This document shows, in pieces, positions 1-50,368 of a stretch of 50,368 nucleotides of DNA; position 1 is the stretch's first letter; each line of letters starts with the position of its first letter. This stretch comes from Beijerinckiaceae bacterium (GTDB lineage: Bacteria; Pseudomonadota; Alphaproteobacteria; Rhizobiales; Beijerinckiaceae). The notes below the pieces were generated by a model, which saw only the letters and a program-made list of their open reading frames with translations, had not been told where the DNA came from and did no database searches. Location of the stretch: the NCBI GenBank assembly GCA_947498445.1, contig CANMLK010000003.1:1-50368 (forward strand), read 5' to 3'. A program made the position numbers and the translations under genes.

Positions 1-170
1 TGCAGGTGTTCACCATCGCGTTTGAGGTCACGTCAAACCCGGTCAAGAATTTGCTTCGCGCCTGCGCCACGTCTGCCGACAAATATTTCGATGCGACGAA
101 CGCGATGCAATTGTCTTCCGCTTTCGACGCCATCGCCCAGCAGATGACCGTATTGCGCATCGCGCGCTGA
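1..170 (+). CDS. TadG-like pilus assembly protein, C-terminal end only
   Basis: The open frame enters from the left edge and ends at TGA 168-170. The visible 55 residues read VFTIAFEV..., then a CATSADKYFDATNA segment and the end AIAQQMTVLRIAR. This matches the C-terminus of TadG-like proteins, inner-membrane proteins of the tight-adherence (Flp pilus) system that carry a von Willebrand A domain; the Cys followed by YFDA and a final helix is typical of them. Only the end of the gene is present, so domain order and signal anchor cannot be judged. A strong hairpin follows 16 bases after the stop, consistent with the end of a transcript. Family assignment is moderately sure. Confidence 0.62.
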   Translation, partial: QVFTIAFEVTSNPVKNLLRACATSADKYFDATNAMQLSSAFDAIAQQMTVLRIAR

Positions 171-186
171 GATCAACCAAAAGCCA

Positions 187-220
187 GGCCGACGCAGGAG
201 GGGGGAGTCCTGCGTCGGCC
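187..220. terminator. Hairpin terminator between convergent genes
   Basis: A perfect 13-bp stem (187-199 with 208-220) surrounds an 8-base G-rich loop. It lies between the end of the TadG-like gene and the end of the reverse-strand binding-protein gene, so it can serve both strands. There is no clear T run on either side, so it may act as a factor-dependent or weak terminator. Confidence 0.6.
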
Positions 221-306
221 CGCTCATTACGCGGTGGGGCGCCGCGTTGCTTTCTTGTCGCAGGATGCGGACCTTGACGGGGTGCGCCAGCACACATCGA
301 GTAGCC

Positions 307-1338
307 CTATTTGCGGATCGCCTCACGCGCACGCTCTACAATGTTAGCGGGCGCAGCGTAGATCTTGCGCACGCCTTCCTGCACGCGTTCGCCGCCCGCG
401 GGCGCCAGATCTATCTGGGAACGCTCTGCGTCGGCGATGAGAGCGGGATCATTCAAGGCTCCGATAAAGCCTGCGCGCAGGCGCGCCACAGCCTCGGGCG
501 CCGTGCCGGGCGGCGCGATGTAGGGCCGCCCGAACAATTGCTGGCCAATGACAAGCTCAGCAACGGCCTTGTCTTCGGCGTTTTCAAAGAACTGCCAGAT
601 TTGCGGCACGCCCATTTTTGTAAGCTCGTCGTTGGGCTCGAGCCCAGTCTGCACGAGGATGTTGAGCTTGCCGTCACGAATGTAGTCGCCCTTCTGCGCG
701 CGCAGGCTCGACCAGTCGAGTCCGCAGATGCCATCCACCTCGCCGCGCTCCATGGCGAGCAACACATCGGGCGTGCCCTTGTAGCCGGCGATGATGCGGA
801 ATTTCGCCTTCGACGTGTTCCTGTGCAGGTAGGCGTAGTCGCGCGTCGACCCGCCTTCGGCCACTGAACCGATGATCGTTTCCTGCTTCAGCGCATCGGC
901 GAATGTCTTTGTCTTCGATGTACCAAACGTTGCGCACACGCGCGCGGAATTATTGGCGGTGGCGAGGAAATGAAACTTTGTCGGATCGTAAAGCGCGTCG
1001 GCCTTGCCTTCGAGAAGCGGGCCGACGACGGCGCCGGGCGAGATCGCGCCGATCACCGTGCCGTCCTTTGGCGCGATGTTGTAGATGAAGCCTGCGGCGC
1101 GCATGGAACTGGCGCCGTTCATGTTCTGCACGATGATGACCGGCGCGCCGGGAATGTGCCTGGGCAAATGCCGCGCCACCGTGCGCCCGTAGATGTCGTA
1201 CCCGCCGCCGGGCGAGGTGCCAATGATGAAGGTGATCTGCTTTCCAGCGTAGTAATCGGCGGCGTGCGCCTTTATTGGCGTGAGCGCTGCAACAGCCAAA
1301 GCAAGCATAGACGCGATGCGCATGTGTGCGATTTTCAC
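307..1338 (-). CDS. Bug/TctC-type periplasmic substrate-binding protein
   Basis: This is an exported solute-binding protein of the tripartite tricarboxylate transporter (Bug) type. The N-terminus has a signal peptide ending ...PIKAHA before ADYYAGK. The mature start ITFIIGTSPGGGYDIYGR, followed by HIPGAP and later NIAPKDGT, is the usual Bug signature around the carboxylate pocket. I chose the GTG at 1338 because an AAGGGGAGG sequence lies 6 bases upstream; the in-frame ATG at 1323 is possible. A second Bug gene lies just upstream on the same strand, but no TctA or TctB membrane gene is in the window, so these are orphan receptors. The ligand is unknown; Bug proteins usually bind carboxylates or aromatic acids. 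Confidence 0.85.
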   Translation of the reverse strand: MKIAHMRIASMLALAVAALTPIKAHAADYYAGKQITFIIGTSPGGGYDIYGRTVARHLPRHIPGAPVIIVQNMNGASSMRAAGFIYNIAPKDGTVIGAISPGAVVGPLLEGKADALYDPTKFHFLATANNSARVCATFGTSKTKTFADALKQETIIGSVAEGGSTRDYAYLHRNTSKAKFRIIAGYKGTPDVLLAMERGEVDGICGLDWSSLRAQKGDYIRDGKLNILVQTGLEPNDELTKMGVPQIWQFFENAEDKAVAELVIGQQLFGRPYIAPPGTAPEAVARLRAGFIGALNDPALIADAERSQIDLAPAGGERVQEGVRKIYAAPANIVERAREAIRK

Positions 1339-1468
1339 GGGCGGCCTCCCCTTGATTATCCCGTTGGCGGGAATTCTCATTGGGGAGGAGACTACCGCGA
1401 GACGCGCACAGACGTCGACCTGAATTTATGGCGCGCTGAACGTCAGGCGCCGGTTGATCGCGTGCAGG

Positions 1469-2536
1469 CTAATTCTTCTTCTGATCGGGCAGCGCGATAA
1501 TCGCCGCGAGCCTGTCGGTCACCTCCTTGGGCGTCTTCACGATTTCGTTGACGATGCGTTGCAATTCAAGGCCGGACACCGGCTCGATATCGAGCCCCGT
1601 CTTGGCCGCCGCGTCAAGAAAAGTGCGGTCCTGCACGGTCAAATCGAAAGCGCGACGCAGCGCTTCAATTCTCTCGGGCGGCGTGTCGGGCGTTGAAAAC
1701 AGCGGCCGGCCAATCGTCGCGGCAGCGGAGAACAGGCGCAACGCGGCGCGGTCGAGATCGTTCTGCGCGTAATCCATGAACAGCGGCACGTCCGGAAGTT
1801 CACGCGAGCGCGTCAGGCCCACCTGGAAGATGATGTTGATTTTCTTGTCGCTAACCCAGTCGGGCCGGTTCGCCTTCCACGCAGCCCAGGGCGCCGTGTG
1901 GGACATAACTTCTCCGCGCTCCATCGCCAGCCCCATTTCGGCGGCGCCGGGATAGCCAAGCACGATCTTGAATCGCGCGCCGGCTATCGAGTTAAGCGCC
2001 TGCGCATATTGCGACGAGGTGTTGACGCCGGTCGAGGCGATGACGACTTCCTTTTTCTTGATGTCGTCCAGCGTGCGCACGCCCGAAGTGTGCCAAACGA
2101 CGAGAAGATTATTGTCGGCCGTCGGGTTGCCAATCCAGTTGAGCCGGCTGGTGTCGAACTTGATATCGGGATCGCCCACCGCCTGTTGCACAGGCATCGC
2201 CTGATCGGCGGTGGCCATAACGGTGCCGTCGCGCGGGGCGATGTTGAACACATGGTTTGCGGCAATGCGGCTGCCCCCGCCCGCCATCTGCCGCATCACG
2301 ACGCGCGGCTGGCCGGGAATGTGATTACCTATAAAGCGGCCAACGATGCGCGCGTACGCGTCATAACTGCCACCAGCGGAATAGCCGATGTAGATATCGA
2401 TATTTTTGTTGCGGTAGAAAGCGGCCAGCGCCTCATTGTCCTGCGCGGCGGCCCAAGTGGGGACCCAAGTGAGGGGCCCTGCAGCGAGGAGCGCAAGAGA
2501 CAGGCTTCGCACAATGGAATTCGAACGTTTGTTCAT
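1469..2536 (-). CDS. Bug/TctC-type periplasmic substrate-binding protein
   Basis: A second exported Bug-type receptor, paralogous to its downstream neighbour. After a signal peptide ending WAAAQ, the mature protein has IDIYIGYSAGGSYDAYAR, then HIPGQPRVV and FNIAPRDGT, the same motif series as the neighbour. The start at 2536 (MNKRSNS) follows a GGAGGGGAGA Shine-Dalgarno sequence by 8 bases; the open frame extends further upstream but without a signal-peptide-like beginning. The 130-base gap to the next gene suggests co-transcription. No transporter membrane subunits are adjacent. Ligand not predictable from sequence. Confidence 0.85.
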   Translation of the reverse strand: MNKRSNSIVRSLSLALLAAGPLTWVPTWAAAQDNEALAAFYRNKNIDIYIGYSAGGSYDAYARIVGRFIGNHIPGQPRVVMRQMAGGGSRIAANHVFNIAPRDGTVMATADQAMPVQQAVGDPDIKFDTSRLNWIGNPTADNNLLVVWHTSGVRTLDDIKKKEVVIASTGVNTSSQYAQALNSIAGARFKIVLGYPGAAEMGLAMERGEVMSHTAPWAAWKANRPDWVSDKKINIIFQVGLTRSRELPDVPLFMDYAQNDLDRAALRLFSAAATIGRPLFSTPDTPPERIEALRRAFDLTVQDRTFLDAAAKTGLDIEPVSGLELQRIVNEIVKTPKEVTDRLAAIIALPDQKKN

Positions 2537-2767
2537 CGTTTGAAATCTCCCCTCCAGGCCCGCTTTACGATTGCGAGCGACCCGCGCGCCATGATGACAT
2601 GCAGCGATCGGGCCAACGACAAGAAAATGCGCCGCTTGGCGGGCGCTCGGCCCGCAACGGGCCCGTGAGTGAGCGGCTCCCGGCGCCGAGCTTGGCAAAC
2701 TTCACAATGCCTGCCAAACTTCGTTTGGGTCGGCGTTTAACGGCAAAATGTCGGCGGGAGATGTACC

Positions 2768-3427
2768 ATGATGCTATTTCGCGCTGTCCTGATAACCGGA
2801 AGCCTCGCTGTCACTGTCTGCGGCGCTGCGGCGCAACAGGCGCCCGGCGCCGCCGCGCCCATGCAGAGCGTGCAGATGCCAGCGACGCCAAACCCAGCGC
2901 GCGTGACGCTCGATCCCAAGACGACCGCGCTCATCGTGCTCGATTTCGTGGAGGACATTTGCAACGCGCAGGCCAGTTGCAAAGGCCGGATGCTGCAGGC
3001 CATGACGCCTTTTCTGGCGCAGGCGCGCAAGGCCGGTCTCACTGTTGCTTACGGCACGCGTGAGCGGAACATGACCAAATAGCTCAAGGAGGTCGCGCCC
3101 GCTGCTGATGATCTCAAGATCATGAGCATGGCGCAGGATCGGTTTTTCAAAACCGATCTCGACAAGGCGCTGAAGGCCAAGGGGATCAAGACGCTCATCA
3201 TCGCGGGCTGGAAGATCAGCGGTTCAGTGACGTACACATCGGTGGGCGCGATGGCGCACGACTACACAGTGGTCATTCCGATGGATGCGACCTCAGCCGG
3301 CAGCGATTTTGAAACAATGATCGGGTTCTATAACGTGCTGAATTCGGGCAATGCGAATCTAGCCAACCAGCCGCTGAAGGCGGGCTCAGTAACGCTGAGC
3401 CGCACGGATATGATTTCGTTTCAGTAA
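2768..3427 (+). pseudogene. Isochorismatase-like cysteine hydrolase homologue with in-frame TAG stop
   Basis: One continuous reading frame from 2768 to 3427 is interrupted only by TAG at 3080-3082; both halves are in the same frame, so this is a nonsense change, not a frameshift. The first half has a signal peptide (ending CGAAAQQ) and the isochorismatase core strand with the catalytic Asp (TALIVLDFVEDIC). The second half has the Lys region (DRFFKTDL) and the segment that normally holds the nucleophilic Cys, here read as GWKISGSVTYTSVGA, with Ser or Thr where Cys is expected. The protein may therefore have been catalytically unusual before the stop arose. An internal start at 3122 (MSMAQD) is possible for the second half but has no good ribosome site. 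Readthrough or sequencing error are alternatives. Confidence 0.72.
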
Positions 3428-3470
3428 AGCCGTTTGTCGCCGAAGTCGCTCGGTACGAACCGTCACGAAA

Positions 3471-3501
3471 CTGCCGGCGAGGCGATTGAGCCCACCGGCA
3501 G
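3471..3501. terminator. Weak inverted repeat between convergent genes
   Basis: CTGCCGG and CCGGCAG form a 7-bp stem with a 17-base loop, placed between the ends of the isochorismatase-like pseudogene and the reverse-strand RidA gene. No T run follows, so terminator activity is only suggested. Confidence 0.35.
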
Positions 3502-3506
3502 TCGCA

Positions 3507-3959
3507 TTATTTCAAAACCGCGATTGGCTGAATTTCCAAGAGCGATTCAGGCCGCGCGAGATGGACCACTTCAACAAAGGTGGTCGCGGGGTAGCCGTTC
3601 TTGAACAGCTCTTTGGCCAGTTTGGTGAATTGCGGAACATAGCGCAGATCCGTCACGTAGACGGAGAGGCTGACGATATCGTCGAATGACCCCCCGGCCT
3701 TTTCGAGCGTCGCCTTGATCTTGTTCATCGTGTTCTTGGCTTGCGCATCGAAATTACCGAGGTCGGCGTTGCGATCCGGCAGGCTCGCCGTGTGGCCAGC
3801 CAGGAACAGCAGGCTGCCGCCCTTCACCTTGACGATGGTCGACGACGCGGTGGCTTCGACAGGATCGATATAGTCCTTCTTCAGGTCTTGCTTCATCTCT
3901 TGGGCGGCCAGGCTGCTGGCGAAGAGGAGCGGAAGAATCGAAAGATGAATTGCACGCAT
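3507..3959 (-). CDS. Exported RidA/YjgF-family protein (second copy)
   Basis: A RidA-fold protein of about 150 residues preceded by a signal peptide (MRAIHLS...FASSLAAQE). The RidA features seen are GGSLLFLAGHT, the central AQAKNTMNKIKATLEKAGGSFDDIV and the C-terminal PATTFVEVVHLARPESLLEIQPIAV. The arginine that binds the substrate carboxylate in true RidA imine deaminases (in the motif x-A-R-S-x-V-E) is replaced by Thr here, so enamine/imine hydrolysis is not expected by the known mechanism. The start at 3959 has AAGGAG 8 bases upstream, inside the end of the upstream paralogue, so the two genes are probably coupled. Role in the periplasm unknown. Confidence 0.8.
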   Translation of the reverse strand: MRAIHLSILPLLFASSLAAQEMKQDLKKDYIDPVEATASSTIVKVKGGSLLFLAGHTASLPDRNADLGNFDAQAKNTMNKIKATLEKAGGSFDDIVSLSVYVTDLRYVPQFTKLAKELFKNGYPATTFVEVVHLARPESLLEIQPIAVLK

Positions 3960-3976
3960 GAAAGTGTCTCCTTCGC

Positions 3977-4426
3977 TCATTGCTTGACCATCGCGATGGC
4001 GCGAATTTCGATGAAGGCGCCGGGCGTAAGCAACTTGGCGGCTTCCATGAAGGCGCTCGACGGATAGCCCTTCTTGAAGACGTCCTTGCGCATGTGTGTG
4101 AAGGTCTCGCCCCATCGCCGTTCAGTCGTGAATACGGTCATGGTGACGATATCCTCCAGCGTGCCGCCGGCCTTGGCCATGGCCTGATCGATATTCTTCC
4201 AGGTTTGCTTGATTTGGCCGGCGAAATCTCCGGGCGCCACCAAATTTCCCTGCTCGTCGGTCGGCCCGATGCCGGCGAGAAACACCAGCACGCCTCCCGT
4301 TGTCTTCACTGCCTGGGAATAGGCGGAGGCCGGCACCGGCATGATCATCTCGCGTTCCTGCGCCAGCGCCGGAGGCGACAGCATTGCGATGCTGCAAAGA
4401 AGAAGTGTCAGTAGAGGTTTCATCAT
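3977..4426 (-). CDS. Exported RidA/YjgF-family protein (first copy)
   Basis: The paralogue of the next gene in the operon, with its own signal peptide (MMKPLLTLLLCSIAM...PPALAQ). The RidA trimer fold is recognisable from GGVLVFLAGIGPTDEQGN, QIKQTWKNIDQAMAKAGGTLEDIV and the end AFIEIRAIAMVKQ. The catalytic arginine position is Ser in this copy. GGGAG lies about 8 bases before the start at 4426. RidA proteins are normally cytosolic, so a pair of exported, Arg-less forms is unusual. Binding of a small periplasmic ligand is conceivable but unproven. Confidence 0.8.
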   Translation of the reverse strand: MMKPLLTLLLCSIAMLSPPALAQEREMIMPVPASAYSQAVKTTGGVLVFLAGIGPTDEQGNLVAPGDFAGQIKQTWKNIDQAMAKAGGTLEDIVTMTVFTTERRWGETFTHMRKDVFKKGYPSSAFMEAAKLLTPGAFIEIRAIAMVKQ

Positions 4427-4557
4427 GTGTGGACTCCCGTGATCGCCGGAGGAGGAGATCGTCTGCTGTCGTTGTCATTAGACTTGCTTGCGGGACGGGT
4501 CTTAAATGATTGGATCAACCGAGCCATGTCTCGAATCAAACAAATTCAGCTGAATAC

Positions 4558-4631
4558 TGGAGCGGGTGAAGGGAATCGAACCCTCGTATGCAGCTTGGGA
4601 AGCTGCCGTTCTACCATTGAACTACACCCGC
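4558..4631 (-). tRNA. tRNA-Gly (anticodon CCC)
   Basis: Read on the reverse strand the sequence folds as a 74-base tRNA. It has a 7-bp acceptor stem (GCGGGTG with CACCCGC), a D arm with TTCAATGGTAGA, and an anticodon stem GCAGC/GCTGC enclosing TTCCCAA, which puts CCC at positions 34-36. The T arm is GAGGGTTCGATTCCCTT, the discriminator base is T and CCA is encoded. It stands alone between the RidA genes and dcd. Confidence 0.95.
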
Positions 4632-4703
4632 GATGGCGTGGACCATAGCCGCAAGAGCGGTTGCGGGGCAAGCGGGGCGGGCCAGCGGTTCGTGGATAAG
4701 GCT

Positions 4704-4870
4704 GCGTCATGGTCGGCGAAGGCGAGGATCCACGACAGGCCACGAGCGAAAGGGTTTGCCGGTCGTGGATGGCGATGAGCGCTTCTTGCTGCGCCGACCG
4801 TGACATGGAGAGCGTGGCGCGCCCACTTCACCGCTTGCTTCTGGATACGCGGGTCAAGCCCGCGTATGAC
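4704..4870. repeat. Degenerate intergenic palindromes
   Basis: The 285-base space between tRNA-Gly and dcd holds no gene. It contains an inverted pair ATCCACGAC (4728-4736) and GTCGTGGAT (4762-4770) within a GTCATGG...GATCCACGA type unit, and a second small palindrome around 4845-4866 (ATACGCGGG TCAAG CCCGCGTAT). Both resemble the short RIME-like palindromes scattered between genes in rhizobia and relatives. Confidence 0.55.
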
Positions 4871-4916
4871 GGCGCGCGGCGTGTTTGCGCCCTCGGCCGC
4901 AGGCTGCCCGCTGCCT

Positions 4917-6017
4917 TTACTTGAAATGCTTCGACAGCTTCAGGCCCTGCGCCTGATAGTTTGATGAAATGCCCGCGCCGTACAGCGTGCGGGGCGTTTC
5001 CGCCATGCGCTCGTAGACGAGGCGGCCTACCACCTGCCCGTCTTCGAGAATGAACGGCACATCATGCGAGCGCACCTCGAGCACGGCGCGCGAGCCTGCG
5101 CCGCCCGCCTCCGCCGCGCCAAAGCCGGGATCGAAAAAGCCCGCGTAATGGACGCGGAACTCGCCCACCAGCGGATCGAACGGCGTCATCTCGGCGGCGT
5201 GGTCGGGGGGCACGCGCACGGCCTCCTTGGAGGCCAGAATGTAGAACTCGCCGGGATCGAGAATAAGATCGCGGCGGCCGCGATCGTGGATCGGCTCCCA
5301 GAAATCCAGCGTCGAATGGGCGCCGGGGCGGTCAACGTCGATCAGGCCAGTGTGCCGCTTGGCGCGATAGCCGACGAGGCCAGAGGCGTCGAAGCCAGCC
5401 AGATCAATCGACACCGCCACGCCGCCCGCGATGTTGGGCTCCGCCGAAGTGACCAGCTTTTCGCGAGCGTGCAGGGCGTGGTGGCCCGCATCGTCGAGCC
5501 GCGCGTGGCCCTGCCGGAAGCGCACTTGCGAGAGGCGCGAACCGGCGCGAACCAGCACGGGGAACGTGCGCGGCGAAATCTCGGCGTAGAGCGGGCCTTG
5601 ATAGCCCTGTTCGATCATGTCGAACTCACGGGCGCGGTCGGTGATGACGCGGGTGAACACGTCTATACGGCCCGTCGAGCTTTTGGGGTTGGCGGCGGCG
5701 GCCACAGATGGCGGCAGCGCAAGGCTTTCCTGCAGCTCGGCCACATAGACGCAGCCGGTCTCCAGCACGGCGCCGACTTCGAGGTTAATCTCGTGCAGCG
5801 CGAGATTTTCGATGCAGGCTGACACGGGCCTGCCGGGGCCGGGCAAGAAACTGGCCCGCATTCGCCAGGCCCGCACGCCCAGGCGCAGGTCTAGGCTGGC
5901 CGGCTGCACCTGCCCTTCCGCAAAAGGCGCCGCCAGTTTCAGCGCGCCGGCCTCGGCAAGCGCGGTGATGCGATGGGCGGGCAAGATGCCGACGAGGTCC
6001 GCGGGGAGTGTGATCAT
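4917..6017 (-). CDS. dcd: 2'-deoxycytidine 5'-triphosphate deaminase (long form)
   Basis: Makes dUTP from dCTP for thymidylate synthesis, in the cytosol. The 366-residue protein is about twice as long as the enterobacterial Dcd and matches the long alphaproteobacterial form with two tandem dUTPase-like units. The first half has QPASLDLRLG and NPKSSTGRIDVFTRVI. The second has YRAKRHTGLIDVD, LDPGEFYILASKE and HYAGFFDPGFG, which are dCTP-deaminase motifs. The start at 6017 gives MITLPADLVGILP; the ribosome site is weak. The gene is divergent from metZ over a 168-base gap. Deaminase activity is inferred from the family. Confidence 0.88.
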   Translation of the reverse strand: MITLPADLVGILPAHRITALAEAGALKLAAPFAEGQVQPASLDLRLGVRAWRMRASFLPGPGRPVSACIENLALHEINLEVGAVLETGCVYVAELQESLALPPSVAAAANPKSSTGRIDVFTRVITDRAREFDMIEQGYQGPLYAEISPRTFPVLVRAGSRLSQVRFRQGHARLDDAGHHALHAREKLVTSAEPNIAGGVAVSIDLAGFDASGLVGYRAKRHTGLIDVDRPGAHSTLDFWEPIHDRGRRDLILDPGEFYILASKEAVRVPPDHAAEMTPFDPLVGEFRVHYAGFFDPGFGAAEAGGAGSRAVLEVRSHDVPFILEDGQVVGRLVYERMAETPRTLYGAGISSNYQAQGLKLSKHFK

Positions 6018-6185
6018 GGTACAGGACTAGCCAATCGACGGGCGGGGGCCAAGGGCGCGGCGCGCGAATCGTCGCGATCGCCTCGCCTTTTCGGTGAATA
6101 GCGCGCCTGCGCTTGCCCCGCAGGGAGGCGGCGGACTAAATGGAGCCTCAACCGCCAGCGCCGAGCCGTCGCGCCGAGGACCAGA

Positions 6186-7430
6186 ATGACCGAGCCCAAG
6201 AAACCCGTGAAAGACTTGCCGAAGAAAGCCATGAAAGACCTGCCGAAGAAAGCCATGAAAGACCTGCGCCCCGCCACCCGCCTCGTGCATGGAGGCACGA
6301 TGCGCTCCCAATTTGGCGAAATGTCCGAGGCGCTCTACCTGACGCAGGGCTTCGCGTACGAGAGCATGGAGCAGGCCGAAGGGCGCTTCACCGGCGCCTC
6401 GCCCGGCTTCCAGTATTCGCGCTTCGGCAACCCAACCGTCGCCATGTTCGAGCAGCGCATGGCCCTGCTGGAAGGCGCGGAGGCCGCGCGCGCCACCGCC
6501 ACCGGCATGGCGGCCGTCACGGCGTCGATGCTGGGCCAGGTGAAGGCGGGCGACCACGTCGTCGCCGCCAAGGCGCTGTTCGGCTCCTGCCGCTTCATTG
6601 TGGAAGATTTGCTGCCGACCTATGGCGTGGAGTGCACGCTTGTGGACGGCACGGATCTGGCCCAGTGGAAGGCCGCCGCGCGGCCCAACACGCGTACTTT
6701 CTTCCTTGAAAGCCCGACCAACCCGCAGCTGGAAATCATCGACATTCGCGCCGTCGCCGACATCGCCCACGCGGCGGGCGCGACGCTTGTGGTGGACAAC
6801 GTGTTCGCCACGCCGATGCTGCAAAGCCCGCTGACGCTGGGCGCTGATTGCGTCGTCTATTCCGCGACAAAGCATGTGGACGGACAGGGCCGCGTGCTGG
6901 GCGGCTGCATCCTGGGCTCGGAAGAGTTCATCATGAAGAACATCCACAATTTCCTGCGCCAGACGGGCCCAGCCATGTCGCCCTTCAATGCGTGGGTGAT
7001 GCTGAAATCACTGGAGACGCTGCCGCTGCGCGTCGCCCAGCAGATGCGCAATGCAGAACGGGTCGCCGACTTTCTGGCCGAACAGGGCGCCGTCACGCGC
7101 GTGCTTTACCCCTGGCGCAAGGACCATCCGCAGCACGAACTCGCCAAACGCCAGATGACCGGCGGCGGCACGGTCGTCGTGCTGGATGTGGCAGACGGAA
7201 AGGCCGGCTGTTTCCGCTTTGGCAACGCGCTGCAGATCATCAAGATTTCGAACAATCTGGGCGACGCCAAGAGCATCCTCACCCATCCCGCCACCACGAC
7301 GCACCAGCGCATCCCCCAGCCGGCGCGCGAGGCCATGGGCATTACCGAAGGCATGCTGCGCCTCTCGGTCGGCCTTGAGGACATCGACGACCTGCTGGAC
7401 GACCTGAAGGGCGCCTGCGCCGCCGTGTGA
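6186..7430 (+). CDS. metZ: O-succinylhomoserine sulfhydrylase
   Basis: A PLP enzyme of the Cys/Met metabolism family that makes homocysteine from O-succinylhomoserine and sulfide in methionine biosynthesis. The order of motifs is YSRFGNPT (residues 77-84), ATGMAAVTA for PLP phosphate binding, ESPTNP, VDNVFATP with the PLP-contacting Asp, and SATKH with the PLP lysine near residue 229. The end LSVGLEDIDDLLDDL is also typical. The start at 6186 follows GAGGA by 7 bases. The N-terminus contains an unusual perfect 8-residue tandem repeat (KDLPKKAM twice, then KDL). A SAM-II riboswitch would be expected upstream in many relatives, but I could not fit one to the 6018-6185 gap. Confidence 0.92.
   Translation: MTEPKKPVKDLPKKAMKDLPKKAMKDLRPATRLVHGGTMRSQFGEMSEALYLTQGFAYESMEQAEGRFTGASPGFQYSRFGNPTVAMFEQRMALLEGAEAARATATGMAAVTASMLGQVKAGDHVVAAKALFGSCRFIVEDLLPTYGVECTLVDGTDLAQWKAAARPNTRTFFLESPTNPQLEIIDIRAVADIAHAAGATLVVDNVFATPMLQSPLTLGADCVVYSATKHVDGQGRVLGGCILGSEEFIMKNIHNFLRQTGPAMSPFNAWVMLKSLETLPLRVAQQMRNAERVADFLAEQGAVTRVLYPWRKDHPQHELAKRQMTGGGTVVVLDVADGKAGCFRFGNALQIIKISNNLGDAKSILTHPATTTHQRIPQPAREAMGITEGMLRLSVGLEDIDDLLDDLKGACAAV
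6210..6266 (+). repeat. 24-bp tandem repeat in the 5' end of metZ
   Basis: Two 24-bp units (6210-6233 and 6234-6257) differ by one base, and a partial third unit begins at 6258. They encode KDLPKKAM twice followed by KDLRPAT. The unit length keeps frame, so copy number can change without breaking metZ. Confidence 0.9.
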
Positions 7431-7470
7431 GGCTTTGCGGGGCGGCTGCAAGCCGTTACACCTTGAGCCC

Positions 7471-8094
7471 ATGACCGCCCCGCTCCGCCTTGCGATTCTC
7501 CACGACGACGGCCTCGCCCGCTGCCCATGGCCGGGCGTGGACCCGCTTTATGTCGCCTATCACGACGAGGATTGGGGCGTGCCCGAATGGGACTCGCGCG
7601 CACTGTTCGAGAAACTGCTGCTCGACGGTTTTCAGGCCGGGCTGTCGTGGATCACGATCCTGCGCAAGCGCGAGGCCTTTCGCAAAGCCTTCGACGGATT
7701 TGATCCGCAAAAAATCGCCCGCTACACGCCCAAAAAGGTCGAACGCCTGATGGGGGACGCAGGCATTGTGCGCAACCGCTCCAAGATCGAAAGCTCGATC
7801 AGGTCGGCGCATGTCTATCTTGAGATTGAAGCCAAGCAGGGCTTTTCAAATTACATCTGGGATTTCGTGGATGGGCGGCCTGTGCAGAACAAGCTGAAAC
7901 ACATGGGGCAAATGCTCACCGAGTCCGACATGTCGCGCAAACTTTCAAAGGACCTGAAGGCGCGAGGATTCAACTTCTGCGGGCCCACCATCGTCTACGC
8001 GTTCGCGCAAGCGGTGGGCATGATCAACGATCACCTTGTTGATTGTCATCGCCACGCCGAATGCGCGGCGCTTGGCCTCAAGGGGCCTGCGTGA
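7471..8094 (+). CDS. tag: DNA-3-methyladenine glycosylase I
   Basis: Removes 3-methyladenine from alkylated DNA in base excision repair. The 207-residue protein starts MTAPLRLA and shows RCPWPGVDPLYVAYHDEDWGVP, the family N-terminus carrying the first zinc ligands. It then has FEKLLLDGFQAGLSWITIL with the catalytic pocket, GFNFCGPTIVYAFAQAVGMINDH, and a C-terminal HRHAEC that supplies the remaining zinc-snap ligands. The start at 7471 fits the family; an upstream in-frame ATG at 7435 would add 12 residues without similarity. The stop overlaps the next start as TGATG, so translation is coupled to the HD gene. Confidence 0.92.
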   Translation: MTAPLRLAILHDDGLARCPWPGVDPLYVAYHDEDWGVPEWDSRALFEKLLLDGFQAGLSWITILRKREAFRKAFDGFDPQKIARYTPKKVERLMGDAGIVRNRSKIESSIRSAHVYLEIEAKQGFSNYIWDFVDGRPVQNKLKHMGQMLTESDMSRKLSKDLKARGFNFCGPTIVYAFAQAVGMINDHLVDCHRHAECAALGLKGPA

Positions 8095-8714
8095 TGGCGC
8101 GCGCAGCAAAACCGCCGCGCGCGTTTCAGCGCATGCTGTCTGGCCGCAGGCTTGATCTGCTCGACCCCTCCCCCCTCGATGTCGAGATTGAAGACATCGC
8201 GCACGGGCTTGCCCGCGTGGCGCGCTGGAATGGGCAGACGCGCGGGCCGCACATCTTTTCGGTTGCGCAGCACTCTGTGCTGGTTGAGCGCGTTGCGGCG
8301 TCCATTGATCCGGGCGCGCCGGCGCGCTGGCGGCTTGCCGCGTTGCTGCATGACGCGCCCGAATATGTGATCGGCGACATGATCTCGCCGTTCAAGGCGG
8401 TGATCGGCGAAAGCTACAAGAGCGTTGAACTGCGCATCCTGGCCGCCATTCATCTGCGCTTCGCCCTGCCCGCGAACATTCCCGCAGCGTTGCTGCGCAT
8501 TATCAAACAGGCCGACAGCGTCGCCGCCTTCATAGAGGCGACCCGCATTGCTGGTTTCACCGTGGCCGAGGCCGAGCAATTTTTCGGACGGCCCAAAATC
8601 GCCATGCGCAATATCGAACCGCTGATGACGCCGATGGATTCTGCCCATGCGGAAACGCTTTTTCTTGCGCGCTTCCGCGAGCTGGAAGACGACATGACCG
8701 AAGGCGGGAACTGA
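8094..8714 (+). CDS. HD-domain phosphohydrolase (YfbR-like)
   Basis: A 206-residue HD protein with FSVAQHSVLVERV, then AALLHDAPEYVIGDMISPFK, giving the His..HD metal set and the E-x-x-x-x-D of YfbR-like 5'-nucleotidases. It probably removes phosphate from nucleotides in the cytosol. The start ATG shares its A with the stop of tag (TGATG at 8092-8096). It is followed within two bases by a tyrosine phosphatase gene and then a NAD regulator. In related Hyphomicrobiales this order suggests a link to nucleotide or NAD turnover, but the substrate is not known. Confidence 0.82.
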   Translation: MARAAKPPRAFQRMLSGRRLDLLDPSPLDVEIEDIAHGLARVARWNGQTRGPHIFSVAQHSVLVERVAASIDPGAPARWRLAALLHDAPEYVIGDMISPFKAVIGESYKSVELRILAAIHLRFALPANIPAALLRIIKQADSVAAFIEATRIAGFTVAEAEQFFGRPKIAMRNIEPLMTPMDSAHAETLFLARFRELEDDMTEGGN

Positions 8715-8715
8715 T

Positions 8716-9246
8716 ATGCCGCGCATCCATGTCTGCTCGCTGACACAGATTGCAAACGCCGTGCGTGACACAGGCGCGCGCAGCATGGTGACGCTGATCA
8801 ACCCGCTCTATCCAGTTGCGCGGCCTGCCGAAATTGAGGCCGCGCGACATCTGCACATCAGCGTGTCCGATATCGTCGAGCCGCTCGACGGGCATGTGGC
8901 TCCCGGCATCGTACATGTGCAGCGCCTGCTCGACTTTGCGCGCGCATGGGATCGCGCGCATCCGCTGCTGATCCATTGCTATGCGGGCGTCAGCCGCTCA
9001 ACCGCTGCGGCCTATGTCGCCGCCTGCGCGTTGCGGCCGGATTTTTGCGAACGCGAAACGGCCCACACATTGCGCGCGCTGTCTCCAACAGCTACGCCCA
9101 ATGCGCGCATCATTGCGATTGCGGACAAACTGCTGCAGCGCAACGGGCGCATGGTCGCCGCCATCAACGACATCGGGCGCGGCGCCGATTGTTTTGAGGG
9201 CGTGCCCTTTGCGCTACAAGTTGGCCCACTGGATGTGGGCCCATGA
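8716..9246 (+). CDS. Tyrosine/dual-specificity phosphatase-like protein
   Basis: A 176-residue protein with the Cys-x5-Arg phosphatase loop HCYAGVSRS (Cys88, Arg94) after a hydrophobic strand. The general-acid Asp is probably in the VSDIVEP segment near residues 50-56. It is of the short protein tyrosine phosphatase superfamily found next to NAD regulators in Hyphomicrobiales. AAGGCGGGA precedes the start at 8716. The stop overlaps the next gene by ATGA at 9243-9246. The substrate, protein or small molecule, cannot be read from the sequence. Confidence 0.83.
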   Translation: MPRIHVCSLTQIANAVRDTGARSMVTLINPLYPVARPAEIEAARHLHISVSDIVEPLDGHVAPGIVHVQRLLDFARAWDRAHPLLIHCYAGVSRSTAAAYVAACALRPDFCERETAHTLRALSPTATPNARIIAIADKLLQRNGRMVAAINDIGRGADCFEGVPFALQVGPLDVGP

Positions 9247-10214
9247 GCGAACGCCCGCACGCGCAAGCGCCGCCGCCTGTCGAGGTCAATCTCACAGCGG
9301 CCATTGTCGCACTGGCGAAAGATGAACCGCTCATCATCGCCACGCAGGGGCGCGGCGCGCACGATACCGCGCTGCCTTCAGGAGCGTTCAATCCCCTCGC
9401 CCATCGCACGTTTGAAATCGGTCTGCGCGAATGGGTCGGCGAGCAGGCGGGCGCGCATCTGGGTTATGTCGAACAGCTCTACACGTTTGGCGATCGGGGA
9501 CGCAACGCACAGGCAGGCGACCGCGATCCCCATGTCGTGTCCGTCGGCTACCTTGCGCTCACACGCATTGGCGGGCCGGAGGAAGTTGCCCGCGCGCGCT
9601 TTCGCCACTGGTACGCCTTCTTCCCGTGGGAGGACTGGCGCGAGAGCAAGCCTTCGATCATCGACGAAAAGATCGTGCCCGCGCTGACGAAATGGGCGGC
9701 GCGCGACACTGTGAAGCCCAACGCCTATGGACTGACGCGGCCCGAGCGCGTACGGCTGCTATTTACAGATAGTTTCAACGACGAAAACGCGCTGGATCGC
9801 TACCAGCTTCTTTACGAGGCGGGCCTCGTGGAGGAGGCGAGGCGCGATGGACGCGCAAGCCCGCTCATCGGCGAGGCCGGGCCGCTGGGCGAGGCCATGC
9901 AGCACGATCATCGCCGCATCCTTGCGACCGCAATGGCGCGGCTGCGCAGCAAGATTAAATACCGTCCGGTGATCTTCGAATTGATGCCGCCAACATTCAC
10001 GCTCACCGCGCTGCAACGCGCGGCCGAGGCGATCAGTGGACGCAGACTGCACAAGCAGAATTTTCGCAGGTTCGTGGAGACGTCAGCAGTGGTGGAGCCC
10101 ACCGGCGAGTTTACGCACCGCACGGGCGGACGGCCAGCCGCGCTGTTTCGATTTAGACGCGAAGTGCTGCAGGAGAGGCCTGCGGCGGGATTGAGGGTTG
10201 GCGTGAGGGGTTAG
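9243..10214 (+). CDS. NrtR-like NAD regulator (degenerate Nudix plus winged helix)
   Basis: A 323-residue two-part protein. The N-terminal half has a Nudix-like segment (LPSGAFNPLAHRTFEIGLREWVGEQAG) in which one of the two key glutamates of REUxEExGU is replaced by Gly, so hydrolysis is unlikely. The C-terminal half has FELMPPTFTLTALQRAAEAISGRRLHKQNFRR, the winged-helix signature of NrtR repressors, ending in FTHRTGGRPAALFRF. NrtR proteins sense ADP-ribose or related NAD metabolites and control NAD synthesis genes. No nad gene is in the window, so the targets are elsewhere or are this operon. It is last in the coupled run of four genes. Confidence 0.78.
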   Translation: MSERPHAQAPPPVEVNLTAAIVALAKDEPLIIATQGRGAHDTALPSGAFNPLAHRTFEIGLREWVGEQAGAHLGYVEQLYTFGDRGRNAQAGDRDPHVVSVGYLALTRIGGPEEVARARFRHWYAFFPWEDWRESKPSIIDEKIVPALTKWAARDTVKPNAYGLTRPERVRLLFTDSFNDENALDRYQLLYEAGLVEEARRDGRASPLIGEAGPLGEAMQHDHRRILATAMARLRSKIKYRPVIFELMPPTFTLTALQRAAEAISGRRLHKQNFRRFVETSAVVEPTGEFTHRTGGRPAALFRFRREVLQERPAAGLRVGVRG

Positions 10215-10241
10215 CATGATAGATTTACGCCTTGATTGATT

Positions 10242-10267
10242 TATATCTAAGAACCTATTTAGATATA
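10242..10267. promoter_or_regulatory. AT-rich palindrome upstream of cytochrome c gene
   Basis: TATATCTAA (10242-10250) and TTAGATATA (10259-10267) are perfect 9-bp inverted arms with an 8-base spacer. They lie 40 bases before the cytochrome start in a locally AT-rich stretch. It may be an operator, or part of a transcript end for the NAD-regulator operon. Confidence 0.4.
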
Positions 10268-10306
10268 AAGAATCAGGGAGGACGCCAACAGGGCGTTAAA
10301 AAAACG

Positions 10307-10594
10307 ATGCGGCTTCATGTGTTCTTGATTGCCTTGGCGACCGTAACTACGCCCCTTCACGGGGCGAACGCATCGGGCGAAGATCTTTATGCGGAGCATT
10401 GCGCAGCCTGTCATGGAGAACGCCTCGTTTCTGCCGGGGCTGTTCCCGACCTTAGATCGTATGGCGCGGATGAAAGAAAAAAATTCGACCAGATGATAAT
10501 CGAGGGAAAAGGACAAATGCCTTCCTGGGATGGCGTATTGTCAGAATCGGAACAAAACGACATCTGGAGTTATATTCGCTCGCGCGCTCAATAA
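10307..10594 (+). CDS. Small periplasmic c-type cytochrome
   Basis: A 95-residue exported cytochrome c. The signal peptide (MRLHVFLIAL...GANA) is followed by the heme motif CAACH (Cys32, Cys35, His36) and a likely axial Met in GKGQMPSW. The end has the usual SESEQNDIWSYI helix. The ATG at 10307 gives a proper signal peptide; the ribosome site is not obvious. It lies convergent to the PQQ dehydrogenase and shares its terminator, so it is a good candidate for the electron acceptor of that enzyme. Local base composition is more AT-rich than the surroundings, as for the dehydrogenase. Confidence 0.87.
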   Translation: MRLHVFLIALATVTTPLHGANASGEDLYAEHCAACHGERLVSAGAVPDLRSYGADERKKFDQMIIEGKGQMPSWDGVLSESEQNDIWSYIRSRAQ

Positions 10595-10595
10595 A

Positions 10596-10623
10596 AAAGG
10601 TCGGAGTAAATACCCCGACCTTT
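10596..10623. terminator. Bidirectional intrinsic terminator
   Basis: AAAGGTCGG (10596-10604) pairs perfectly with CCGACCTTT (10615-10623), with an A run on the left and T-rich sequence on the right. It lies two bases after the cytochrome stop and 29 bases beyond the end of the convergent PQQ dehydrogenase gene, so it can end both transcripts. Confidence 0.85.
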
Positions 10624-10652
10624 CTTCTCGATGGCTTGTTAATCCGCCTTAC

Positions 10653-12407
10653 TTACGGAAGCGCGAATACGTAGGCTGCGTTATGGCCCCTTACCGCCTT
10701 CGGGAAGTGACTTTGTGTCAACCCAATTGGGCCGGCGGTTACAGACTGGCCATCGCCTGTAAAGACCATGACATATTGTTTCCCGTTCACGGCATAGGTT
10801 ATCGTGCTGTTCATAACCATGCCGCCGACGAGCGTCTCCCATACAATCTCGCCCGAATCCGCGTCGAAGGCGCGCAAGCGACGATTTTGATCACCCCAGA
10901 AGAACAAGTTTCCGGCCGTCAGGAGTGCTGATCCTGCACTCGGCGCGGCCTGGGAGTAGATGATTTTCATCTCCCCGGTGGTCACGTCGATCTTGGCGAT
11001 GTTCATGTACTTGTTCGGATCTATACCGGGTCGCATGACGCCGCGGCGTGGACCCCAGCCTGACTTCGCCTTTTCATTCGCCGTCATCGTCAGGCACTGA
11101 TCCTGAAAGGGAACATAGAGCGAGTTGTTGCCTGGATTGTAAGCGATAGACCACAAGCTCCGAACATTGTGGAAGCACGTGAGTATCGCGTCTCCGTCCT
11201 TCTTCATGAGGTTGGCGTTGTTGATCCGGGTCGCTCCAGTCTTGGTGTCGATGCTGCTTATGTTGAACTGGGGAACGTCGAATGGGAAGGGATGGCCCCA
11301 AAGGAATTGGCCGTTGTCAGCGTCGACAACAAACATTCCGCCACCCTCAGCCACCGTGATCACAACATCCCGTTCCTGACCACGCGGAAGACTGTCGCTG
11401 ATCCACTTCACATGCTTGGGATCAGGATTGAGCCTGACGCGCGCCAGAATGCGCTCCTGATTGTGGTCAGCGTCCCAATCGTCACCCGGAAGCTGCTGAT
11501 AGTGCCACTTCAACTTGCCGGTGGCGACATCGAGCGCGATCGTCGAATTGCTATAGAGGTCAACGGGAGCAGTAAACGGCATTGCATCGTGCGCGCCATG
11601 TCGCCTGAGACGAGTGTACGGTTCGGGATTCGCCACGCCCCAGTAGGTCGTCTTCCGTCGCGGGTCGTAGGAGCCCGGCAATCCCCAGGGGCTGGCCAGA
11701 CGCTGTTGAGTCTCGAGGCGACCCCAGGAATCGCCGCCGGGCTCACCCTGGCCCGCGGCGGTATTGAAGCGCCACAGTTCTTTACCTGTCTTTGCGTCAT
11801 GGGCCGCAAGGAAACATTGATCTCGCGTTCCCTGGATGCAGGTACGGTTTGTCAGGACCTTCCCGTCAGCAATAAGAATGCCGCCGGCGGCCTGCCCGCC
11901 ATTGTCGACCTTGGTTGCCCAGCGCTCTTTTCCGGTCTTCGCGTCAATGGCGACCAGAAAGCCATCGGGAGCGCCGAAGTAAATCATGTCATCGAAAATG
12001 CCGAGGCTCTTGTTTCTGCCCGCCTGCGCTCTCACCTCCTTTGGATATTCCCGAGCGTATTCCCAGATCAAATCGCCGGTCGTCGCATCAACGGCCTGTA
12101 CCGTAGCGCCCGGCGCGTAAAGATACATAACGCCCATATAAACAATCGGCACAGATTCCTGCGTGCCTACAGGAAAGCCACGCGCCCACGCCATCCGCAA
12201 TTGCTTGACGTTCGACTTATCGATCTGCTTGAGAGGACTGAAGCGGTTCTGATCCATCGTGCGATTGAGATGAAGCCAGTCCGCAGGATCCGGGTTGACC
12301 AGCATCTCCTCGGTTACCGGTTTGAAACTAGAGACCTGCGCATTGGCAGTCGCTGTCAGAACGCACGCAGCCGCAATCAGGGCGGCGCAGGAAACACCTG
12401 CTCTCAT
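10653..12407 (-). CDS. PQQ-dependent dehydrogenase (quinoprotein, alcohol dehydrogenase type)
   Basis: A 584-residue periplasmic quinoprotein. After a signal peptide (ending TATANAQ) it shows repeated beta-propeller blades with W-docking motifs such as AVDATTGDLIWEY, AIDAKTGKERW, AHDAKTGKELWRF, ALDVATGKLKWHY and AFDADSGEIVW. The active-site segment GDDWDADHNQE (residues 308-318) places Asp312 at the catalytic position and Asp314 at the +2 position that marks lanthanide-binding XoxF-type enzymes. The vicinal Cys-Cys of methanol dehydrogenases is absent; a Cys190/Cys198 pair occurs instead where the metal-binding Glu segment is expected, so this is a divergent subfamily. The start at 12407 follows GGAGGAG. 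The substrate, an alcohol or aldehyde, is unknown. Confidence 0.85.
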   Translation of the reverse strand: MRAGVSCAALIAAACVLTATANAQVSSFKPVTEEMLVNPDPADWLHLNRTMDQNRFSPLKQIDKSNVKQLRMAWARGFPVGTQESVPIVYMGVMYLYAPGATVQAVDATTGDLIWEYAREYPKEVRAQAGRNKSLGIFDDMIYFGAPDGFLVAIDAKTGKERWATKVDNGGQAAGGILIADGKVLTNRTCIQGTRDQCFLAAHDAKTGKELWRFNTAAGQGEPGGDSWGRLETQQRLASPWGLPGSYDPRRKTTYWGVANPEPYTRLRRHGAHDAMPFTAPVDLYSNSTIALDVATGKLKWHYQQLPGDDWDADHNQERILARVRLNPDPKHVKWISDSLPRGQERDVVITVAEGGGMFVVDADNGQFLWGHPFPFDVPQFNISSIDTKTGATRINNANLMKKDGDAILTCFHNVRSLWSIAYNPGNNSLYVPFQDQCLTMTANEKAKSGWGPRRGVMRPGIDPNKYMNIAKIDVTTGEMKIIYSQAAPSAGSALLTAGNLFFWGDQNRRLRAFDADSGEIVWETLVGGMVMNSTITYAVNGKQYVMVFTGDGQSVTAGPIGLTQSHFPKAVRGHNAAYVFALP

Positions 12408-12694
12408 GACCGTCTCCTCCAAGCTTATATTGCTGATCTAAACGTCAGCTCGGGAATTCAATCAGAGGTAACTAAGGTGGGCAAGGCATATTCGCCGCAA
12501 TTGGGCGGCAGTCGTAGCTTTCAACATTTCGGTGTATAGTTATGTAAATAACAACAGTATTTCTACTATGGAAATATCACGGTATCTGACAGGCTGATCG
12601 GTGGTGGGCAAAGTCAAAAGCCGCATAACGCGCCGGGAGAGCCGCTGGTCCTTATGTTATCGAAGATAAAAGGCTGGCGCGGAGACCGCCGCGA
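12408..12694. other. AT-rich gene-free stretch upstream of the PQQ dehydrogenase
   Basis: This 287-base gap separates the end of the fur/mur gene from the start of the dehydrogenase, both on the reverse strand. I see no coding region or RNA. It is AT-rich from about 12510 to 12590, in contrast to its neighbours, and presumably carries the dehydrogenase promoter. Confidence 0.5.
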
Positions 12695-13126
12695 TCAGCT
12701 CTCCCCCTCATCCAGCGGCTCTACATAAATCACCAATCGATGGTCGTGGATCTTGTAGCCGTGGCGGCGGGCGATCACTGCTTGCAGCTCTTCGATTTCG
12801 GGCGCGTGGAATTCGATCACCTCGCCGGTTCGCACGTTCACGAAATGATCGTGATGTTCATCGCCCGGCTGTTCATAGCGGGCGCGGCCGGCGCTGAAGG
12901 CGTGGCGCTCGACGATGCCCAATTGCTCGAACAGGCGCACCGTGCGGTAGACTGTGGCCAGCGAAATGCCGGGGTCGATCTGTTGCGCGCGGCGGTGCAG
13001 CTCCTCGACATCGGGGTGATCGGTGGCCGAGCCGAGCACGCGGGAGAGCACGCGGCGGGGCGCTGTCATGCGCACACCGGTGCGCGAGAGCTTGTCTTCA
13101 AGAGTAAATGTCTTGGCGTCCGTCAT
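12695..13126 (-). CDS. Fur/Mur-family metalloregulator
   Basis: A 143-residue regulator of the Fur family, which represses metal-uptake genes when loaded with Fe(II) or Mn(II). The DNA-binding half has GVRMTAPRRVLSRVL and the recognition helix region ISLATVYRTVRLFEQLGIV. The metal site is seen in HHDHF followed by GEVIEFHAPEIE. The Cys pairs of classical Fur are missing (NVRTGEV in place of CxxCG), as in alphaproteobacterial Fur/Mur proteins that mostly sense manganese. The run of three adjacent His that typifies Irr is not present. I used the start at 13126 (MTDAKTF); an upstream frame to 13156 lacks a ribosome site. Confidence 0.88.
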   Translation of the reverse strand: MTDAKTFTLEDKLSRTGVRMTAPRRVLSRVLGSATDHPDVEELHRRAQQIDPGISLATVYRTVRLFEQLGIVERHAFSAGRARYEQPGDEHHDHFVNVRTGEVIEFHAPEIEELQAVIARRHGYKIHDHRLVIYVEPLDEGES

Positions 13127-13192
13127 GTGGGGTCCCGCCTTTGCTGGTTGGCCCATCTAGACACAACCTGCGCCCGCGTCGATTGAAGCAGG

Positions 13193-14311
13193 TCAATGTT
13201 GAGTTGCGATTTCTGGCGGGGTCAGCTCAAGCCCCAGCGCCAGCGCGACGGGGGCGCAGGTGATTTTCCCGGCGTGGACATTAATCCCCGCCCGCAGATG
13301 CGGATCGGCCCGCATCGCCTCTCGCCAGCCCTTGTCAGCCAGCGCCAGCACAAAGGGCAGGGTGGCGTTGTTGAGCGCGAATGTGGAGGTGCGCGGCACG
13401 GCGCCCGGCATGTTGGTGACGCAATAATGCAGCACGCCTTCATCAATGTAGGTTGGTTGCGCATGGGTGGTGGGCCGCGAGGTTTCGCAGCAGCCGCCCT
13501 GATCGATGCAGACATCGACGATCACCGCGCCCTGTTTCATAGAGCGCACCATCTCGCGCGAAACAAGTTTGGGCGCCTGCGCTCCGGGCACAAGCACCGT
13601 GCCGATCAGCACGTCGGCGCGGCGCACCACGGCTTCAATGGCCGAGCGGGTGGAAAAAATCGTGCGCACGCTGGTGCCGAAGCGAAAATCGAGCCTGCGT
13701 AACGCCTCCGGGTTGCGGTCCACCACGGTCACGTTGGCGCCCATGCCGATGGCGATGGTGGCGGCATGCGCGCCCGCTACGCCCCCGCCCAGCACCACGA
13801 CCTCGCCGGGGGGAACGCCTGGCACGCCGCCCAGCAGCACGCCGCGCCCGCCCGCCCATTTCTGCAGATAATTGGCGCCAATTTGCGTCGCCAGCCGCCC
13901 CGCAACCTCCGACATGGGGGTGAGCAGCGGCAGCCCGCCGGTGGGCGACGTCACCGTTTCATAGGCGATGCAGGTGGCGCCCGAGGCCATGAGATCGCGC
14001 GCCTGCTGAAGATCTGGCGCCAGATGCAGGTAGGTGAACAACACCTGCCCCGGGCGCAGCACGGCGCGCTCGGCAGGCTGGGGCTCCTTCACCTTCACGA
14101 TCATCTCTGCGGTTTCAAACACTTGGGCGGCTGAGGCGACGATATGCGCGCCAGCAGCTTCGTATTCGGAATCGGCAAGGCCACTGCCAGCGCCTGCGCC
14201 CGTCTCCACGATCACCTCATGACCGTGGGTGACAAGCTCCAGCACGGAGGACGGCGTGAGGCCGACGCGAAATTCGCTTTCCTTGATTTCCTTCGGCACG
14301 CCGACGCGCAT
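13193..14311 (-). CDS. ald: Alanine dehydrogenase
   Basis: Interconverts L-alanine and pyruvate plus ammonia with NAD(H). The 372-residue protein begins [20 protein letters not shown], the family hallmark with the substrate-binding Arg. It continues with KVKEPQPAE (catalytic Lys) and YLHLAPD (catalytic His). The NAD-binding Rossmann motif is [13 protein letters not shown], then the [12 protein letters not shown] acidic strand end. The end matches the family ([21 protein letters not shown]). GGGAGAG precedes the start at 14311. It is read in the same direction as the fur/mur gene with a 66-base gap; co-transcription is possible. Confidence 0.94.
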
Positions 14312-14439
14312 GAGACTCTCCCTTGTTCCCCCCAATGTGGGCTCTTGGAGGGAGCGCGCCAAGGTCGCCGTTGGGATTGCAGGCGACGAACGCGTGTAAC
14401 CGGGTTACATTGGGCGCGACCACATCCGGCGGGGGCGCC

Positions 14440-17208
14440 ATGGAAATGCTTTTAGTTTTGCTGGGCCTCATCGCGCTAGGCGCGCTCGTGCTCGGCCCCC
14501 TCGCCTTCTTCATTGCGCTTCGCGCGCGAGACCGGGCGGCCAACGCCGAAACGCGCATCGCTTTCATGGAAGCCCGCATCGCGGTGCTGGAGGCTCGGTC
14601 ACCCAACGCGCCGCCGCTGGAGGCCGAGGCCCCCGCGCCGGAAGTTGCGCCGCAACCTTTGGCCGAACCTGTGATGGAGGCGGCGCGCGAAACGCAGAGC
14701 GACAATTCCTTCGAAGCAGCGCCCGCATTGCCTGAGCCCCCTCCTGCGCCGCGCCGCAGTTGGGAGGAGGCGCTCGGCGCGCGCTGGTCGGTGATTGTTG
14801 GCGGCGTTGCGCTGGCGCTCGGCGCGCTGTTGCTCGTGCGTTACTCCATCGAGCAGGGCTTCTTTGGGCCCGGCATGCGTGTTGCGATGGGCGTCGCGCT
14901 GGCTGTCGCGCTTATCGGCGCGGGCGAGTTCATGCGGCGGCGCGAGCGTGCGGCAGGCGCTTCAGCTCCCGAATCAGGGCGGCCCGATATTCCCGCGATT
15001 CTCACGGCCGCAGGCACCGTCGCCGCGTTCGGGGCGATTTACGCCGCCCATGCGCTGTATGGGTTCATTGGTCCCGCAACCGCTTTCGTCTTGCTGGCCG
15101 TCACTGGCGTGGCGTGCATGTTCGCGTCCGGGTTGCATGGGCCTGCGCTCGCCGCGCTCGGTCTTGTGGGCGCGCTTGGGGCCCCGCTGCTTGTCAGCTC
15201 GGGTAATCCCAACCCCTGGCCCGTCGCCGGGCTCGCCGCTGTGGTCGCCGCATGCGCCTATTGGCTGGCGCTCATGCGACGTTGGCTGTGGCTGGCGGTG
15301 TCGGCAGCGTTCGGCGGCGGCCTGTGGAGCCTCGCCTTTCTTGATGGAATCGCCAACTCGCCGGATGTATTTTTCGCAGGCGCGCTGACGCACCTCATTC
15401 TGCAAACCGCGCTGGCGGCGGGCGCGTTCGCCTGGTCACTGCTTCATATGCTGGAAGAGGACGCCCGGCCTGAGGCAAACTCGAGCTATGCGAGCGCCGG
15501 ATTTGCGGCGCTGGGCGTCGCCACGCTCATCGCGGCGCTGGATGGCAATTTCTATGGATCGCTCTGGCTGATTGGCGCGCTGGCGGCGTTCGCGATTCCG
15601 GCAGCCACGGGCTTCATGATAGCGCCTGCTGCAGCCGCGCTCGCCATTGCTGGCGCATTTGCCGTTCTCGTCCTGCGCATATGGCCCGACCCCGCCTATG
15701 TTGCAGAAAGCCAGCATTGGTCGCCGTCGTTTGCTTACGATCATTGGCCGCGAGCGATTGATCCGAACTTCTTCGCAATGTTTGGCGCGGTTTCGGCGAT
15801 TGCTGTCGCGAGTGCCGGGGCATGGCGCATTTCGATCGCGCGCGCGCTGCCATTTTCGACGCTGGCGCTGTATGCGGGCGCCGCTGCGCTGACGCCGCTG
15901 GCTATTTTGTCGATTGCGTTCGTGCGGCTGACGGACCGCTCACCCAGCGTGATGTTTGCGATCATCGGCGCCGTGCTGGCGCTGGCGTTTGCGCTGGCCG
16001 CGGCGCTGTTCCGCAATGCTGAAGCGAATGATGATGAAGATGCACGCATGCCGAACGCGCGCTTTGGCGCTGGCGTTTTTGCATCCGCCGCTATCAGCGC
16101 GCTGGCGCTGGCGTTCGTGTTCTTTATGCAGGGCGCGACGCTCACTGTCGCTCTGGCGCTTGCGGCGTTGGGCGCCGCCTATGTCAGCGCGCAATTGCGC
16201 ATAAGCGCGCTGCGCTGGTGCGTGGCGGGGCTTGGCGTCGTGGTCGCAGCGCGCCTTGCGCTGGAGCCGCGCCTGCTGGCGGACGCGGGCCCGTGGCCGG
16301 TTCTGAACTGGCTGCTGTTTGCGTATGGAATTCCCGCGCTCGCCTTTGGCGCTGCGGCGTGGATCATGCGGCGCACCGAGGGCGAAGATACGCCAGTGCG
16401 CGTGGCGCAATCGCTGTGCATCCTGTTCAGCGCCTTTCTGGTGTTCTTTGAAATTCGCCACTTCATCAACGATGGCGACGCCTTCGCGCGCCGCACCGGC
16501 CTTGTTGAACAGGGGCTGTTCGCCGTCTCAGCCCTGACCTTCGCCATCGTGCTGACACGGCTGGACGCGCAGCGCGCTTCCATCGTGTTCCGCTGGGCCT
16601 CGCTGATTGCAGGCGCGTTGTCGTTTGCGGCCATCGCGATCGGGCTGGGGTTTGCGGGCAATCCGCTGTTCTCATTCAGAGGCGTTGAAGGCGGGCGCTT
16701 CATCAACGGGCTGCTGATCGGCTACGCGTTGCCCGCCGTTCTCGCGTTGATCCTTGCGCGGGTCAGCGAGGGCGTGCGGCCGTACTGGTACGGACTGATG
16801 GCGAAAGCCAGCGCCATTGCACTCACTTTTGGTTATGTCACGCTGCAGACGCGCCGCCTGTTCCACAATGAGTGGATTGGTATTATGCGCATCACCAGCG
16901 AGGGGGAATGGTACGCCTATTCCGCCGTGTGGCTGGCGCTGGGTATCGCACTACTGACGTGGGGAATCGTGCGCGGATCGAAGGAGGCGCGCATCGGCTC
17001 GGCGATCTTCGTCAGCGCCAGCGTGCTGAAGGTTTTCCTGTTCGATCTCGCCGGGCTTGAGGGCGCCCTGCGGGCGCTGTCGTTCATCGGGCTGGGCGCG
17101 ACGCTCATCGCCATCGGGCTCGTGTACCAGAAACTCGTGTTCGCCCGCCCCGCCCCGGCGCAGACGCCGCGGGACAACAGCCCGGGGGGCGTCACGCCTG
17201 CCGCCTGA
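14440..17208 (+). CDS. DUF2339-family polytopic membrane protein
   Basis: A 922-residue inner-membrane protein with many hydrophobic helices. The N-terminus has one membrane segment, a short coiled-coil-like stretch (RAANAETRIAFMEARIAVLEAR), an acidic Pro/Ala-rich linker, then SWEEALGARWSVIVGGVALALGALLLVRY, the conserved opening of DUF2339 proteins. The remainder is about 20 or more alternating hydrophobic segments. The C-terminus GSAIFVSASVLKVFLFDLAGLEGALRALSFIGLG is also typical. Function is not established for the family. The start at 14440 gives MEMLLVLLGL; the gene is divergent from ald over 128 bases and stands 36 bases before xseB. Confidence 0.85.
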   Translation: MEMLLVLLGLIALGALVLGPLAFFIALRARDRAANAETRIAFMEARIAVLEARSPNAPPLEAEAPAPEVAPQPLAEPVMEAARETQSDNSFEAAPALPEPPPAPRRSWEEALGARWSVIVGGVALALGALLLVRYSIEQGFFGPGMRVAMGVALAVALIGAGEFMRRRERAAGASAPESGRPDIPAILTAAGTVAAFGAIYAAHALYGFIGPATAFVLLAVTGVACMFASGLHGPALAALGLVGALGAPLLVSSGNPNPWPVAGLAAVVAACAYWLALMRRWLWLAVSAAFGGGLWSLAFLDGIANSPDVFFAGALTHLILQTALAAGAFAWSLLHMLEEDARPEANSSYASAGFAALGVATLIAALDGNFYGSLWLIGALAAFAIPAATGFMIAPAAAALAIAGAFAVLVLRIWPDPAYVAESQHWSPSFAYDHWPRAIDPNFFAMFGAVSAIAVASAGAWRISIARALPFSTLALYAGAAALTPLAILSIAFVRLTDRSPSVMFAIIGAVLALAFALAAALFRNAEANDDEDARMPNARFGAGVFASAAISALALAFVFFMQGATLTVALALAALGAAYVSAQLRISALRWCVAGLGVVVAARLALEPRLLADAGPWPVLNWLLFAYGIPALAFGAAAWIMRRTEGEDTPVRVAQSLCILFSAFLVFFEIRHFINDGDAFARRTGLVEQGLFAVSALTFAIVLTRLDAQRASIVFRWASLIAGALSFAAIAIGLGFAGNPLFSFRGVEGGRFINGLLIGYALPAVLALILARVSEGVRPYWYGLMAKASAIALTFGYVTLQTRRLFHNEWIGIMRITSEGEWYAYSAVWLALGIALLTWGIVRGSKEARIGSAIFVSASVLKVFLFDLAGLEGALRALSFIGLGATLIAIGLVYQKLVFARPAPAQTPRDNSPGGVTPAA

Positions 17209-17244
17209 CATGCTATAATTGGTCAAGAAACTGGAGAATCGACC

Positions 17245-17496
17245 TTGGCCGACGCGAAGTCAGACCCCGCGAAGCTGTCTTTTGAAGACGCGCTGAAAGA
17301 GCTTGAAGACATCGTCTCCAAGCTTGAAGGCGGACAGGTGTCGCTTGAGCAATCGATCTCGTTCTACGAGCGCGGCGAAAAGCTGAAGCAGCGCTGCGAA
17401 TCGCTGCTCAAGGACGCCGAAATGCGGATCGAGAAGATCACACTGTCGGCTGACGGAAAGCCGAAGGGGACCGAGCCGCTGGATGTGGAGAAGTAA
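17245..17496 (+). CDS. xseB: Exodeoxyribonuclease VII small subunit
   Basis: An 83-residue protein with [49 protein letters not shown], the whole signature of XseB, which coats the large subunit XseA in single-strand-specific exonuclease VII. The start is TTG at 17245, with CTGGAG about 8 bases upstream, as the preceding sequence offers no ATG. The stop TAA at 17494-17496 is the first codon of an inverted-repeat element, see that entry. xseA is not in the window. Confidence 0.93.
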
Positions 17497-17650
17497 CCCC
17501 TCATCCGACCAGCCTTCGGCGGGCCACCTTCTCCCGCAAGGGGAGAAGGGAAGCTAGCGATTTATACTAGAGCTAAATATGTGCCCGCGCATCCTTCTCC
17601 CCTTGCGGGAGAAGGTGGCCCTTGCGGAGCAAGGGACGGATGAGGGGTTA
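17494..17650. repeat. 157-bp intergenic inverted-repeat element (RIME-like)
   Basis: The two ends are mirror images: TAACCCCTCATCCG at 17494-17507 and CGGATGAGGGGTTA at 17637-17650. Inner arms with CCACCTTCTCCCGCAAGGGG and its complement are also matched over nearly 30 bases. Short, different hairpins sit between the outer and inner parts of each arm, and an AT-rich centre of about 40 bases separates the arms. Similar sequences are common between genes in rhizobia. The terminal TAA on each strand is the stop codon of the flanking gene: xseB on the left, the acetyltransferase on the right. Confidence 0.92.
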
Positions 17651-18118
17651 CCTTAGCTCTTTCCGCATCGCGCAGCCGTCGTCGTCCGAATCAAAAATAT
17701 CCGTCGCCTGCTCCTCGATCTGGTAGCCGCGGGCGAGATAGAACGAACGCGCCGTGACGCTCGACGTCAGCACGAGGCGGGGCACTTTCATTTGCTTCGC
17801 GCGTGTCTCGATGTCGGTGAGCAACGCCTTGCTGACCCCCTGAAAGCGATCTTCCGGGTTCACGTAGAGCAGGGTCAGGTCGCCGGCGGCTGTGAACGCG
17901 CCAACGCCGGCGAGATGGCCGTCCCGTTCCGCGACTATGACAACGGAGCCGGGCAACGTAATCCAGGTCCGCATGTTCTTCAGCAACTTGTTGGCGAGCC
18001 ATCCCTCAAGGGTCATGGGGTCGCCTTCATGGTCGGCCGTGCAGAGTTCGGTGATCGAGCGGCGCACCAGCGCGAGCGCCGCCTCTGCGTCTTCCAGCTT
18101 CGCCAAACGAATATCCAT
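17648..18118 (-). CDS. GNAT-family N-acetyltransferase
   Basis: A 156-residue GNAT protein. It begins MDIRLAKLEDAEAALALVRRSI and has GHLAGVGAFTAAGDLTLLYVNPEDRFQGVSKALLTDIETRAK, which includes the acetyl-CoA-binding R/Q-x-x-G-x-G/S-type loop (RFQGVSKAL) after the V-x-P strand. The end ARSFYLARGYQIEEQATD is the usual GNAT C-terminal strand. GGAG lies 7 bases before the start at 18118. Its stop codon is provided by the end of the inverted-repeat element. The substrate is unknown. It is divergent from apaG. Confidence 0.88.
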   Translation of the reverse strand: MDIRLAKLEDAEAALALVRRSITELCTADHEGDPMTLEGWLANKLLKNMRTWITLPGSVVIVAERDGHLAGVGAFTAAGDLTLLYVNPEDRFQGVSKALLTDIETRAKQMKVPRLVLTSSVTARSFYLARGYQIEEQATDIFDSDDDGCAMRKELR

Positions 18119-18189
18119 ATCGGCTCCATATTGTCGCGATTGCGCGTTCGCACTCGACGCGCGGGCGCTGATTGGGCATGCTGTTTCCC

Positions 18190-18582
18190 ATGTACTCTGA
18201 AACAACCCTTGGAATCGAGATCAGCGTGGCCCCGCAATTCATGGCGGACCGGTCAGAACCGGATTCCGGCCGCTGGTTCTGGGGCTATACAATCAATATC
18301 CGTAACCGCAGCGCGCGGACGGTGCAGCTGATGCACCGCCATTGGCGCATTACGGACGGCAACGGCCGCGTTGATGAGGTGAAGGGGCCGGGCGTGGTGG
18401 GCGAACAGCCGATCATTCCGCCCGGCGAATCCTTCAGTTACACGTCTGGCTGTCCGCTGCCGACGCCATCGGGCATCATGACCGGGTCCTACCGGTTCGT
18501 GGACGAGGGCGGTGAAGGTTTTGACGTGGCGATCCCCGCCTTTTCGCTCGACTCGCCGCAAGCGCGGCGGGTCCTCAACTGA
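18190..18582 (+). CDS. apaG: ApaG-domain protein
   Basis: A 130-residue protein consisting of one ApaG domain, a fibronectin-III-like fold. Motifs seen are FWGYTINIRNRSARTVQLMHRHWRITDGNGR, then VVGEQPIIPPGESFSYTSGCPLPTPSGIMTGSYRF, which together are diagnostic. The biochemical role is unsettled; ApaG has been linked to cobalt resistance, magnesium efflux and nucleotide binding in other bacteria. The start at 18190 (MYSETT) fits family length; TTG at 18172 is possible. argE follows 15 bases after the stop, so both are probably one transcript. Confidence 0.93.
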   Translation: MYSETTLGIEISVAPQFMADRSEPDSGRWFWGYTINIRNRSARTVQLMHRHWRITDGNGRVDEVKGPGVVGEQPIIPPGESFSYTSGCPLPTPSGIMTGSYRFVDEGGEGFDVAIPAFSLDSPQARRVLN

Positions 18583-18597
18583 GGGAATGCGACGGCC

Positions 18598-19767
18598 GTG
18601 TCGCAGGACTCTGATTCCCGTCTGAACGCCGCCATCGAGGTTCTCGACCGGTTGATCGCGTTCGACACCGAAAGCTCGAAGAGCAATCTGGAACTGGTGG
18701 CGTTCGTGGAGGGCCTTCTGCAAGCCCATGACGTGCCGTTCGTCGTCGTGCCCAACGCCACCGGCGACAAGGCCGCGATCTTCGTCACAATCGGCCCGAT
18801 GATAGACGGCGGCGTCGTCTTGTCGGGCCACACGGACGTTGTGCCGGTGACGGGGCAGTCGTGGACGGGCGACCCGTTCAAGCTGCGGCGCGAGGGCTCG
18901 CGCCTCTATGGGCGCGGAACGACCGATATGAAGGGCTTTGACGCGGTGTGTCTCGCCATGATCGACGAGTTCAAGCGCGCGCCGCTGAAGAAGCCGATCC
19001 ACATCCTGCTGAGCTACGATGAGGAAACGACGTGCGCTGGACCGCTGGACACGATTGCGCGATTCGGGCTCGATTTGCCGCGCCCTGCCTCCGTCATCGT
19101 TGGCGAGCCAACGCTGATGGAGGTCGCCGACGCCCACAAGAGCATCGCCACCTTCTACACCACGGTGCGCGGACTTGAGGCGCATTCCTCAAAGCCCAAT
19201 CTGGGCGCCAACGCGATTGAAGGCGCTGCAGCTCTGGTGGCGGATCTTTATCGGTTTGCAGATGAGATGGCGGCGGGCGAAGGGGATGATCGCTTTGATC
19301 CGCCCACATCGACGCTCAGCGTGGGCACAATCAACGGCGGCACGGCGCGCAACATTCTGGCTAAGGAATGCTCCTTCCACTGGGAGTTTCGCGGCCTCCC
19401 CGGCCTGCCGCAAGATGTGGCGTTGCGTCGGCTGGAGCAGCACGCGCGCGAAATCGTTCTGCCGCGCCTGCGCCGTTTTGCGCCGGACGCGAGCGTGGAG
19501 ACGATTGTCGAGGTCGAAGTGCCGGGCCTGTGTGCACAAAATGGCTCCGCAGCTGAAACGCTGGCGCTCAAGCTGACGCGCTCAAACCGCACCATCGCCG
19601 TGCCCTACGCCACGGAGGCGGGGCGTTTCCAGAGCGCGGGCGTGCCCACAATTGTATGTGGACCGGGCTCCATAAATCAGGCCCATCAGCCGGATGAGTT
19701 CATCGAAAGCGCCGAGCTTTCGCGCTGCATCAGCTTCATGCGCGCGCTTGCGGCTGACCTGAGCTAA
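18598..19767 (+). CDS. argE: Acetylornithine deacetylase
   Basis: Hydrolyses N2-acetylornithine to ornithine in arginine synthesis; M20 di-zinc peptidase fold. Visible metal motifs are SGHTDVVPV (His and Asp ligands), GRGTTDMKGFDA (bridging Asp), YDEETTCAG (catalytic Glu pair) and VGEPTLM. The last zinc His is near the end in GSINQAHQPDEFI. The dimerisation domain starts around HKSIATFYTTVRGLEAHSS. The 389-residue length is normal. The start is GTG at 18598 after GAGGG. The enzyme could be a related M20 deacylase, but the overall motif set favours ArgE, as does the presence of argD and argF in the same window. Confidence 0.88.
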   Translation: MSQDSDSRLNAAIEVLDRLIAFDTESSKSNLELVAFVEGLLQAHDVPFVVVPNATGDKAAIFVTIGPMIDGGVVLSGHTDVVPVTGQSWTGDPFKLRREGSRLYGRGTTDMKGFDAVCLAMIDEFKRAPLKKPIHILLSYDEETTCAGPLDTIARFGLDLPRPASVIVGEPTLMEVADAHKSIATFYTTVRGLEAHSSKPNLGANAIEGAAALVADLYRFADEMAAGEGDDRFDPPTSTLSVGTINGGTARNILAKECSFHWEFRGLPGLPQDVALRRLEQHAREIVLPRLRRFAPDASVETIVEVEVPGLCAQNGSAAETLALKLTRSNRTIAVPYATEAGRFQSAGVPTIVCGPGSINQAHQPDEFIESAELSRCISFMRALAADLS

Positions 19768-19858
19768 GCCCGCGATGAGCAGCCGCAGGCTGGAGGGGTG
19801 CGCTGGCGCCGCGCAGAGACTATATTAAGCCTATGACCCATCCGGGTCGGACCGGGAC

Positions 19859-20047
19859 ATGACCGACACACCGCAGCAAGATCGGGCTATCGCCGAGGCG
19901 CAGAAAGACGCGTCGATGACGCGGCTGGCCGTGCGCATCGCGCTGGGCGGCTTCGCGCTCATGTTCGTGGCCGGCGTTTTCATGTGGCTGAAAGTTGGCC
20001 CCAGTATTTTTGTCGATCTCGCGACGGCCGTCGTGAACTGCTTCTGA
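19859..20047 (+). CDS. Small single-pass membrane protein
   Basis: A 62-residue protein with a charged N-terminal part (MTDTPQQDRAIAEAQKDASM) and one membrane helix (LAVRIALGGFALMFVAGVFMWL). I do not recognise a family. It precedes the SCO gene by 55 bases on the same strand and may belong to the same transcript, so a role at the membrane in cytochrome oxidase assembly is conceivable but only by position. Confidence 0.55.
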   Translation: MTDTPQQDRAIAEAQKDASMTRLAVRIALGGFALMFVAGVFMWLKVGPSIFVDLATAVVNCF

Positions 20048-20102
20048 TCGAGCCACTGCTTCTCGCCCCGCATCTTGATCGAACCTTGCCGGAGATTGTT
20101 TC

Positions 20103-20690
20103 TTGAACCGCCGAATGATCGTTCCGCTTGTCGCTCTCCTGCTTGGCGTCGCGATGCTGGCGACCGCAGCCTTTGTGACCCTGCGACAGCCGGGCGTGGG
20201 CGCGCCTGCGCCTTCGGCCATTGGCGGCGCGTTTGCGCTGATTGACAGGGATGGCAAGGCGATTACGCAGCGCGACATGCTGGGCAAGCCGTATCTTGTG
20301 TTCTTCGGCTTCACCCATTGCCCTGACATCTGCCCGACGACGGCGATGGAAATATCGCAGATGTTCGAAGCGCTGGGCAAGGACGCGAAGGTGAATGCGC
20401 TCTTCATCACGGTCGATCCAGAACGCGACACGGCGCCTATTCTGAAAGATTATCTCTCCAGCTTCGACCCGCGCATTGTCGGCGTCACCGGCTCGCGCGA
20501 CAGCATTGACGCCGCTATGAAGAGTTTCCGCGCCTATGCGCGCAAGGCGCCAAGCGATCGACCTGACACGTATGCGATGGACCACACCGCGCTTGTCTAC
20601 CTGATGGACAAGCAGGGGCGATTCGTCACCGGCTTCAATCTGAAACGTGCGCCCGATGAGGCCGCGCGTGATCTGCGGCGTTATCTGTGA
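20103..20690 (+). CDS. SCO1/SenC/PrrC family copper chaperone
   Basis: A membrane-anchored periplasmic thioredoxin-fold protein that helps load copper into cytochrome c oxidase. One N-terminal membrane helix (MIVPLVALLLGVAMLATAAF) is followed by GGAFALIDRDGKAITQRDMLGKPYLVFFGFTHCPDICPTT with the CPDIC copper motif (Cys73, Cys77). The third ligand is His161 in YAMDHTALVYLMD. The length of 195 residues is typical. The start is TTG at 20103 with GGAG about 9 bases upstream. It is convergent with the next gene with only 4 bases between stops. Confidence 0.93.
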   Translation: MNRRMIVPLVALLLGVAMLATAAFVTLRQPGVGAPAPSAIGGAFALIDRDGKAITQRDMLGKPYLVFFGFTHCPDICPTTAMEISQMFEALGKDAKVNALFITVDPERDTAPILKDYLSSFDPRIVGVTGSRDSIDAAMKSFRAYARKAPSDRPDTYAMDHTALVYLMDKQGRFVTGFNLKRAPDEAARDLRRYL

Positions 20691-20694
20691 AGCG

Positions 20695-21591
20695 CTAGAA
20701 AAAGCCAACGGGAAAATATTTCAAATATAATTCCGTATAGACGCCCTGCTCTGCGATGCGGCTGAACGCGAAATCCAGCGCCCGGCGCAGGGCTGTATTT
20801 TCCTTACGCACAGCAACGCCGACGCCATCGCCAAAGAAGAGCGGATCGAGAAAAGGTCCGCCGCGAAAGGCGCAACAGGCGGCGCCCTCTTCGCTGTTCA
20901 GCCAGATCGCCAGCGTCACGCCATCGGCGAACGCGAGCGGCGTATCGCCGGCGCGCAACGCCTTGAGGAGCGCGGCAAGGTCAGCGAATTCCTGGCGTTC
21001 GACGCGCGGAAAGCGCGCTTCAAGAAACGCAGCATGGGCTGTGCCTTCCACAACGCCGACGCGCTGACCCACAAGCGTTTCCGGCCGCACGTCATCGAGC
21101 GTCATATCCTTGAGCGCGATGAAGCGGCCGGGCGTTTTATAATAAGGCGCCGTGAAATCGACGCGCGCGCGAGTTGTCGACGTGGCGGCCAGCGACGCGA
21201 TAGCGGCGTCCGCCTGCCCCTGCTCGACCGCGTCGATGATCGTGTCGAACCGGCGCGCCTGGATTGTGCAGGGAATTTTCAATTCCTCGCACAGCGCGCG
21301 GGCGAGATCGACATTGAACCCCGTCAGCGCGCCGTCCGGGCCGGGGAACGCGAAGGGCGGATATTCGTCGTCGGTGACGAAGCGGACGGTGCGCAGGGCC
21401 GTGAGATCGGGGCGCTCGAGGCGGCGTTGCGGGTCCCAGAAATGCGGGACAAACACCGCGCCTTGCGAGGTCTGCTGGGACGACGCGGGCGCAAGACAGG
21501 CGACGCTCATCACGCCGATGGCGGCAAGGCCCGACAAAATAACAGCCGCCCGCCGCACGATTCCGCTTGCTATATATAAGCTCAAGCTCAA
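20695..21591 (-). CDS. Family 3 extracellular solute-binding protein (amino-acid type)
   Basis: An exported receptor of about 298 residues. After a hydrophobic signal (VILSGLAAIGVMSVACLAPASSQ) the core begins VRFVTDDEYPPFAFPGPDGALTGFNVDLARALCEEL, the strong family 3 signature, then AIASLAATSTTRARVDFTAPYY and VGQRVGVVEGTAH. The Cys in SVACLAPAS could make it a lipoprotein but the lipobox is poor. The start is uncertain: TTG at 21591 or GTG at 21558. No ABC permease or ATPase is adjacent, so it is an orphan receptor or feeds a distant transporter or sensor. Confidence 0.85.
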   Translation of the reverse strand: MSLSLYIASGIVRRAAVILSGLAAIGVMSVACLAPASSQQTSQGAVFVPHFWDPQRRLERPDLTALRTVRFVTDDEYPPFAFPGPDGALTGFNVDLARALCEELKIPCTIQARRFDTIIDAVEQGQADAAIASLAATSTTRARVDFTAPYYKTPGRFIALKDMTLDDVRPETLVGQRVGVVEGTAHAAFLEARFPRVERQEFADLAALLKALRAGDTPLAFADGVTLAIWLNSEEGAACCAFRGGPFLDPLFFGDGVGVAVRKENTALRRALDFAFSRIAEQGVYTELYLKYFPVGFF

Positions 21592-21680
21592 GTATTCCCG
21601 TTAATGTTGCGTTAAGTTGTAAAGTCATCGAATTGAGCAGCGGCCTCGTTCACCTACTTCCCCAGACGACCCCGCGCAGG

Positions 21681-23588
21681 ATGCACGACGGGGCGGGCGA
21701 AGCAAATGACCGCCTCGCGGAGCGGGGGTTGCGCCGTAGCGGCGCGCCTGTTCCCGTCTCCCTGATTTGCCTGCATCAGGCCGGGGCGCCGCCCGACCGC
21801 CTGCTCGCCGCCACCCGCATCGGTGCGGCGCTCAACATCCCGCCCGAGCAGGTGATGCTACGCGAGGGCTGGATCAGTGAACGCGATTATTACCGATCTT
21901 TGGCGCGCTGGCTGGGGCTGCCCTTCGTCGAGGAACCATTTGCGCTTGGCAAGGGAGCGCATTATCCGCAGAGCATCGTCGCCGGCATTGCGCAGCACGC
22001 GGATGGCGCCTGGGTCTGCGCCCCGGAAGCGCGACGGATTAAAACCCTCGCATTTTTTCGGCGGCGACCTGCGCCCATCCGCGTCAGCATCACCACGCCA
22101 ACCAATTTGCGCCTCGCGGTCGAGCGCGCTTTCGCGCCTGTCGCCGCAAGACATGCAAGCCGCGAACTTGCCCGTCGTGATGTGGAATCGTGCGCCCTGG
22201 GAAAGCCAACCGCCGGGCAGATCGCCGCGAGCGCCACGCTCGCCCTTGTTATTCTGGCCAGCCTTTTCGGTCATGGCGCGCTCCACCTTGTGTTGTCTGG
22301 TCTGGTGTGCGCGCTGCTGGGGGCGGCGATCCTGCTGCGGCTGATGGCGGCGGCCAAGAGCCCTAACGAAGCGCCTCGCCACGCGCCTCTGCGCGACGTC
22401 GATCTCCCCGTCTACACGGTCATCGTCGCGTTGCATCGCGAAGCCGCCATCGTGTGCAAGCTCGTGAACGCGCTTGATGCGCTGGATTATCCGCGCGCGA
22501 AGCTCGACATCAAACTGGTGATCGAAGTCGATGACCACGAGACGCGGCGCATGCTTGAAGCGCTTGATCTTCCGCCGCGCTACCAGATCGTGATTGCGCC
22601 GGACGGGCGCCCGCGCACCAAGCCCTGCGCGCTGAATGTGGCTCTTGTGCAGGCGCGCGGCGAACTCATCACCGTGTATGATGCGGAGGACGAGCCCGAA
22701 CCCGATCAATTACGCAAGTCCGCCGCCGCCTTCGCAAGCCTGCCCGCTCATATTGGCTGCGTGCAGGGGCGCCTCGCCATCGACAATTTTCGCGACGGCT
22801 GGATTTCATCGTTCTTCGCCATCGAATACGCGGCGTTGTTCGAGGTGATCAATCCCGGCCTGTCCGCTCTGAACGCGCCCGTTGGGCTAGGCGGAACATC
22901 GAACCATTTTCGCGCCACAGCATTGCGGGACGTCGGCGGCTGGGACGCGTGGAACGTCACGGAAGACATCGATCTGGGCTTTCGTCTGGCGCGTCACGGC
23001 TACAGCGTGGGGGCGCTTGATTCATCCACCTTTGAAGAGGCCCCCTCGCACGTTCGCGCCTGGATCAACCAGCGGCGGCGCTGGTTCAAGGGCTGGATGC
23101 AAACTCTCGTCACGCATACGCGCGAACCGGGGCGCCTTGTGCGCGAAGCAGGCCCGATGCGCGCGGGCGCGGCGATGCTGCTGATTGCGGGCTCGCTGAT
23201 CGGGCCGATGTTTGGCCCCGCCTTTGCGCTTGCACTTCTGGTGTCGGCGCTCTCGGGCAACCTCTTCGCGCTGCAGGACGTGGGGGGCGTGATCGCATCG
23301 GTGATGTGGGGCGCCGTGTGTGTTGGTGGCCTGTGGAGCGCTATCTGGCCGGCGCTGCTTGGGCTCAGGCGCAGGGGCTTGCTGCAATTGGCGGTCTGGC
23401 TGCCGCTGCTGCCGGTCTACTGGGCGCTGCTTTCGATCGCGGCGTGGTGGGCGCTTTACGATTTCATCCGCAACCCGTTCTATTGGGCCAAAACTGACCA
23501 CGGTCATGCGAAAACATCGTGGCGCAAGGACAAGCCGCCAGCGCCGGTGCGCGTAATGCCAAAGCCTGCGATGATTGACGCGGGTTAG
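21681..23588 (+). CDS. Family 2 membrane glycosyltransferase with N-terminal MshEN-like domain
   Basis: A 635-residue inner-membrane processive-type glycosyltransferase. Residues about 25-95 (LLAATRIGAALNIPPEQVMLREGWISERDYYRSLARWLGLPFVE) resemble the N-terminal domain of type II secretion ATPases (T2SSE_N/MshEN), which in other proteins can bind c-di-GMP. Two membrane helices follow. The catalytic domain has PVYTVIVALHREAAIV, IEVDD, YDAEDEPEPDQ, then the acceptor Asp in NVTEDIDLG and QRRRWFKGW, the cellulose-synthase-like Q-R/Q-R-W motif. Three to four membrane helices close the protein. The start at 21681 has only a weak ribosome site. It probably makes an extracellular polysaccharide; no partner genes are adjacent. 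Confidence 0.83.
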   Translation: MHDGAGEANDRLAERGLRRSGAPVPVSLICLHQAGAPPDRLLAATRIGAALNIPPEQVMLREGWISERDYYRSLARWLGLPFVEEPFALGKGAHYPQSIVAGIAQHADGAWVCAPEARRIKTLAFFRRRPAPIRVSITTPTNLRLAVERAFAPVAARHASRELARRDVESCALGKPTAGQIAASATLALVILASLFGHGALHLVLSGLVCALLGAAILLRLMAAAKSPNEAPRHAPLRDVDLPVYTVIVALHREAAIVCKLVNALDALDYPRAKLDIKLVIEVDDHETRRMLEALDLPPRYQIVIAPDGRPRTKPCALNVALVQARGELITVYDAEDEPEPDQLRKSAAAFASLPAHIGCVQGRLAIDNFRDGWISSFFAIEYAALFEVINPGLSALNAPVGLGGTSNHFRATALRDVGGWDAWNVTEDIDLGFRLARHGYSVGALDSSTFEEAPSHVRAWINQRRRWFKGWMQTLVTHTREPGRLVREAGPMRAGAAMLLIAGSLIGPMFGPAFALALLVSALSGNLFALQDVGGVIASVMWGAVCVGGLWSAIWPALLGLRRRGLLQLAVWLPLLPVYWALLSIAAWWALYDFIRNPFYWAKTDHGHAKTSWRKDKPPAPVRVMPKPAMIDAG

Positions 23589-23654
23589 ACGCAAACCTAG
23601 TGTGCGCGCCAATCGACCCGCCGCTTGTCGCCGGGGCCTATCCAGGGTTCGCCA

Positions 23655-25382
23655 ATGTCCTCCCCAGCAGGGCCGTCCACACCGGCCGCCGCACCGCTTT
23701 CGCTTGAAGACGCGTTCGCCACATCCGCAGCCTGGCCTTTCGAGGAGGCGCGCAAGCTTGTCGCGCGCGTTGAGCGCACTGGTCAGACAGAAGTGCTCTT
23801 CGAGACAGGCTACGGCCCCTCGGGCCTGCCGCATATAGGCACGTTTGGCGAAGTGGCGCGCACGACCATGGTGCGCCATGCTTTTGAAACCCTCACGGGC
23901 GGCAAGATAAAGACGCGGCTGCTCGCCTTCTCCGACGATATGGACGGGCTGCGCAAGGCGCCCGACAACGTGCCCAACAAAGAGATGCTGACGAAGCATC
24001 TGGGTATGCCGCTGACCAAGATCCCTGATCCGTTCAACAAGTTCGAGAGCTTCGCGCACCACAACAACGCGATGCTGCGCGACTTTCTGGATCGCTTTGG
24101 CTTCGAATACGAATTCGCGTCTTCAACGGACTATTACACGTCGGGGCGTTTCGACACGGCGTTGCTGCACATGCTGGCGCGGTTCGACGCCGTGCAGAAA
24201 ATCATGCTGCCGTCGCTGCGCGAAGAGCGCGCGTCAACCTATTCGCCGTTCCTGCCCATTCATCCCAAGACTGGCGTGGTGATGCAGGTTCGCGCTGACG
24301 AGATGAATGTCGACGCCGGCACAATCGTGTGGCGCGATCCCGAGACGGGCGAGCGTTTCGAGACGCCGGTGACGGGAGGGCATTGCAAGCTGCAATGGAA
24401 GCCGGACTGGGCAATGCGCTGGTATGCGCTGAACGTCGATTACGAGATGGCGGGCAAGGATCTCATCGATTCGGTGAAGCTCTCCGCAGGCATCGTGCGT
24501 GCGCTGGGTGGGACAGCGCCGGAAGGCTTCAACTACGAATTGTTTCTGGACGACAAGGGCCAGAAGATTTCAAAGTCGAAGGGTAATGGCCTGACAATTG
24601 AAGACTGGCTCACCTACGCGAGCCCGGAATCGCTGTCGCTGTTCATGTTCCAGAAGCCGCGCGAGGCCAAGCGTCTGTTCTTTGACGTGATCCCGCGCGC
24701 GGTGGACGAATATCTGCAATTTCTCAGCGTATATCAGCGGCAGGACTGGAAGCAGCGGCTTGGCAATCCCGCGTGGCACATCCACCGTGGGGAACCGCCA
24801 GCGGTTGAAGAATTGAAGACAGGCGCGGACGGCGCGGGAACTGCTGTGTCGTTCGTCATGCTGCTCAATCTGGCGGCTGTCGCCAACAGCGAAGATCCGC
24901 AAGTGCTGTGGGGCTTTCTGCGCCGCTATGCCCCATCAGCCTCGCCGCAAACGCATCCGCGCCTCGACAATATGGTGGGCTACGCCGTCGCCTATTTTCG
25001 CGATTTCGTGCGGCCGGCCAAGACCTATCGCATTCCCGACGATGTGGAGGCCGATGCGCTGGGCAAGCTCGACGCCATGCTCGCCAGCTTGCCGGCGGGC
25101 GCTAGCGGCGAGGACATCCAGACCTTGCTCTACGATGTCGCGCGACCGATCCCTCGCTATCAGGACCTCAAGGGGAAGGGCGCGTCGCCTGAGCGGCCCG
25201 GCGTTTCGAACGACTGGTTCAACATGCTCTATCAGGTGCTGCTGGGCGAAAATCGCGGGCCGCGCTTTGGCTCGTTTGCGGCGCTCTATGGCGTTGCAGA
25301 GACGCGCGCGCTGATCGCCAAAGCCCTTGTGGGCGATCTTGTGGCGGAGCATGCGGCGTTTTTGAAAGCGCGCGAGAAGTAG
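23655..25382 (+). CDS. lysK: Lysyl-tRNA synthetase, class I
   Basis: Charges tRNA-Lys. This is the class I enzyme usual in archaea and most Alphaproteobacteria, not class II LysS. The HIGH-type motif is in [18 protein letters not shown] (residues 52-69) and the KMSKS-type motif in [18 protein letters not shown]. Other conserved parts are [10 protein letters not shown] and [18 protein letters not shown]. The start at 23655 gives MSSPAGPS and 575 residues; a start at 23625 adds ten residues. Confidence 0.95.
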
Positions 25383-25443
25383 TCGCGAATTGGCCTGCTT
25401 TTCGCACGCGCGATGCAGGAATACGATTGGAATTTATACCTGA

Positions 25444-26199
25444 ATGTTGTCGCTGTTCGCCAGTATAAGCATCGCAAGTGCGGCCTTCACGGGCGCGTTT
25501 CTGTCGGGCATTTTCGGCATGGCGGGCGGGCAGATCGTGCTTGCCGTGCTGCTTTACTTTTTGCCGGTCAGCGCGGCGATGACGATGTTTTCGGCGCTCA
25601 TGTTTTCGGGCGGCGCCTGGCGCGCGATCCTGTGGCGCAAGCACATCGACTGGAGCATCGCAGTTCGCTACATCGCGGGCTCGGTGCTGGGCATGGGGCT
25701 GATGCTCCTCATCCTGTTCGTGCCGTCCAAGCCCGTCGTCTATCTTGGTCTGGGGCTCACGCCATTCCTCGGCGACATGCTGCCGAAAAAGTGGCGGCCC
25801 GACATCACCAAGCGCGGCATGGGCTTCCTGTGCGGCTTCATCGCGATGATCCTCCAGATCGCAGTTGGCGGCGCGGGCAACGTGCTCGACATGTTCTTCC
25901 AGAACTCGCCGTTGACGCGCTACGCCATCGTGGCGACCAAAGCGTTCACGCTTCTGTTCTCGCAATTGATGCGATTTCTCTACTTCGGCGTGGCTGCGCT
26001 GGAGGGCGGTGAAAACCTGCCGGTCGAACTCCTCTTCATCTGCGTGCTGCTGACGTTTGCGGGCGGAACGGCGGCTGTCGGGTTGCTGAAGCGACTGACG
26101 GACGATTCATTCCGCAAGTGGACCAAATGGCTCATCTACGGAATGAGCCTCATCTACGTCGCGCGCGGATTGTGGCTGCTGTGGACCGGCGAATATTGA
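25444..26199 (+). CDS. TauE/SafE-family membrane exporter
   Basis: A 251-residue protein with about seven to eight hydrophobic helices and the family's glycine-rich opening FTGAFLSGIFGMAGGQIVLAVLLYFLPV. The second half repeats the pattern (GFLCGFIAMILQIAVGGAGNVLDMFFQ). Family members export sulfite, sulfoacetate or other organosulfur anions across the inner membrane. No substrate can be predicted here. It stands alone, convergent with the next gene with 5 bases between stops. Confidence 0.85.
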   Translation: MLSLFASISIASAAFTGAFLSGIFGMAGGQIVLAVLLYFLPVSAAMTMFSALMFSGGAWRAILWRKHIDWSIAVRYIAGSVLGMGLMLLILFVPSKPVVYLGLGLTPFLGDMLPKKWRPDITKRGMGFLCGFIAMILQIAVGGAGNVLDMFFQNSPLTRYAIVATKAFTLLFSQLMRFLYFGVAALEGGENLPVELLFICVLLTFAGGTAAVGLLKRLTDDSFRKWTKWLIYGMSLIYVARGLWLLWTGEY

Positions 26200-26204
26200 G
26201 GCGC

Positions 26205-26831
26205 CTATTGCGCCGCCCAGACAATGCGCGCAATCCACTGCACGTCCTTGACGTCGAATGCGCGGTCGGGATGGTCCGGATTGATTGAGCGCAGTTCGAT
26301 TGTCTTTGCCGTGCGGCGCTTCAGTTCCTTGGCGAGCACTTCACCCTCGCGAGTCTTCATCACCACGCGGTCGCCGCGGCGCACGGGCGAGTTTGGCGAT
26401 ACAATCACCACATCACCGTCGCGATAGGCGGGCAGCATCGATTCACCAGAAATTTCGAGCGCGTAGGCGTTTTCATCGGCGATCTGGGGAAAGACGATCT
26501 CATCCCAGCCTGCGCCAGCGGGAAAGCCCGCATCGTCAAAGAAGCCGCCGTCGCCCGCTTGCGCCATGCCAATGAGCGGAATGCGCCGCGAAGCCTCCGG
26601 GCGGGACGTCAGGAGGCCCATGAACTCATCCAGCGTCGCGCCGGTGGCGTGCAGGATTTTGGCGAGCGATTCTGTTGAGGGCCAGCGCAGGCGCTTGTCG
26701 GGCCCTTGCCGCTTGGAGCGGTTGAAGGTGGTTGGATCGAGACCTGCCTTGCGGGCGAGCCCGGACGCCGTCATGCCGTGACGGGACGCCAGCGTATCAA
26801 TTGCAGCCCAGATCTGTGAATGCGTGAGCAT
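26205..26831 (-). CDS. XRE-type regulator with S24 (LexA/CI-like) autopeptidase domain
   Basis: A 208-residue two-domain repressor. The N-terminus has a helix-turn-helix (SGLARKAGLDPTTFNRSKRQG) with sequence typical of alphaproteobacterial XRE proteins. The C-terminal domain has YALEISGESMLPAYRDGDVVIV with the nucleophile Ser131 and VLAKELKRRT with the general base Lys168. Self-cleavage at an Ala-Gly bond (QAGDGG near residues 91-96) is plausible. Family members are derepressed on stress or DNA damage. The targets are not evident. A palindrome upstream (26892-26903) may be its operator. Confidence 0.87.
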   Translation of the reverse strand: MLTHSQIWAAIDTLASRHGMTASGLARKAGLDPTTFNRSKRQGPDKRLRWPSTESLAKILHATGATLDEFMGLLTSRPEASRRIPLIGMAQAGDGGFFDDAGFPAGAGWDEIVFPQIADENAYALEISGESMLPAYRDGDVVIVSPNSPVRRGDRVVMKTREGEVLAKELKRRTAKTIELRSINPDHPDRAFDVKDVQWIARIVWAAQ

Positions 26832-26891
26832 GAAAGGCCCCTCCGCCGCCGACGAGGCTTGCCAAGTTCAGAGATAAAGTTCCTGAGAATG

Positions 26892-26903
26892 GGTATTTAT
26901 ACC
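26892..26903. promoter_or_regulatory. Short palindrome upstream of the S24 regulator
   Basis: GGTAT-TT-ATACC lies about 60 bases before the regulator start. Position and symmetry fit an autoregulatory operator; there is no further evidence. Confidence 0.3.
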
Positions 26904-26938
26904 TTTTCCCGACGGTCCGCAAGTCCGGCGTTTGCTGT

Positions 26939-27331
26939 TCACGGCCCAGGGCGAGGACTGAAATAGCCGTAGGCGAGCCATGCGCACAGCGCGAGGGACA
27001 CTATCCAGACGACGATGACCACGCCTGCCGCCACCAGGCTCACGGGGCGATCCTGCGCAGCCAGGGCGAGCGCGCGGTGCTCGGCCATGACGGCGGGCGG
27101 GATCATGCGGACGACGATCAGCACGCCAAGCGGGACGAGAATCACGTCATCCAGATAGCCGAGAATGGGGATGAAATCCGGGATCAGGTCTATGGGCGAC
27201 AGCGCGTAGCCGACGATGATGATTCCCAGCGCCTTCGCGTACCAGGGAACACGGGGGGCACGGATGGCCGAATACAACGCGCGCACGTCACGCTTGATCG
27301 TCCGCGCCCAGTTTTTCAGCCTGTCAACCAT
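26939..27331 (-). CDS. DUF1232 (YkvA-like) membrane protein
   Basis: A 130-residue protein with the DUF1232 core PWYAKALGIIIVGYALSPIDLIPDFIPILGYLDDVILVPLGV, which is very well conserved, followed by a second hydrophobic helix near the C-terminus (VVIVVWIVSLALCAWLAYGYF). The family has no established function. It follows the permease pair on the same strand after 49 bases and could be in the same transcript. Confidence 0.85.
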   Translation of the reverse strand: MVDRLKNWARTIKRDVRALYSAIRAPRVPWYAKALGIIIVGYALSPIDLIPDFIPILGYLDDVILVPLGVLIVVRMIPPAVMAEHRALALAAQDRPVSLVAAGVVIVVWIVSLALCAWLAYGYFSPRPGP

Positions 27332-27380
27332 CGGGCACGCTCACGGGTAGACTCAAAGAGTCGCCAGCCAAACGGCGCTG

Positions 27381-27884
27381 TCAGCGCCCGATCGGCAAGA
27401 TTTCCATCATGCCCCAGAGGATGAGGCCGCAGAGGATGGGGAGGATTGCAGAAGCAATCAGACGGATGATGACAAAGCGGCTGCCCATCAGCGGGATCTC
27501 GTAGATCATGACCCGGTGGAAGGCGAATACCGACCAGGCGGTAAGGTAGGCCATGACTTGTGGGAAACCGCCGCCCGCCGCCATCAGCACAAGGACGATG
27601 GGGAACGCGACGATCGGGCCCGCTGGCGTCAATCCCCCCACAAGCGCGCCAATGAGAATGCCGCGCAGACCGCTTTCGTAGCCGATGAGGTGGCCAATGA
27701 CTTCAGCAGGCACGATCTGCGAAATGAAGCCCGCCGTCAGCAGCGCAAAGCCGATGCGCGGCAGAATTTCAAGGAACCGCAAACCGGCGTTGCGAAAGGC
27801 GCCGCGCACGAGTGTGGGCGACCGACGCCACGCGATGACGCAGAGAATGAGCGAAGCGACGCCGAAAAACGCAAGCGACCCCAT
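27381..27884 (-). CDS. Permease half, ArsP/DUF318-like (downstream part)
   Basis: A 167-residue membrane protein with about five helices and the glycine/proline-rich motif GALVGGLTPAGPIVAFPIVLVLMAAGGGFPQVMAYLTAW. The upstream gene carries the matching motif (GAVTPGGPMMSFPLVASLAKAG). Together the two make the two inverted halves expected of ArsP-like permeases, which are single proteins in many bacteria. The ATG at 27884 shares its A with the stop of the upstream gene, so translation is coupled. Substrate unknown. Confidence 0.72.
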   Translation of the reverse strand: MGSLAFFGVASLILCVIAWRRSPTLVRGAFRNAGLRFLEILPRIGFALLTAGFISQIVPAEVIGHLIGYESGLRGILIGALVGGLTPAGPIVAFPIVLVLMAAGGGFPQVMAYLTAWSVFAFHRVMIYEIPLMGSRFVIIRLIASAILPILCGLILWGMMEILPIGR

Positions 27885-28456
27885 CAGCTCGCCTTTTTCT
27901 CGGCTTCAGTTTTCGGCAGACGTTCGGACAGGAGCGCTGCGACGAAGGGCAACGGCAATGACGCGATGAAGCGCATGGCCGTCAGTTCGGGCCCAAGCAA
28001 CGGAATTTCCCACACCATGATGCGCTGGAAGCCCAGCGTCTCCCACGACGTGAGATAAGCGATGATAGACGCGCGGCCGGCGCCCGCCTTGGCGAGCGAG
28101 GCGACAAGCGGAAAGGACATCATCGGTCCGCCGGGCGTGACTGCGCCAACGGCTGTCGCCAGCGCCACGCCCTTGACGCCTGATTTTTCGCCGAGCCATT
28201 TGGCTATCGTCGCGCGCGAAATGAGCGCCGTGACGAGCGCGGCGAGGAGAAACGCCATCGCCATCTTCGGAACGAGTTCGAAGAACGTCTTGACGTCTGT
28301 GTGAAGGCTTTCGACGACGGCGTCGAAGCCTTTCAACTGCCAGCACAAGACGCCTGAAAAAAGCGCAAGTCCGGCAAGCACCATCACCGACTTATCGAAA
28401 AACGCCGCCTTAATATCGAAGTGATCGCGGCGGAACGTTTTTGTCTCGACAGGCAT
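27884..28456 (-). CDS. Permease half, ArsP/DUF318-like (upstream part)
   Basis: A 190-residue membrane protein with a short basic N-terminus and about four to five helices. The motif KMAMAFLLAALVTALISRATIAKWLGEKSGVKGVALATAVGAVTPGGPMMSFP is close to that of predicted permeases of the ArsP/DUF318 type. It is directly coupled to the second half-permease downstream. The start at 28456 (MPVETK) is preferred; TTG at 28471, just after the upstream stop, is possible. The pair probably forms a heteromeric transporter. Confidence 0.72.
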   Translation of the reverse strand: MPVETKTFRRDHFDIKAAFFDKSVMVLAGLALFSGVLCWQLKGFDAVVESLHTDVKTFFELVPKMAMAFLLAALVTALISRATIAKWLGEKSGVKGVALATAVGAVTPGGPMMSFPLVASLAKAGAGRASIIAYLTSWETLGFQRIMVWEIPLLGPELTAMRFIASLPLPFVAALLSERLPKTEAEKKAS

Positions 28457-28471
28457 GACGCCATTTTCCAA

Positions 28472-28987
28472 TCAGGCGCGAAGCGCTGTCAGCATTGCAG
28501 TGATGTAATCGGCGTCATGCGCGATGACGAGCATGCGCGCGTATGGCCGGAGATGCCCCATGGAGGCGGAGACGTCGGCGTCGCTCGCGCCTTCGCCCGG
28601 CACGACAATAGCGAGAAGAGTCTTGTGATGAGCTGTGCACGCGTCTGCGATGACAGAGACAGAACGGGCGTCTTCGCCTGCCGCCGAGACGACCACAATA
28701 AAGTCTGAAGAGGCAACTTCGCTTACCAGATCGAGCGCACGGCCGGCGAGATCATTGAGCCATGCGCTGAGGCCCGCATCGGTCTTGCCGGGCTCGGCGT
28801 CCGACGCGAAGGACAACGCGCGGAAAAACGTCGCGCCTTTCCATTCCTTCTTCGCCAGTTCATCGATCATCTCGGCGCTTGGAGGATCAAGCGCGATCAC
28901 CTTCACGGCGCGCTGCCTGGAGTTGGGATATTGCACCCGGAAGCGAGATTCCTGCGCCGTGGTGACTCGAGCGGATTCGCTTTGCAT
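28472..28987 (-). CDS. Conserved-looking protein of unknown function
   Basis: A 171-residue soluble protein without signal peptide or membrane helix. It alternates predicted strands and helices, with a hydrophobic strand SSDFIVVVSAAGEDARSVSVIADAC followed by KTLLAIVVPG, which suggests an alpha/beta Rossmann-like fold. It is reminiscent of the middle of FtsZ-type GTPases but has no G-box, so I do not assign that family. GGAGGCG lies 7 bases before the start at 28987. It is immediately upstream of the two half-permease genes, so a role with that transporter is likely by position. Confidence 0.6.
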   Translation of the reverse strand: MQSESARVTTAQESRFRVQYPNSRQRAVKVIALDPPSAEMIDELAKKEWKGATFFRALSFASDAEPGKTDAGLSAWLNDLAGRALDLVSEVASSDFIVVVSAAGEDARSVSVIADACTAHHKTLLAIVVPGEGASDADVSASMGHLRPYARMLVIAHDADYITAMLTALRA

Positions 28988-29046
28988 CTCATCGCCTCCA
29001 GAAGCTGCTGGCGGCCGACCTACGCGGGCGCCAAACTACAAAGCAA

Positions 29047-29070
29047 GCGGCGGGCCGTTAAGCCCGCCGC
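29047..29070 (-). terminator. Intrinsic terminator after the Rieske oxygenase gene
   Basis: GCGGCGGGC and GCCCGCCGC form a perfect 9-bp stem with a 6-base loop. On the reverse strand it is followed by the T-rich CTTGCTTTGTAGTTT, right after the oxygenase stop codon at 29080. Confidence 0.75.
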
Positions 29071-29079
29071 ATGTCGACA

Positions 29080-30366
29080 TCAGACCGAGGTCTGGCGCAC
29101 GCCCTGCTTGGCTTTCAGGGCTTCCTTCGCGCCGTCCTTGTATTGTACGTCGCGCTTCAGCAGCAGCGCCGCCTGGCGCACCTTGTGATGCTCGGGGTCC
29201 ACGCCGGGCGGAATTACGCCCTTCTCGACAAGCGCCTTGGCGGAGCGCATCAGGCGGTGACGCGCCATGATGATGCCGTTGTCGGTGCTGACGAGGTTTT
29301 CCTTCGAGCGATCGCAGATCGGACCCATGCTTTCCTGAAGCGAAGCGTCCTGCATGCCGATGCCCTCGACGCCAGAGAAGGTTCTGCCAGCCTTTTGGGC
29401 CTCGCGATCCATCAAGTAGTCGTTGTCCTTGTTGGCGAGCGGGCGATAGGTGCCCGGCACGTAGCGAACATGGATGCCCTTGCCGGCCTTCATCGAATCC
29501 ACTTCGTGGTCGGTGAGCGCGCGGGTGGGGTGATAATCATAGCTCCACGCCCAGCAGGAATGGTCGTCGATCGGCACCCAGAAGTGACCGTGCATCGGGT
29601 GATCGCCACGCGGCGGCACGCCCGTGTAGCAGGGCATGACCCACGGTGTGATGCGCCAGTAATACTGGTCATCTTCCGCGTTGCGTCGCGCGCCAATGAG
29701 CAGGCCGCCTTCGCTCTCGATAACCTCGAACACAGGCGAGAGATCCTGCATGTTGTACTTGTTGCCGGCCGCGCCCTTGAAGAGCGGATCGGTGGAGAGG
29801 TCGCCGCGATGCAGGAAGGACACGTGGCTCGAATCGATGCCGCCTTCCATCGCCTGCAGCCAGTTGGTCTCCTGCAGACGCTTGGACATGAACGTCTGGT
29901 TGAGCGGCACGGTGCAGAACTCGTATTCGGGCTCCGGCGGCTGCTTTTCCGGCGGGCCCATGTAAGTCCACAAGACGCCGCCCTTTTCGATGAGCGGATA
30001 GGACTTCAGCTTGACCTTCTTGGCGTAGCCAGACTCGGCGGGCTCAGAAGGCACATCCATGCACTGGCCGTTCACGTCGAACTTCCAGCCATGATAAGGG
30101 CAGCGCAGACCGCATTCCTCGTTGCGGCCGAACCACAACGAGACGCCGCGATGGGCGCAGAATTCGTCGATAAGACCAAGCTTGCCTTCCGAATCGCGGA
30201 ACGCCACGAGCCGCTCGCCCATCAGCTTCAGGCGCACCGGCGGGCAATCAGCTTCCGGCAGCTCTTCGCTGAGCAAAGCCGGCATCCAGTAGCAGCGGAA
30301 CAGGTCGCCCATGGGCGTGCCCGGGTCCGTCTGCGTCAAATAGTCATTCTGTTCCTTGCGCAGCAT
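29080..30366 (-). CDS. Rieske non-heme iron oxygenase, alpha subunit (phthalate 4,5-dioxygenase-like)
   Basis: A 428-residue aromatic-ring oxygenase. The Rieske cluster ligands are Cys70 and His72 (FCAHRG) and Cys89 and His92 (CPYHGW). The mononuclear iron site is GGIDSSHVSFLH, with Asp177 toward the neighbouring Rieske centre and His180 and His185 as ligands. The N-terminus MLRKEQNDYLTQTDPGTPMGDLFRCYW is like phthalate 4,5-dioxygenase and other alpha3-type oxygenases without a beta subunit. I chose 30366 because AAGGGGAGA lies 6-8 bases upstream; the ATG at 30372 is too close. It is divergent from the ferredoxin-IclR-reductase-decarboxylase operon, which supplies electron carriers. The exact aromatic substrate is not predictable. 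Confidence 0.87.
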   Translation of the reverse strand: MLRKEQNDYLTQTDPGTPMGDLFRCYWMPALLSEELPEADCPPVRLKLMGERLVAFRDSEGKLGLIDEFCAHRGVSLWFGRNEECGLRCPYHGWKFDVNGQCMDVPSEPAESGYAKKVKLKSYPLIEKGGVLWTYMGPPEKQPPEPEYEFCTVPLNQTFMSKRLQETNWLQAMEGGIDSSHVSFLHRGDLSTDPLFKGAAGNKYNMQDLSPVFEVIESEGGLLIGARRNAEDDQYYWRITPWVMPCYTGVPPRGDHPMHGHFWVPIDDHSCWAWSYDYHPTRALTDHEVDSMKAGKGIHVRYVPGTYRPLANKDNDYLMDREAQKAGRTFSGVEGIGMQDASLQESMGPICDRSKENLVSTDNGIIMARHRLMRSAKALVEKGVIPPGVDPEHHKVRQAALLLKRDVQYKDGAKEALKAKQGVRQTSV

Positions 30367-30505
30367 GAACATTCTCCCCTTGCGCCAGTCCCCTGCTCTC
30401 TAGCGCAGAGTGAGTGGCAATTCACTTCCGGGCGCTTGAGCCCGGACCATTTGTCTTGATCATTGACCGGAAGCCTGCGTCTTGCTATCCACCGCCCGGT
30501 TCCTG

Positions 30506-30528
30506 TATGCGGAACGCCGTTCCGCATA
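30506..30528. promoter_or_regulatory. Perfect palindrome, candidate IclR operator
   Basis: TATGCGGAAC (30506-30515) and GTTCCGCATA (30519-30528) are perfect 10-bp arms around GCC. The site lies midway between the divergent oxygenase and ferredoxin starts. IclR-family regulators of aromatic pathways bind palindromes of this type, and an IclR gene lies in the adjacent operon. Confidence 0.75.
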
Positions 30529-30585
30529 AGATCATACCTAGCGTTTATCACCGGTCCGCAAAGGGCGTCAATTAGAAGAGGGAGA

Positions 30586-30903
30586 ATGTCGGTGTCCGCG
30601 CAGAAGATTGAGTTGTGCAAGACCTCTGACGTGGCGGAAGGATCCGCCATCAAGGTAGAAACCGGAGACCTCAGCCTCGCCGTGTTTAATCTCAATGGCG
30701 CCTTCTACGTCATGGACGACACGTGCAGTCACGGTCCGGGCTCTTTGTCGGAAGGCCCCATCTGCGGCGATGTCGTGGAATGCGATTTTCACAACGGCGC
30801 CTTCAACATCAAGACAGGCGAAATCGTCGAGCCGCCCTGCATGATTCCGCAAAAAACCTACAAGGTGGCGGTTGAGAGCGAGACGGTGTTCATAGAGGTC
30901 TGA
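30586..30903 (+). CDS. Rieske-type ferredoxin
   Basis: A 105-residue soluble Rieske ferredoxin. Ligands are Cys47 and His49 (DDTCSHGPGSL) and Cys66 and His69 (VVECDFHNGAFN), both in the arrangement of biphenyl/naphthalene-dioxygenase ferredoxins. It should carry electrons from the reductase encoded downstream to the divergent oxygenase. Phthalate dioxygenase systems normally lack such a separate ferredoxin, so the present one would be a three-component system. GAGGGAGA precedes the start at 30586; GTG at 30592 is an alternative. Confidence 0.92.
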   Translation: MSVSAQKIELCKTSDVAEGSAIKVETGDLSLAVFNLNGAFYVMDDTCSHGPGSLSEGPICGDVVECDFHNGAFNIKTGEIVEPPCMIPQKTYKVAVESETVFIEV

Positions 30904-31034
30904 CAACGGTGGCGACGCGCGCAGGTACCCATTCTGACGCCCAAAGGGCCGCGCCCATGCGCGATAACGAGCGAGAATGCGCGTCATCAGCCAGCGTCGC
31001 TCCAGCCAAGTGATCAGATGCAGGGAGGGGGCGC

Positions 31035-31904
31035 ATGCGTCGAGAGATGAAGACCGCCAAGGCGATAGGTGGCGGCCCCGCGCGCGCCGCTGCGTCTGCG
31101 CCTGTCGCATCTGCACCCGGAGCCTCAAAATCAAAGTCGCAACGGCTGTCATCGGTTACGACATCCGTGCGGCTTTTGAAATCCTTCAGCGAGGGCGAAG
31201 CGGAGATTGGCGTCACCACGCTGTCTAAGCGCCTGGGCGTCGCAAAAAGCACCGTGTATCGGCTGGCGTCCACACTTGTGTCCGAAGGCATGCTCGAACA
31301 GAACCGCGAGAACGACAAATATCGCCTCGGGCTAGCGCTGTTTGGCCTCGGCGCTCTTGTGCGCCAGCGCATGAACGTGTCGACGGAGGCGCGTCCGCAC
31401 ATCTTCGCCCTGCGCGAAGCGACCAACGAAACGGTGCATCTGGCGGTGCCTGAAGGTGGCCAGATCATCTATGTTTACGATCTGGAAAGCACGCAGGCGA
31501 TCCGCCAGCGCGCCAACCTTGGCGAGCGCAAGCCTGCGTTCTGCTCGGCGGAAGGGCGCGCGATGCTCGCCTTTGCGGCGCCCGGCGCAGTCGACGCCAT
31601 CATCGCCGCCGGATTGCAGCCGCGCACGCCTTTTACCGACATCAATCCAAAACATCTGAAAGCTGCTCTGGAGGACGTGCGCCAAAAAGGCTATGCACGC
31701 GAGGACGAGCAATGTGAAATCGGCATGCGTTCGCTTGCCGCTCCCATCCGCGACGCCGAAGGGCGCGTGGTGGCGGCGGTGGGAGTTGCAGGTCCGACGC
31801 AGAGGCTGTCGGAAGACGTCCTTGCGCGCTTTGCGCCACTTGTCGTGAACACGGCGCATCTCATCTCCGCGCGGCTGGGCTATCGCTCGGTCGCCGGGTT
31901 CTGA
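31035..31904 (+). CDS. IclR-family transcriptional regulator
   Basis: A 289-residue regulator. An Ala/Ser-rich N-terminal tail of about 38 residues precedes the winged helix (TTSVRLLKSFSEGEAEIGVTTLSKRLGVAKSTVYRLASTLVSEGML). The effector domain has KYRLGLALFGLG, NETVHLAVPEGGQIIYVYDLES, KPAFCSAEGRAMLAF and DEQCEIGMRSLAAPIRD, all diagnostic for IclR. These proteins control aromatic degradation and respond to pathway intermediates. It sits inside the operon it probably controls, between the ferredoxin and the reductase; the palindrome at 30506-30528 is the likely target. Confidence 0.93.
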   Translation: MRREMKTAKAIGGGPARAAASAPVASAPGASKSKSQRLSSVTTSVRLLKSFSEGEAEIGVTTLSKRLGVAKSTVYRLASTLVSEGMLEQNRENDKYRLGLALFGLGALVRQRMNVSTEARPHIFALREATNETVHLAVPEGGQIIYVYDLESTQAIRQRANLGERKPAFCSAEGRAMLAFAAPGAVDAIIAAGLQPRTPFTDINPKHLKAALEDVRQKGYAREDEQCEIGMRSLAAPIRDAEGRVVAAVGVAGPTQRLSEDVLARFAPLVVNTAHLISARLGYRSVAGF

Positions 31905-31927
31905 AACGAACAACAACGGCTGGACAC

Positions 31928-32938
31928 ATGGCGAAGATCACCATCCCTGCGGCGAACATTGAATTCGATTGCACGAACGACACCATCATGCGCGCAGCCA
32001 CGCGCATCGGGCTCGGCTTTCCCTATGAGTGCAACGTCGGCGAATGCGGCAATTGCCGCTTCGAGCTGATTGAGGGCGAAGTGTCATACCTGCGCGCAAA
32101 TCCGCCGGGCGTGACCGAGCGCGATGTGCAGCGCAAACGCTATCTGGGTTGCCAAGCCCTGCCCCAGGGCGATTGCACGATAAAGGTGTCGCTGCGCGAT
32201 CACTACAAAAGCAAGTTTCTGCCGAAGAAAACAACCGGCGAACTGATCGAGGCGTTCGATGTGACGCACGACATTCGCGAATTCCGTTTCCGCCTGTCGG
32301 AGAACGCGAAGTTCATCGCCGGTCAGTACGGCCTGATCACCGCGCCCCGCGTTGAAGGCGCGCGCGCCTATTCGATGTGCAACACGGGTGAAGACGGCGC
32401 CGAGTGGCATTTCCAGATTCGCCGCGTGCCCAACGGCGCCGCGACGACATCGCTGTTCGACAATCTGAAAGTTGGCGACAAGGTCGGCCTCGACGGCGCC
32501 TACGGCATGGCGTATCTGCGCGAAGACGCGCCGCGCGACATCCTGTGTCTTGCGGGCGGCTCGGGCCTTTCGCCGATGGTCGCGATTTCGCGCGCGGCTG
32601 CAAAAAGCCCGGCGCTGAAAGATCGCAACATCCACTTCATCTACGGCGGGCGCACGCCGCGTGATGTGTGCGGCGAGCAATTTCTGAAAGAGCTCGAAGG
32701 ATACGGCACGCGCATCCACTATATCGGCGCCATTTCGATGCCCGACGATCCTTCTTCAGCGGGCTGGACCGGCAAGGTCGGTTTCGTGCACGACATCGCC
32801 GAGCAGGTCTTTGGCGAGAAGCTGGGCGGGATGGAAGTTTACTTCGCCGGCCCGCCGCTGATGTCGCAAGCTGTGATGAAGACGCTCATCAAGTCGAAAG
32901 TACCTGCTGCGCAGATGCATTTCGACCAGTTCTATTGA
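31928..32938 (+). CDS. Oxygenase reductase: N-terminal [2Fe-2S] ferredoxin plus FAD/NAD domains
   Basis: A 336-residue electron-transfer flavoprotein. The plant-type ferredoxin ligands are Cys35, Cys40, Cys43 (YECNVGECGNC) and Cys75 (YLGCQAL). FAD binding is seen in the RAYSMCN motif near residue 145, and nucleotide binding in CLAGGSGLSPMVAI and the end YFAGPPLMSQAV. This BenC/phenol-hydroxylase-reductase layout passes electrons from NAD(P)H to oxygenase or ferredoxin. It is third in the operon, 24 bases after the IclR gene. Confidence 0.93.
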   Translation: MAKITIPAANIEFDCTNDTIMRAATRIGLGFPYECNVGECGNCRFELIEGEVSYLRANPPGVTERDVQRKRYLGCQALPQGDCTIKVSLRDHYKSKFLPKKTTGELIEAFDVTHDIREFRFRLSENAKFIAGQYGLITAPRVEGARAYSMCNTGEDGAEWHFQIRRVPNGAATTSLFDNLKVGDKVGLDGAYGMAYLREDAPRDILCLAGGSGLSPMVAISRAAAKSPALKDRNIHFIYGGRTPRDVCGEQFLKELEGYGTRIHYIGAISMPDDPSSAGWTGKVGFVHDIAEQVFGEKLGGMEVYFAGPPLMSQAVMKTLIKSKVPAAQMHFDQFY

Positions 32939-32942
32939 GAGG

Positions 32943-32966
32943 AGGCGCGCGCTCGCGCGTCTTTTT
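32943..32966 (+). terminator. Possible terminator or attenuator hairpin within the operon
   Basis: A GC-only stem (GGCGCGC with GCGCGTC-type complement, one mismatch) is followed by CTTTTTCC. It lies directly after the reductase stop and before the decarboxylase-like gene and could lower expression of the latter. Confidence 0.4.
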
Positions 32967-33005
32967 CCTTCGACAAACATTTCAGAAAACGCCCAGGGAA
33001 GAACC

Positions 33006-33992
33006 ATGTCCAAATTGAAGCTCACGTTCGGCTGCTGGAACTACGATCGCACGCGCGCCATCCAGGACGGCTCCGTGCAGCCGGATGGCATCGACATCAA
33101 TTATCTCGACATGCCGGTGGAAGAGACGTTCTTCCGCATGGCGCGCCATCGCGAATTCGATGTGTGCGAAATGTCGTTCTCGTCCTATTGCGTATCGCTG
33201 CACAAGGACCCCAAGCCCTTCGTCGCGATCCCGGTGTTTCCGTCCAAGTTCTTTCGCCACTCCTGCGTTTACGTGAACGCAAAGTCCGGCATCAAGGAGC
33301 CAAAGGATCTCATCGGCAAGAAGATCGGCGTTCCTGAGTTTCAGATGACCTCGCCAGTGTGGATTCGCGGCATCCTGTCCGACTTCTACGGCGTGCCGGT
33401 GGACTCCTGCCAATACCTGACGGGCGGCGAGGAAGAGGCTGGCCGGCCTGAGAAAATCAAGCTCGACCTGCCCCCCAACATCAACGTCAAGGCGATCCCG
33501 GACGACAAGACGCTCTCGCAAATGCTGGCAGACGGCGAGATCGACGCGCTGCACACCGCGCGCAAGCCCTCGACCTATGACGGCGTGAACGTGACGCGCC
33601 TGTTCCCCAACTACCGCGAGATCGAACTCGACTATTATCGCAAGACGAAGATCTTCCCGATCATGCACACGGTGGCGATCCGCCGCGAGGTGTATGAGGC
33701 CAATCGCTGGATCGCGATGGCGCTGTTCAAGGCGTTCCAGCAGGCCCAGCACAAGACCTATGAAGACCTGAAAGAAACCGCGGCTCTCAAGGCCATGGTG
33801 CCGTGGCTGATGCACGACGTGGAAGAAGCGCGCGCCGAAATGGGCGAGGATTACTGGGCGTACGGCTACGAGCAGAACATGGAGACCTTCAAGGTCTTCC
33901 TGCGCTACCATCAGGAATGCGGCCTCTCAAAGCGCCTCCTGAAGCCCGAAGAGCTTTTCGCGCCCGAGACGATGGAAGCGTTCAAGATTTGA
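33006..33992 (+). CDS. 4,5-dihydroxyphthalate decarboxylase-like protein
   Basis: A 328-residue protein that starts LKLTFGCWNYDRTRAIQDG and continues EETFFRMARHREFDVCEMSFSSYCVSL, VFPSKFFRHSCVYVN, and PEFQMTSPVWIRGIL. These parts closely recall Pht5, the 4,5-dihydroxyphthalate decarboxylase of phthalate degradation, in both wording and length. The fold is that of periplasmic binding proteins, so automatic annotation may call it an ABC binding protein, but there is no signal peptide and the operon holds a Rieske oxygenase system. I infer it decarboxylates a dihydroxylated aromatic acid to a catechol-type product. AGGGAAG precedes the start. No ring-cleavage enzyme of a known class follows in this operon. 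Confidence 0.8.
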   Translation: MSKLKLTFGCWNYDRTRAIQDGSVQPDGIDINYLDMPVEETFFRMARHREFDVCEMSFSSYCVSLHKDPKPFVAIPVFPSKFFRHSCVYVNAKSGIKEPKDLIGKKIGVPEFQMTSPVWIRGILSDFYGVPVDSCQYLTGGEEEAGRPEKIKLDLPPNINVKAIPDDKTLSQMLADGEIDALHTARKPSTYDGVNVTRLFPNYREIELDYYRKTKIFPIMHTVAIRREVYEANRWIAMALFKAFQQAQHKTYEDLKETAALKAMVPWLMHDVEEARAEMGEDYWAYGYEQNMETFKVFLRYHQECGLSKRLLKPEELFAPETMEAFKI

Positions 33993-34020
33993 TGGCGAAG
34001 ATTTTCTTCACCTTGACGCT

Positions 34021-34100
34021 GTCATGCGTGGGCTTGACCCGCGCATCCAGGAACATGCTTGCGGTTTGAGCTGGAAGGCCGGATCAAGTCCGGCCATGAC
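34021..34100. repeat. Composite inverted palindromic repeat
   Basis: The segment begins GTCATGCGTGGGCTTGACCC...CCAG and ends CTGG...GATCAAGTCCGGCCATGAC, the outer parts being mirror images (GTCAT/ATGAC, CCAG/CTGG). Each half is itself a small palindrome of the GGGCTTGACCC or GGATCAAGTCC type seen between genes in many Alphaproteobacteria. It fills the gap between the convergent decarboxylase and His-tail genes. Confidence 0.7.
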
Positions 34101-34133
34101 GCAAAGCTGATTGCGCGACGCGACAGAGCAACA

Positions 34134-34541
34134 TCAGTGCGAATGCCCGAAGTGGCCCGTTGACTCATCATGGTCATGCCCGTGATCGGGCTCCATCGAA
34201 TCCGCTTCCGCATAGCCGTGCATCATGGCTTCCATGACGCGGCGCAGCGGATCGTCGCCCAGCGACAGATGACCCGCCATCAGCCCCGCCAATCGCGCGA
34301 AGACCAGCGGTTGCATGGACAGCATGTCGTAGCTGCGGGAGGGATCGACGCCCTCGCAATCGCGCGTTGCGCGGGCGAGCGCGTCAGCGAACAATTGATC
34401 GATGACGTTGACGACCGCGTCATCGGAAGACGCTGCGGTCTTTTCGCGTTTGCGGAGGATCATCTGGGCATGATGCAGAAAGCGGCTGTAATGAGCTTCC
34501 TGCAGGCCTGTCGGGCCTTCGTCATCCAGTTCGCCGCACAT
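34134..34541 (-). CDS. Small protein with histidine-rich C-terminal tail, unknown function
   Basis: A 135-residue protein of unknown family. The body is helical (LQEAHYSRFLHHAQMILRKREKTA, DAVVNVIDQLFADALARATRDC, PLVFARLAGLMAGHLSLGDDPLRRVMEAMMHGY) and the tail DHGHDHDESTGHFGHSH carries six His and several Asp/Glu, suited to binding divalent metal such as Ni, Co, Zn or Fe. The start at 34541 follows AGGAGCAGG. It is the last gene of the operon with two cupins and a His-rich EutA-like ATPase, which makes metal storage or delivery for that system plausible. No function is proven. Confidence 0.72.
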   Translation of the reverse strand: MCGELDDEGPTGLQEAHYSRFLHHAQMILRKREKTAASSDDAVVNVIDQLFADALARATRDCEGVDPSRSYDMLSMQPLVFARLAGLMAGHLSLGDDPLRRVMEAMMHGYAEADSMEPDHGHDHDESTGHFGHSH

Positions 34542-34660
34542 GTGTCCTGCTCCTGTAAAAGCAGCGCACGGCAAAGCCCAAGGCGCCGCTCTTGAAACGA
34601 ATGAGCGCGTCGGAGGGAACCGACGCGCCATTATTCAGATCAATTGAACGACAAAGGCGA

Positions 34661-35215
34661 TCAAAAGCCTTCGGCGTTTTCCAGTTGCTCGAACCAGTCG
34701 AAGCCCATGGACTTCACGATGCGGCTTGTGCACGAAATGATGCGGGCCTGCTTGTTGGGGTCCGCGTTGAAGTGCTTATGGGCGCAATAGGGCGGAATGT
34801 AGATGAAATCGCCTGCGGACCACTCGTACTTCTTGGGCTCGCTCTCCCACTCGAACTCCATCACGTCCTTGCAGTCGAACTTCACGTCCCAGTGCAGGTC
34901 GTAGCCGGAGCCTTCGACAACATAGACCACTTCTTCCGAGAGATGGCGGTGCTTGCCTGAGGCTTTGCCGGGCGCAAGGAACTGCATGTAGATGTCGAGG
35001 CAGTATTCCTTGGTGTCCATCTCCTCGTGGATGATGTGCTTGATGAGGCCGTGGGGCGAACGCTCCAGCGGCATCTCGTTCCACTTCACCACGCCGATCT
35101 TGCCGTCATAATCCTTGCGGAACTTCTCCGACGCTTTCAGAGCCTCGGTGTAGAAGTTGACTTCCGGCGCGTGGCCCTCTGCGCGTTCGCGCTCGCGGGG
35201 GTCGACAATGGCCAT
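34661..35215 (-). CDS. Single-domain cupin protein
   Basis: A 184-residue cupin. The metal motif is SGKHRHLSEEVVYVVEGSGYDLHWD: two His and a Glu in the H-x-H-x3-E-x6-G arrangement. The second motif is IYIPPYCAHKHFN, with the fourth ligand His. All four metal ligands of the cupin fold are therefore present, unlike in the two longer cupin paralogues nearby. AGGAGAG is 5 bases before the start at 35215. It is 69 bases downstream of the longer cupin in the same operon. It may be a metal-dependent dioxygenase or isomerase; which reaction is not visible. Confidence 0.85.
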   Translation of the reverse strand: MAIVDPRERERAEGHAPEVNFYTEALKASEKFRKDYDGKIGVVKWNEMPLERSPHGLIKHIIHEEMDTKEYCLDIYMQFLAPGKASGKHRHLSEEVVYVVEGSGYDLHWDVKFDCKDVMEFEWESEPKKYEWSAGDFIYIPPYCAHKHFNADPNKQARIISCTSRIVKSMGFDWFEQLENAEGF

Positions 35216-35284
35216 AACACTCTCCTGTAGCGGACAGGCGCGCACCTCGCGGCGCGCGCCGTTGTATCCTTACGTTAACGCGCC

Positions 35285-36403
35285 TTACGCGACCTTGGGG
35301 GGCAGCGACTCGAGTTCCTGCTTGTAGGCCTCGTCCATCTTCGGCTCGACGCCGTTCTTGGCGAGCTCGTCGGAGAAGAGATCGCGCACGAGCTTGGACT
35401 CGTCAGCGTAATCGATCTGGTCGCCGCCGATGCGACGGCTGATCCACGCCTTGGGCACGCCCTGCCCGTTACGGATCGAGACAGCCTCATGCTTGAACGC
35501 GAGGTAGCGGGCCGGTGTGGTGCCGGTGTTAAAATGCTGATGGAACCACATGTTCGGCGGCACGATCATGGTGCCGACTTCCCATTCGTAGCGCTTGGGC
35601 TCATCGCCTTCCGGCCACATCAGGGAATAGCCTTCGCCCGACAGGATGATGACGTGCGCGCCCGGACCATGGCAATGGCCCTTCTTGTAGGTGCCGATCG
35701 GGAACTGCGAGATGTGCGAGTTCATCGAGCCCTTGGCCATGTTGAAGCGGATGTGACCGCCGCCAGCGCCGCGCTCTTTGGCGGAAATCAGCGGCAGGTT
35801 GACCGCGTCCGGCACGAAGTTGGTTTCGAGCAAGAGGCCCTTCTGCTCACCCTTATTGGAGAAGTAGTCGGGCTCGCCGGCAAAGCGGCTCTTGAAGTCG
35901 TGCGGCGTGTTGAAGATGAAGTCGATGTCTTCGTAGAGGTTGATCACCGGGGGAGCGTTCGTCACCGAGCAGAAACGCGCGGGCTCGGAGCCCGAACCGT
36001 TGAAGTGCTGGTGCCAGGCGTTCAGCGGAATCGCGAACAGCGCGCCGGCCTTCCACTCGAAGGTGATCTTCTGGCCAGCGTCGTTCCACACTGCGGTGGA
36101 GCCGCGGCCGTCGAGGACGAGGATCATTTCCTCGAAGAGCTGGCGCTGGGGCTCAAGCTTCTTGCCCGGAGCGATTTCGCAGACGTAGCAGTCGTTCGAC
36201 GTGCGCGAGGCTTCGTGGTTGATATAGATGCCCTTGCCGCCGCGGCGGGCCCAGGGCTTCAGCTCAACAGTGCGCAGGTTCTGGATGTAGTGAGCCGAGA
36301 TGATGTCGAGGCCTTCGTCGCGCACCCAGCGCAGGTAGGGCGTGTCCTTCTCGGTGGCAAACTTCTTTGCAAGGTCGTCCGAAACAATTGCGTCTTTCGC
36401 CAT
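35285..36403 (-). CDS. Bicupin protein paired with EutA-like ATPase (reverse-strand copy)
   Basis: A 372-residue protein with two cupin domains, distantly like gentisate dioxygenases. Domain 1 (about residues 60-150) has LEPQRQLFEEMILVLDGRG, where the usual H-x-H is Q-R-Q, and IPLNAWHQHFNG. Domain 2 (about 205-320) has KGHCHGPGAHVIILSGEGYSLMW, which retains H-x-H, and MWFHQHFNTG. One site is therefore degenerate. AAGGAGG lies 5-6 bases before the start at 36403. It is 115 bases downstream of the EutA-like gene. A paralogue (40068-41297) is likewise paired with an EutA-like gene, so the association seems functional. Activity unknown; an aromatic or organic-acid dioxygenase is one option. Confidence 0.85.
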   Translation of the reverse strand: MAKDAIVSDDLAKKFATEKDTPYLRWVRDEGLDIISAHYIQNLRTVELKPWARRGGKGIYINHEASRTSNDCYVCEIAPGKKLEPQRQLFEEMILVLDGRGSTAVWNDAGQKITFEWKAGALFAIPLNAWHQHFNGSGSEPARFCSVTNAPPVINLYEDIDFIFNTPHDFKSRFAGEPDYFSNKGEQKGLLLETNFVPDAVNLPLISAKERGAGGGHIRFNMAKGSMNSHISQFPIGTYKKGHCHGPGAHVIILSGEGYSLMWPEGDEPKRYEWEVGTMIVPPNMWFHQHFNTGTTPARYLAFKHEAVSIRNGQGVPKAWISRRIGGDQIDYADESKLVRDLFSDELAKNGVEPKMDEAYKQELESLPPKVA

Positions 36404-36518
36404 ATTTTCCTCCTTGGACATCGGGAGACGGAGCACGCAATAACGGCACCGTCCGATCAGATTTAGTCCTATAGATCAGATTGCAACGCCCTGATCAATG
36501 CGGCGCTCAGCTTGTGGT

Positions 36519-38285
36519 TCAGGCTGTCTTGCCTGCGGGCGCTGCATGGCTGTGGCCATGGGCGTGATCATGTCCATCATGATGGTGATGATGGCCATGC
36601 GTATGTGCGCCGGGACCGTCTTCCTGCTCGCGATGGTGAATAATCTCCTTCGAGCGCGGGCCGCGGGGATCTTCGTTGAACACCAGCGACTTGATGGTGA
36701 CAGGCACAGTGTACGAAGGAATTCGCACTTTGCCGAGATCGATGTAGTCAAAATCCATCAGCATCACGCCGTCGATCACCAAAATCTCGCTCTCGATGCC
36801 GCAATCCTCACGGATGACGGCGCCAAGCGTCTGGGCGACGTCGCCGTCGAGCATGACGTAGATCGGGTTTCCAGCCGCGATCTTGTCGGCGAGCCCTTCC
36901 ACGATGCCCTTCGCGAAGGCGAAGATGCGCTCATAGGCGGGCGGGCCGGTCCAGCGCAGGGCCAGGGCGATCTCGGTGTCGGCGCTCTCCAGCTCAAAGG
37001 CCTTGCGATGGCTGATGATGGCTTTCGCCAGCGCCGCCGGATCGACATCCTCGCCAGCCTCGAAGGGCGGGGAGAGGACCTGGAGATTGCGCTTGGGCAG
37101 CAGGATGCCGGGGTTGGAGATGTAGCTCGTGTTGCCCGACAGCTGGACTGAATATTCCGAGGCGCCGAGCGCGGTGGCGCGGATGCATTCACGCGCCGGC
37201 AGCAGCGGCCAAGCGAACTTGCCAGCATCAACCTTGCGGCGGATTGCAGCGCCCAGTCGCTTGCCCATGTCGTTGAAATCGCGCTGCTCACGATCGTAGA
37301 CGTATTCGGCGACGCCGCCTGAGAACATCATCCCGCCGAGATCGCCGAAATCGAGAATCGGATCGGTCAGATAGAGATGCGCGACGTCGTGGGGAATCGG
37401 CCGCTCGGTCAGCGCGGCGACAAGCGTGTCCGCCATCACGTCCGCGACTTTATCGAGATCGTCGGGATTGATTGTGTCGCCCAGATTCCAGTCGAAACCC
37501 GCGCGGCGGGCGTGGGTGCGCCCGGCAGGGTCAAGACGCGCGATCTTGCCGCCTTCGGTCACCTGCAAGCGGCCGCCGATGTGCACGGCGGCTGTCACCA
37601 GCACCTTGCCGCCTTCGATCAGGCCCAGTTTTGTCGTGCCGCCGCCGATGTCGACGTTGAGGACGCGCTTGCCAAGATCGAGGGAAGCCTGCGCTGCGCC
37701 CGAACCGTAGGCGGCGAGCATGGATTCCATGTGGTGGCCAGCGGTGGCGCAGACGAATTCGCCGCCCGCTTCCGACAGCATGGCGGAGATCGCCTGCGCG
37801 TTTTCACGCCGCAAAGCCTCGCCGGTGAGAATCACGGCGCCAGTGTCGACGTCGTCCTTCTTGAGGCCCGCGCCCTCATAGGCTTCGAGCACGATGTCGC
37901 GCAGCTTGTCCTCGTCAATGCGGGTGACGCTGGCGTAGGGCGTGAGCGAAACGGGGGAAAGATAAAGCTGCTCGCGCGAGACGACGTAATAACGGCTCGT
38001 CAGGTCTTCGGAGAGGCGGCGCAGGTGAATGCGCGAAAAGATGACCTGCGTACCGGAGGAGCCGATGTCGATACCGACGCTGGTCAGATGCACATTGTCC
38101 TGCATCCACAGCGGGTTTTCCTCAATGGGCCCGTCGTACTGGAACTGGTCGTGCTCGTGGTCGGCCTCTTCGTCATGTTCATGGTGGAAGTATTGGCCGA
38201 CGTTGTGTTCCTGCAACGTGTGGTCTGCGGCTGCCTTGATCGCATCCTCGACGGTCCTGCCGGATTTCTCGTCCTCGTTCGCCAT
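36519..38285 (-). CDS. EutA-like ASKHA ATPase with histidine-rich ends
   Basis: A 588-residue protein resembling EutA, the reactivating factor of ethanolamine ammonia-lyase. ASKHA nucleotide motifs are TSVGIDIGSSGTQVIFSR (phosphate 1, near 68-85), VLNVDIGGGTTKLGLIEGG (phosphate 2) and GGMMFSGGVAEYVY (adenosine). The end has EILVIDGVMLMDFDYIDLGKV and PVTIKSLVF. The N-terminus (HHEHDEEADHEHD) and the C-terminal about 30 residues (HTHGHHHHHDGHDHAHGHSH) are His-rich, like nickel or zinc metallochaperones such as HypB or UreE. No eutB/eutC or other cobalamin enzyme is nearby. GGGGAGA precedes the start. It heads the cupin operon after a hydrolase gene. I infer an ATP-driven activator of the cupins, possibly in metal delivery. 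Confidence 0.83.
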   Translation of the reverse strand: MANEDEKSGRTVEDAIKAAADHTLQEHNVGQYFHHEHDEEADHEHDQFQYDGPIEENPLWMQDNVHLTSVGIDIGSSGTQVIFSRIHLRRLSEDLTSRYYVVSREQLYLSPVSLTPYASVTRIDEDKLRDIVLEAYEGAGLKKDDVDTGAVILTGEALRRENAQAISAMLSEAGGEFVCATAGHHMESMLAAYGSGAAQASLDLGKRVLNVDIGGGTTKLGLIEGGKVLVTAAVHIGGRLQVTEGGKIARLDPAGRTHARRAGFDWNLGDTINPDDLDKVADVMADTLVAALTERPIPHDVAHLYLTDPILDFGDLGGMMFSGGVAEYVYDREQRDFNDMGKRLGAAIRRKVDAGKFAWPLLPARECIRATALGASEYSVQLSGNTSYISNPGILLPKRNLQVLSPPFEAGEDVDPAALAKAIISHRKAFELESADTEIALALRWTGPPAYERIFAFAKGIVEGLADKIAAGNPIYVMLDGDVAQTLGAVIREDCGIESEILVIDGVMLMDFDYIDLGKVRIPSYTVPVTIKSLVFNEDPRGPRSKEIIHHREQEDGPGAHTHGHHHHHDGHDHAHGHSHAAPAGKTA

Positions 38286-38409
38286 CTATCTCCCCGCGCG
38301 CAAGGGTCTTCCGCTTCCTCCAAACGCATGAGGCGCGTCTCGCGGTCTTGTCGCTATAGGGGTCTGAGTCGCGCGAACGCGTCCGGCTGTCAACCCCGGG
38401 ACGGACCCT

Positions 38410-39861
38410 TCAAGAGCGCCGGCGCAGCCAGTCTGCGATGTAATCAAGTGCGCGGCCGGACGTGTCGCCGAAGCGGCGGCCAGACCCGCCTGAGCAGCTC
38501 TGGCATGGATTGAGCCAGTGCATGGCCCCTTCCACGCCCACCAGGTCTTTATCCTGCGACGCGGCGGCGTCGAGGATCATTTCCGCAGGCCGGACGCCGA
38601 AGTGGGCGGTGTTGGCGACGACCAGCAGTGGGTCGGTCACACCGGCGAGGTTGGAGATCGCGCTTGTCGTGGAGGACGCCCAGATCACCCCGGTTACGTC
38701 GTCTGCGGTCACGTCGTAGTCCGCCGTCGTGTTGATGGCGTGGCCTGCAAGAAAACCGCGAGCCGAGAAGGCGACGGCGGTGCGGTAGCTGTTGGACTCG
38801 CGTGGGTTGCCGGTGGGAAGGGAAATGGATTCCAGCACGCGGGTCGGCTTCGATCCATCGGCGGCCAGCATCTTGTGCGCGCGTTTAGTGCGCATAAGCA
38901 AACCGGCATCGACCTGCCAGATGGGTGTGGTGAGTACGCCGGCCACAAACAGGGGCATGTCATCGTTGAAAGCGTCGCGCTCGCGTGTCGCCACGGCGGA
39001 GACGAGCTTGCGCGCCTCGCCACTCAGTCTGGCGCCGCGCTCGGCCTGCGCGGTGAAAAACGCCTTGCGGAAAGCCGCGGGATATCGCCCCGCGTTCTGG
39101 CCCGGATCGAACCCGTTGCGCGGGTCATACATATCGAGTCCCGGATATCGCTGGGTCGGCGCGCTTTCGACTGCGATGGCCGGGTCCAGCCCGGAGAGGG
39201 TCGCAAAAGCCTGCCCGAGATCGGGATCGACCAACACGAGTGCGGCGGCGGGCACGAGACCCGAAAGGCGAGCCCCGTCACAAGGGGCGATCTTCTCGGC
39301 CCCCTGACAGGTGGCGGCGCCGTTCCTGGCGACGCTCTGGTAAAAGGCCGCAAGCGCTCCGCCCTCACCGTGGCCAGCCAGGATGACGGTTTGCACACCG
39401 CGTTCCTGACGGACCCGTGCGAGGGCCGCGCTGATGGTCTGAGCCTGGGAATCGTAGCCGCCAAATCGAAATGGCCGGTTGGTGGTCGGCGGGTCTGCGC
39501 AGAGGACGACAAATCCACGCTCCGCCAGGCCGCTGCACAGCGGATTGCCGAGGGAACTGGCGAACGGATGGACGAGAACGACCGCCGTTTTCGCCGCGCC
39601 GTTTCTGTCCTGACCCCGGTCCTGCGGCGCCCACAACAAGCCCTGCCCGAGATGGCCCAGCGAAACGTAGAGCGAGGGGGCAGACACGCGGGCCGGCGCG
39701 GCCGGAGCTGCGGGCGCGACGGGAGCTGCGGGCGTCGAGGCGTCAGGTTGCCCCTGCGCCATCGCGGCGGCGCTCGCAAAGCCGAGCAGCAAGGCTGCCA
39801 GTTGTCCCGCAAGGATCAAGCGATCATTCCTCCGCCATCCTTCGCCACCTGCGGCGAACAT
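38410..39861 (-). CDS. Exported alpha/beta-hydrolase-like protein lacking the nucleophile Ser
   Basis: A protein of about 483 residues with a signal peptide (RLILAGQLAALLLGFASAAAMAQ) and an Ala/Pro-rich linker. An alpha/beta-hydrolase core follows: TAVVLVHPFASSLGNPLCSGLAERGFVVLCADP, then the nucleophile elbow ILAGHGEGGALAAF. In the pattern G-x-S-x-G the Ser is Gly here, so classical hydrolysis is unlikely unless another residue serves. Late motifs are VTDPLLVVANTAHFGVRPAEMI and EGAMHWLNPCQSC with a Cys pair. The start at 39861 lies 6 bases after GAGAGG; ATG 39867 is also possible. It is upstream of the EutA-like gene on the same strand with a 124-base gap. Confidence 0.75.
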   Translation of the reverse strand: MFAAGGEGWRRNDRLILAGQLAALLLGFASAAAMAQGQPDASTPAAPVAPAAPAAPARVSAPSLYVSLGHLGQGLLWAPQDRGQDRNGAAKTAVVLVHPFASSLGNPLCSGLAERGFVVLCADPPTTNRPFRFGGYDSQAQTISAALARVRQERGVQTVILAGHGEGGALAAFYQSVARNGAATCQGAEKIAPCDGARLSGLVPAAALVLVDPDLGQAFATLSGLDPAIAVESAPTQRYPGLDMYDPRNGFDPGQNAGRYPAAFRKAFFTAQAERGARLSGEARKLVSAVATRERDAFNDDMPLFVAGVLTTPIWQVDAGLLMRTKRAHKMLAADGSKPTRVLESISLPTGNPRESNSYRTAVAFSARGFLAGHAINTTADYDVTADDVTGVIWASSTTSAISNLAGVTDPLLVVANTAHFGVRPAEMILDAAASQDKDLVGVEGAMHWLNPCQSCSGGSGRRFGDTSGRALDYIADWLRRRS

Positions 39862-40015
39862 GGCCATCCTCTCGACGCGGGAGCGCGGGCGCAAGGGTTC
39901 ACGCACAGACCTTGCCGCGCGAACATGGCGGCGGTTTGGCAAGTGTGACAGAAATCGCCAGTCCAAGTTGACACGCTCCGGCGTTTGCCTGATTTACCAA
40001 GAGGAGAGCGCCCCG

Positions 40016-40078
40016 ATGCGGCGCGACGCGATGGCGCCGCAGGCGTCCGCCAACACGGAGGATTACCATGCCACATGA
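40016..40078 (+). CDS. Possible 20-residue leader peptide before the cupin gene
   Basis: ATG at 40016 follows AGAGGAG by 9 bases and encodes MRRDAMAPQASANTEDYHAT, stopping at 40078, 11 bases inside the cupin gene (start 40068). The reading frame differs from that of the cupin. A translated leader that couples or controls cupin translation is possible; it could also be chance. Confidence 0.3.
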   Translation: MRRDAMAPQASANTEDYHAT

Positions 40079-41297
40079 TGCGAAGGACGGCACCCACTGG
40101 CACGAGCCGGCCGGAACGAAGAAAGCGGGCTTTGGCGAATTCAAGAAACAGCCGACCCCCTATGACGCCTTCATGGAGTCCGAAGGCGTGCCGGTTTTCC
40201 GTGACATTGGCATTTCCTGCGTCGCGAACCTGCCGCTCCACGATTGGAAGCGCAAGGGCGGCAGAGGCCATTACATCCAGCTCTACGGAACGGAAACGAA
40301 GTGGGGCTGCTACGTGGTCGAAGTGCCGCCGGGCGGCGCGCTTCATCCCGAAAAGCACATGTTCGAGGAAATCTACCTCGTCGTCGAAGGCCGCGGCACG
40401 ACTGAAGTCTGGCAGGAAGGCGACACCAAGAAGCACGTCTTCGAATGGCAGAAGGGCTCGATGTTCTCGATCCCGATGAACGCCTGGTTCCGCATCGTCA
40501 ACGCCACGTCGGGCGGCGCGCTCCTGCTCGCCGGCAACACGGCGCCGAACGTGATGAACATGATCAACAACGTTGAAGGCGTGTTCAACAACCCGTTCGT
40601 GTTCCGCGACCGCTTCTCGGGCGCCGACGATTTCTTCAAGCCCAAGGACGACATCGAGCCAGATCCGGTGCGCGGTCTGGCCATGCGCAAGACGAACTTC
40701 ATTCCTGACGTCGTCGATTGCGAACTTCCGCTCGATAACCGCCGCTCGGTCGGCTATCGCCGCGTCGAGCCGTTCATGACCAATAACCAGTTCTATTACT
40801 GGATCGCGCAGCATGAGAACGGCCGCTATTCCAAGGCTCACGCGCACACGTCCGCAGCCGTGCTCGTTTGCCTCAAGGGCAAGGGCTACACCTATTCGTG
40901 GCCGGAGCGTTGCGGCCCGACGCCGTGGAAAGACGGCTTCGGCCATGAGGTTCGCCGCGTTGATTACGGCCAGTTCGGGCTCGTGACGGCGGCGCCGGGC
41001 GGCGCGCGTTGGTATCATCAGCACTTCTCGGTCTCCAAGGACGACTTCCGCCTGTCCGCGTGGTTCGGACCGCATAATCCGGGCCGCGATCCGGGCGCGC
41101 CGGGCGAGAAGCACACCGACTACACCGCCATCGATCTCGACAAGGGTGGCACGGCTATCCCCTACTTCATGGAAGACCCCTATCTTCGCAAGGAGTTCGA
41201 GGAAACGCTGAAGCGCAACAACGTGCCGTGCCGCATGGATGGCGCATGGTACGTGCCGCCGAACGCGAACGACGAAAAGCGCGACACGGTGGTCTGA
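40068..41297 (+). CDS. Bicupin protein paired with EutA-like ATPase (forward-strand copy)
   Basis: A 409-residue paralogue of the bicupin at 35285-36403, with the same domain plan and shared segments (GxCYVxEVxPG..., MFEEIYLVVEGRGTTEVW, FEWQKGSMFSIPMNAW). Domain 1 retains one His and the Glu of motif 1 (HPEKHMFEE), but its motif 2 reads NAWFRIVN, without His. Domain 2 has SKAHAHTSAAVLVCLKGKGYTYSW (H-x-H) and RWYHQHFS. GGAGG is 6 bases before the start at 40068. A strong terminator follows the stop, then the second EutA-like gene, so cupin should be made in excess over ATPase. Enzyme activity is not established. Confidence 0.85.
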   Translation: MPHDAKDGTHWHEPAGTKKAGFGEFKKQPTPYDAFMESEGVPVFRDIGISCVANLPLHDWKRKGGRGHYIQLYGTETKWGCYVVEVPPGGALHPEKHMFEEIYLVVEGRGTTEVWQEGDTKKHVFEWQKGSMFSIPMNAWFRIVNATSGGALLLAGNTAPNVMNMINNVEGVFNNPFVFRDRFSGADDFFKPKDDIEPDPVRGLAMRKTNFIPDVVDCELPLDNRRSVGYRRVEPFMTNNQFYYWIAQHENGRYSKAHAHTSAAVLVCLKGKGYTYSWPERCGPTPWKDGFGHEVRRVDYGQFGLVTAAPGGARWYHQHFSVSKDDFRLSAWFGPHNPGRDPGAPGEKHTDYTAIDLDKGGTAIPYFMEDPYLRKEFEETLKRNNVPCRMDGAWYVPPNANDEKRDTVV

Positions 41298-41313
41298 TCA
41301 ATCCGATAGCAAC

Positions 41314-41350
41314 GCCCTCCCCGCGCAACGGGGAGGGCCCTTTCTTTTTT
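41314..41350 (+). terminator. Intrinsic terminator between cupin and EutA-like genes
   Basis: GCCCTCCCCG (41314-41323) pairs with CGGGGAGGGC (41329-41338) over a 5-base loop, followed by CCTTTCTTTTTTC. This is a strong intrinsic terminator on the forward strand. Partial readthrough would lower the ATPase dose relative to the cupin. Confidence 0.88.
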
Positions 41351-41381
41351 CAGGGATGAAGCCGACAAGGATGAAGTCGAG

Positions 41382-42905
41382 ATGAGCGACGACGAAGAAT
41401 TTCAGGGTGGACGCGTTTTCTTTTCAAACGTGCGGCGCAGCCTCGAGGAAGAAGACGAAATCCGTCTCGTCAGCGTCGGCGTCGACATCGGCTCGTCGAC
41501 ATCGCATCTCGTGTTCTCACGCCTGCTGCTTGAGCGTCTCGACAATCGCTATATCGTTACGGAACGTGAAGTGTTTCACGAATCCGACGTGCTGCTGACG
41601 CCCTACGCCGACGACATGACTATCGACGCCAAGAAGCTTGGCGCGTTCATCGACCTTCAATATGAGGCCGCGGGCGTTGATCCCTCTGCGATCGACACTG
41701 GAGCGCTGATTCTCACGGGCGTCGCCGTGCGCCGCGCCAACGCGCGCTCGATTGGCGAACTCTTCGCCGCGCAGGCGGGCAAGTTCGTGTCCGTTTCGGC
41801 CGGTGACGGCCTTGAGACGACGCTAGCCGCCTTTGGCTCGGGCGCCGCAGCCCGCTCCATTCGCGACAACAAGCGCGTGATGAATATCGACATCGGCGGC
41901 GGCACATCGAAGATCGCGGTCTGCGAAGCGGGCGAAGTCATCGACATGACTGCCGTGGACGTGGGCGCGCGAATCGTTTCGTTCGACGCCGACGGCACCG
42001 TGACGCGCGTTGAGGAAGCGGGCCGTCGCTTCGCCAAGGAAGTTGGCTTTGAACTCGTGCTCGGCGGCAAGATCAGCGAAGACCAGCGCACCGCGATGGT
42101 CGAGTGCATGGCTGATCGATTGTTCGAGGCCATGACGCAGTCGGCGCTGAAGCCCGAAACCGCCAGCCTGCTCCGCCTCAATCCGTTGAAGAACGACCGC
42201 AAGCCTGAAGTCATTCAATTCTCGGGCGGCGTGTCGGAATACGTCTACTCCCTGCAATCAAAGGGCTTTGGCGATCTTGGTCCGCGGCTCGCGAAGGCCA
42301 TGCTGAAGCGCGTGCAGGAATGGGGCGTCACGCTCGAACAGCCCGACCAGAGCATCCGGGCCACCGTTGTCGGCGCCTCGCAATACACCGTGCAGGTCAG
42401 CGGCTCGACCATTTTCGTGGCGCCGATGGAAACATTGCCGCTGCGCAATATGCCTGTCGTCGTGCCGGATTTGCCATTGGGCAACGAAGAGCTAGACCAG
42501 AACGCCATCGCTGACGCGGTGCGGCAGGCGCTGCGCCGGCTGGATTTGCACGAAGGCGAGCAGGCGGTTGCACTCTGCTATCGCTGGGAAGGCTCAGCCA
42601 TGTTCCGGCGGCTCGACGACTTCTGCAAGGGTGTGCATGCGGGTCTGTCGAAGCAGATGGAAAATGGCCATCCGCTTGTTCTCGTCGGCGACGGGGACAT
42701 TGGCGGCCTGATCGGCATTCACGTTCGCGAGGAAGCAAAGTTCTCGAACGCGGTGGTGTCAATCGACGGCATCGAACTCAAGGAGTTTGATTTCATCGAC
42801 ATTGGCGCGCTGCTTGAGACCTCCGGCGCCGTGCCTGTCGTGATCAAGTCGCTCGTCTTCCCAACCACCTCGGCCCTCGGTAAGGTCGAAGCGACGGTCA
42901 CGTAA
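41382..42905 (+). CDS. EutA-like ASKHA ATPase (without His-rich ends)
   Basis: A 507-residue paralogue of the ATPase at 36519-38285. ASKHA motifs are VSVGVDIGSSTSHLVFSR (about 30-47), VMNIDIGGGTSKIAVCEAG and VIQFSGGVSEYVY. The region FEAMTQSALKPETASLLRLNPL and the end VVSIDGIELKEFDFIDIGALLETSGAVPVVIKSLVF match EutA proteins. The His-rich head and tail of the paralogue are absent. AAGGA lies about 10 bases before the start. It is downstream of the bicupin and its terminator. No ethanolamine ammonia-lyase is in the window. It probably forms a functional pair with the cupin upstream. Confidence 0.85.
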   Translation: MSDDEEFQGGRVFFSNVRRSLEEEDEIRLVSVGVDIGSSTSHLVFSRLLLERLDNRYIVTEREVFHESDVLLTPYADDMTIDAKKLGAFIDLQYEAAGVDPSAIDTGALILTGVAVRRANARSIGELFAAQAGKFVSVSAGDGLETTLAAFGSGAAARSIRDNKRVMNIDIGGGTSKIAVCEAGEVIDMTAVDVGARIVSFDADGTVTRVEEAGRRFAKEVGFELVLGGKISEDQRTAMVECMADRLFEAMTQSALKPETASLLRLNPLKNDRKPEVIQFSGGVSEYVYSLQSKGFGDLGPRLAKAMLKRVQEWGVTLEQPDQSIRATVVGASQYTVQVSGSTIFVAPMETLPLRNMPVVVPDLPLGNEELDQNAIADAVRQALRRLDLHEGEQAVALCYRWEGSAMFRRLDDFCKGVHAGLSKQMENGHPLVLVGDGDIGGLIGIHVREEAKFSNAVVSIDGIELKEFDFIDIGALLETSGAVPVVIKSLVFPTTSALGKVEATVT

Positions 42906-42916
42906 CGGGGACGTGC

Positions 42917-43885
42917 ATGGGACTTGACGATCACGAGCGGCATCTTCCTGCACTGTTTGCGCCGATTGAGCCGTTCGCGTCCGGCTATCTCGACGTCGGC
43001 GATCATCACCGCATCTGGTGGGAGACCGCGGGCAACCCGGAAGGGAAGCCCGCGTTATTCCTGCACGGTGGACCAGGCGGCGGCTTTCATGCCGACCATC
43101 GCCGACTGTTCGATCCCGACCATTACATGATCGTCCTGTTCGACCAGCGGGGCTGTGGGCGTTCGTTGCCGCACGGCGAGCTGCAGGCGAACACGACGCA
43201 GCATCTTGTCCACGACATAGAGCTTTTGCGCGAAAGGCTCGGGATCAAAAGCTGGCTCCTGCTGGGTGGATCGTGGGGCGCGACGTTGGCGCTCGCTTAC
43301 GCGCAGGCGCATGTGCAACACGTTACGGGTCTGATCCTGCGCGGCGTCTTCACGGGGCGCCAGTGCGAGGTCGACTGGCTCTATAAGTTCGGCGCCTCGC
43401 AAATCTTCCCGGACGCCTGGGCGCGCTTCATCGCGCCTGTAGCTCCACACGAACGAGATGATCTTGTGGGCGCGTATTATCGGCGGCTGACTGGCGCGGA
43501 CATCGCGCTGCGCATGGACGTGGCGCGCACATGGTGCGCATGGGAGGCCAAACTGCTGACTCTGCGCACACGCGCTCCCGCCACCGGGTCAGCAAGCCCG
43601 GGCGAAATTGCGCTCGCGCGACTGGAAACGCATTACTTCGTCAATTACTCGTTCCTTGATGAAGGCCAGATCATCGCCAACATGCACAAGCTTGCGGGGA
43701 CGCCTGGCATCATCGTGCAGGGTCGCTACGACATGGTGACGCCCGTGCGCAGCGCATTCGATCTGTCCCTCGCATGGCCGGACGGCGATCTGCGCATCAT
43801 CCCGTCAGCAGGGCATGCGACGAGCGAACCGGGCATCCTCGCCGCGCTCATTTCAGCAACCAACGACATGCGAACGCTGGGCTGA
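42917..43885 (+). CDS. pip: Prolyl aminopeptidase
   Basis: A cytosolic alpha/beta hydrolase (S33) that removes N-terminal proline from peptides. The oxyanion motif HGGPGGG (residues 50-56), FDQRGCGRS and the nucleophile motif GGSWGAT (Ser119) are diagnostic. The catalytic Asp is in QGRYDMVTP and the His in PSAGHA. Length 322 is normal. It starts 11 bases after the EutA-like gene on the same strand, so it is likely co-transcribed, though no functional link is evident. Confidence 0.94.
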   Translation: MGLDDHERHLPALFAPIEPFASGYLDVGDHHRIWWETAGNPEGKPALFLHGGPGGGFHADHRRLFDPDHYMIVLFDQRGCGRSLPHGELQANTTQHLVHDIELLRERLGIKSWLLLGGSWGATLALAYAQAHVQHVTGLILRGVFTGRQCEVDWLYKFGASQIFPDAWARFIAPVAPHERDDLVGAYYRRLTGADIALRMDVARTWCAWEAKLLTLRTRAPATGSASPGEIALARLETHYFVNYSFLDEGQIIANMHKLAGTPGIIVQGRYDMVTPVRSAFDLSLAWPDGDLRIIPSAGHATSEPGILAALISATNDMRTLG

Positions 43886-43892
43886 TCGGCCG

Positions 43893-45134
43893 TCAGTTCA
43901 CGAGCTTGTCGCGCGCTGCAAGTTCCGGGAACAGCTTAGCCCATGCGGCGGCAAAAAATATCGTACAGAGCCCGCCGATGACGATAGCGTTGCCGACGCC
44001 GAACAACGCCGCGCTCAATCCGGCGCGGAACTCACCAAGGTCCGCTGAACCTGACACAAAGATCGAACTTACCGCGGCGACCCGCCCGCGCATCTCGTCA
44101 GGCGTTTCGATCTGCACCATGGTGTGACGGATAACGACGCTCACCTGATCGGCGGCGCCCATGATAATCAGGCACGCCGACGACACCAGGAACCAGGGCG
44201 AGAAGCCAACGACGACCGCTGCGAGACCATAGATTCCAACGGCGATCAGCATCTTGCGGCCGGCCCTGCTCTCCACCGGCATGCGCGCGATCAGAAAGCC
44301 CATGAGCACCGCGCCAATGGCCGGGCACGAACGAAGAAAGCCAAGGCCGGCAGGGCCAACTTCAAGCACATCCTTGGCGACAATGGGCAGCAGCGCCGTG
44401 ACGCCGCCAAACAGGACCGCGACAAGATCAAGCGCGATGGCGCCGAAAATAACCTGCCGGGACCACATGAATCGCAGCCCCGCGCTCAACGTCGCCCAGG
44501 AGATCGGGCCGCGCCCGGCCTTGGACGGATCAAGAGGCGTGCGCAACACGCAGGCGCACAAGACGCACAGCACGAACGCGCCACTCGCCGCGTAGAAAAT
44601 GGCCGTGGGCCCGAAAAAGTAAAGGATACCGCCAATCGCAGGGCCAGACACAACGGCAAACTGCCAGACCGAGGAATACCAGGTGATGGCGTTGGCGAAA
44701 TGCTCTTTGGGAACGAGGTTTGGCGTGATCGCCTGTGAGGCGGGATTGCCGAATGCGCGTCCCAAACCAATCACTGCGACGGCAAGATAAATGAGCCACA
44801 GCGGGGGCGAGCCAGCGACGATGGCCGCTGTCAGCCCCATCATCGCGACAGCGCAGACGCTGAAGGAAATGACGACCACGTTCCGGCGGTTGTATGTGTC
44901 GGCGACGTGTCCGGTTATGAGCGCGAAGGCGAGGGAGGGCAGAAAGGTCGCAAGACCCGCGAGGCCCAGCGCAATGGCGCTGCCCGTCACCTCATAGAGA
45001 TACCAACCGATTGCAACCGCGCGCATCTGAAGCGCAACGCCCGACAGGTACCGGTAAGCGATCCAATAACGGAAGTCCCTGAACGCGAAGGCGGAATATG
45101 CGCCTCTTGCAACCGATTTATCTTCAACCGTCAT
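43893..45134 (-). CDS. MFS transporter (EntS/MFS_3-like)
   Basis: A 413-residue inner-membrane protein with about twelve helices. It begins RGAYSAFAFRDFRYWIAYRYLSGVALQMRAVAIGWYLYEVTGSA, typical of the MFS_3 exporters related to enterobactin exporter EntS. The loop 2-3 motif is GHVADTYNRRNVVVIS, and FGNPASQAITPNLVPKEHFANAITW is another family mark. The start at 45134 (MTVEDK) follows GGAA. Its substrate is unknown. It lies downstream of an ABC permease gene on the same strand, and its stop is 8 bases from the convergent pip. Confidence 0.88.
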   Translation of the reverse strand: MTVEDKSVARGAYSAFAFRDFRYWIAYRYLSGVALQMRAVAIGWYLYEVTGSAIALGLAGLATFLPSLAFALITGHVADTYNRRNVVVISFSVCAVAMMGLTAAIVAGSPPLWLIYLAVAVIGLGRAFGNPASQAITPNLVPKEHFANAITWYSSVWQFAVVSGPAIGGILYFFGPTAIFYAASGAFVLCVLCACVLRTPLDPSKAGRGPISWATLSAGLRFMWSRQVIFGAIALDLVAVLFGGVTALLPIVAKDVLEVGPAGLGFLRSCPAIGAVLMGFLIARMPVESRAGRKMLIAVGIYGLAAVVVGFSPWFLVSSACLIIMGAADQVSVVIRHTMVQIETPDEMRGRVAAVSSIFVSGSADLGEFRAGLSAALFGVGNAIVIGGLCTIFFAAAWAKLFPELAARDKLVN

Positions 45135-45175
45135 CAGTTCCGACGCGCCTCTCCGGTTTTCTGCACAGGTCTGGC

Positions 45176-46018
45176 TTAGCGCGCCTGCTTCCACGGCACA
45201 AGGAAGCGTTCAACCTCGTTCAGAATCAACGAAAAAAGCACGCCAAGCGCGGCGATGACGATGAGGCCGACGTACATTGTTTCCACGGAGAGAATCTCCC
45301 ACGCGTTCCACATCATAAACCCGAGGCCGGACTTGGCGCCGATCATCTCGGCGAGCGCGATGAGGATGAGGCCCATGCCGACGCCCAGTTTCACGCCCGT
45401 CATGATGAGCGGCATGGCGCCTGGCAGCGCGATCGTCATGAAAGTCTGCAGCCGGCTTGCGCCGAAATTGCGCGCCACGTCGAAGTGGATTTTCGGAATT
45501 TCGAGAACGCCCGCCATCGTGTTGATGAGGATGGGGAAGAACAGGCCAATGGCCACCATGACGATTTTGGAGGCCTCCCCAAGACCGAAGATCAGAAGGA
45601 TCAGCGGCAGGATCGCGCTTTTTGGAATGGGATACGTCGCTGCGACAAGAGGCTCCATGATGGAGCGCAGCGTGCGGCTCAAGCCCATGCTGATCCCCAA
45701 AATCAGCGCCGGTGCGCCGCCGAAGATGAAGCCCCAGAACAGGCGATAAAGGCTTGCGACAAGATGCGTCCAGAGCTGGCCATTCTGGATCAGCACCATC
45801 ATCTCGGCGAAAATTTTCGAGGGCGCCGGAAAGAAGCGCACATCGATCCAGCCGAAGTACGCCGCGATCTCCCACAGCAACAACAGCGCCAGCGGCGAGG
45901 CGACATTCATCAGTCGATCAAAATTACTGCGACTGATTGCGAAGCGCGGACCAAGCGAGCGAGCCGCAAAGGCGCGCGTCGAGGCCTTGTCGGAAGCCTT
46001 GTCAATCAAATCGGTCAT
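45176..46018 (-). CDS. ABC transporter permease (SsuC/TauC/nitrate-type)
   Basis: A 280-residue permease with about six helices and the EAA-type loop AGVLEIPKIHFDVARNFGASRLQTFMTIALPGAMPLIMTG, followed by GLILIALAEMIGAKSGLGFMMWNA, typical of the sulfonate/taurine/nitrate importer family. The start overlaps the stop of the ATPase gene by 4 bases (ATGA), so they are coupled. No solute-binding protein lies in this operon. Confidence 0.93.
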   Translation of the reverse strand: MTDLIDKASDKASTRAFAARSLGPRFAISRSNFDRLMNVASPLALLLLWEIAAYFGWIDVRFFPAPSKIFAEMMVLIQNGQLWTHLVASLYRLFWGFIFGGAPALILGISMGLSRTLRSIMEPLVAATYPIPKSAILPLILLIFGLGEASKIVMVAIGLFFPILINTMAGVLEIPKIHFDVARNFGASRLQTFMTIALPGAMPLIMTGVKLGVGMGLILIALAEMIGAKSGLGFMMWNAWEILSVETMYVGLIVIAALGVLFSLILNEVERFLVPWKQAR

Positions 46019-46857
46019 TGAGCGCTCGCCTCATCCTGCGCGCGGGCGCGATGCACCTCATCCCGCAAATAGCCCCAGATGTTGAACACGAACTCGCCGT
46101 ACGCAGGACGCGCGCGCAATTCGAGAACCTGACGCGGCCGCTCGAAGGGAACAATGAGATCGGCCTTGGCGCGGCCGGGATGCGCGGTCATCACGAGAAT
46201 CCGGTCGCCGAGCGTCACGGCTTCATCGACGCTGTGCGTGATGAAGAGAACAGTCTTGCGCGTCTCCTCCCAGATTTTGAGCAATTCCTCCTGCAGGAGA
46301 ACCTTGTTTTGCTCGTCGAGGGCAGAGAACGGTTCGTCCATCAGCAGGACGTCTGGATCGTTAGCGAACGCGCGGGCAATGGACACGCGTTGACGCATAC
46401 CGCCGGACAATTGATGGGGGTAGAGATCGGTAAAGCGTGAGAGGCCCGTACGATTGAGATAATGGCCGACGCGGTCCTTGATCTGCGCCTTCGGCAGCCG
46501 ACGCATGGTCAGACCATAGGCTGCGTTGTCCCATACGGTCATCCACGGAAACAAGGAGTCGCCCTGGAAAATCATGGAGTTTGAAGGCCGCCCATCGGCA
46601 GAAGCACCGATCTCGATGGTTCCTTCAGTGTGGGTTTCAAGCCCCGCAAGAATGCGCAGCAGCGTGGTCTTGCCGCAGCCCGAGGGGCCGACGATCATAA
46701 AGAAGCATCCGGTCGGGATGTCGAGGGTGAGCGAGTCCAACGCGACAAAAGGGCCGCGCTTCGTCTCGAAAATCTTCCGCACGCCGCGCAGCTTGATCTT
46801 CACTTCGGGCGCCGCAGCGTTCGCCGTCGCGTCCGTCGCGGGAGGATTGAGAATCAT
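46015..46857 (-). CDS. ABC transporter ATPase (SsuB/TauB/nitrate-type)
   Basis: A 280-residue nucleotide-binding subunit. Walker A is GPSGCGKTT, the signature is QLSGGMRQRVSIARAF and Walker B is VLLMDEPFSALDE, with the H-loop in FITHSVDEAV. The wording is characteristic of sulfonate, taurine and nitrate importers. The start at 46857 (MILNPPATD) follows GGAAGGG; upstream codons to 46944 have no ribosome site. The substrate depends on the missing binding protein. Confidence 0.93.
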   Translation of the reverse strand: MILNPPATDATANAAAPEVKIKLRGVRKIFETKRGPFVALDSLTLDIPTGCFFMIVGPSGCGKTTLLRILAGLETHTEGTIEIGASADGRPSNSMIFQGDSLFPWMTVWDNAAYGLTMRRLPKAQIKDRVGHYLNRTGLSRFTDLYPHQLSGGMRQRVSIARAFANDPDVLLMDEPFSALDEQNKVLLQEELLKIWEETRKTVLFITHSVDEAVTLGDRILVMTAHPGRAKADLIVPFERPRQVLELRARPAYGEFVFNIWGYLRDEVHRARAQDEASAQ

Positions 46858-46971
46858 GCAAGCCCTTCCGTCGCGCTTCCTCGAGGGGGCCGTGGTCCGG
46901 CCGCTAGTTGTTGAATCCTTCGCGCGGAAAGCGACAGAAATCAAGCTGCAGGACGATGCGGCGGCAAAAGC

Positions 46972-47955
46972 CTATTCGGCTTCAACCTCGGAGGGATCGA
47001 AGTCGCGCTTCACGCCGCAAAATTCGCATGTCACCCCGATGCGCCCGTCCTCGCCCACCATGTCGCGGCGTTCCTGTTGCGTGAATCCCCGCAACATTGT
47101 CTGGATGCTGTCACGCGAGCAGCGACAGGCATGGCGCAGCGCGCTGTGCTCAAACACGGTCACGCCGCGCTCGTGGAACAGACGATAAAGCAGCCGGTCG
47201 CTGGACAGATTGGGATCGACCAGTTCGTGATCTTCAACCGTGGCGGCCAGAGCGCGCGCTTCGGTCCAGGCGTCGTCCTCACGAAAGGCGTCTTGCGCCA
47301 CGCCTTCAGGCGCGTCGCCGGGCGGCAGATCGTTCATGCGGCGGCGCTGCGGCGAGTCCGGCAAAAATTGCAAGATCAGGCCACCGGCGCGCCAGCGACC
47401 AGAGACGCCGAAGATTTCCGCCACTGCGAGGCGCACAAGCGTCGGGATCTGCTCGGACCGCAGGAAATATTCGTGCGCAGCCGCTTCCAGCCCCTGCCCT
47501 TCCAGCCCAACAAGGCCCTGATAGCGCGACATGTCCGCGCCCTGATCGATGGTGAACGCCAGATGCCCCTTGCCAAGCAACGCGGACGGGCCGGCCTCGC
47601 CTGCGGCGCGCGCAGCCTCGAGGCGATCCGCGTCAAAGCGGGCGAAGGCGCGCAGGCGGTCTGGCGCGTCAAAATCAACGACAAGCATGTCGATAACGCC
47701 ATCGCTGCGCGTTTGCAGCTGAAAACGCCCTTCAAATTTCAGCGCCGTGCCGAGCAGCGCGGTGAGCGCCGCCGCTTCGCCAAGGGCCCGGGCGACTTCG
47801 TCGGGGTAACCGTGATTGGCGAGCAGCGTGTCGAGTTCAGGCCCCAGCCGCACGAGGCGTCCGCGCACGTCAAGCGGGGTCACGGCAAAGGGAATGACAA
47901 CGTCGTCAGGGCTCGCGTCGGACACTAAACGCGAAGCGGGCGCAGGGCCGCTCAT
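46972..47955 (-). CDS. hslO: Redox-regulated chaperone Hsp33
   Basis: A 327-residue holdase switched on by oxidation. The N-terminal domain has VIPFAVTPLDVRGRLVRLG and EAAALTALLGTALKFEGRFQLQ; the C-terminal zinc centre has CRCS and CEFC, the four cysteines that form the redox switch. The start overlaps the argF stop (TGATG), so it is the third gene of argD-argF-hslO, an arrangement common in Hyphomicrobiales. Confidence 0.95.
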   Translation of the reverse strand: MSGPAPASRLVSDASPDDVVIPFAVTPLDVRGRLVRLGPELDTLLANHGYPDEVARALGEAAALTALLGTALKFEGRFQLQTRSDGVIDMLVVDFDAPDRLRAFARFDADRLEAARAAGEAGPSALLGKGHLAFTIDQGADMSRYQGLVGLEGQGLEAAAHEYFLRSEQIPTLVRLAVAEIFGVSGRWRAGGLILQFLPDSPQRRRMNDLPPGDAPEGVAQDAFREDDAWTEARALAATVEDHELVDPNLSSDRLLYRLFHERGVTVFEHSALRHACRCSRDSIQTMLRGFTQQERRDMVGEDGRIGVTCEFCGVKRDFDPSEVEAE

Positions 47956-48902
47956 CAGGCTTCAATCCCCTCGGCGCCCAGCGCCCAGAGCATCACGCCC
48001 TTCTGCGCGTGCAAACGGTTCTCGGCTTCGTCGAATACGACGGAGTTGGGACCATCCATGATCTCGTCAGTCACTTCCTCGCCGCGATGAGCCGGCAGGC
48101 AATGCATGAACAACGCATCCTTTAGAGCGACGCCCATCAGCTTGGCGTTCACCTGGAAGGGTGACAGCAAGTTATGCCTGCGGCGCGCCTCTTCCTCATC
48201 TCCCATGGAGACCCAGCAATCAGTGACGACGCAATCGGCGCCTGCTGCGGCCTCGAAAGGATCGTTGGTCAGCGTCAGGCGAACGTTATTCGCCTTGGCC
48301 CAGTCGATCAACGATTTGCCGGGCGCAAGTTCGGCGGGCGTGGCCACGCGAATGGAAAAATCGAAACGCTGCGCAGCATGCACCCAGCTGGCCAGGACAT
48401 TGTTGGAGTCCCCGGTCCAGGCGATCGTGCGGCCCTTGATGGGACCACGGTGTTCCTCGAACGTCATCACGTCAGCCATGATCTGGCACGGATGCGTGAG
48501 CTTGGTCAGGCCGTTGATAACCGGCACACTGGCGGATCTCGCCAGTTCGCGCAGATCTTCGTGATCGAGGATGCGGATCATGATGGCGTCCACATAGCGC
48601 GACAGAACGCGCGCCGTGTCCGCGATGGTCTCGCCGCGGCCTAGTTGCATCTCCGCGCCGGTGAGCATGATCGTCTCGCCGCCCAGCTCGCGAAAGCCGA
48701 TATCGAACGACACCCGGGTGCGCGTAGAGGGGCGGTCGAAAATCATCGCCAGCACCTTGCCCTCAAGCGGACGATAGGCGGCGCGCACGCCCTTGCGCCG
48801 CGCGTTCTTCACGTCGCGGGCAATCGTCAGGATACGGCGCAGTTCTTCTGATGACAGCTCCGGCAAATCGAGAAAATGCCTCGGAGACAGGTCATTGCTC
48901 AT
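47955..48902 (-). CDS. argF: Ornithine carbamoyltransferase
   Basis: Makes citrulline from ornithine and carbamoyl phosphate. The 315-residue protein has the carbamoyl-phosphate motif PSTRTRVSF, the HPCQ segment, [11 protein letters not shown] for ornithine binding, and the HCLPAHRG active-site Cys motif. AGGAG lies 8 bases before the start at 48902, which overlaps the end of argD by ATGA. Confidence 0.96.
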
Positions 48903-50104
48903 GCAGACGCTCCTGACATGCGCATGCATGTCTTTTCAAGCCGCCCGATCGCCTCGTTCATCTCCGCTTCCTCAATGATGAGGGGAGGAAGGAGGCGCAC
49001 GACGTTTTCGCCGGCCGGTATCACGATCATCTTCTCGCTGCGCGCAGCGAGTGTAAAATCCGTGTTGGGCACGTTGAGACGAAGACCAAGCAGCAAGCCC
49101 TCGCCGCGAATTTCCGCGATTATGTTGGGAAACTGATCCTTCAACGCTGCAAGTTTCTGCTTGAAGACGATGCCCTTGTGAGCCACCGCATCCAGAAAGC
49201 CCGGCGCGAGGATGACGTCGAGCACGGCGCTGCCGATGCTGGTGGCCAGCGGGTTGCCGCCATAGGTGGTGCCATGCGTGCCCACGGTCATGCCCTTGCC
49301 CGCTTCCTTGGTCGCCATGAATGCGCCAAGCGGAAAGCCGCCGCCGATGCCCTTGGCGACGGCCATGATGTCGGGCGTGACGCCTGACAATTCGTGCGCG
49401 AAGAGCTTGCCCGTGCGGCCCATGCCGCTTTGCACTTCATCGAGCACAAGCAAAATGCCGCGCTCGTCGCACAGCTCCCGCAATTGACGCAGAAATCCGT
49501 GCGGCGGCACGCGCATGCCGCCTTCGCCCTGAATGGGTTCAACGAGAACGCCCGCCGTCTGCGGGCCGATGGCGGCCTTCACCGCTTCGATGTCGCCAAA
49601 GGGGACCGGGTCGAAGCCCTCGACCTTGGGGCCAAAGCCTTCGATGTATTTCGGGTTTCCGCCTGCAGCGATGGTCGCAAGGGTCCGGCCGTGGAAGGCG
49701 CCTTCCATCGTAATGAGGTGGAAGCGCTCGGGATGGCCGCTCGCTGCATGATACTTGCGCGCGGTCTTGATCGCGCCTTCGACAGCCTCTGCGCCCGAGT
49801 TTGTGAAGAACACGTAGTCGGCGAACGTCGCGTCGGTCAGGCGCTGACCAAGCGCTTCGGCTTCGGGAATCCGAAACAGGTTCGACACATGCCAGAGCTT
49901 TTCCCCCTGTCGCGTCAACGCTTCCACGAGTTTTGGATGGGAGTGTCCGAGGGCGCAAACGGCGATGCCGGCGCCAAAATCCAGATATCGCGCGCCGTCG
50001 CTGGCCTCCAGCCAGGCGCCTTCGCCACGCACGAATGCGACGTCGGCGCGGGCGTATGTAGGAAGGAGCGACGATGGGACGGCGGTGTGCTGCGGGTCGG
50101 GCAT
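48899..50104 (-). CDS. argD: Acetylornithine/succinyldiaminopimelate aminotransferase
   Basis: A class III PLP aminotransferase of arginine (and possibly lysine) synthesis, 401 residues from ATG 50104. It opens [45 protein letters not shown]. Other motifs are [47 protein letters not shown] and the PLP Lys in [18 protein letters not shown] at 50113 is an alternative start, and neither has a good ribosome site. It heads the argD-argF-hslO operon. Confidence 0.95.
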
Positions 50105-50140
50105 GGCGTTCACAATCTTGAACGGGTGGCCAAAATCAAA

Positions 50141-50162
50141 CTGCCGCCCTCAGGGGCGGCAG
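50141..50162 (-). promoter_or_regulatory. Hairpin in the argD leader
   Basis: CTGCCGCCC and GGGCGGCAG form a perfect 9-bp stem with a 4-base loop; on the reverse strand TTTGATTTT follows. It lies between the predicted promoter and argD, so it may be an attenuator. It could instead be the terminator of a lost upstream gene. Confidence 0.6.
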
Positions 50163-50174
50163 CAAAGAGTGAGT

Positions 50175-50203
50175 AATTTACTGATTTTAACACGATGGGT
50201 CAA
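50175..50203 (-). promoter_or_regulatory. Predicted sigma-70-type promoter of argD
   Basis: On the reverse strand TTGACC (50198-50203) and TAAATT (50175-50180) are spaced by 17 bases, a fair match to the -35 and -10 boxes. It is followed by the leader hairpin and argD. Confidence 0.5.
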
Positions 50204-50261
50204 ATAAAGGCCCGACTTGGGGATCACCTTGGGGCTCACCTTCCTACGTCATGCAAAGCTA

Positions 50262-50368
50262 GAGCGCGTTGACATTCAAGATTCCCCAGGACTCTCAAAT
50301 CTGATTCAAGCTCCTTTTCGGATAGGAGCGTTGAATGTCGGCGGTTCGCCTGTCTCTTCGGGACGATC
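50262..50368 (+). mobile_element. Left end of a probable IS5-type insertion sequence, cut by the window edge
   Basis: After a TA dinucleotide (50260-50261), GAGCGCGTTGACATTCAAG begins a segment that reads like the end of an IS5-family (IS427-type) element: a short terminal stretch, then a ribosome site and a transposase start. The right end is outside the window, so inverted repeats and target duplication cannot be checked. Confidence 0.5.
50335..50368 (+). CDS. Start of a probable IS5-type transposase, partial
   Basis: ATG at 50335 follows AGGAG by 6 bases and encodes MSAVRLSLRDD before the window ends. The wording is like the start of rhizobial IS5-family transposases, but only 11 residues are visible, so the call rests mostly on the flanking sequence. 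Confidence 0.42.
   Translation, partial: MSAVRLSLRDD

Follow-up and report, generated by a model that had tools for sequence, protein, structure and literature searches.

The known client of the EutA family is a cobalamin enzyme, namely adenosylcobalamin-dependent ethanolamine ammonia-lyase, which EutA reactivates; in some literature, the name eutA may also stand for an ectoine-utilization gene. The combination of a nucleotide hydrolase or chaperone with a His-rich, metal-holding stretch is known from the nickel chaperones HypB and UreE/UreG, which are G3E GTPases or small chaperones. Metal sites made of three histidines are also found in Fe(II) cupin dioxygenases. According to the accessible part of PMC4416304, a four-histidine site allows quercetinase to use nickel or cobalt; the choice of metal by cupins, a very large enzyme superfamily, is presented there as an open question. 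Such questions of metal choice are called hard to test in the available section of PMC11742986. Our search of the open-access literature found no description of EutA with cupins; the terms euta, nickel and cupin all occur in one genome annotation update (PMC4334477).

The window analyzed here, a stretch of 50,368 nucleotides from a Beijerinckiaceae bacterium, encodes two pairs of a two-domain cupin (bicupin) and a EutA-family ATPase. On the reverse strand, the order is a gene initially called a hydrolase (38410-39966), the ATPase eutA1 (36519..38285), the bicupin bicupA (35285..36436), the single-domain cupin cupS (34661..35245) and a small protein with a His-rich C-terminus and no Pfam match (His-tail protein, 34134..34631), separated by gaps of 124, 82, 39 and 29 bp. 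On the forward strand, bicupin bicupB (40068..41297) is followed after 84 bp by the ATPase eutA2 (41382..42905). All seven genes proved to be open frames without internal stops at these coordinates, so that the gene order and the two pairs of the preliminary description stand, as does its view that the partners are paralogous (bicupins: 32% identity, E 4e-58; ATPases: 39% identity, E 1e-106). Comparison with relatives suggests that bicupA probably starts at an internal ATG (MAKDAIV). The hydrolase label did not hold up: 38410-39966 has no Pfam match, and the gene was rejected as part of a conserved module, its relatives being confined to two other loci (L031, 31% identity, and L037, 27%; a match in L102 is the window itself). 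An alpha/beta hydrolase matching Abhydrolase_1, prolyl iminopeptidase-like by eye, is found at 42917..43885 on the forward strand, starting 11 bp past eutA2, and its sequence cluster occurs in 23 loci including the window. Relatives of the His-tail protein with His-rich ends are encoded in five loci (L013, L036, L081, L148 and L152), with an MCG start in the two whose starts were inspected. The window also contains one tRNA.

Both ATPases match the Pfam family EutA (PF06277) over nearly its full length, eutA1 with 379.5 bits (profile positions 3-475 of 475) and eutA2 with 396.4 bits (3-474), at a cut-off of 27. EutA1 additionally has ASKHA fold matches. These include 1hux, the activator of 2-hydroxyglutaryl-CoA dehydratase, and an N-acetylmannosamine kinase, and a solved-structure search with EutA returned nothing beyond ASKHA relatives. 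Besides EutA, Pfam reported only weak ASKHA relatives for the two proteins, and no G3E-type GTPase identity of the HypB or UreG kind. The NCBIfam equivalog cut-offs for EutA are missed by both (317.9 and 330.9 bits versus 598 for the best model). Two types could be distinguished by motif, type I (eutA2, GVDIGSSTSH) and type II (eutA1, GIDIGSSGTQ), with 18 of 146 EutA ORFs being untypable in this way. In a FastTree phylogeny, EutB-linked EutA forms its own clade (6 rows, support 98) and the window-type ATPases fall outside it; three of the six EutB-linked rows sit on long branches, which can join falsely.

Proximity to cupins is a widespread feature of this ATPase branch. The genome from which the window derives encodes five such ATPases, each with an adjoining cupin. 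In 80 loci, which represent the closest relatives of eutA2 and thus lean towards this branch, a cupin lies within 2.5 kb of 71 of the 94 EutA ORFs of at least 440 aa. Cupins were counted in six-frame searches with slightly differing thresholds because the gene caller, a simple frame scorer, had missed some genes and overcalled others. For 23 of the 94 ORFs no cupin is found within 2.5 kb and for nine of these there is none in the stretch examined; one (L022) lies at a contig edge and the genomes of the other eight contain bicupins elsewhere. Two plasmid loci (L091 and L092) are not part of the 80, and in further stretches outside this set, 4 of 39 ATPase ORFs have neither a cupin nor EutB nearby. 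Six loci carry two diverged ATPase/bicupin pairs. A proposed bicupin fusion in L044 was rejected, the 983-aa call being an over-long frame that ends with the bicupin.

The same association is seen at the level of whole genomes. Three samples from three groups, comprising 713 genomes drawn without regard to gene neighbors, contain 20 genomes with both the bicupin family and the EutA branch, one with only a weak bicupin, none with EutA only and 692 with neither (Fisher p 6e-38, or 3e-33 when the three genomes at the center of the samples are left out); in the first order sample, scoring was limited to the 3 or 4 top candidates of each genome, and weak homologs may be missed. Five further EutA hits in these samples all adjoin EutB, and their genomes yielded no bicupin matches. 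The EutB check of the Chloroflexota sample spans 12 of its 13 EutA-bearing genomes; in the thirteenth, two EutA fragments adjoin bicupins by coordinates. A chance neighborhood was rejected on the basis of this coupling. A phylum-wide sample of 398 genomes yielded Pfam EutA matches in six, one of them the source of the window, which is too few for statistics; in the five others, which served as a control, EutA adjoins EutB in all cases and a cupin in none. Pairwise distances of EutA and bicupins are correlated across 64 pairs (r 0.89, against at most 0.39 in 2000 permutations; uncorrected for species kinship). One genome contains 31 bicupin but 5 ATPase matches, with 9 of its 18 ATPase candidates scored; ATPases being fewer than bicupins where bicupins abound is as expected of a helper. 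The preliminary description had proposed cupins as new clients of these ATPases and had named the cupin neighbors of homologs as a check in advance; with the 71 of 94 ORFs and the co-occurrence in 20 of 21 genomes, the proposal is well supported by association. Because the bicupin-coupled genomes are separate from those with EutB-adjacent EutA hits, the branch appears to have changed its client, away from EutB, and the annotation "ethanolamine ammonia-lyase reactivating factor", as used in Phyllobacterium, probably names the wrong one.

All three window cupins match Pfam Cupin_2, and bicupins from other genomes are referred to as A-type or B-type by their identity to bicupA or bicupB. Judged by motif position, the C-terminal domain of bicupA carries a four-histidine site (H254, H256, H261 and H299, kept in 22, 22, 20 and 22 of 22 A-type bicupins). 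The corresponding domain of bicupB carries a three-histidine site (H258, H260 and H317, kept in 52, 51 and 55 of 55 B-type bicupins), with alanine at the usual glutamate position, a replacement found in 53 of the 55. An AlphaFold2 model of bicupB (pLDDT 89) shows two strand-rich regions, and the best fold matches of the bicupin model are the two-domain cupins MncA and oxalate decarboxylase (TM about 0.44). A single-sequence search of the bicupin against solved structures gave no useful match, while a bicupin profile weakly matches 3bu7 (E 3e-5), alongside a designed protein and an auxin-binding protein. CupS also weakly matches 3bu7, a gentisate 1,2-dioxygenase (E 1.6e-6). Among 40 bicupin family members, 20 match the NCBIfam model MabB (5-aminosalicylate 1,2-dioxygenase), with no other NCBIfam match in the 40; the window cupins score at most 34 bits against the MabB cut-off of 650.

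Several features of the ATPases and their surroundings relate to metals. All 23 distinct type II ATPases have an N-terminal His-rich stretch (at least 5 His in 75 residues), versus 3 of 102 of type I, and 16 of the 23 have a C-terminal tail with at least 10 His, versus 0 of 102; L011 and L134 are one locus and were counted once. EutA1 possesses both the N-terminal stretch and a C-terminal tail (14 His), eutA2 has no His-rich tail. Nickel-transporter families were found in 7 of the 80 loci, searched with few query proteins, versus 0.58 expected from a density that was hand-counted on 26 of the 80 genomes including the seven positives; by our judgement, the seven represent about four lineages (P about 0.003 when each is counted once), and the clue to nickel is thin. 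The transporter gene overlaps the ATPase gene or lies within 70 bp of it in four loci (L036, L041, L048 and L049). In all positive loci except L032 and L036, the two are on opposite strands and thus do not form one operon. In Phyllobacterium, the transporter adjoins NikR, an annotated nickel sensor. HupE was absent from all 17 searched genomes of the window's genus, and no NicO match was found in them within 20 kb of the ATPase on the same contig. Neither the NiCo nor the cobalamin riboswitch was detected above gathering score in the window or in seven loci. Together, the His-rich stretches, the nickel-transporter neighbors of some ATPases and the conserved histidine sites lend indirect support to the proposal of the preliminary description that the ATPase may act as an activase or metallation factor.

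The minus-strand half of the locus is a piece of a larger conserved cluster (27381-38285) which contains a Rieske oxygenase and its redox partners in addition to the His-tail protein. A Rieske oxygenase alpha subunit with a LigXa-type C-terminal domain (29080..30372, reverse strand; Rieske and LigXa_C) is followed on the forward strand by a Rieske ferredoxin (30463..30903), an IclR-type regulator (31035..31904), an oxygenase reductase with 2Fe-2S, FAD and NAD domains (31928..32938; Fer2, FAD_binding_6 and NAD_binding_1) and a conserved neighbor (33006..33992) with relatives in 11 other loci, no Pfam match and a weak NCBIfam substrate-binding match, whose product we take to resemble 4,5-dihydroxyphthalate decarboxylase or a substrate-binding protein. 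The reverse-strand gene at 28472..28987 has no Pfam match and often adjoins the Rieske oxygenase; relatives were found in 12 other loci, with a weak match in two. Next to it, two half-size predicted permeases are encoded on the same strand, one at 27884..28471 (ArsP_1, 42.4 bits), with relatives within the same cluster in L140, L152 and L154 by gene order, and its partner at 27381..27884 (31.6 bits, just below the cut-off of 32.3). Elsewhere, ATPase/bicupin pairs adjoin varied upstream chemistry, namely Rieske oxygenase, UbiD or formate dehydrogenase genes, and some neighbors look by eye like molybdenum hydroxylases. Overall, the bicupin neighborhoods look like aromatic-acid breakdown.

With moderate confidence, we propose that the ATPase activates its cupin partner, using ATP to load or exchange the partner's metal, perhaps nickel; here, we infer the contact between the two proteins, the use of ATP, the metal and the substrate. 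A branch of the EutA family would have left ethanolamine ammonia-lyase to serve cupin enzymes, distant kin of gentisate-type ring-cleaving dioxygenases for which the neighboring genes suggest ring cleavage. A mononuclear metal would sit on the three or four histidines of the second cupin domain. The ATPase would bind the cupin and spend ATP to open it, whereupon the right metal could be taken in or a wrong or spent one released, in the way that EutA handles damaged cobalamin. In type II systems, the His-rich arms of the ATPase itself would hold the metal, assisted by the separate His-tailed protein. Nickel, or cobalt, is favored because some lineages encode a nickel importer in the immediate neighborhood. 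A bolder version, which we put forward tentatively and regard as rather less probable, is that of a metal insertase of the ASKHA family. It would be the first machine to use ATP for placing nickel (or cobalt) in cupin dioxygenases, by means of a EutA-type motor with metal-holding His arms, with several copies working in parallel in each genome of aromatic-degrading freshwater bacteria and few ATPases serving entire bicupin families in Chloroflexota.

Alternatively, the cupin could be an Fe(II) dioxygenase that becomes oxidized or product-blocked in turnover, with the ATPase freeing the dead iron or inhibitor and the His arms and nickel importers being incidental. The XylT ferredoxin offers a precedent for the repair of ring-cleaving dioxygenases that have become inactive, and the Ala-substituted three-histidine site of B-type bicupins and the weak similarity of bicupins to gentisate and 5-aminosalicylate dioxygenases would fit. 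This would also be the closest analogy to EutA, which removes damaged cofactor according to the accessible part of PMC5821096. Nevertheless, we consider it unlikely, as it leaves unexplained the His-rich stretches on every distinct type II ATPase, the His-tailed protein and the ATPase-adjoining nickel transporters of several lineages.

Even less probable is an ATPase that functions as a pathway enzyme, activating or phosphorylating a small substrate that the cupin cleaves or has made. Kinases share the ASKHA fold, as illustrated by the N-acetylmannosamine kinase match, and a two-step pathway would also fit bare co-occurrence, but the ATPases match the full-length EutA family, the pairs adjoin differing upstream chemistry including molybdenum-hydroxylase-like genes, bicupins can exceed ATPases in number, and a kinase has no need of His-rich arms. 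Finally, the true client might be a cobalamin enzyme encoded at another place in the genome, with the cupin and a cobalt/nickel transporter as bystanders. The family's known client and the ability of NicO proteins to carry cobalt speak for this, but we judge it highly improbable: EutB or EutC lies within 2.5 kb of none of the 94 EutA ORFs, the five genomes with EutB-adjoining EutA lack the bicupins that the 20 genomes with other EutA possess, and the Phyllobacterium transporter adjoins a nickel sensor. A cobalamin-dependent client near the locus, which the preliminary description had named as a possibility to be checked, was rejected on the same count and from the window itself, where, in line with that description, tblastn with one haloarchaeal query each found neither EutB nor EutC, and Pfam recognized no cobalamin-dependent family among the 36 of 53 called proteins submitted.

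Metal loading or exchange by an ATPase dedicated to cupins would provide a genetic handle on cupin metallation, and the pairing draws attention to a large number of unassigned bicupins from Alphaproteobacteria and Chloroflexota. Such bacteria may feed on aromatic organic matter, as indicated in the available part of PMC6123686. The EutA-branch/cupin pairing appears to be a mode of cupin activation that has yet to be described.

Compared with EutA, the window ATPases belong to the same Pfam family and share its ASKHA-type nucleotide-site motifs, but differ in their cupin neighbors, the lack of EutB and EutC nearby, scores below the NCBIfam cut-offs, a position outside the EutB-linked clade and, in type II, the His-rich arms. 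With gentisate 1,2-dioxygenase and 5-aminosalicylate 1,2-dioxygenase, the bicupins have two cupin domains and weak profile kinship in common, as well as, by motif position in the C-terminal domain of bicupB, the conserved three-histidine metal site of gentisate-type bicupins; unlike those enzymes, they fall far below the MabB cut-off, have no close solved structure and are accompanied by an ATPase. The nickel quercetinase QueD likewise has a histidine-based mononuclear cupin site, a likeness taken from its description rather than from sequence, and its four-histidine variant works with Ni or Co; its metal choice is ascribed to complex stability, with no helper ATPase named in the accessible part of PMC4416304. 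The one annotated neighborhood, that of Phyllobacterium, names neither a hydrogenase nor a urease gene. The type II ATPase shares a His-rich stretch with HypB and UreE/UreG, but is itself a EutA-family ASKHA ATPase.

The paired cupin and ATPase genes reported in the preliminary description are all present and intact. On the minus strand, the EutA-family ATPase gene eutA1 (36519-38285), the two-domain cupin gene bicupA (35285-36436), a single cupin gene and a gene for a His-tailed protein lie in succession, separated by 82, 39 and 29 bp. The plus strand carries the paralogous bicupin gene bicupB (40068-41297), followed after 84 bp by a second ATPase gene, eutA2 (41382-42905), and 11 bp further by a gene for a prolyl iminopeptidase-like alpha/beta hydrolase (42917-43885) whose cluster is present in 23 loci and whose substrate may be the cupin's product. 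Both ATPases match the near-complete Pfam EutA profile and score far under the NCBIfam EutA cut-offs. A PQQ-type beta-propeller dehydrogenase is encoded far upstream (10653-12422) and is not linked here to the EutA-cupin system.

The 80 top-ranking loci among 469 confirmed in named genomes, i.e. the closest relatives, contain 97 EutA ORFs, 94 of them at least 440 aa long. As had been proposed, EutA homologues lie beside cupins: a cupin is found within 2.5 kb of 71 of these 94 ORFs. EutB or EutC, the ethanolamine ammonia-lyase subunits, are found within that distance of none (0/94). No cobalamin-dependent ammonia-lyase that could be the true client was detected nearby, and a cobalamin enzyme as the ATPase's client is highly improbable. 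The 23 ORFs without a cupin within 2.5 kb are spread over 19 loci and include cases of a transporter operon lying between cupin and ATPase, type I ATPases without their bicupin and nine ORFs with no cupin anywhere in the locus stretch examined. All 14 whole genomes searched, behind 14 of the 19 loci, encode bicupins. The family is expanded in five genomes of 1.7 to 3.3 Mb each, namely G817 (Chloroflexota locus L058; 31 matches), G818 (L066; 24), G820 (L068; 15), G787 (L018; 16) and G813 (L021; 14).

The co-occurrence suggested in the preliminary description also holds across whole genomes. Of 397 genomes in the window's order, 7 encode bicupins and 8 EutA, the additional EutA adjoining EutB. 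Of 150 genomes in the order to which the Pusillimonas locus L023 belongs, 2 encode bicupins; these two also carry EutA, and 2 further, weaker EutA both adjoin EutB. In the phylum around L058 (166 genomes), bicupins occur in 12, EutA in 13 and both in 11; of the remainder, two EutA adjoin EutB, and one bicupin, a weak match at 167 bits, has no EutA in its genome. Pooled, 20 genomes encode both, one the bicupin alone and none this EutA branch alone, and the remaining 692 lack the two (Fisher p 6e-38, or 3e-33 when the genome at the centre of each of the three samples is excluded). These p values serve as a guide, since the sampled genomes are related to one another and scoring was limited to the top candidates from each. 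A FastTree phylogeny of 141 EutA proteins places all six EutB-linked sequences in one clade (support 98), with the others on the opposite side; long branches in three of the six mean that this separation needs a better tree. Distances of EutA and neighbouring bicupins correlate with r 0.89 over 64 pairs, shared species history included; the six loci that each hold two EutA-bicupin pairs with both partners diverged are a better sign. For the cupin-linked ATPase of the Phyllobacterium plasmid locus L092 (15001-16521), the public name 'ethanolamine ammonia-lyase reactivating factor EutA' probably gives the wrong client.

The window's own genome encodes five full-length ATPases above the Pfam EutA cut-off, each adjoined by a cupin (one a bicupin interrupted by a contig end). 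A sixth, weak match scores under the cut-off. ATPases of this kind are found in 36 of 37 genus genomes, own included, mostly with three to five matches per genome, fragments counted. Mapping of selected genus loci shows four recurrent layouts. Two are those of the window, bicupB paired with eutA2 and bicupA paired with the His-armed eutA1; the third is an EutA-bicupin pair close to a further Rieske oxygenase, and the fourth combines EutA and two single cupins. This last system is directly followed in L007 by genes for an NAD-linked molybdenum formate dehydrogenase (9100-14830); in L136, L157, L158 and L159, EutA lies by the same kind of genes with no cupin detected.

Canonical metal-ligand positions, placed by motif, are conserved in the C-terminal bicupin domain. 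A-type proteins, assigned by identity to bicupA, retain H254 (22/22), H256 (22/22), H261 (20/22) and H299 (22/22), and B-type proteins H258 (52/55), H260 (51/55) and H317 (55/55), with Ala replacing the usual Glu ligand in 53/55. The N-terminal domain of neither type retains the usual His pair. AlphaFold2 models bicupB with confidence (pLDDT 89); among solved structures, MncA and oxalate decarboxylase come closest to the model, at a TM of about 0.44, which does not name the reaction. Profile searches gave weak links to gentisate 1,2-dioxygenase, auxin-binding protein and 5-aminosalicylate dioxygenase.

The ATPases fall into type I (GVDIGSSTSH; eutA2) and type II (GIDIGSSGTQ; eutA1), the latter with His-rich arms. 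Among distinct sequences, at least 5 His within the 75 residues preceding the motif, a stretch that may take in frame upstream of the true start, occur in 23/23 type II and 3/102 type I proteins, and a C-tail with at least 10 His in 16/23 and 0/102. The eutA1 model has low confidence at both ends, as with disordered tails, and relatives of the small His-tailed protein also have a His-rich end. NicO or HupE/UreJ nickel transporters are encoded in 7 of the same 80 top-ranking loci (L032, L036, L048; L040, L041, L049, L051) versus 0.58 expected from gene density (P about 0.003 when counted as four lineages), and also in the plasmid loci L091 and L092 outside the 80; NikR adjoins the pair in the nearly identical L048 and L092. 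In 5 of the nine loci, the transporter gene reaches into the ATPase gene or is no more than 70 bp from it. Three observations weigh against the nickel clue. The transporter is nearby on the same strand only in L032 and L036; in L091 it is 10 kb away, and in the others on the opposite strand. No nickel-transporter neighbour was found in 17 genomes of the window's genus, nor a NiCo riboswitch in the window or seven loci.

The minus-strand half of the system is part of a conserved set spanning 27381-38285, which also holds two half-size ArsP_1-type permeases and a 171-aa protein (27381-28987), a Rieske oxygenase with a LigXa-type domain, a ferredoxin, an IclR regulator, a reductase and one further conserved protein whose function is uncertain. 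In some other genomes, permeases and 171-aa protein accompany the Rieske oxygenase and the EutA system with His arms, and the permeases might carry the system's metal or substrate. In L077, Rieske oxygenase, a relative of the 171-aa protein, EutA and bicupin form a single row on one strand. Elsewhere, the pair lies near a UbiD family gene (Pfam) or, judged by eye, near likely molybdenum hydroxylase or tripartite transporter genes; together with the Rieske module, these neighbourhoods point to aromatic-acid breakdown. SAR202-group Chloroflexota are reported to encode many ring-cleaving dioxygenases, including the gentisate type (PMC6123686); the words EutA and ethanolamine are absent from the main text of that paper. 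That the ATPase rescues an iron enzyme is rather unlikely, and that it is itself a pathway enzyme is unlikelier still.

We lean towards ATP-driven loading or exchange of the cupin metal. According to PMC5821096, EutA uses ATP to take damaged cofactor out of ethanolamine ammonia-lyase. We hypothesize that this EutA branch would act likewise on the metal site of cupins and store metal locally in its His arms, which is the simplest account of all observations. The modeled eutA1 adopts an ASKHA fold, and the activator of 2-hydroxyglutaryl-CoA dehydratase is one of the proteins that it resembles; this fits a helper role and is no proof of it. No description of EutA with cupins was found in the open-access literature searched, which omits most subscription papers and preprints. 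The system is filed as an EutA-family ATPase with a probable new client; nickel insertion, if shown, would make it a new kind of system.
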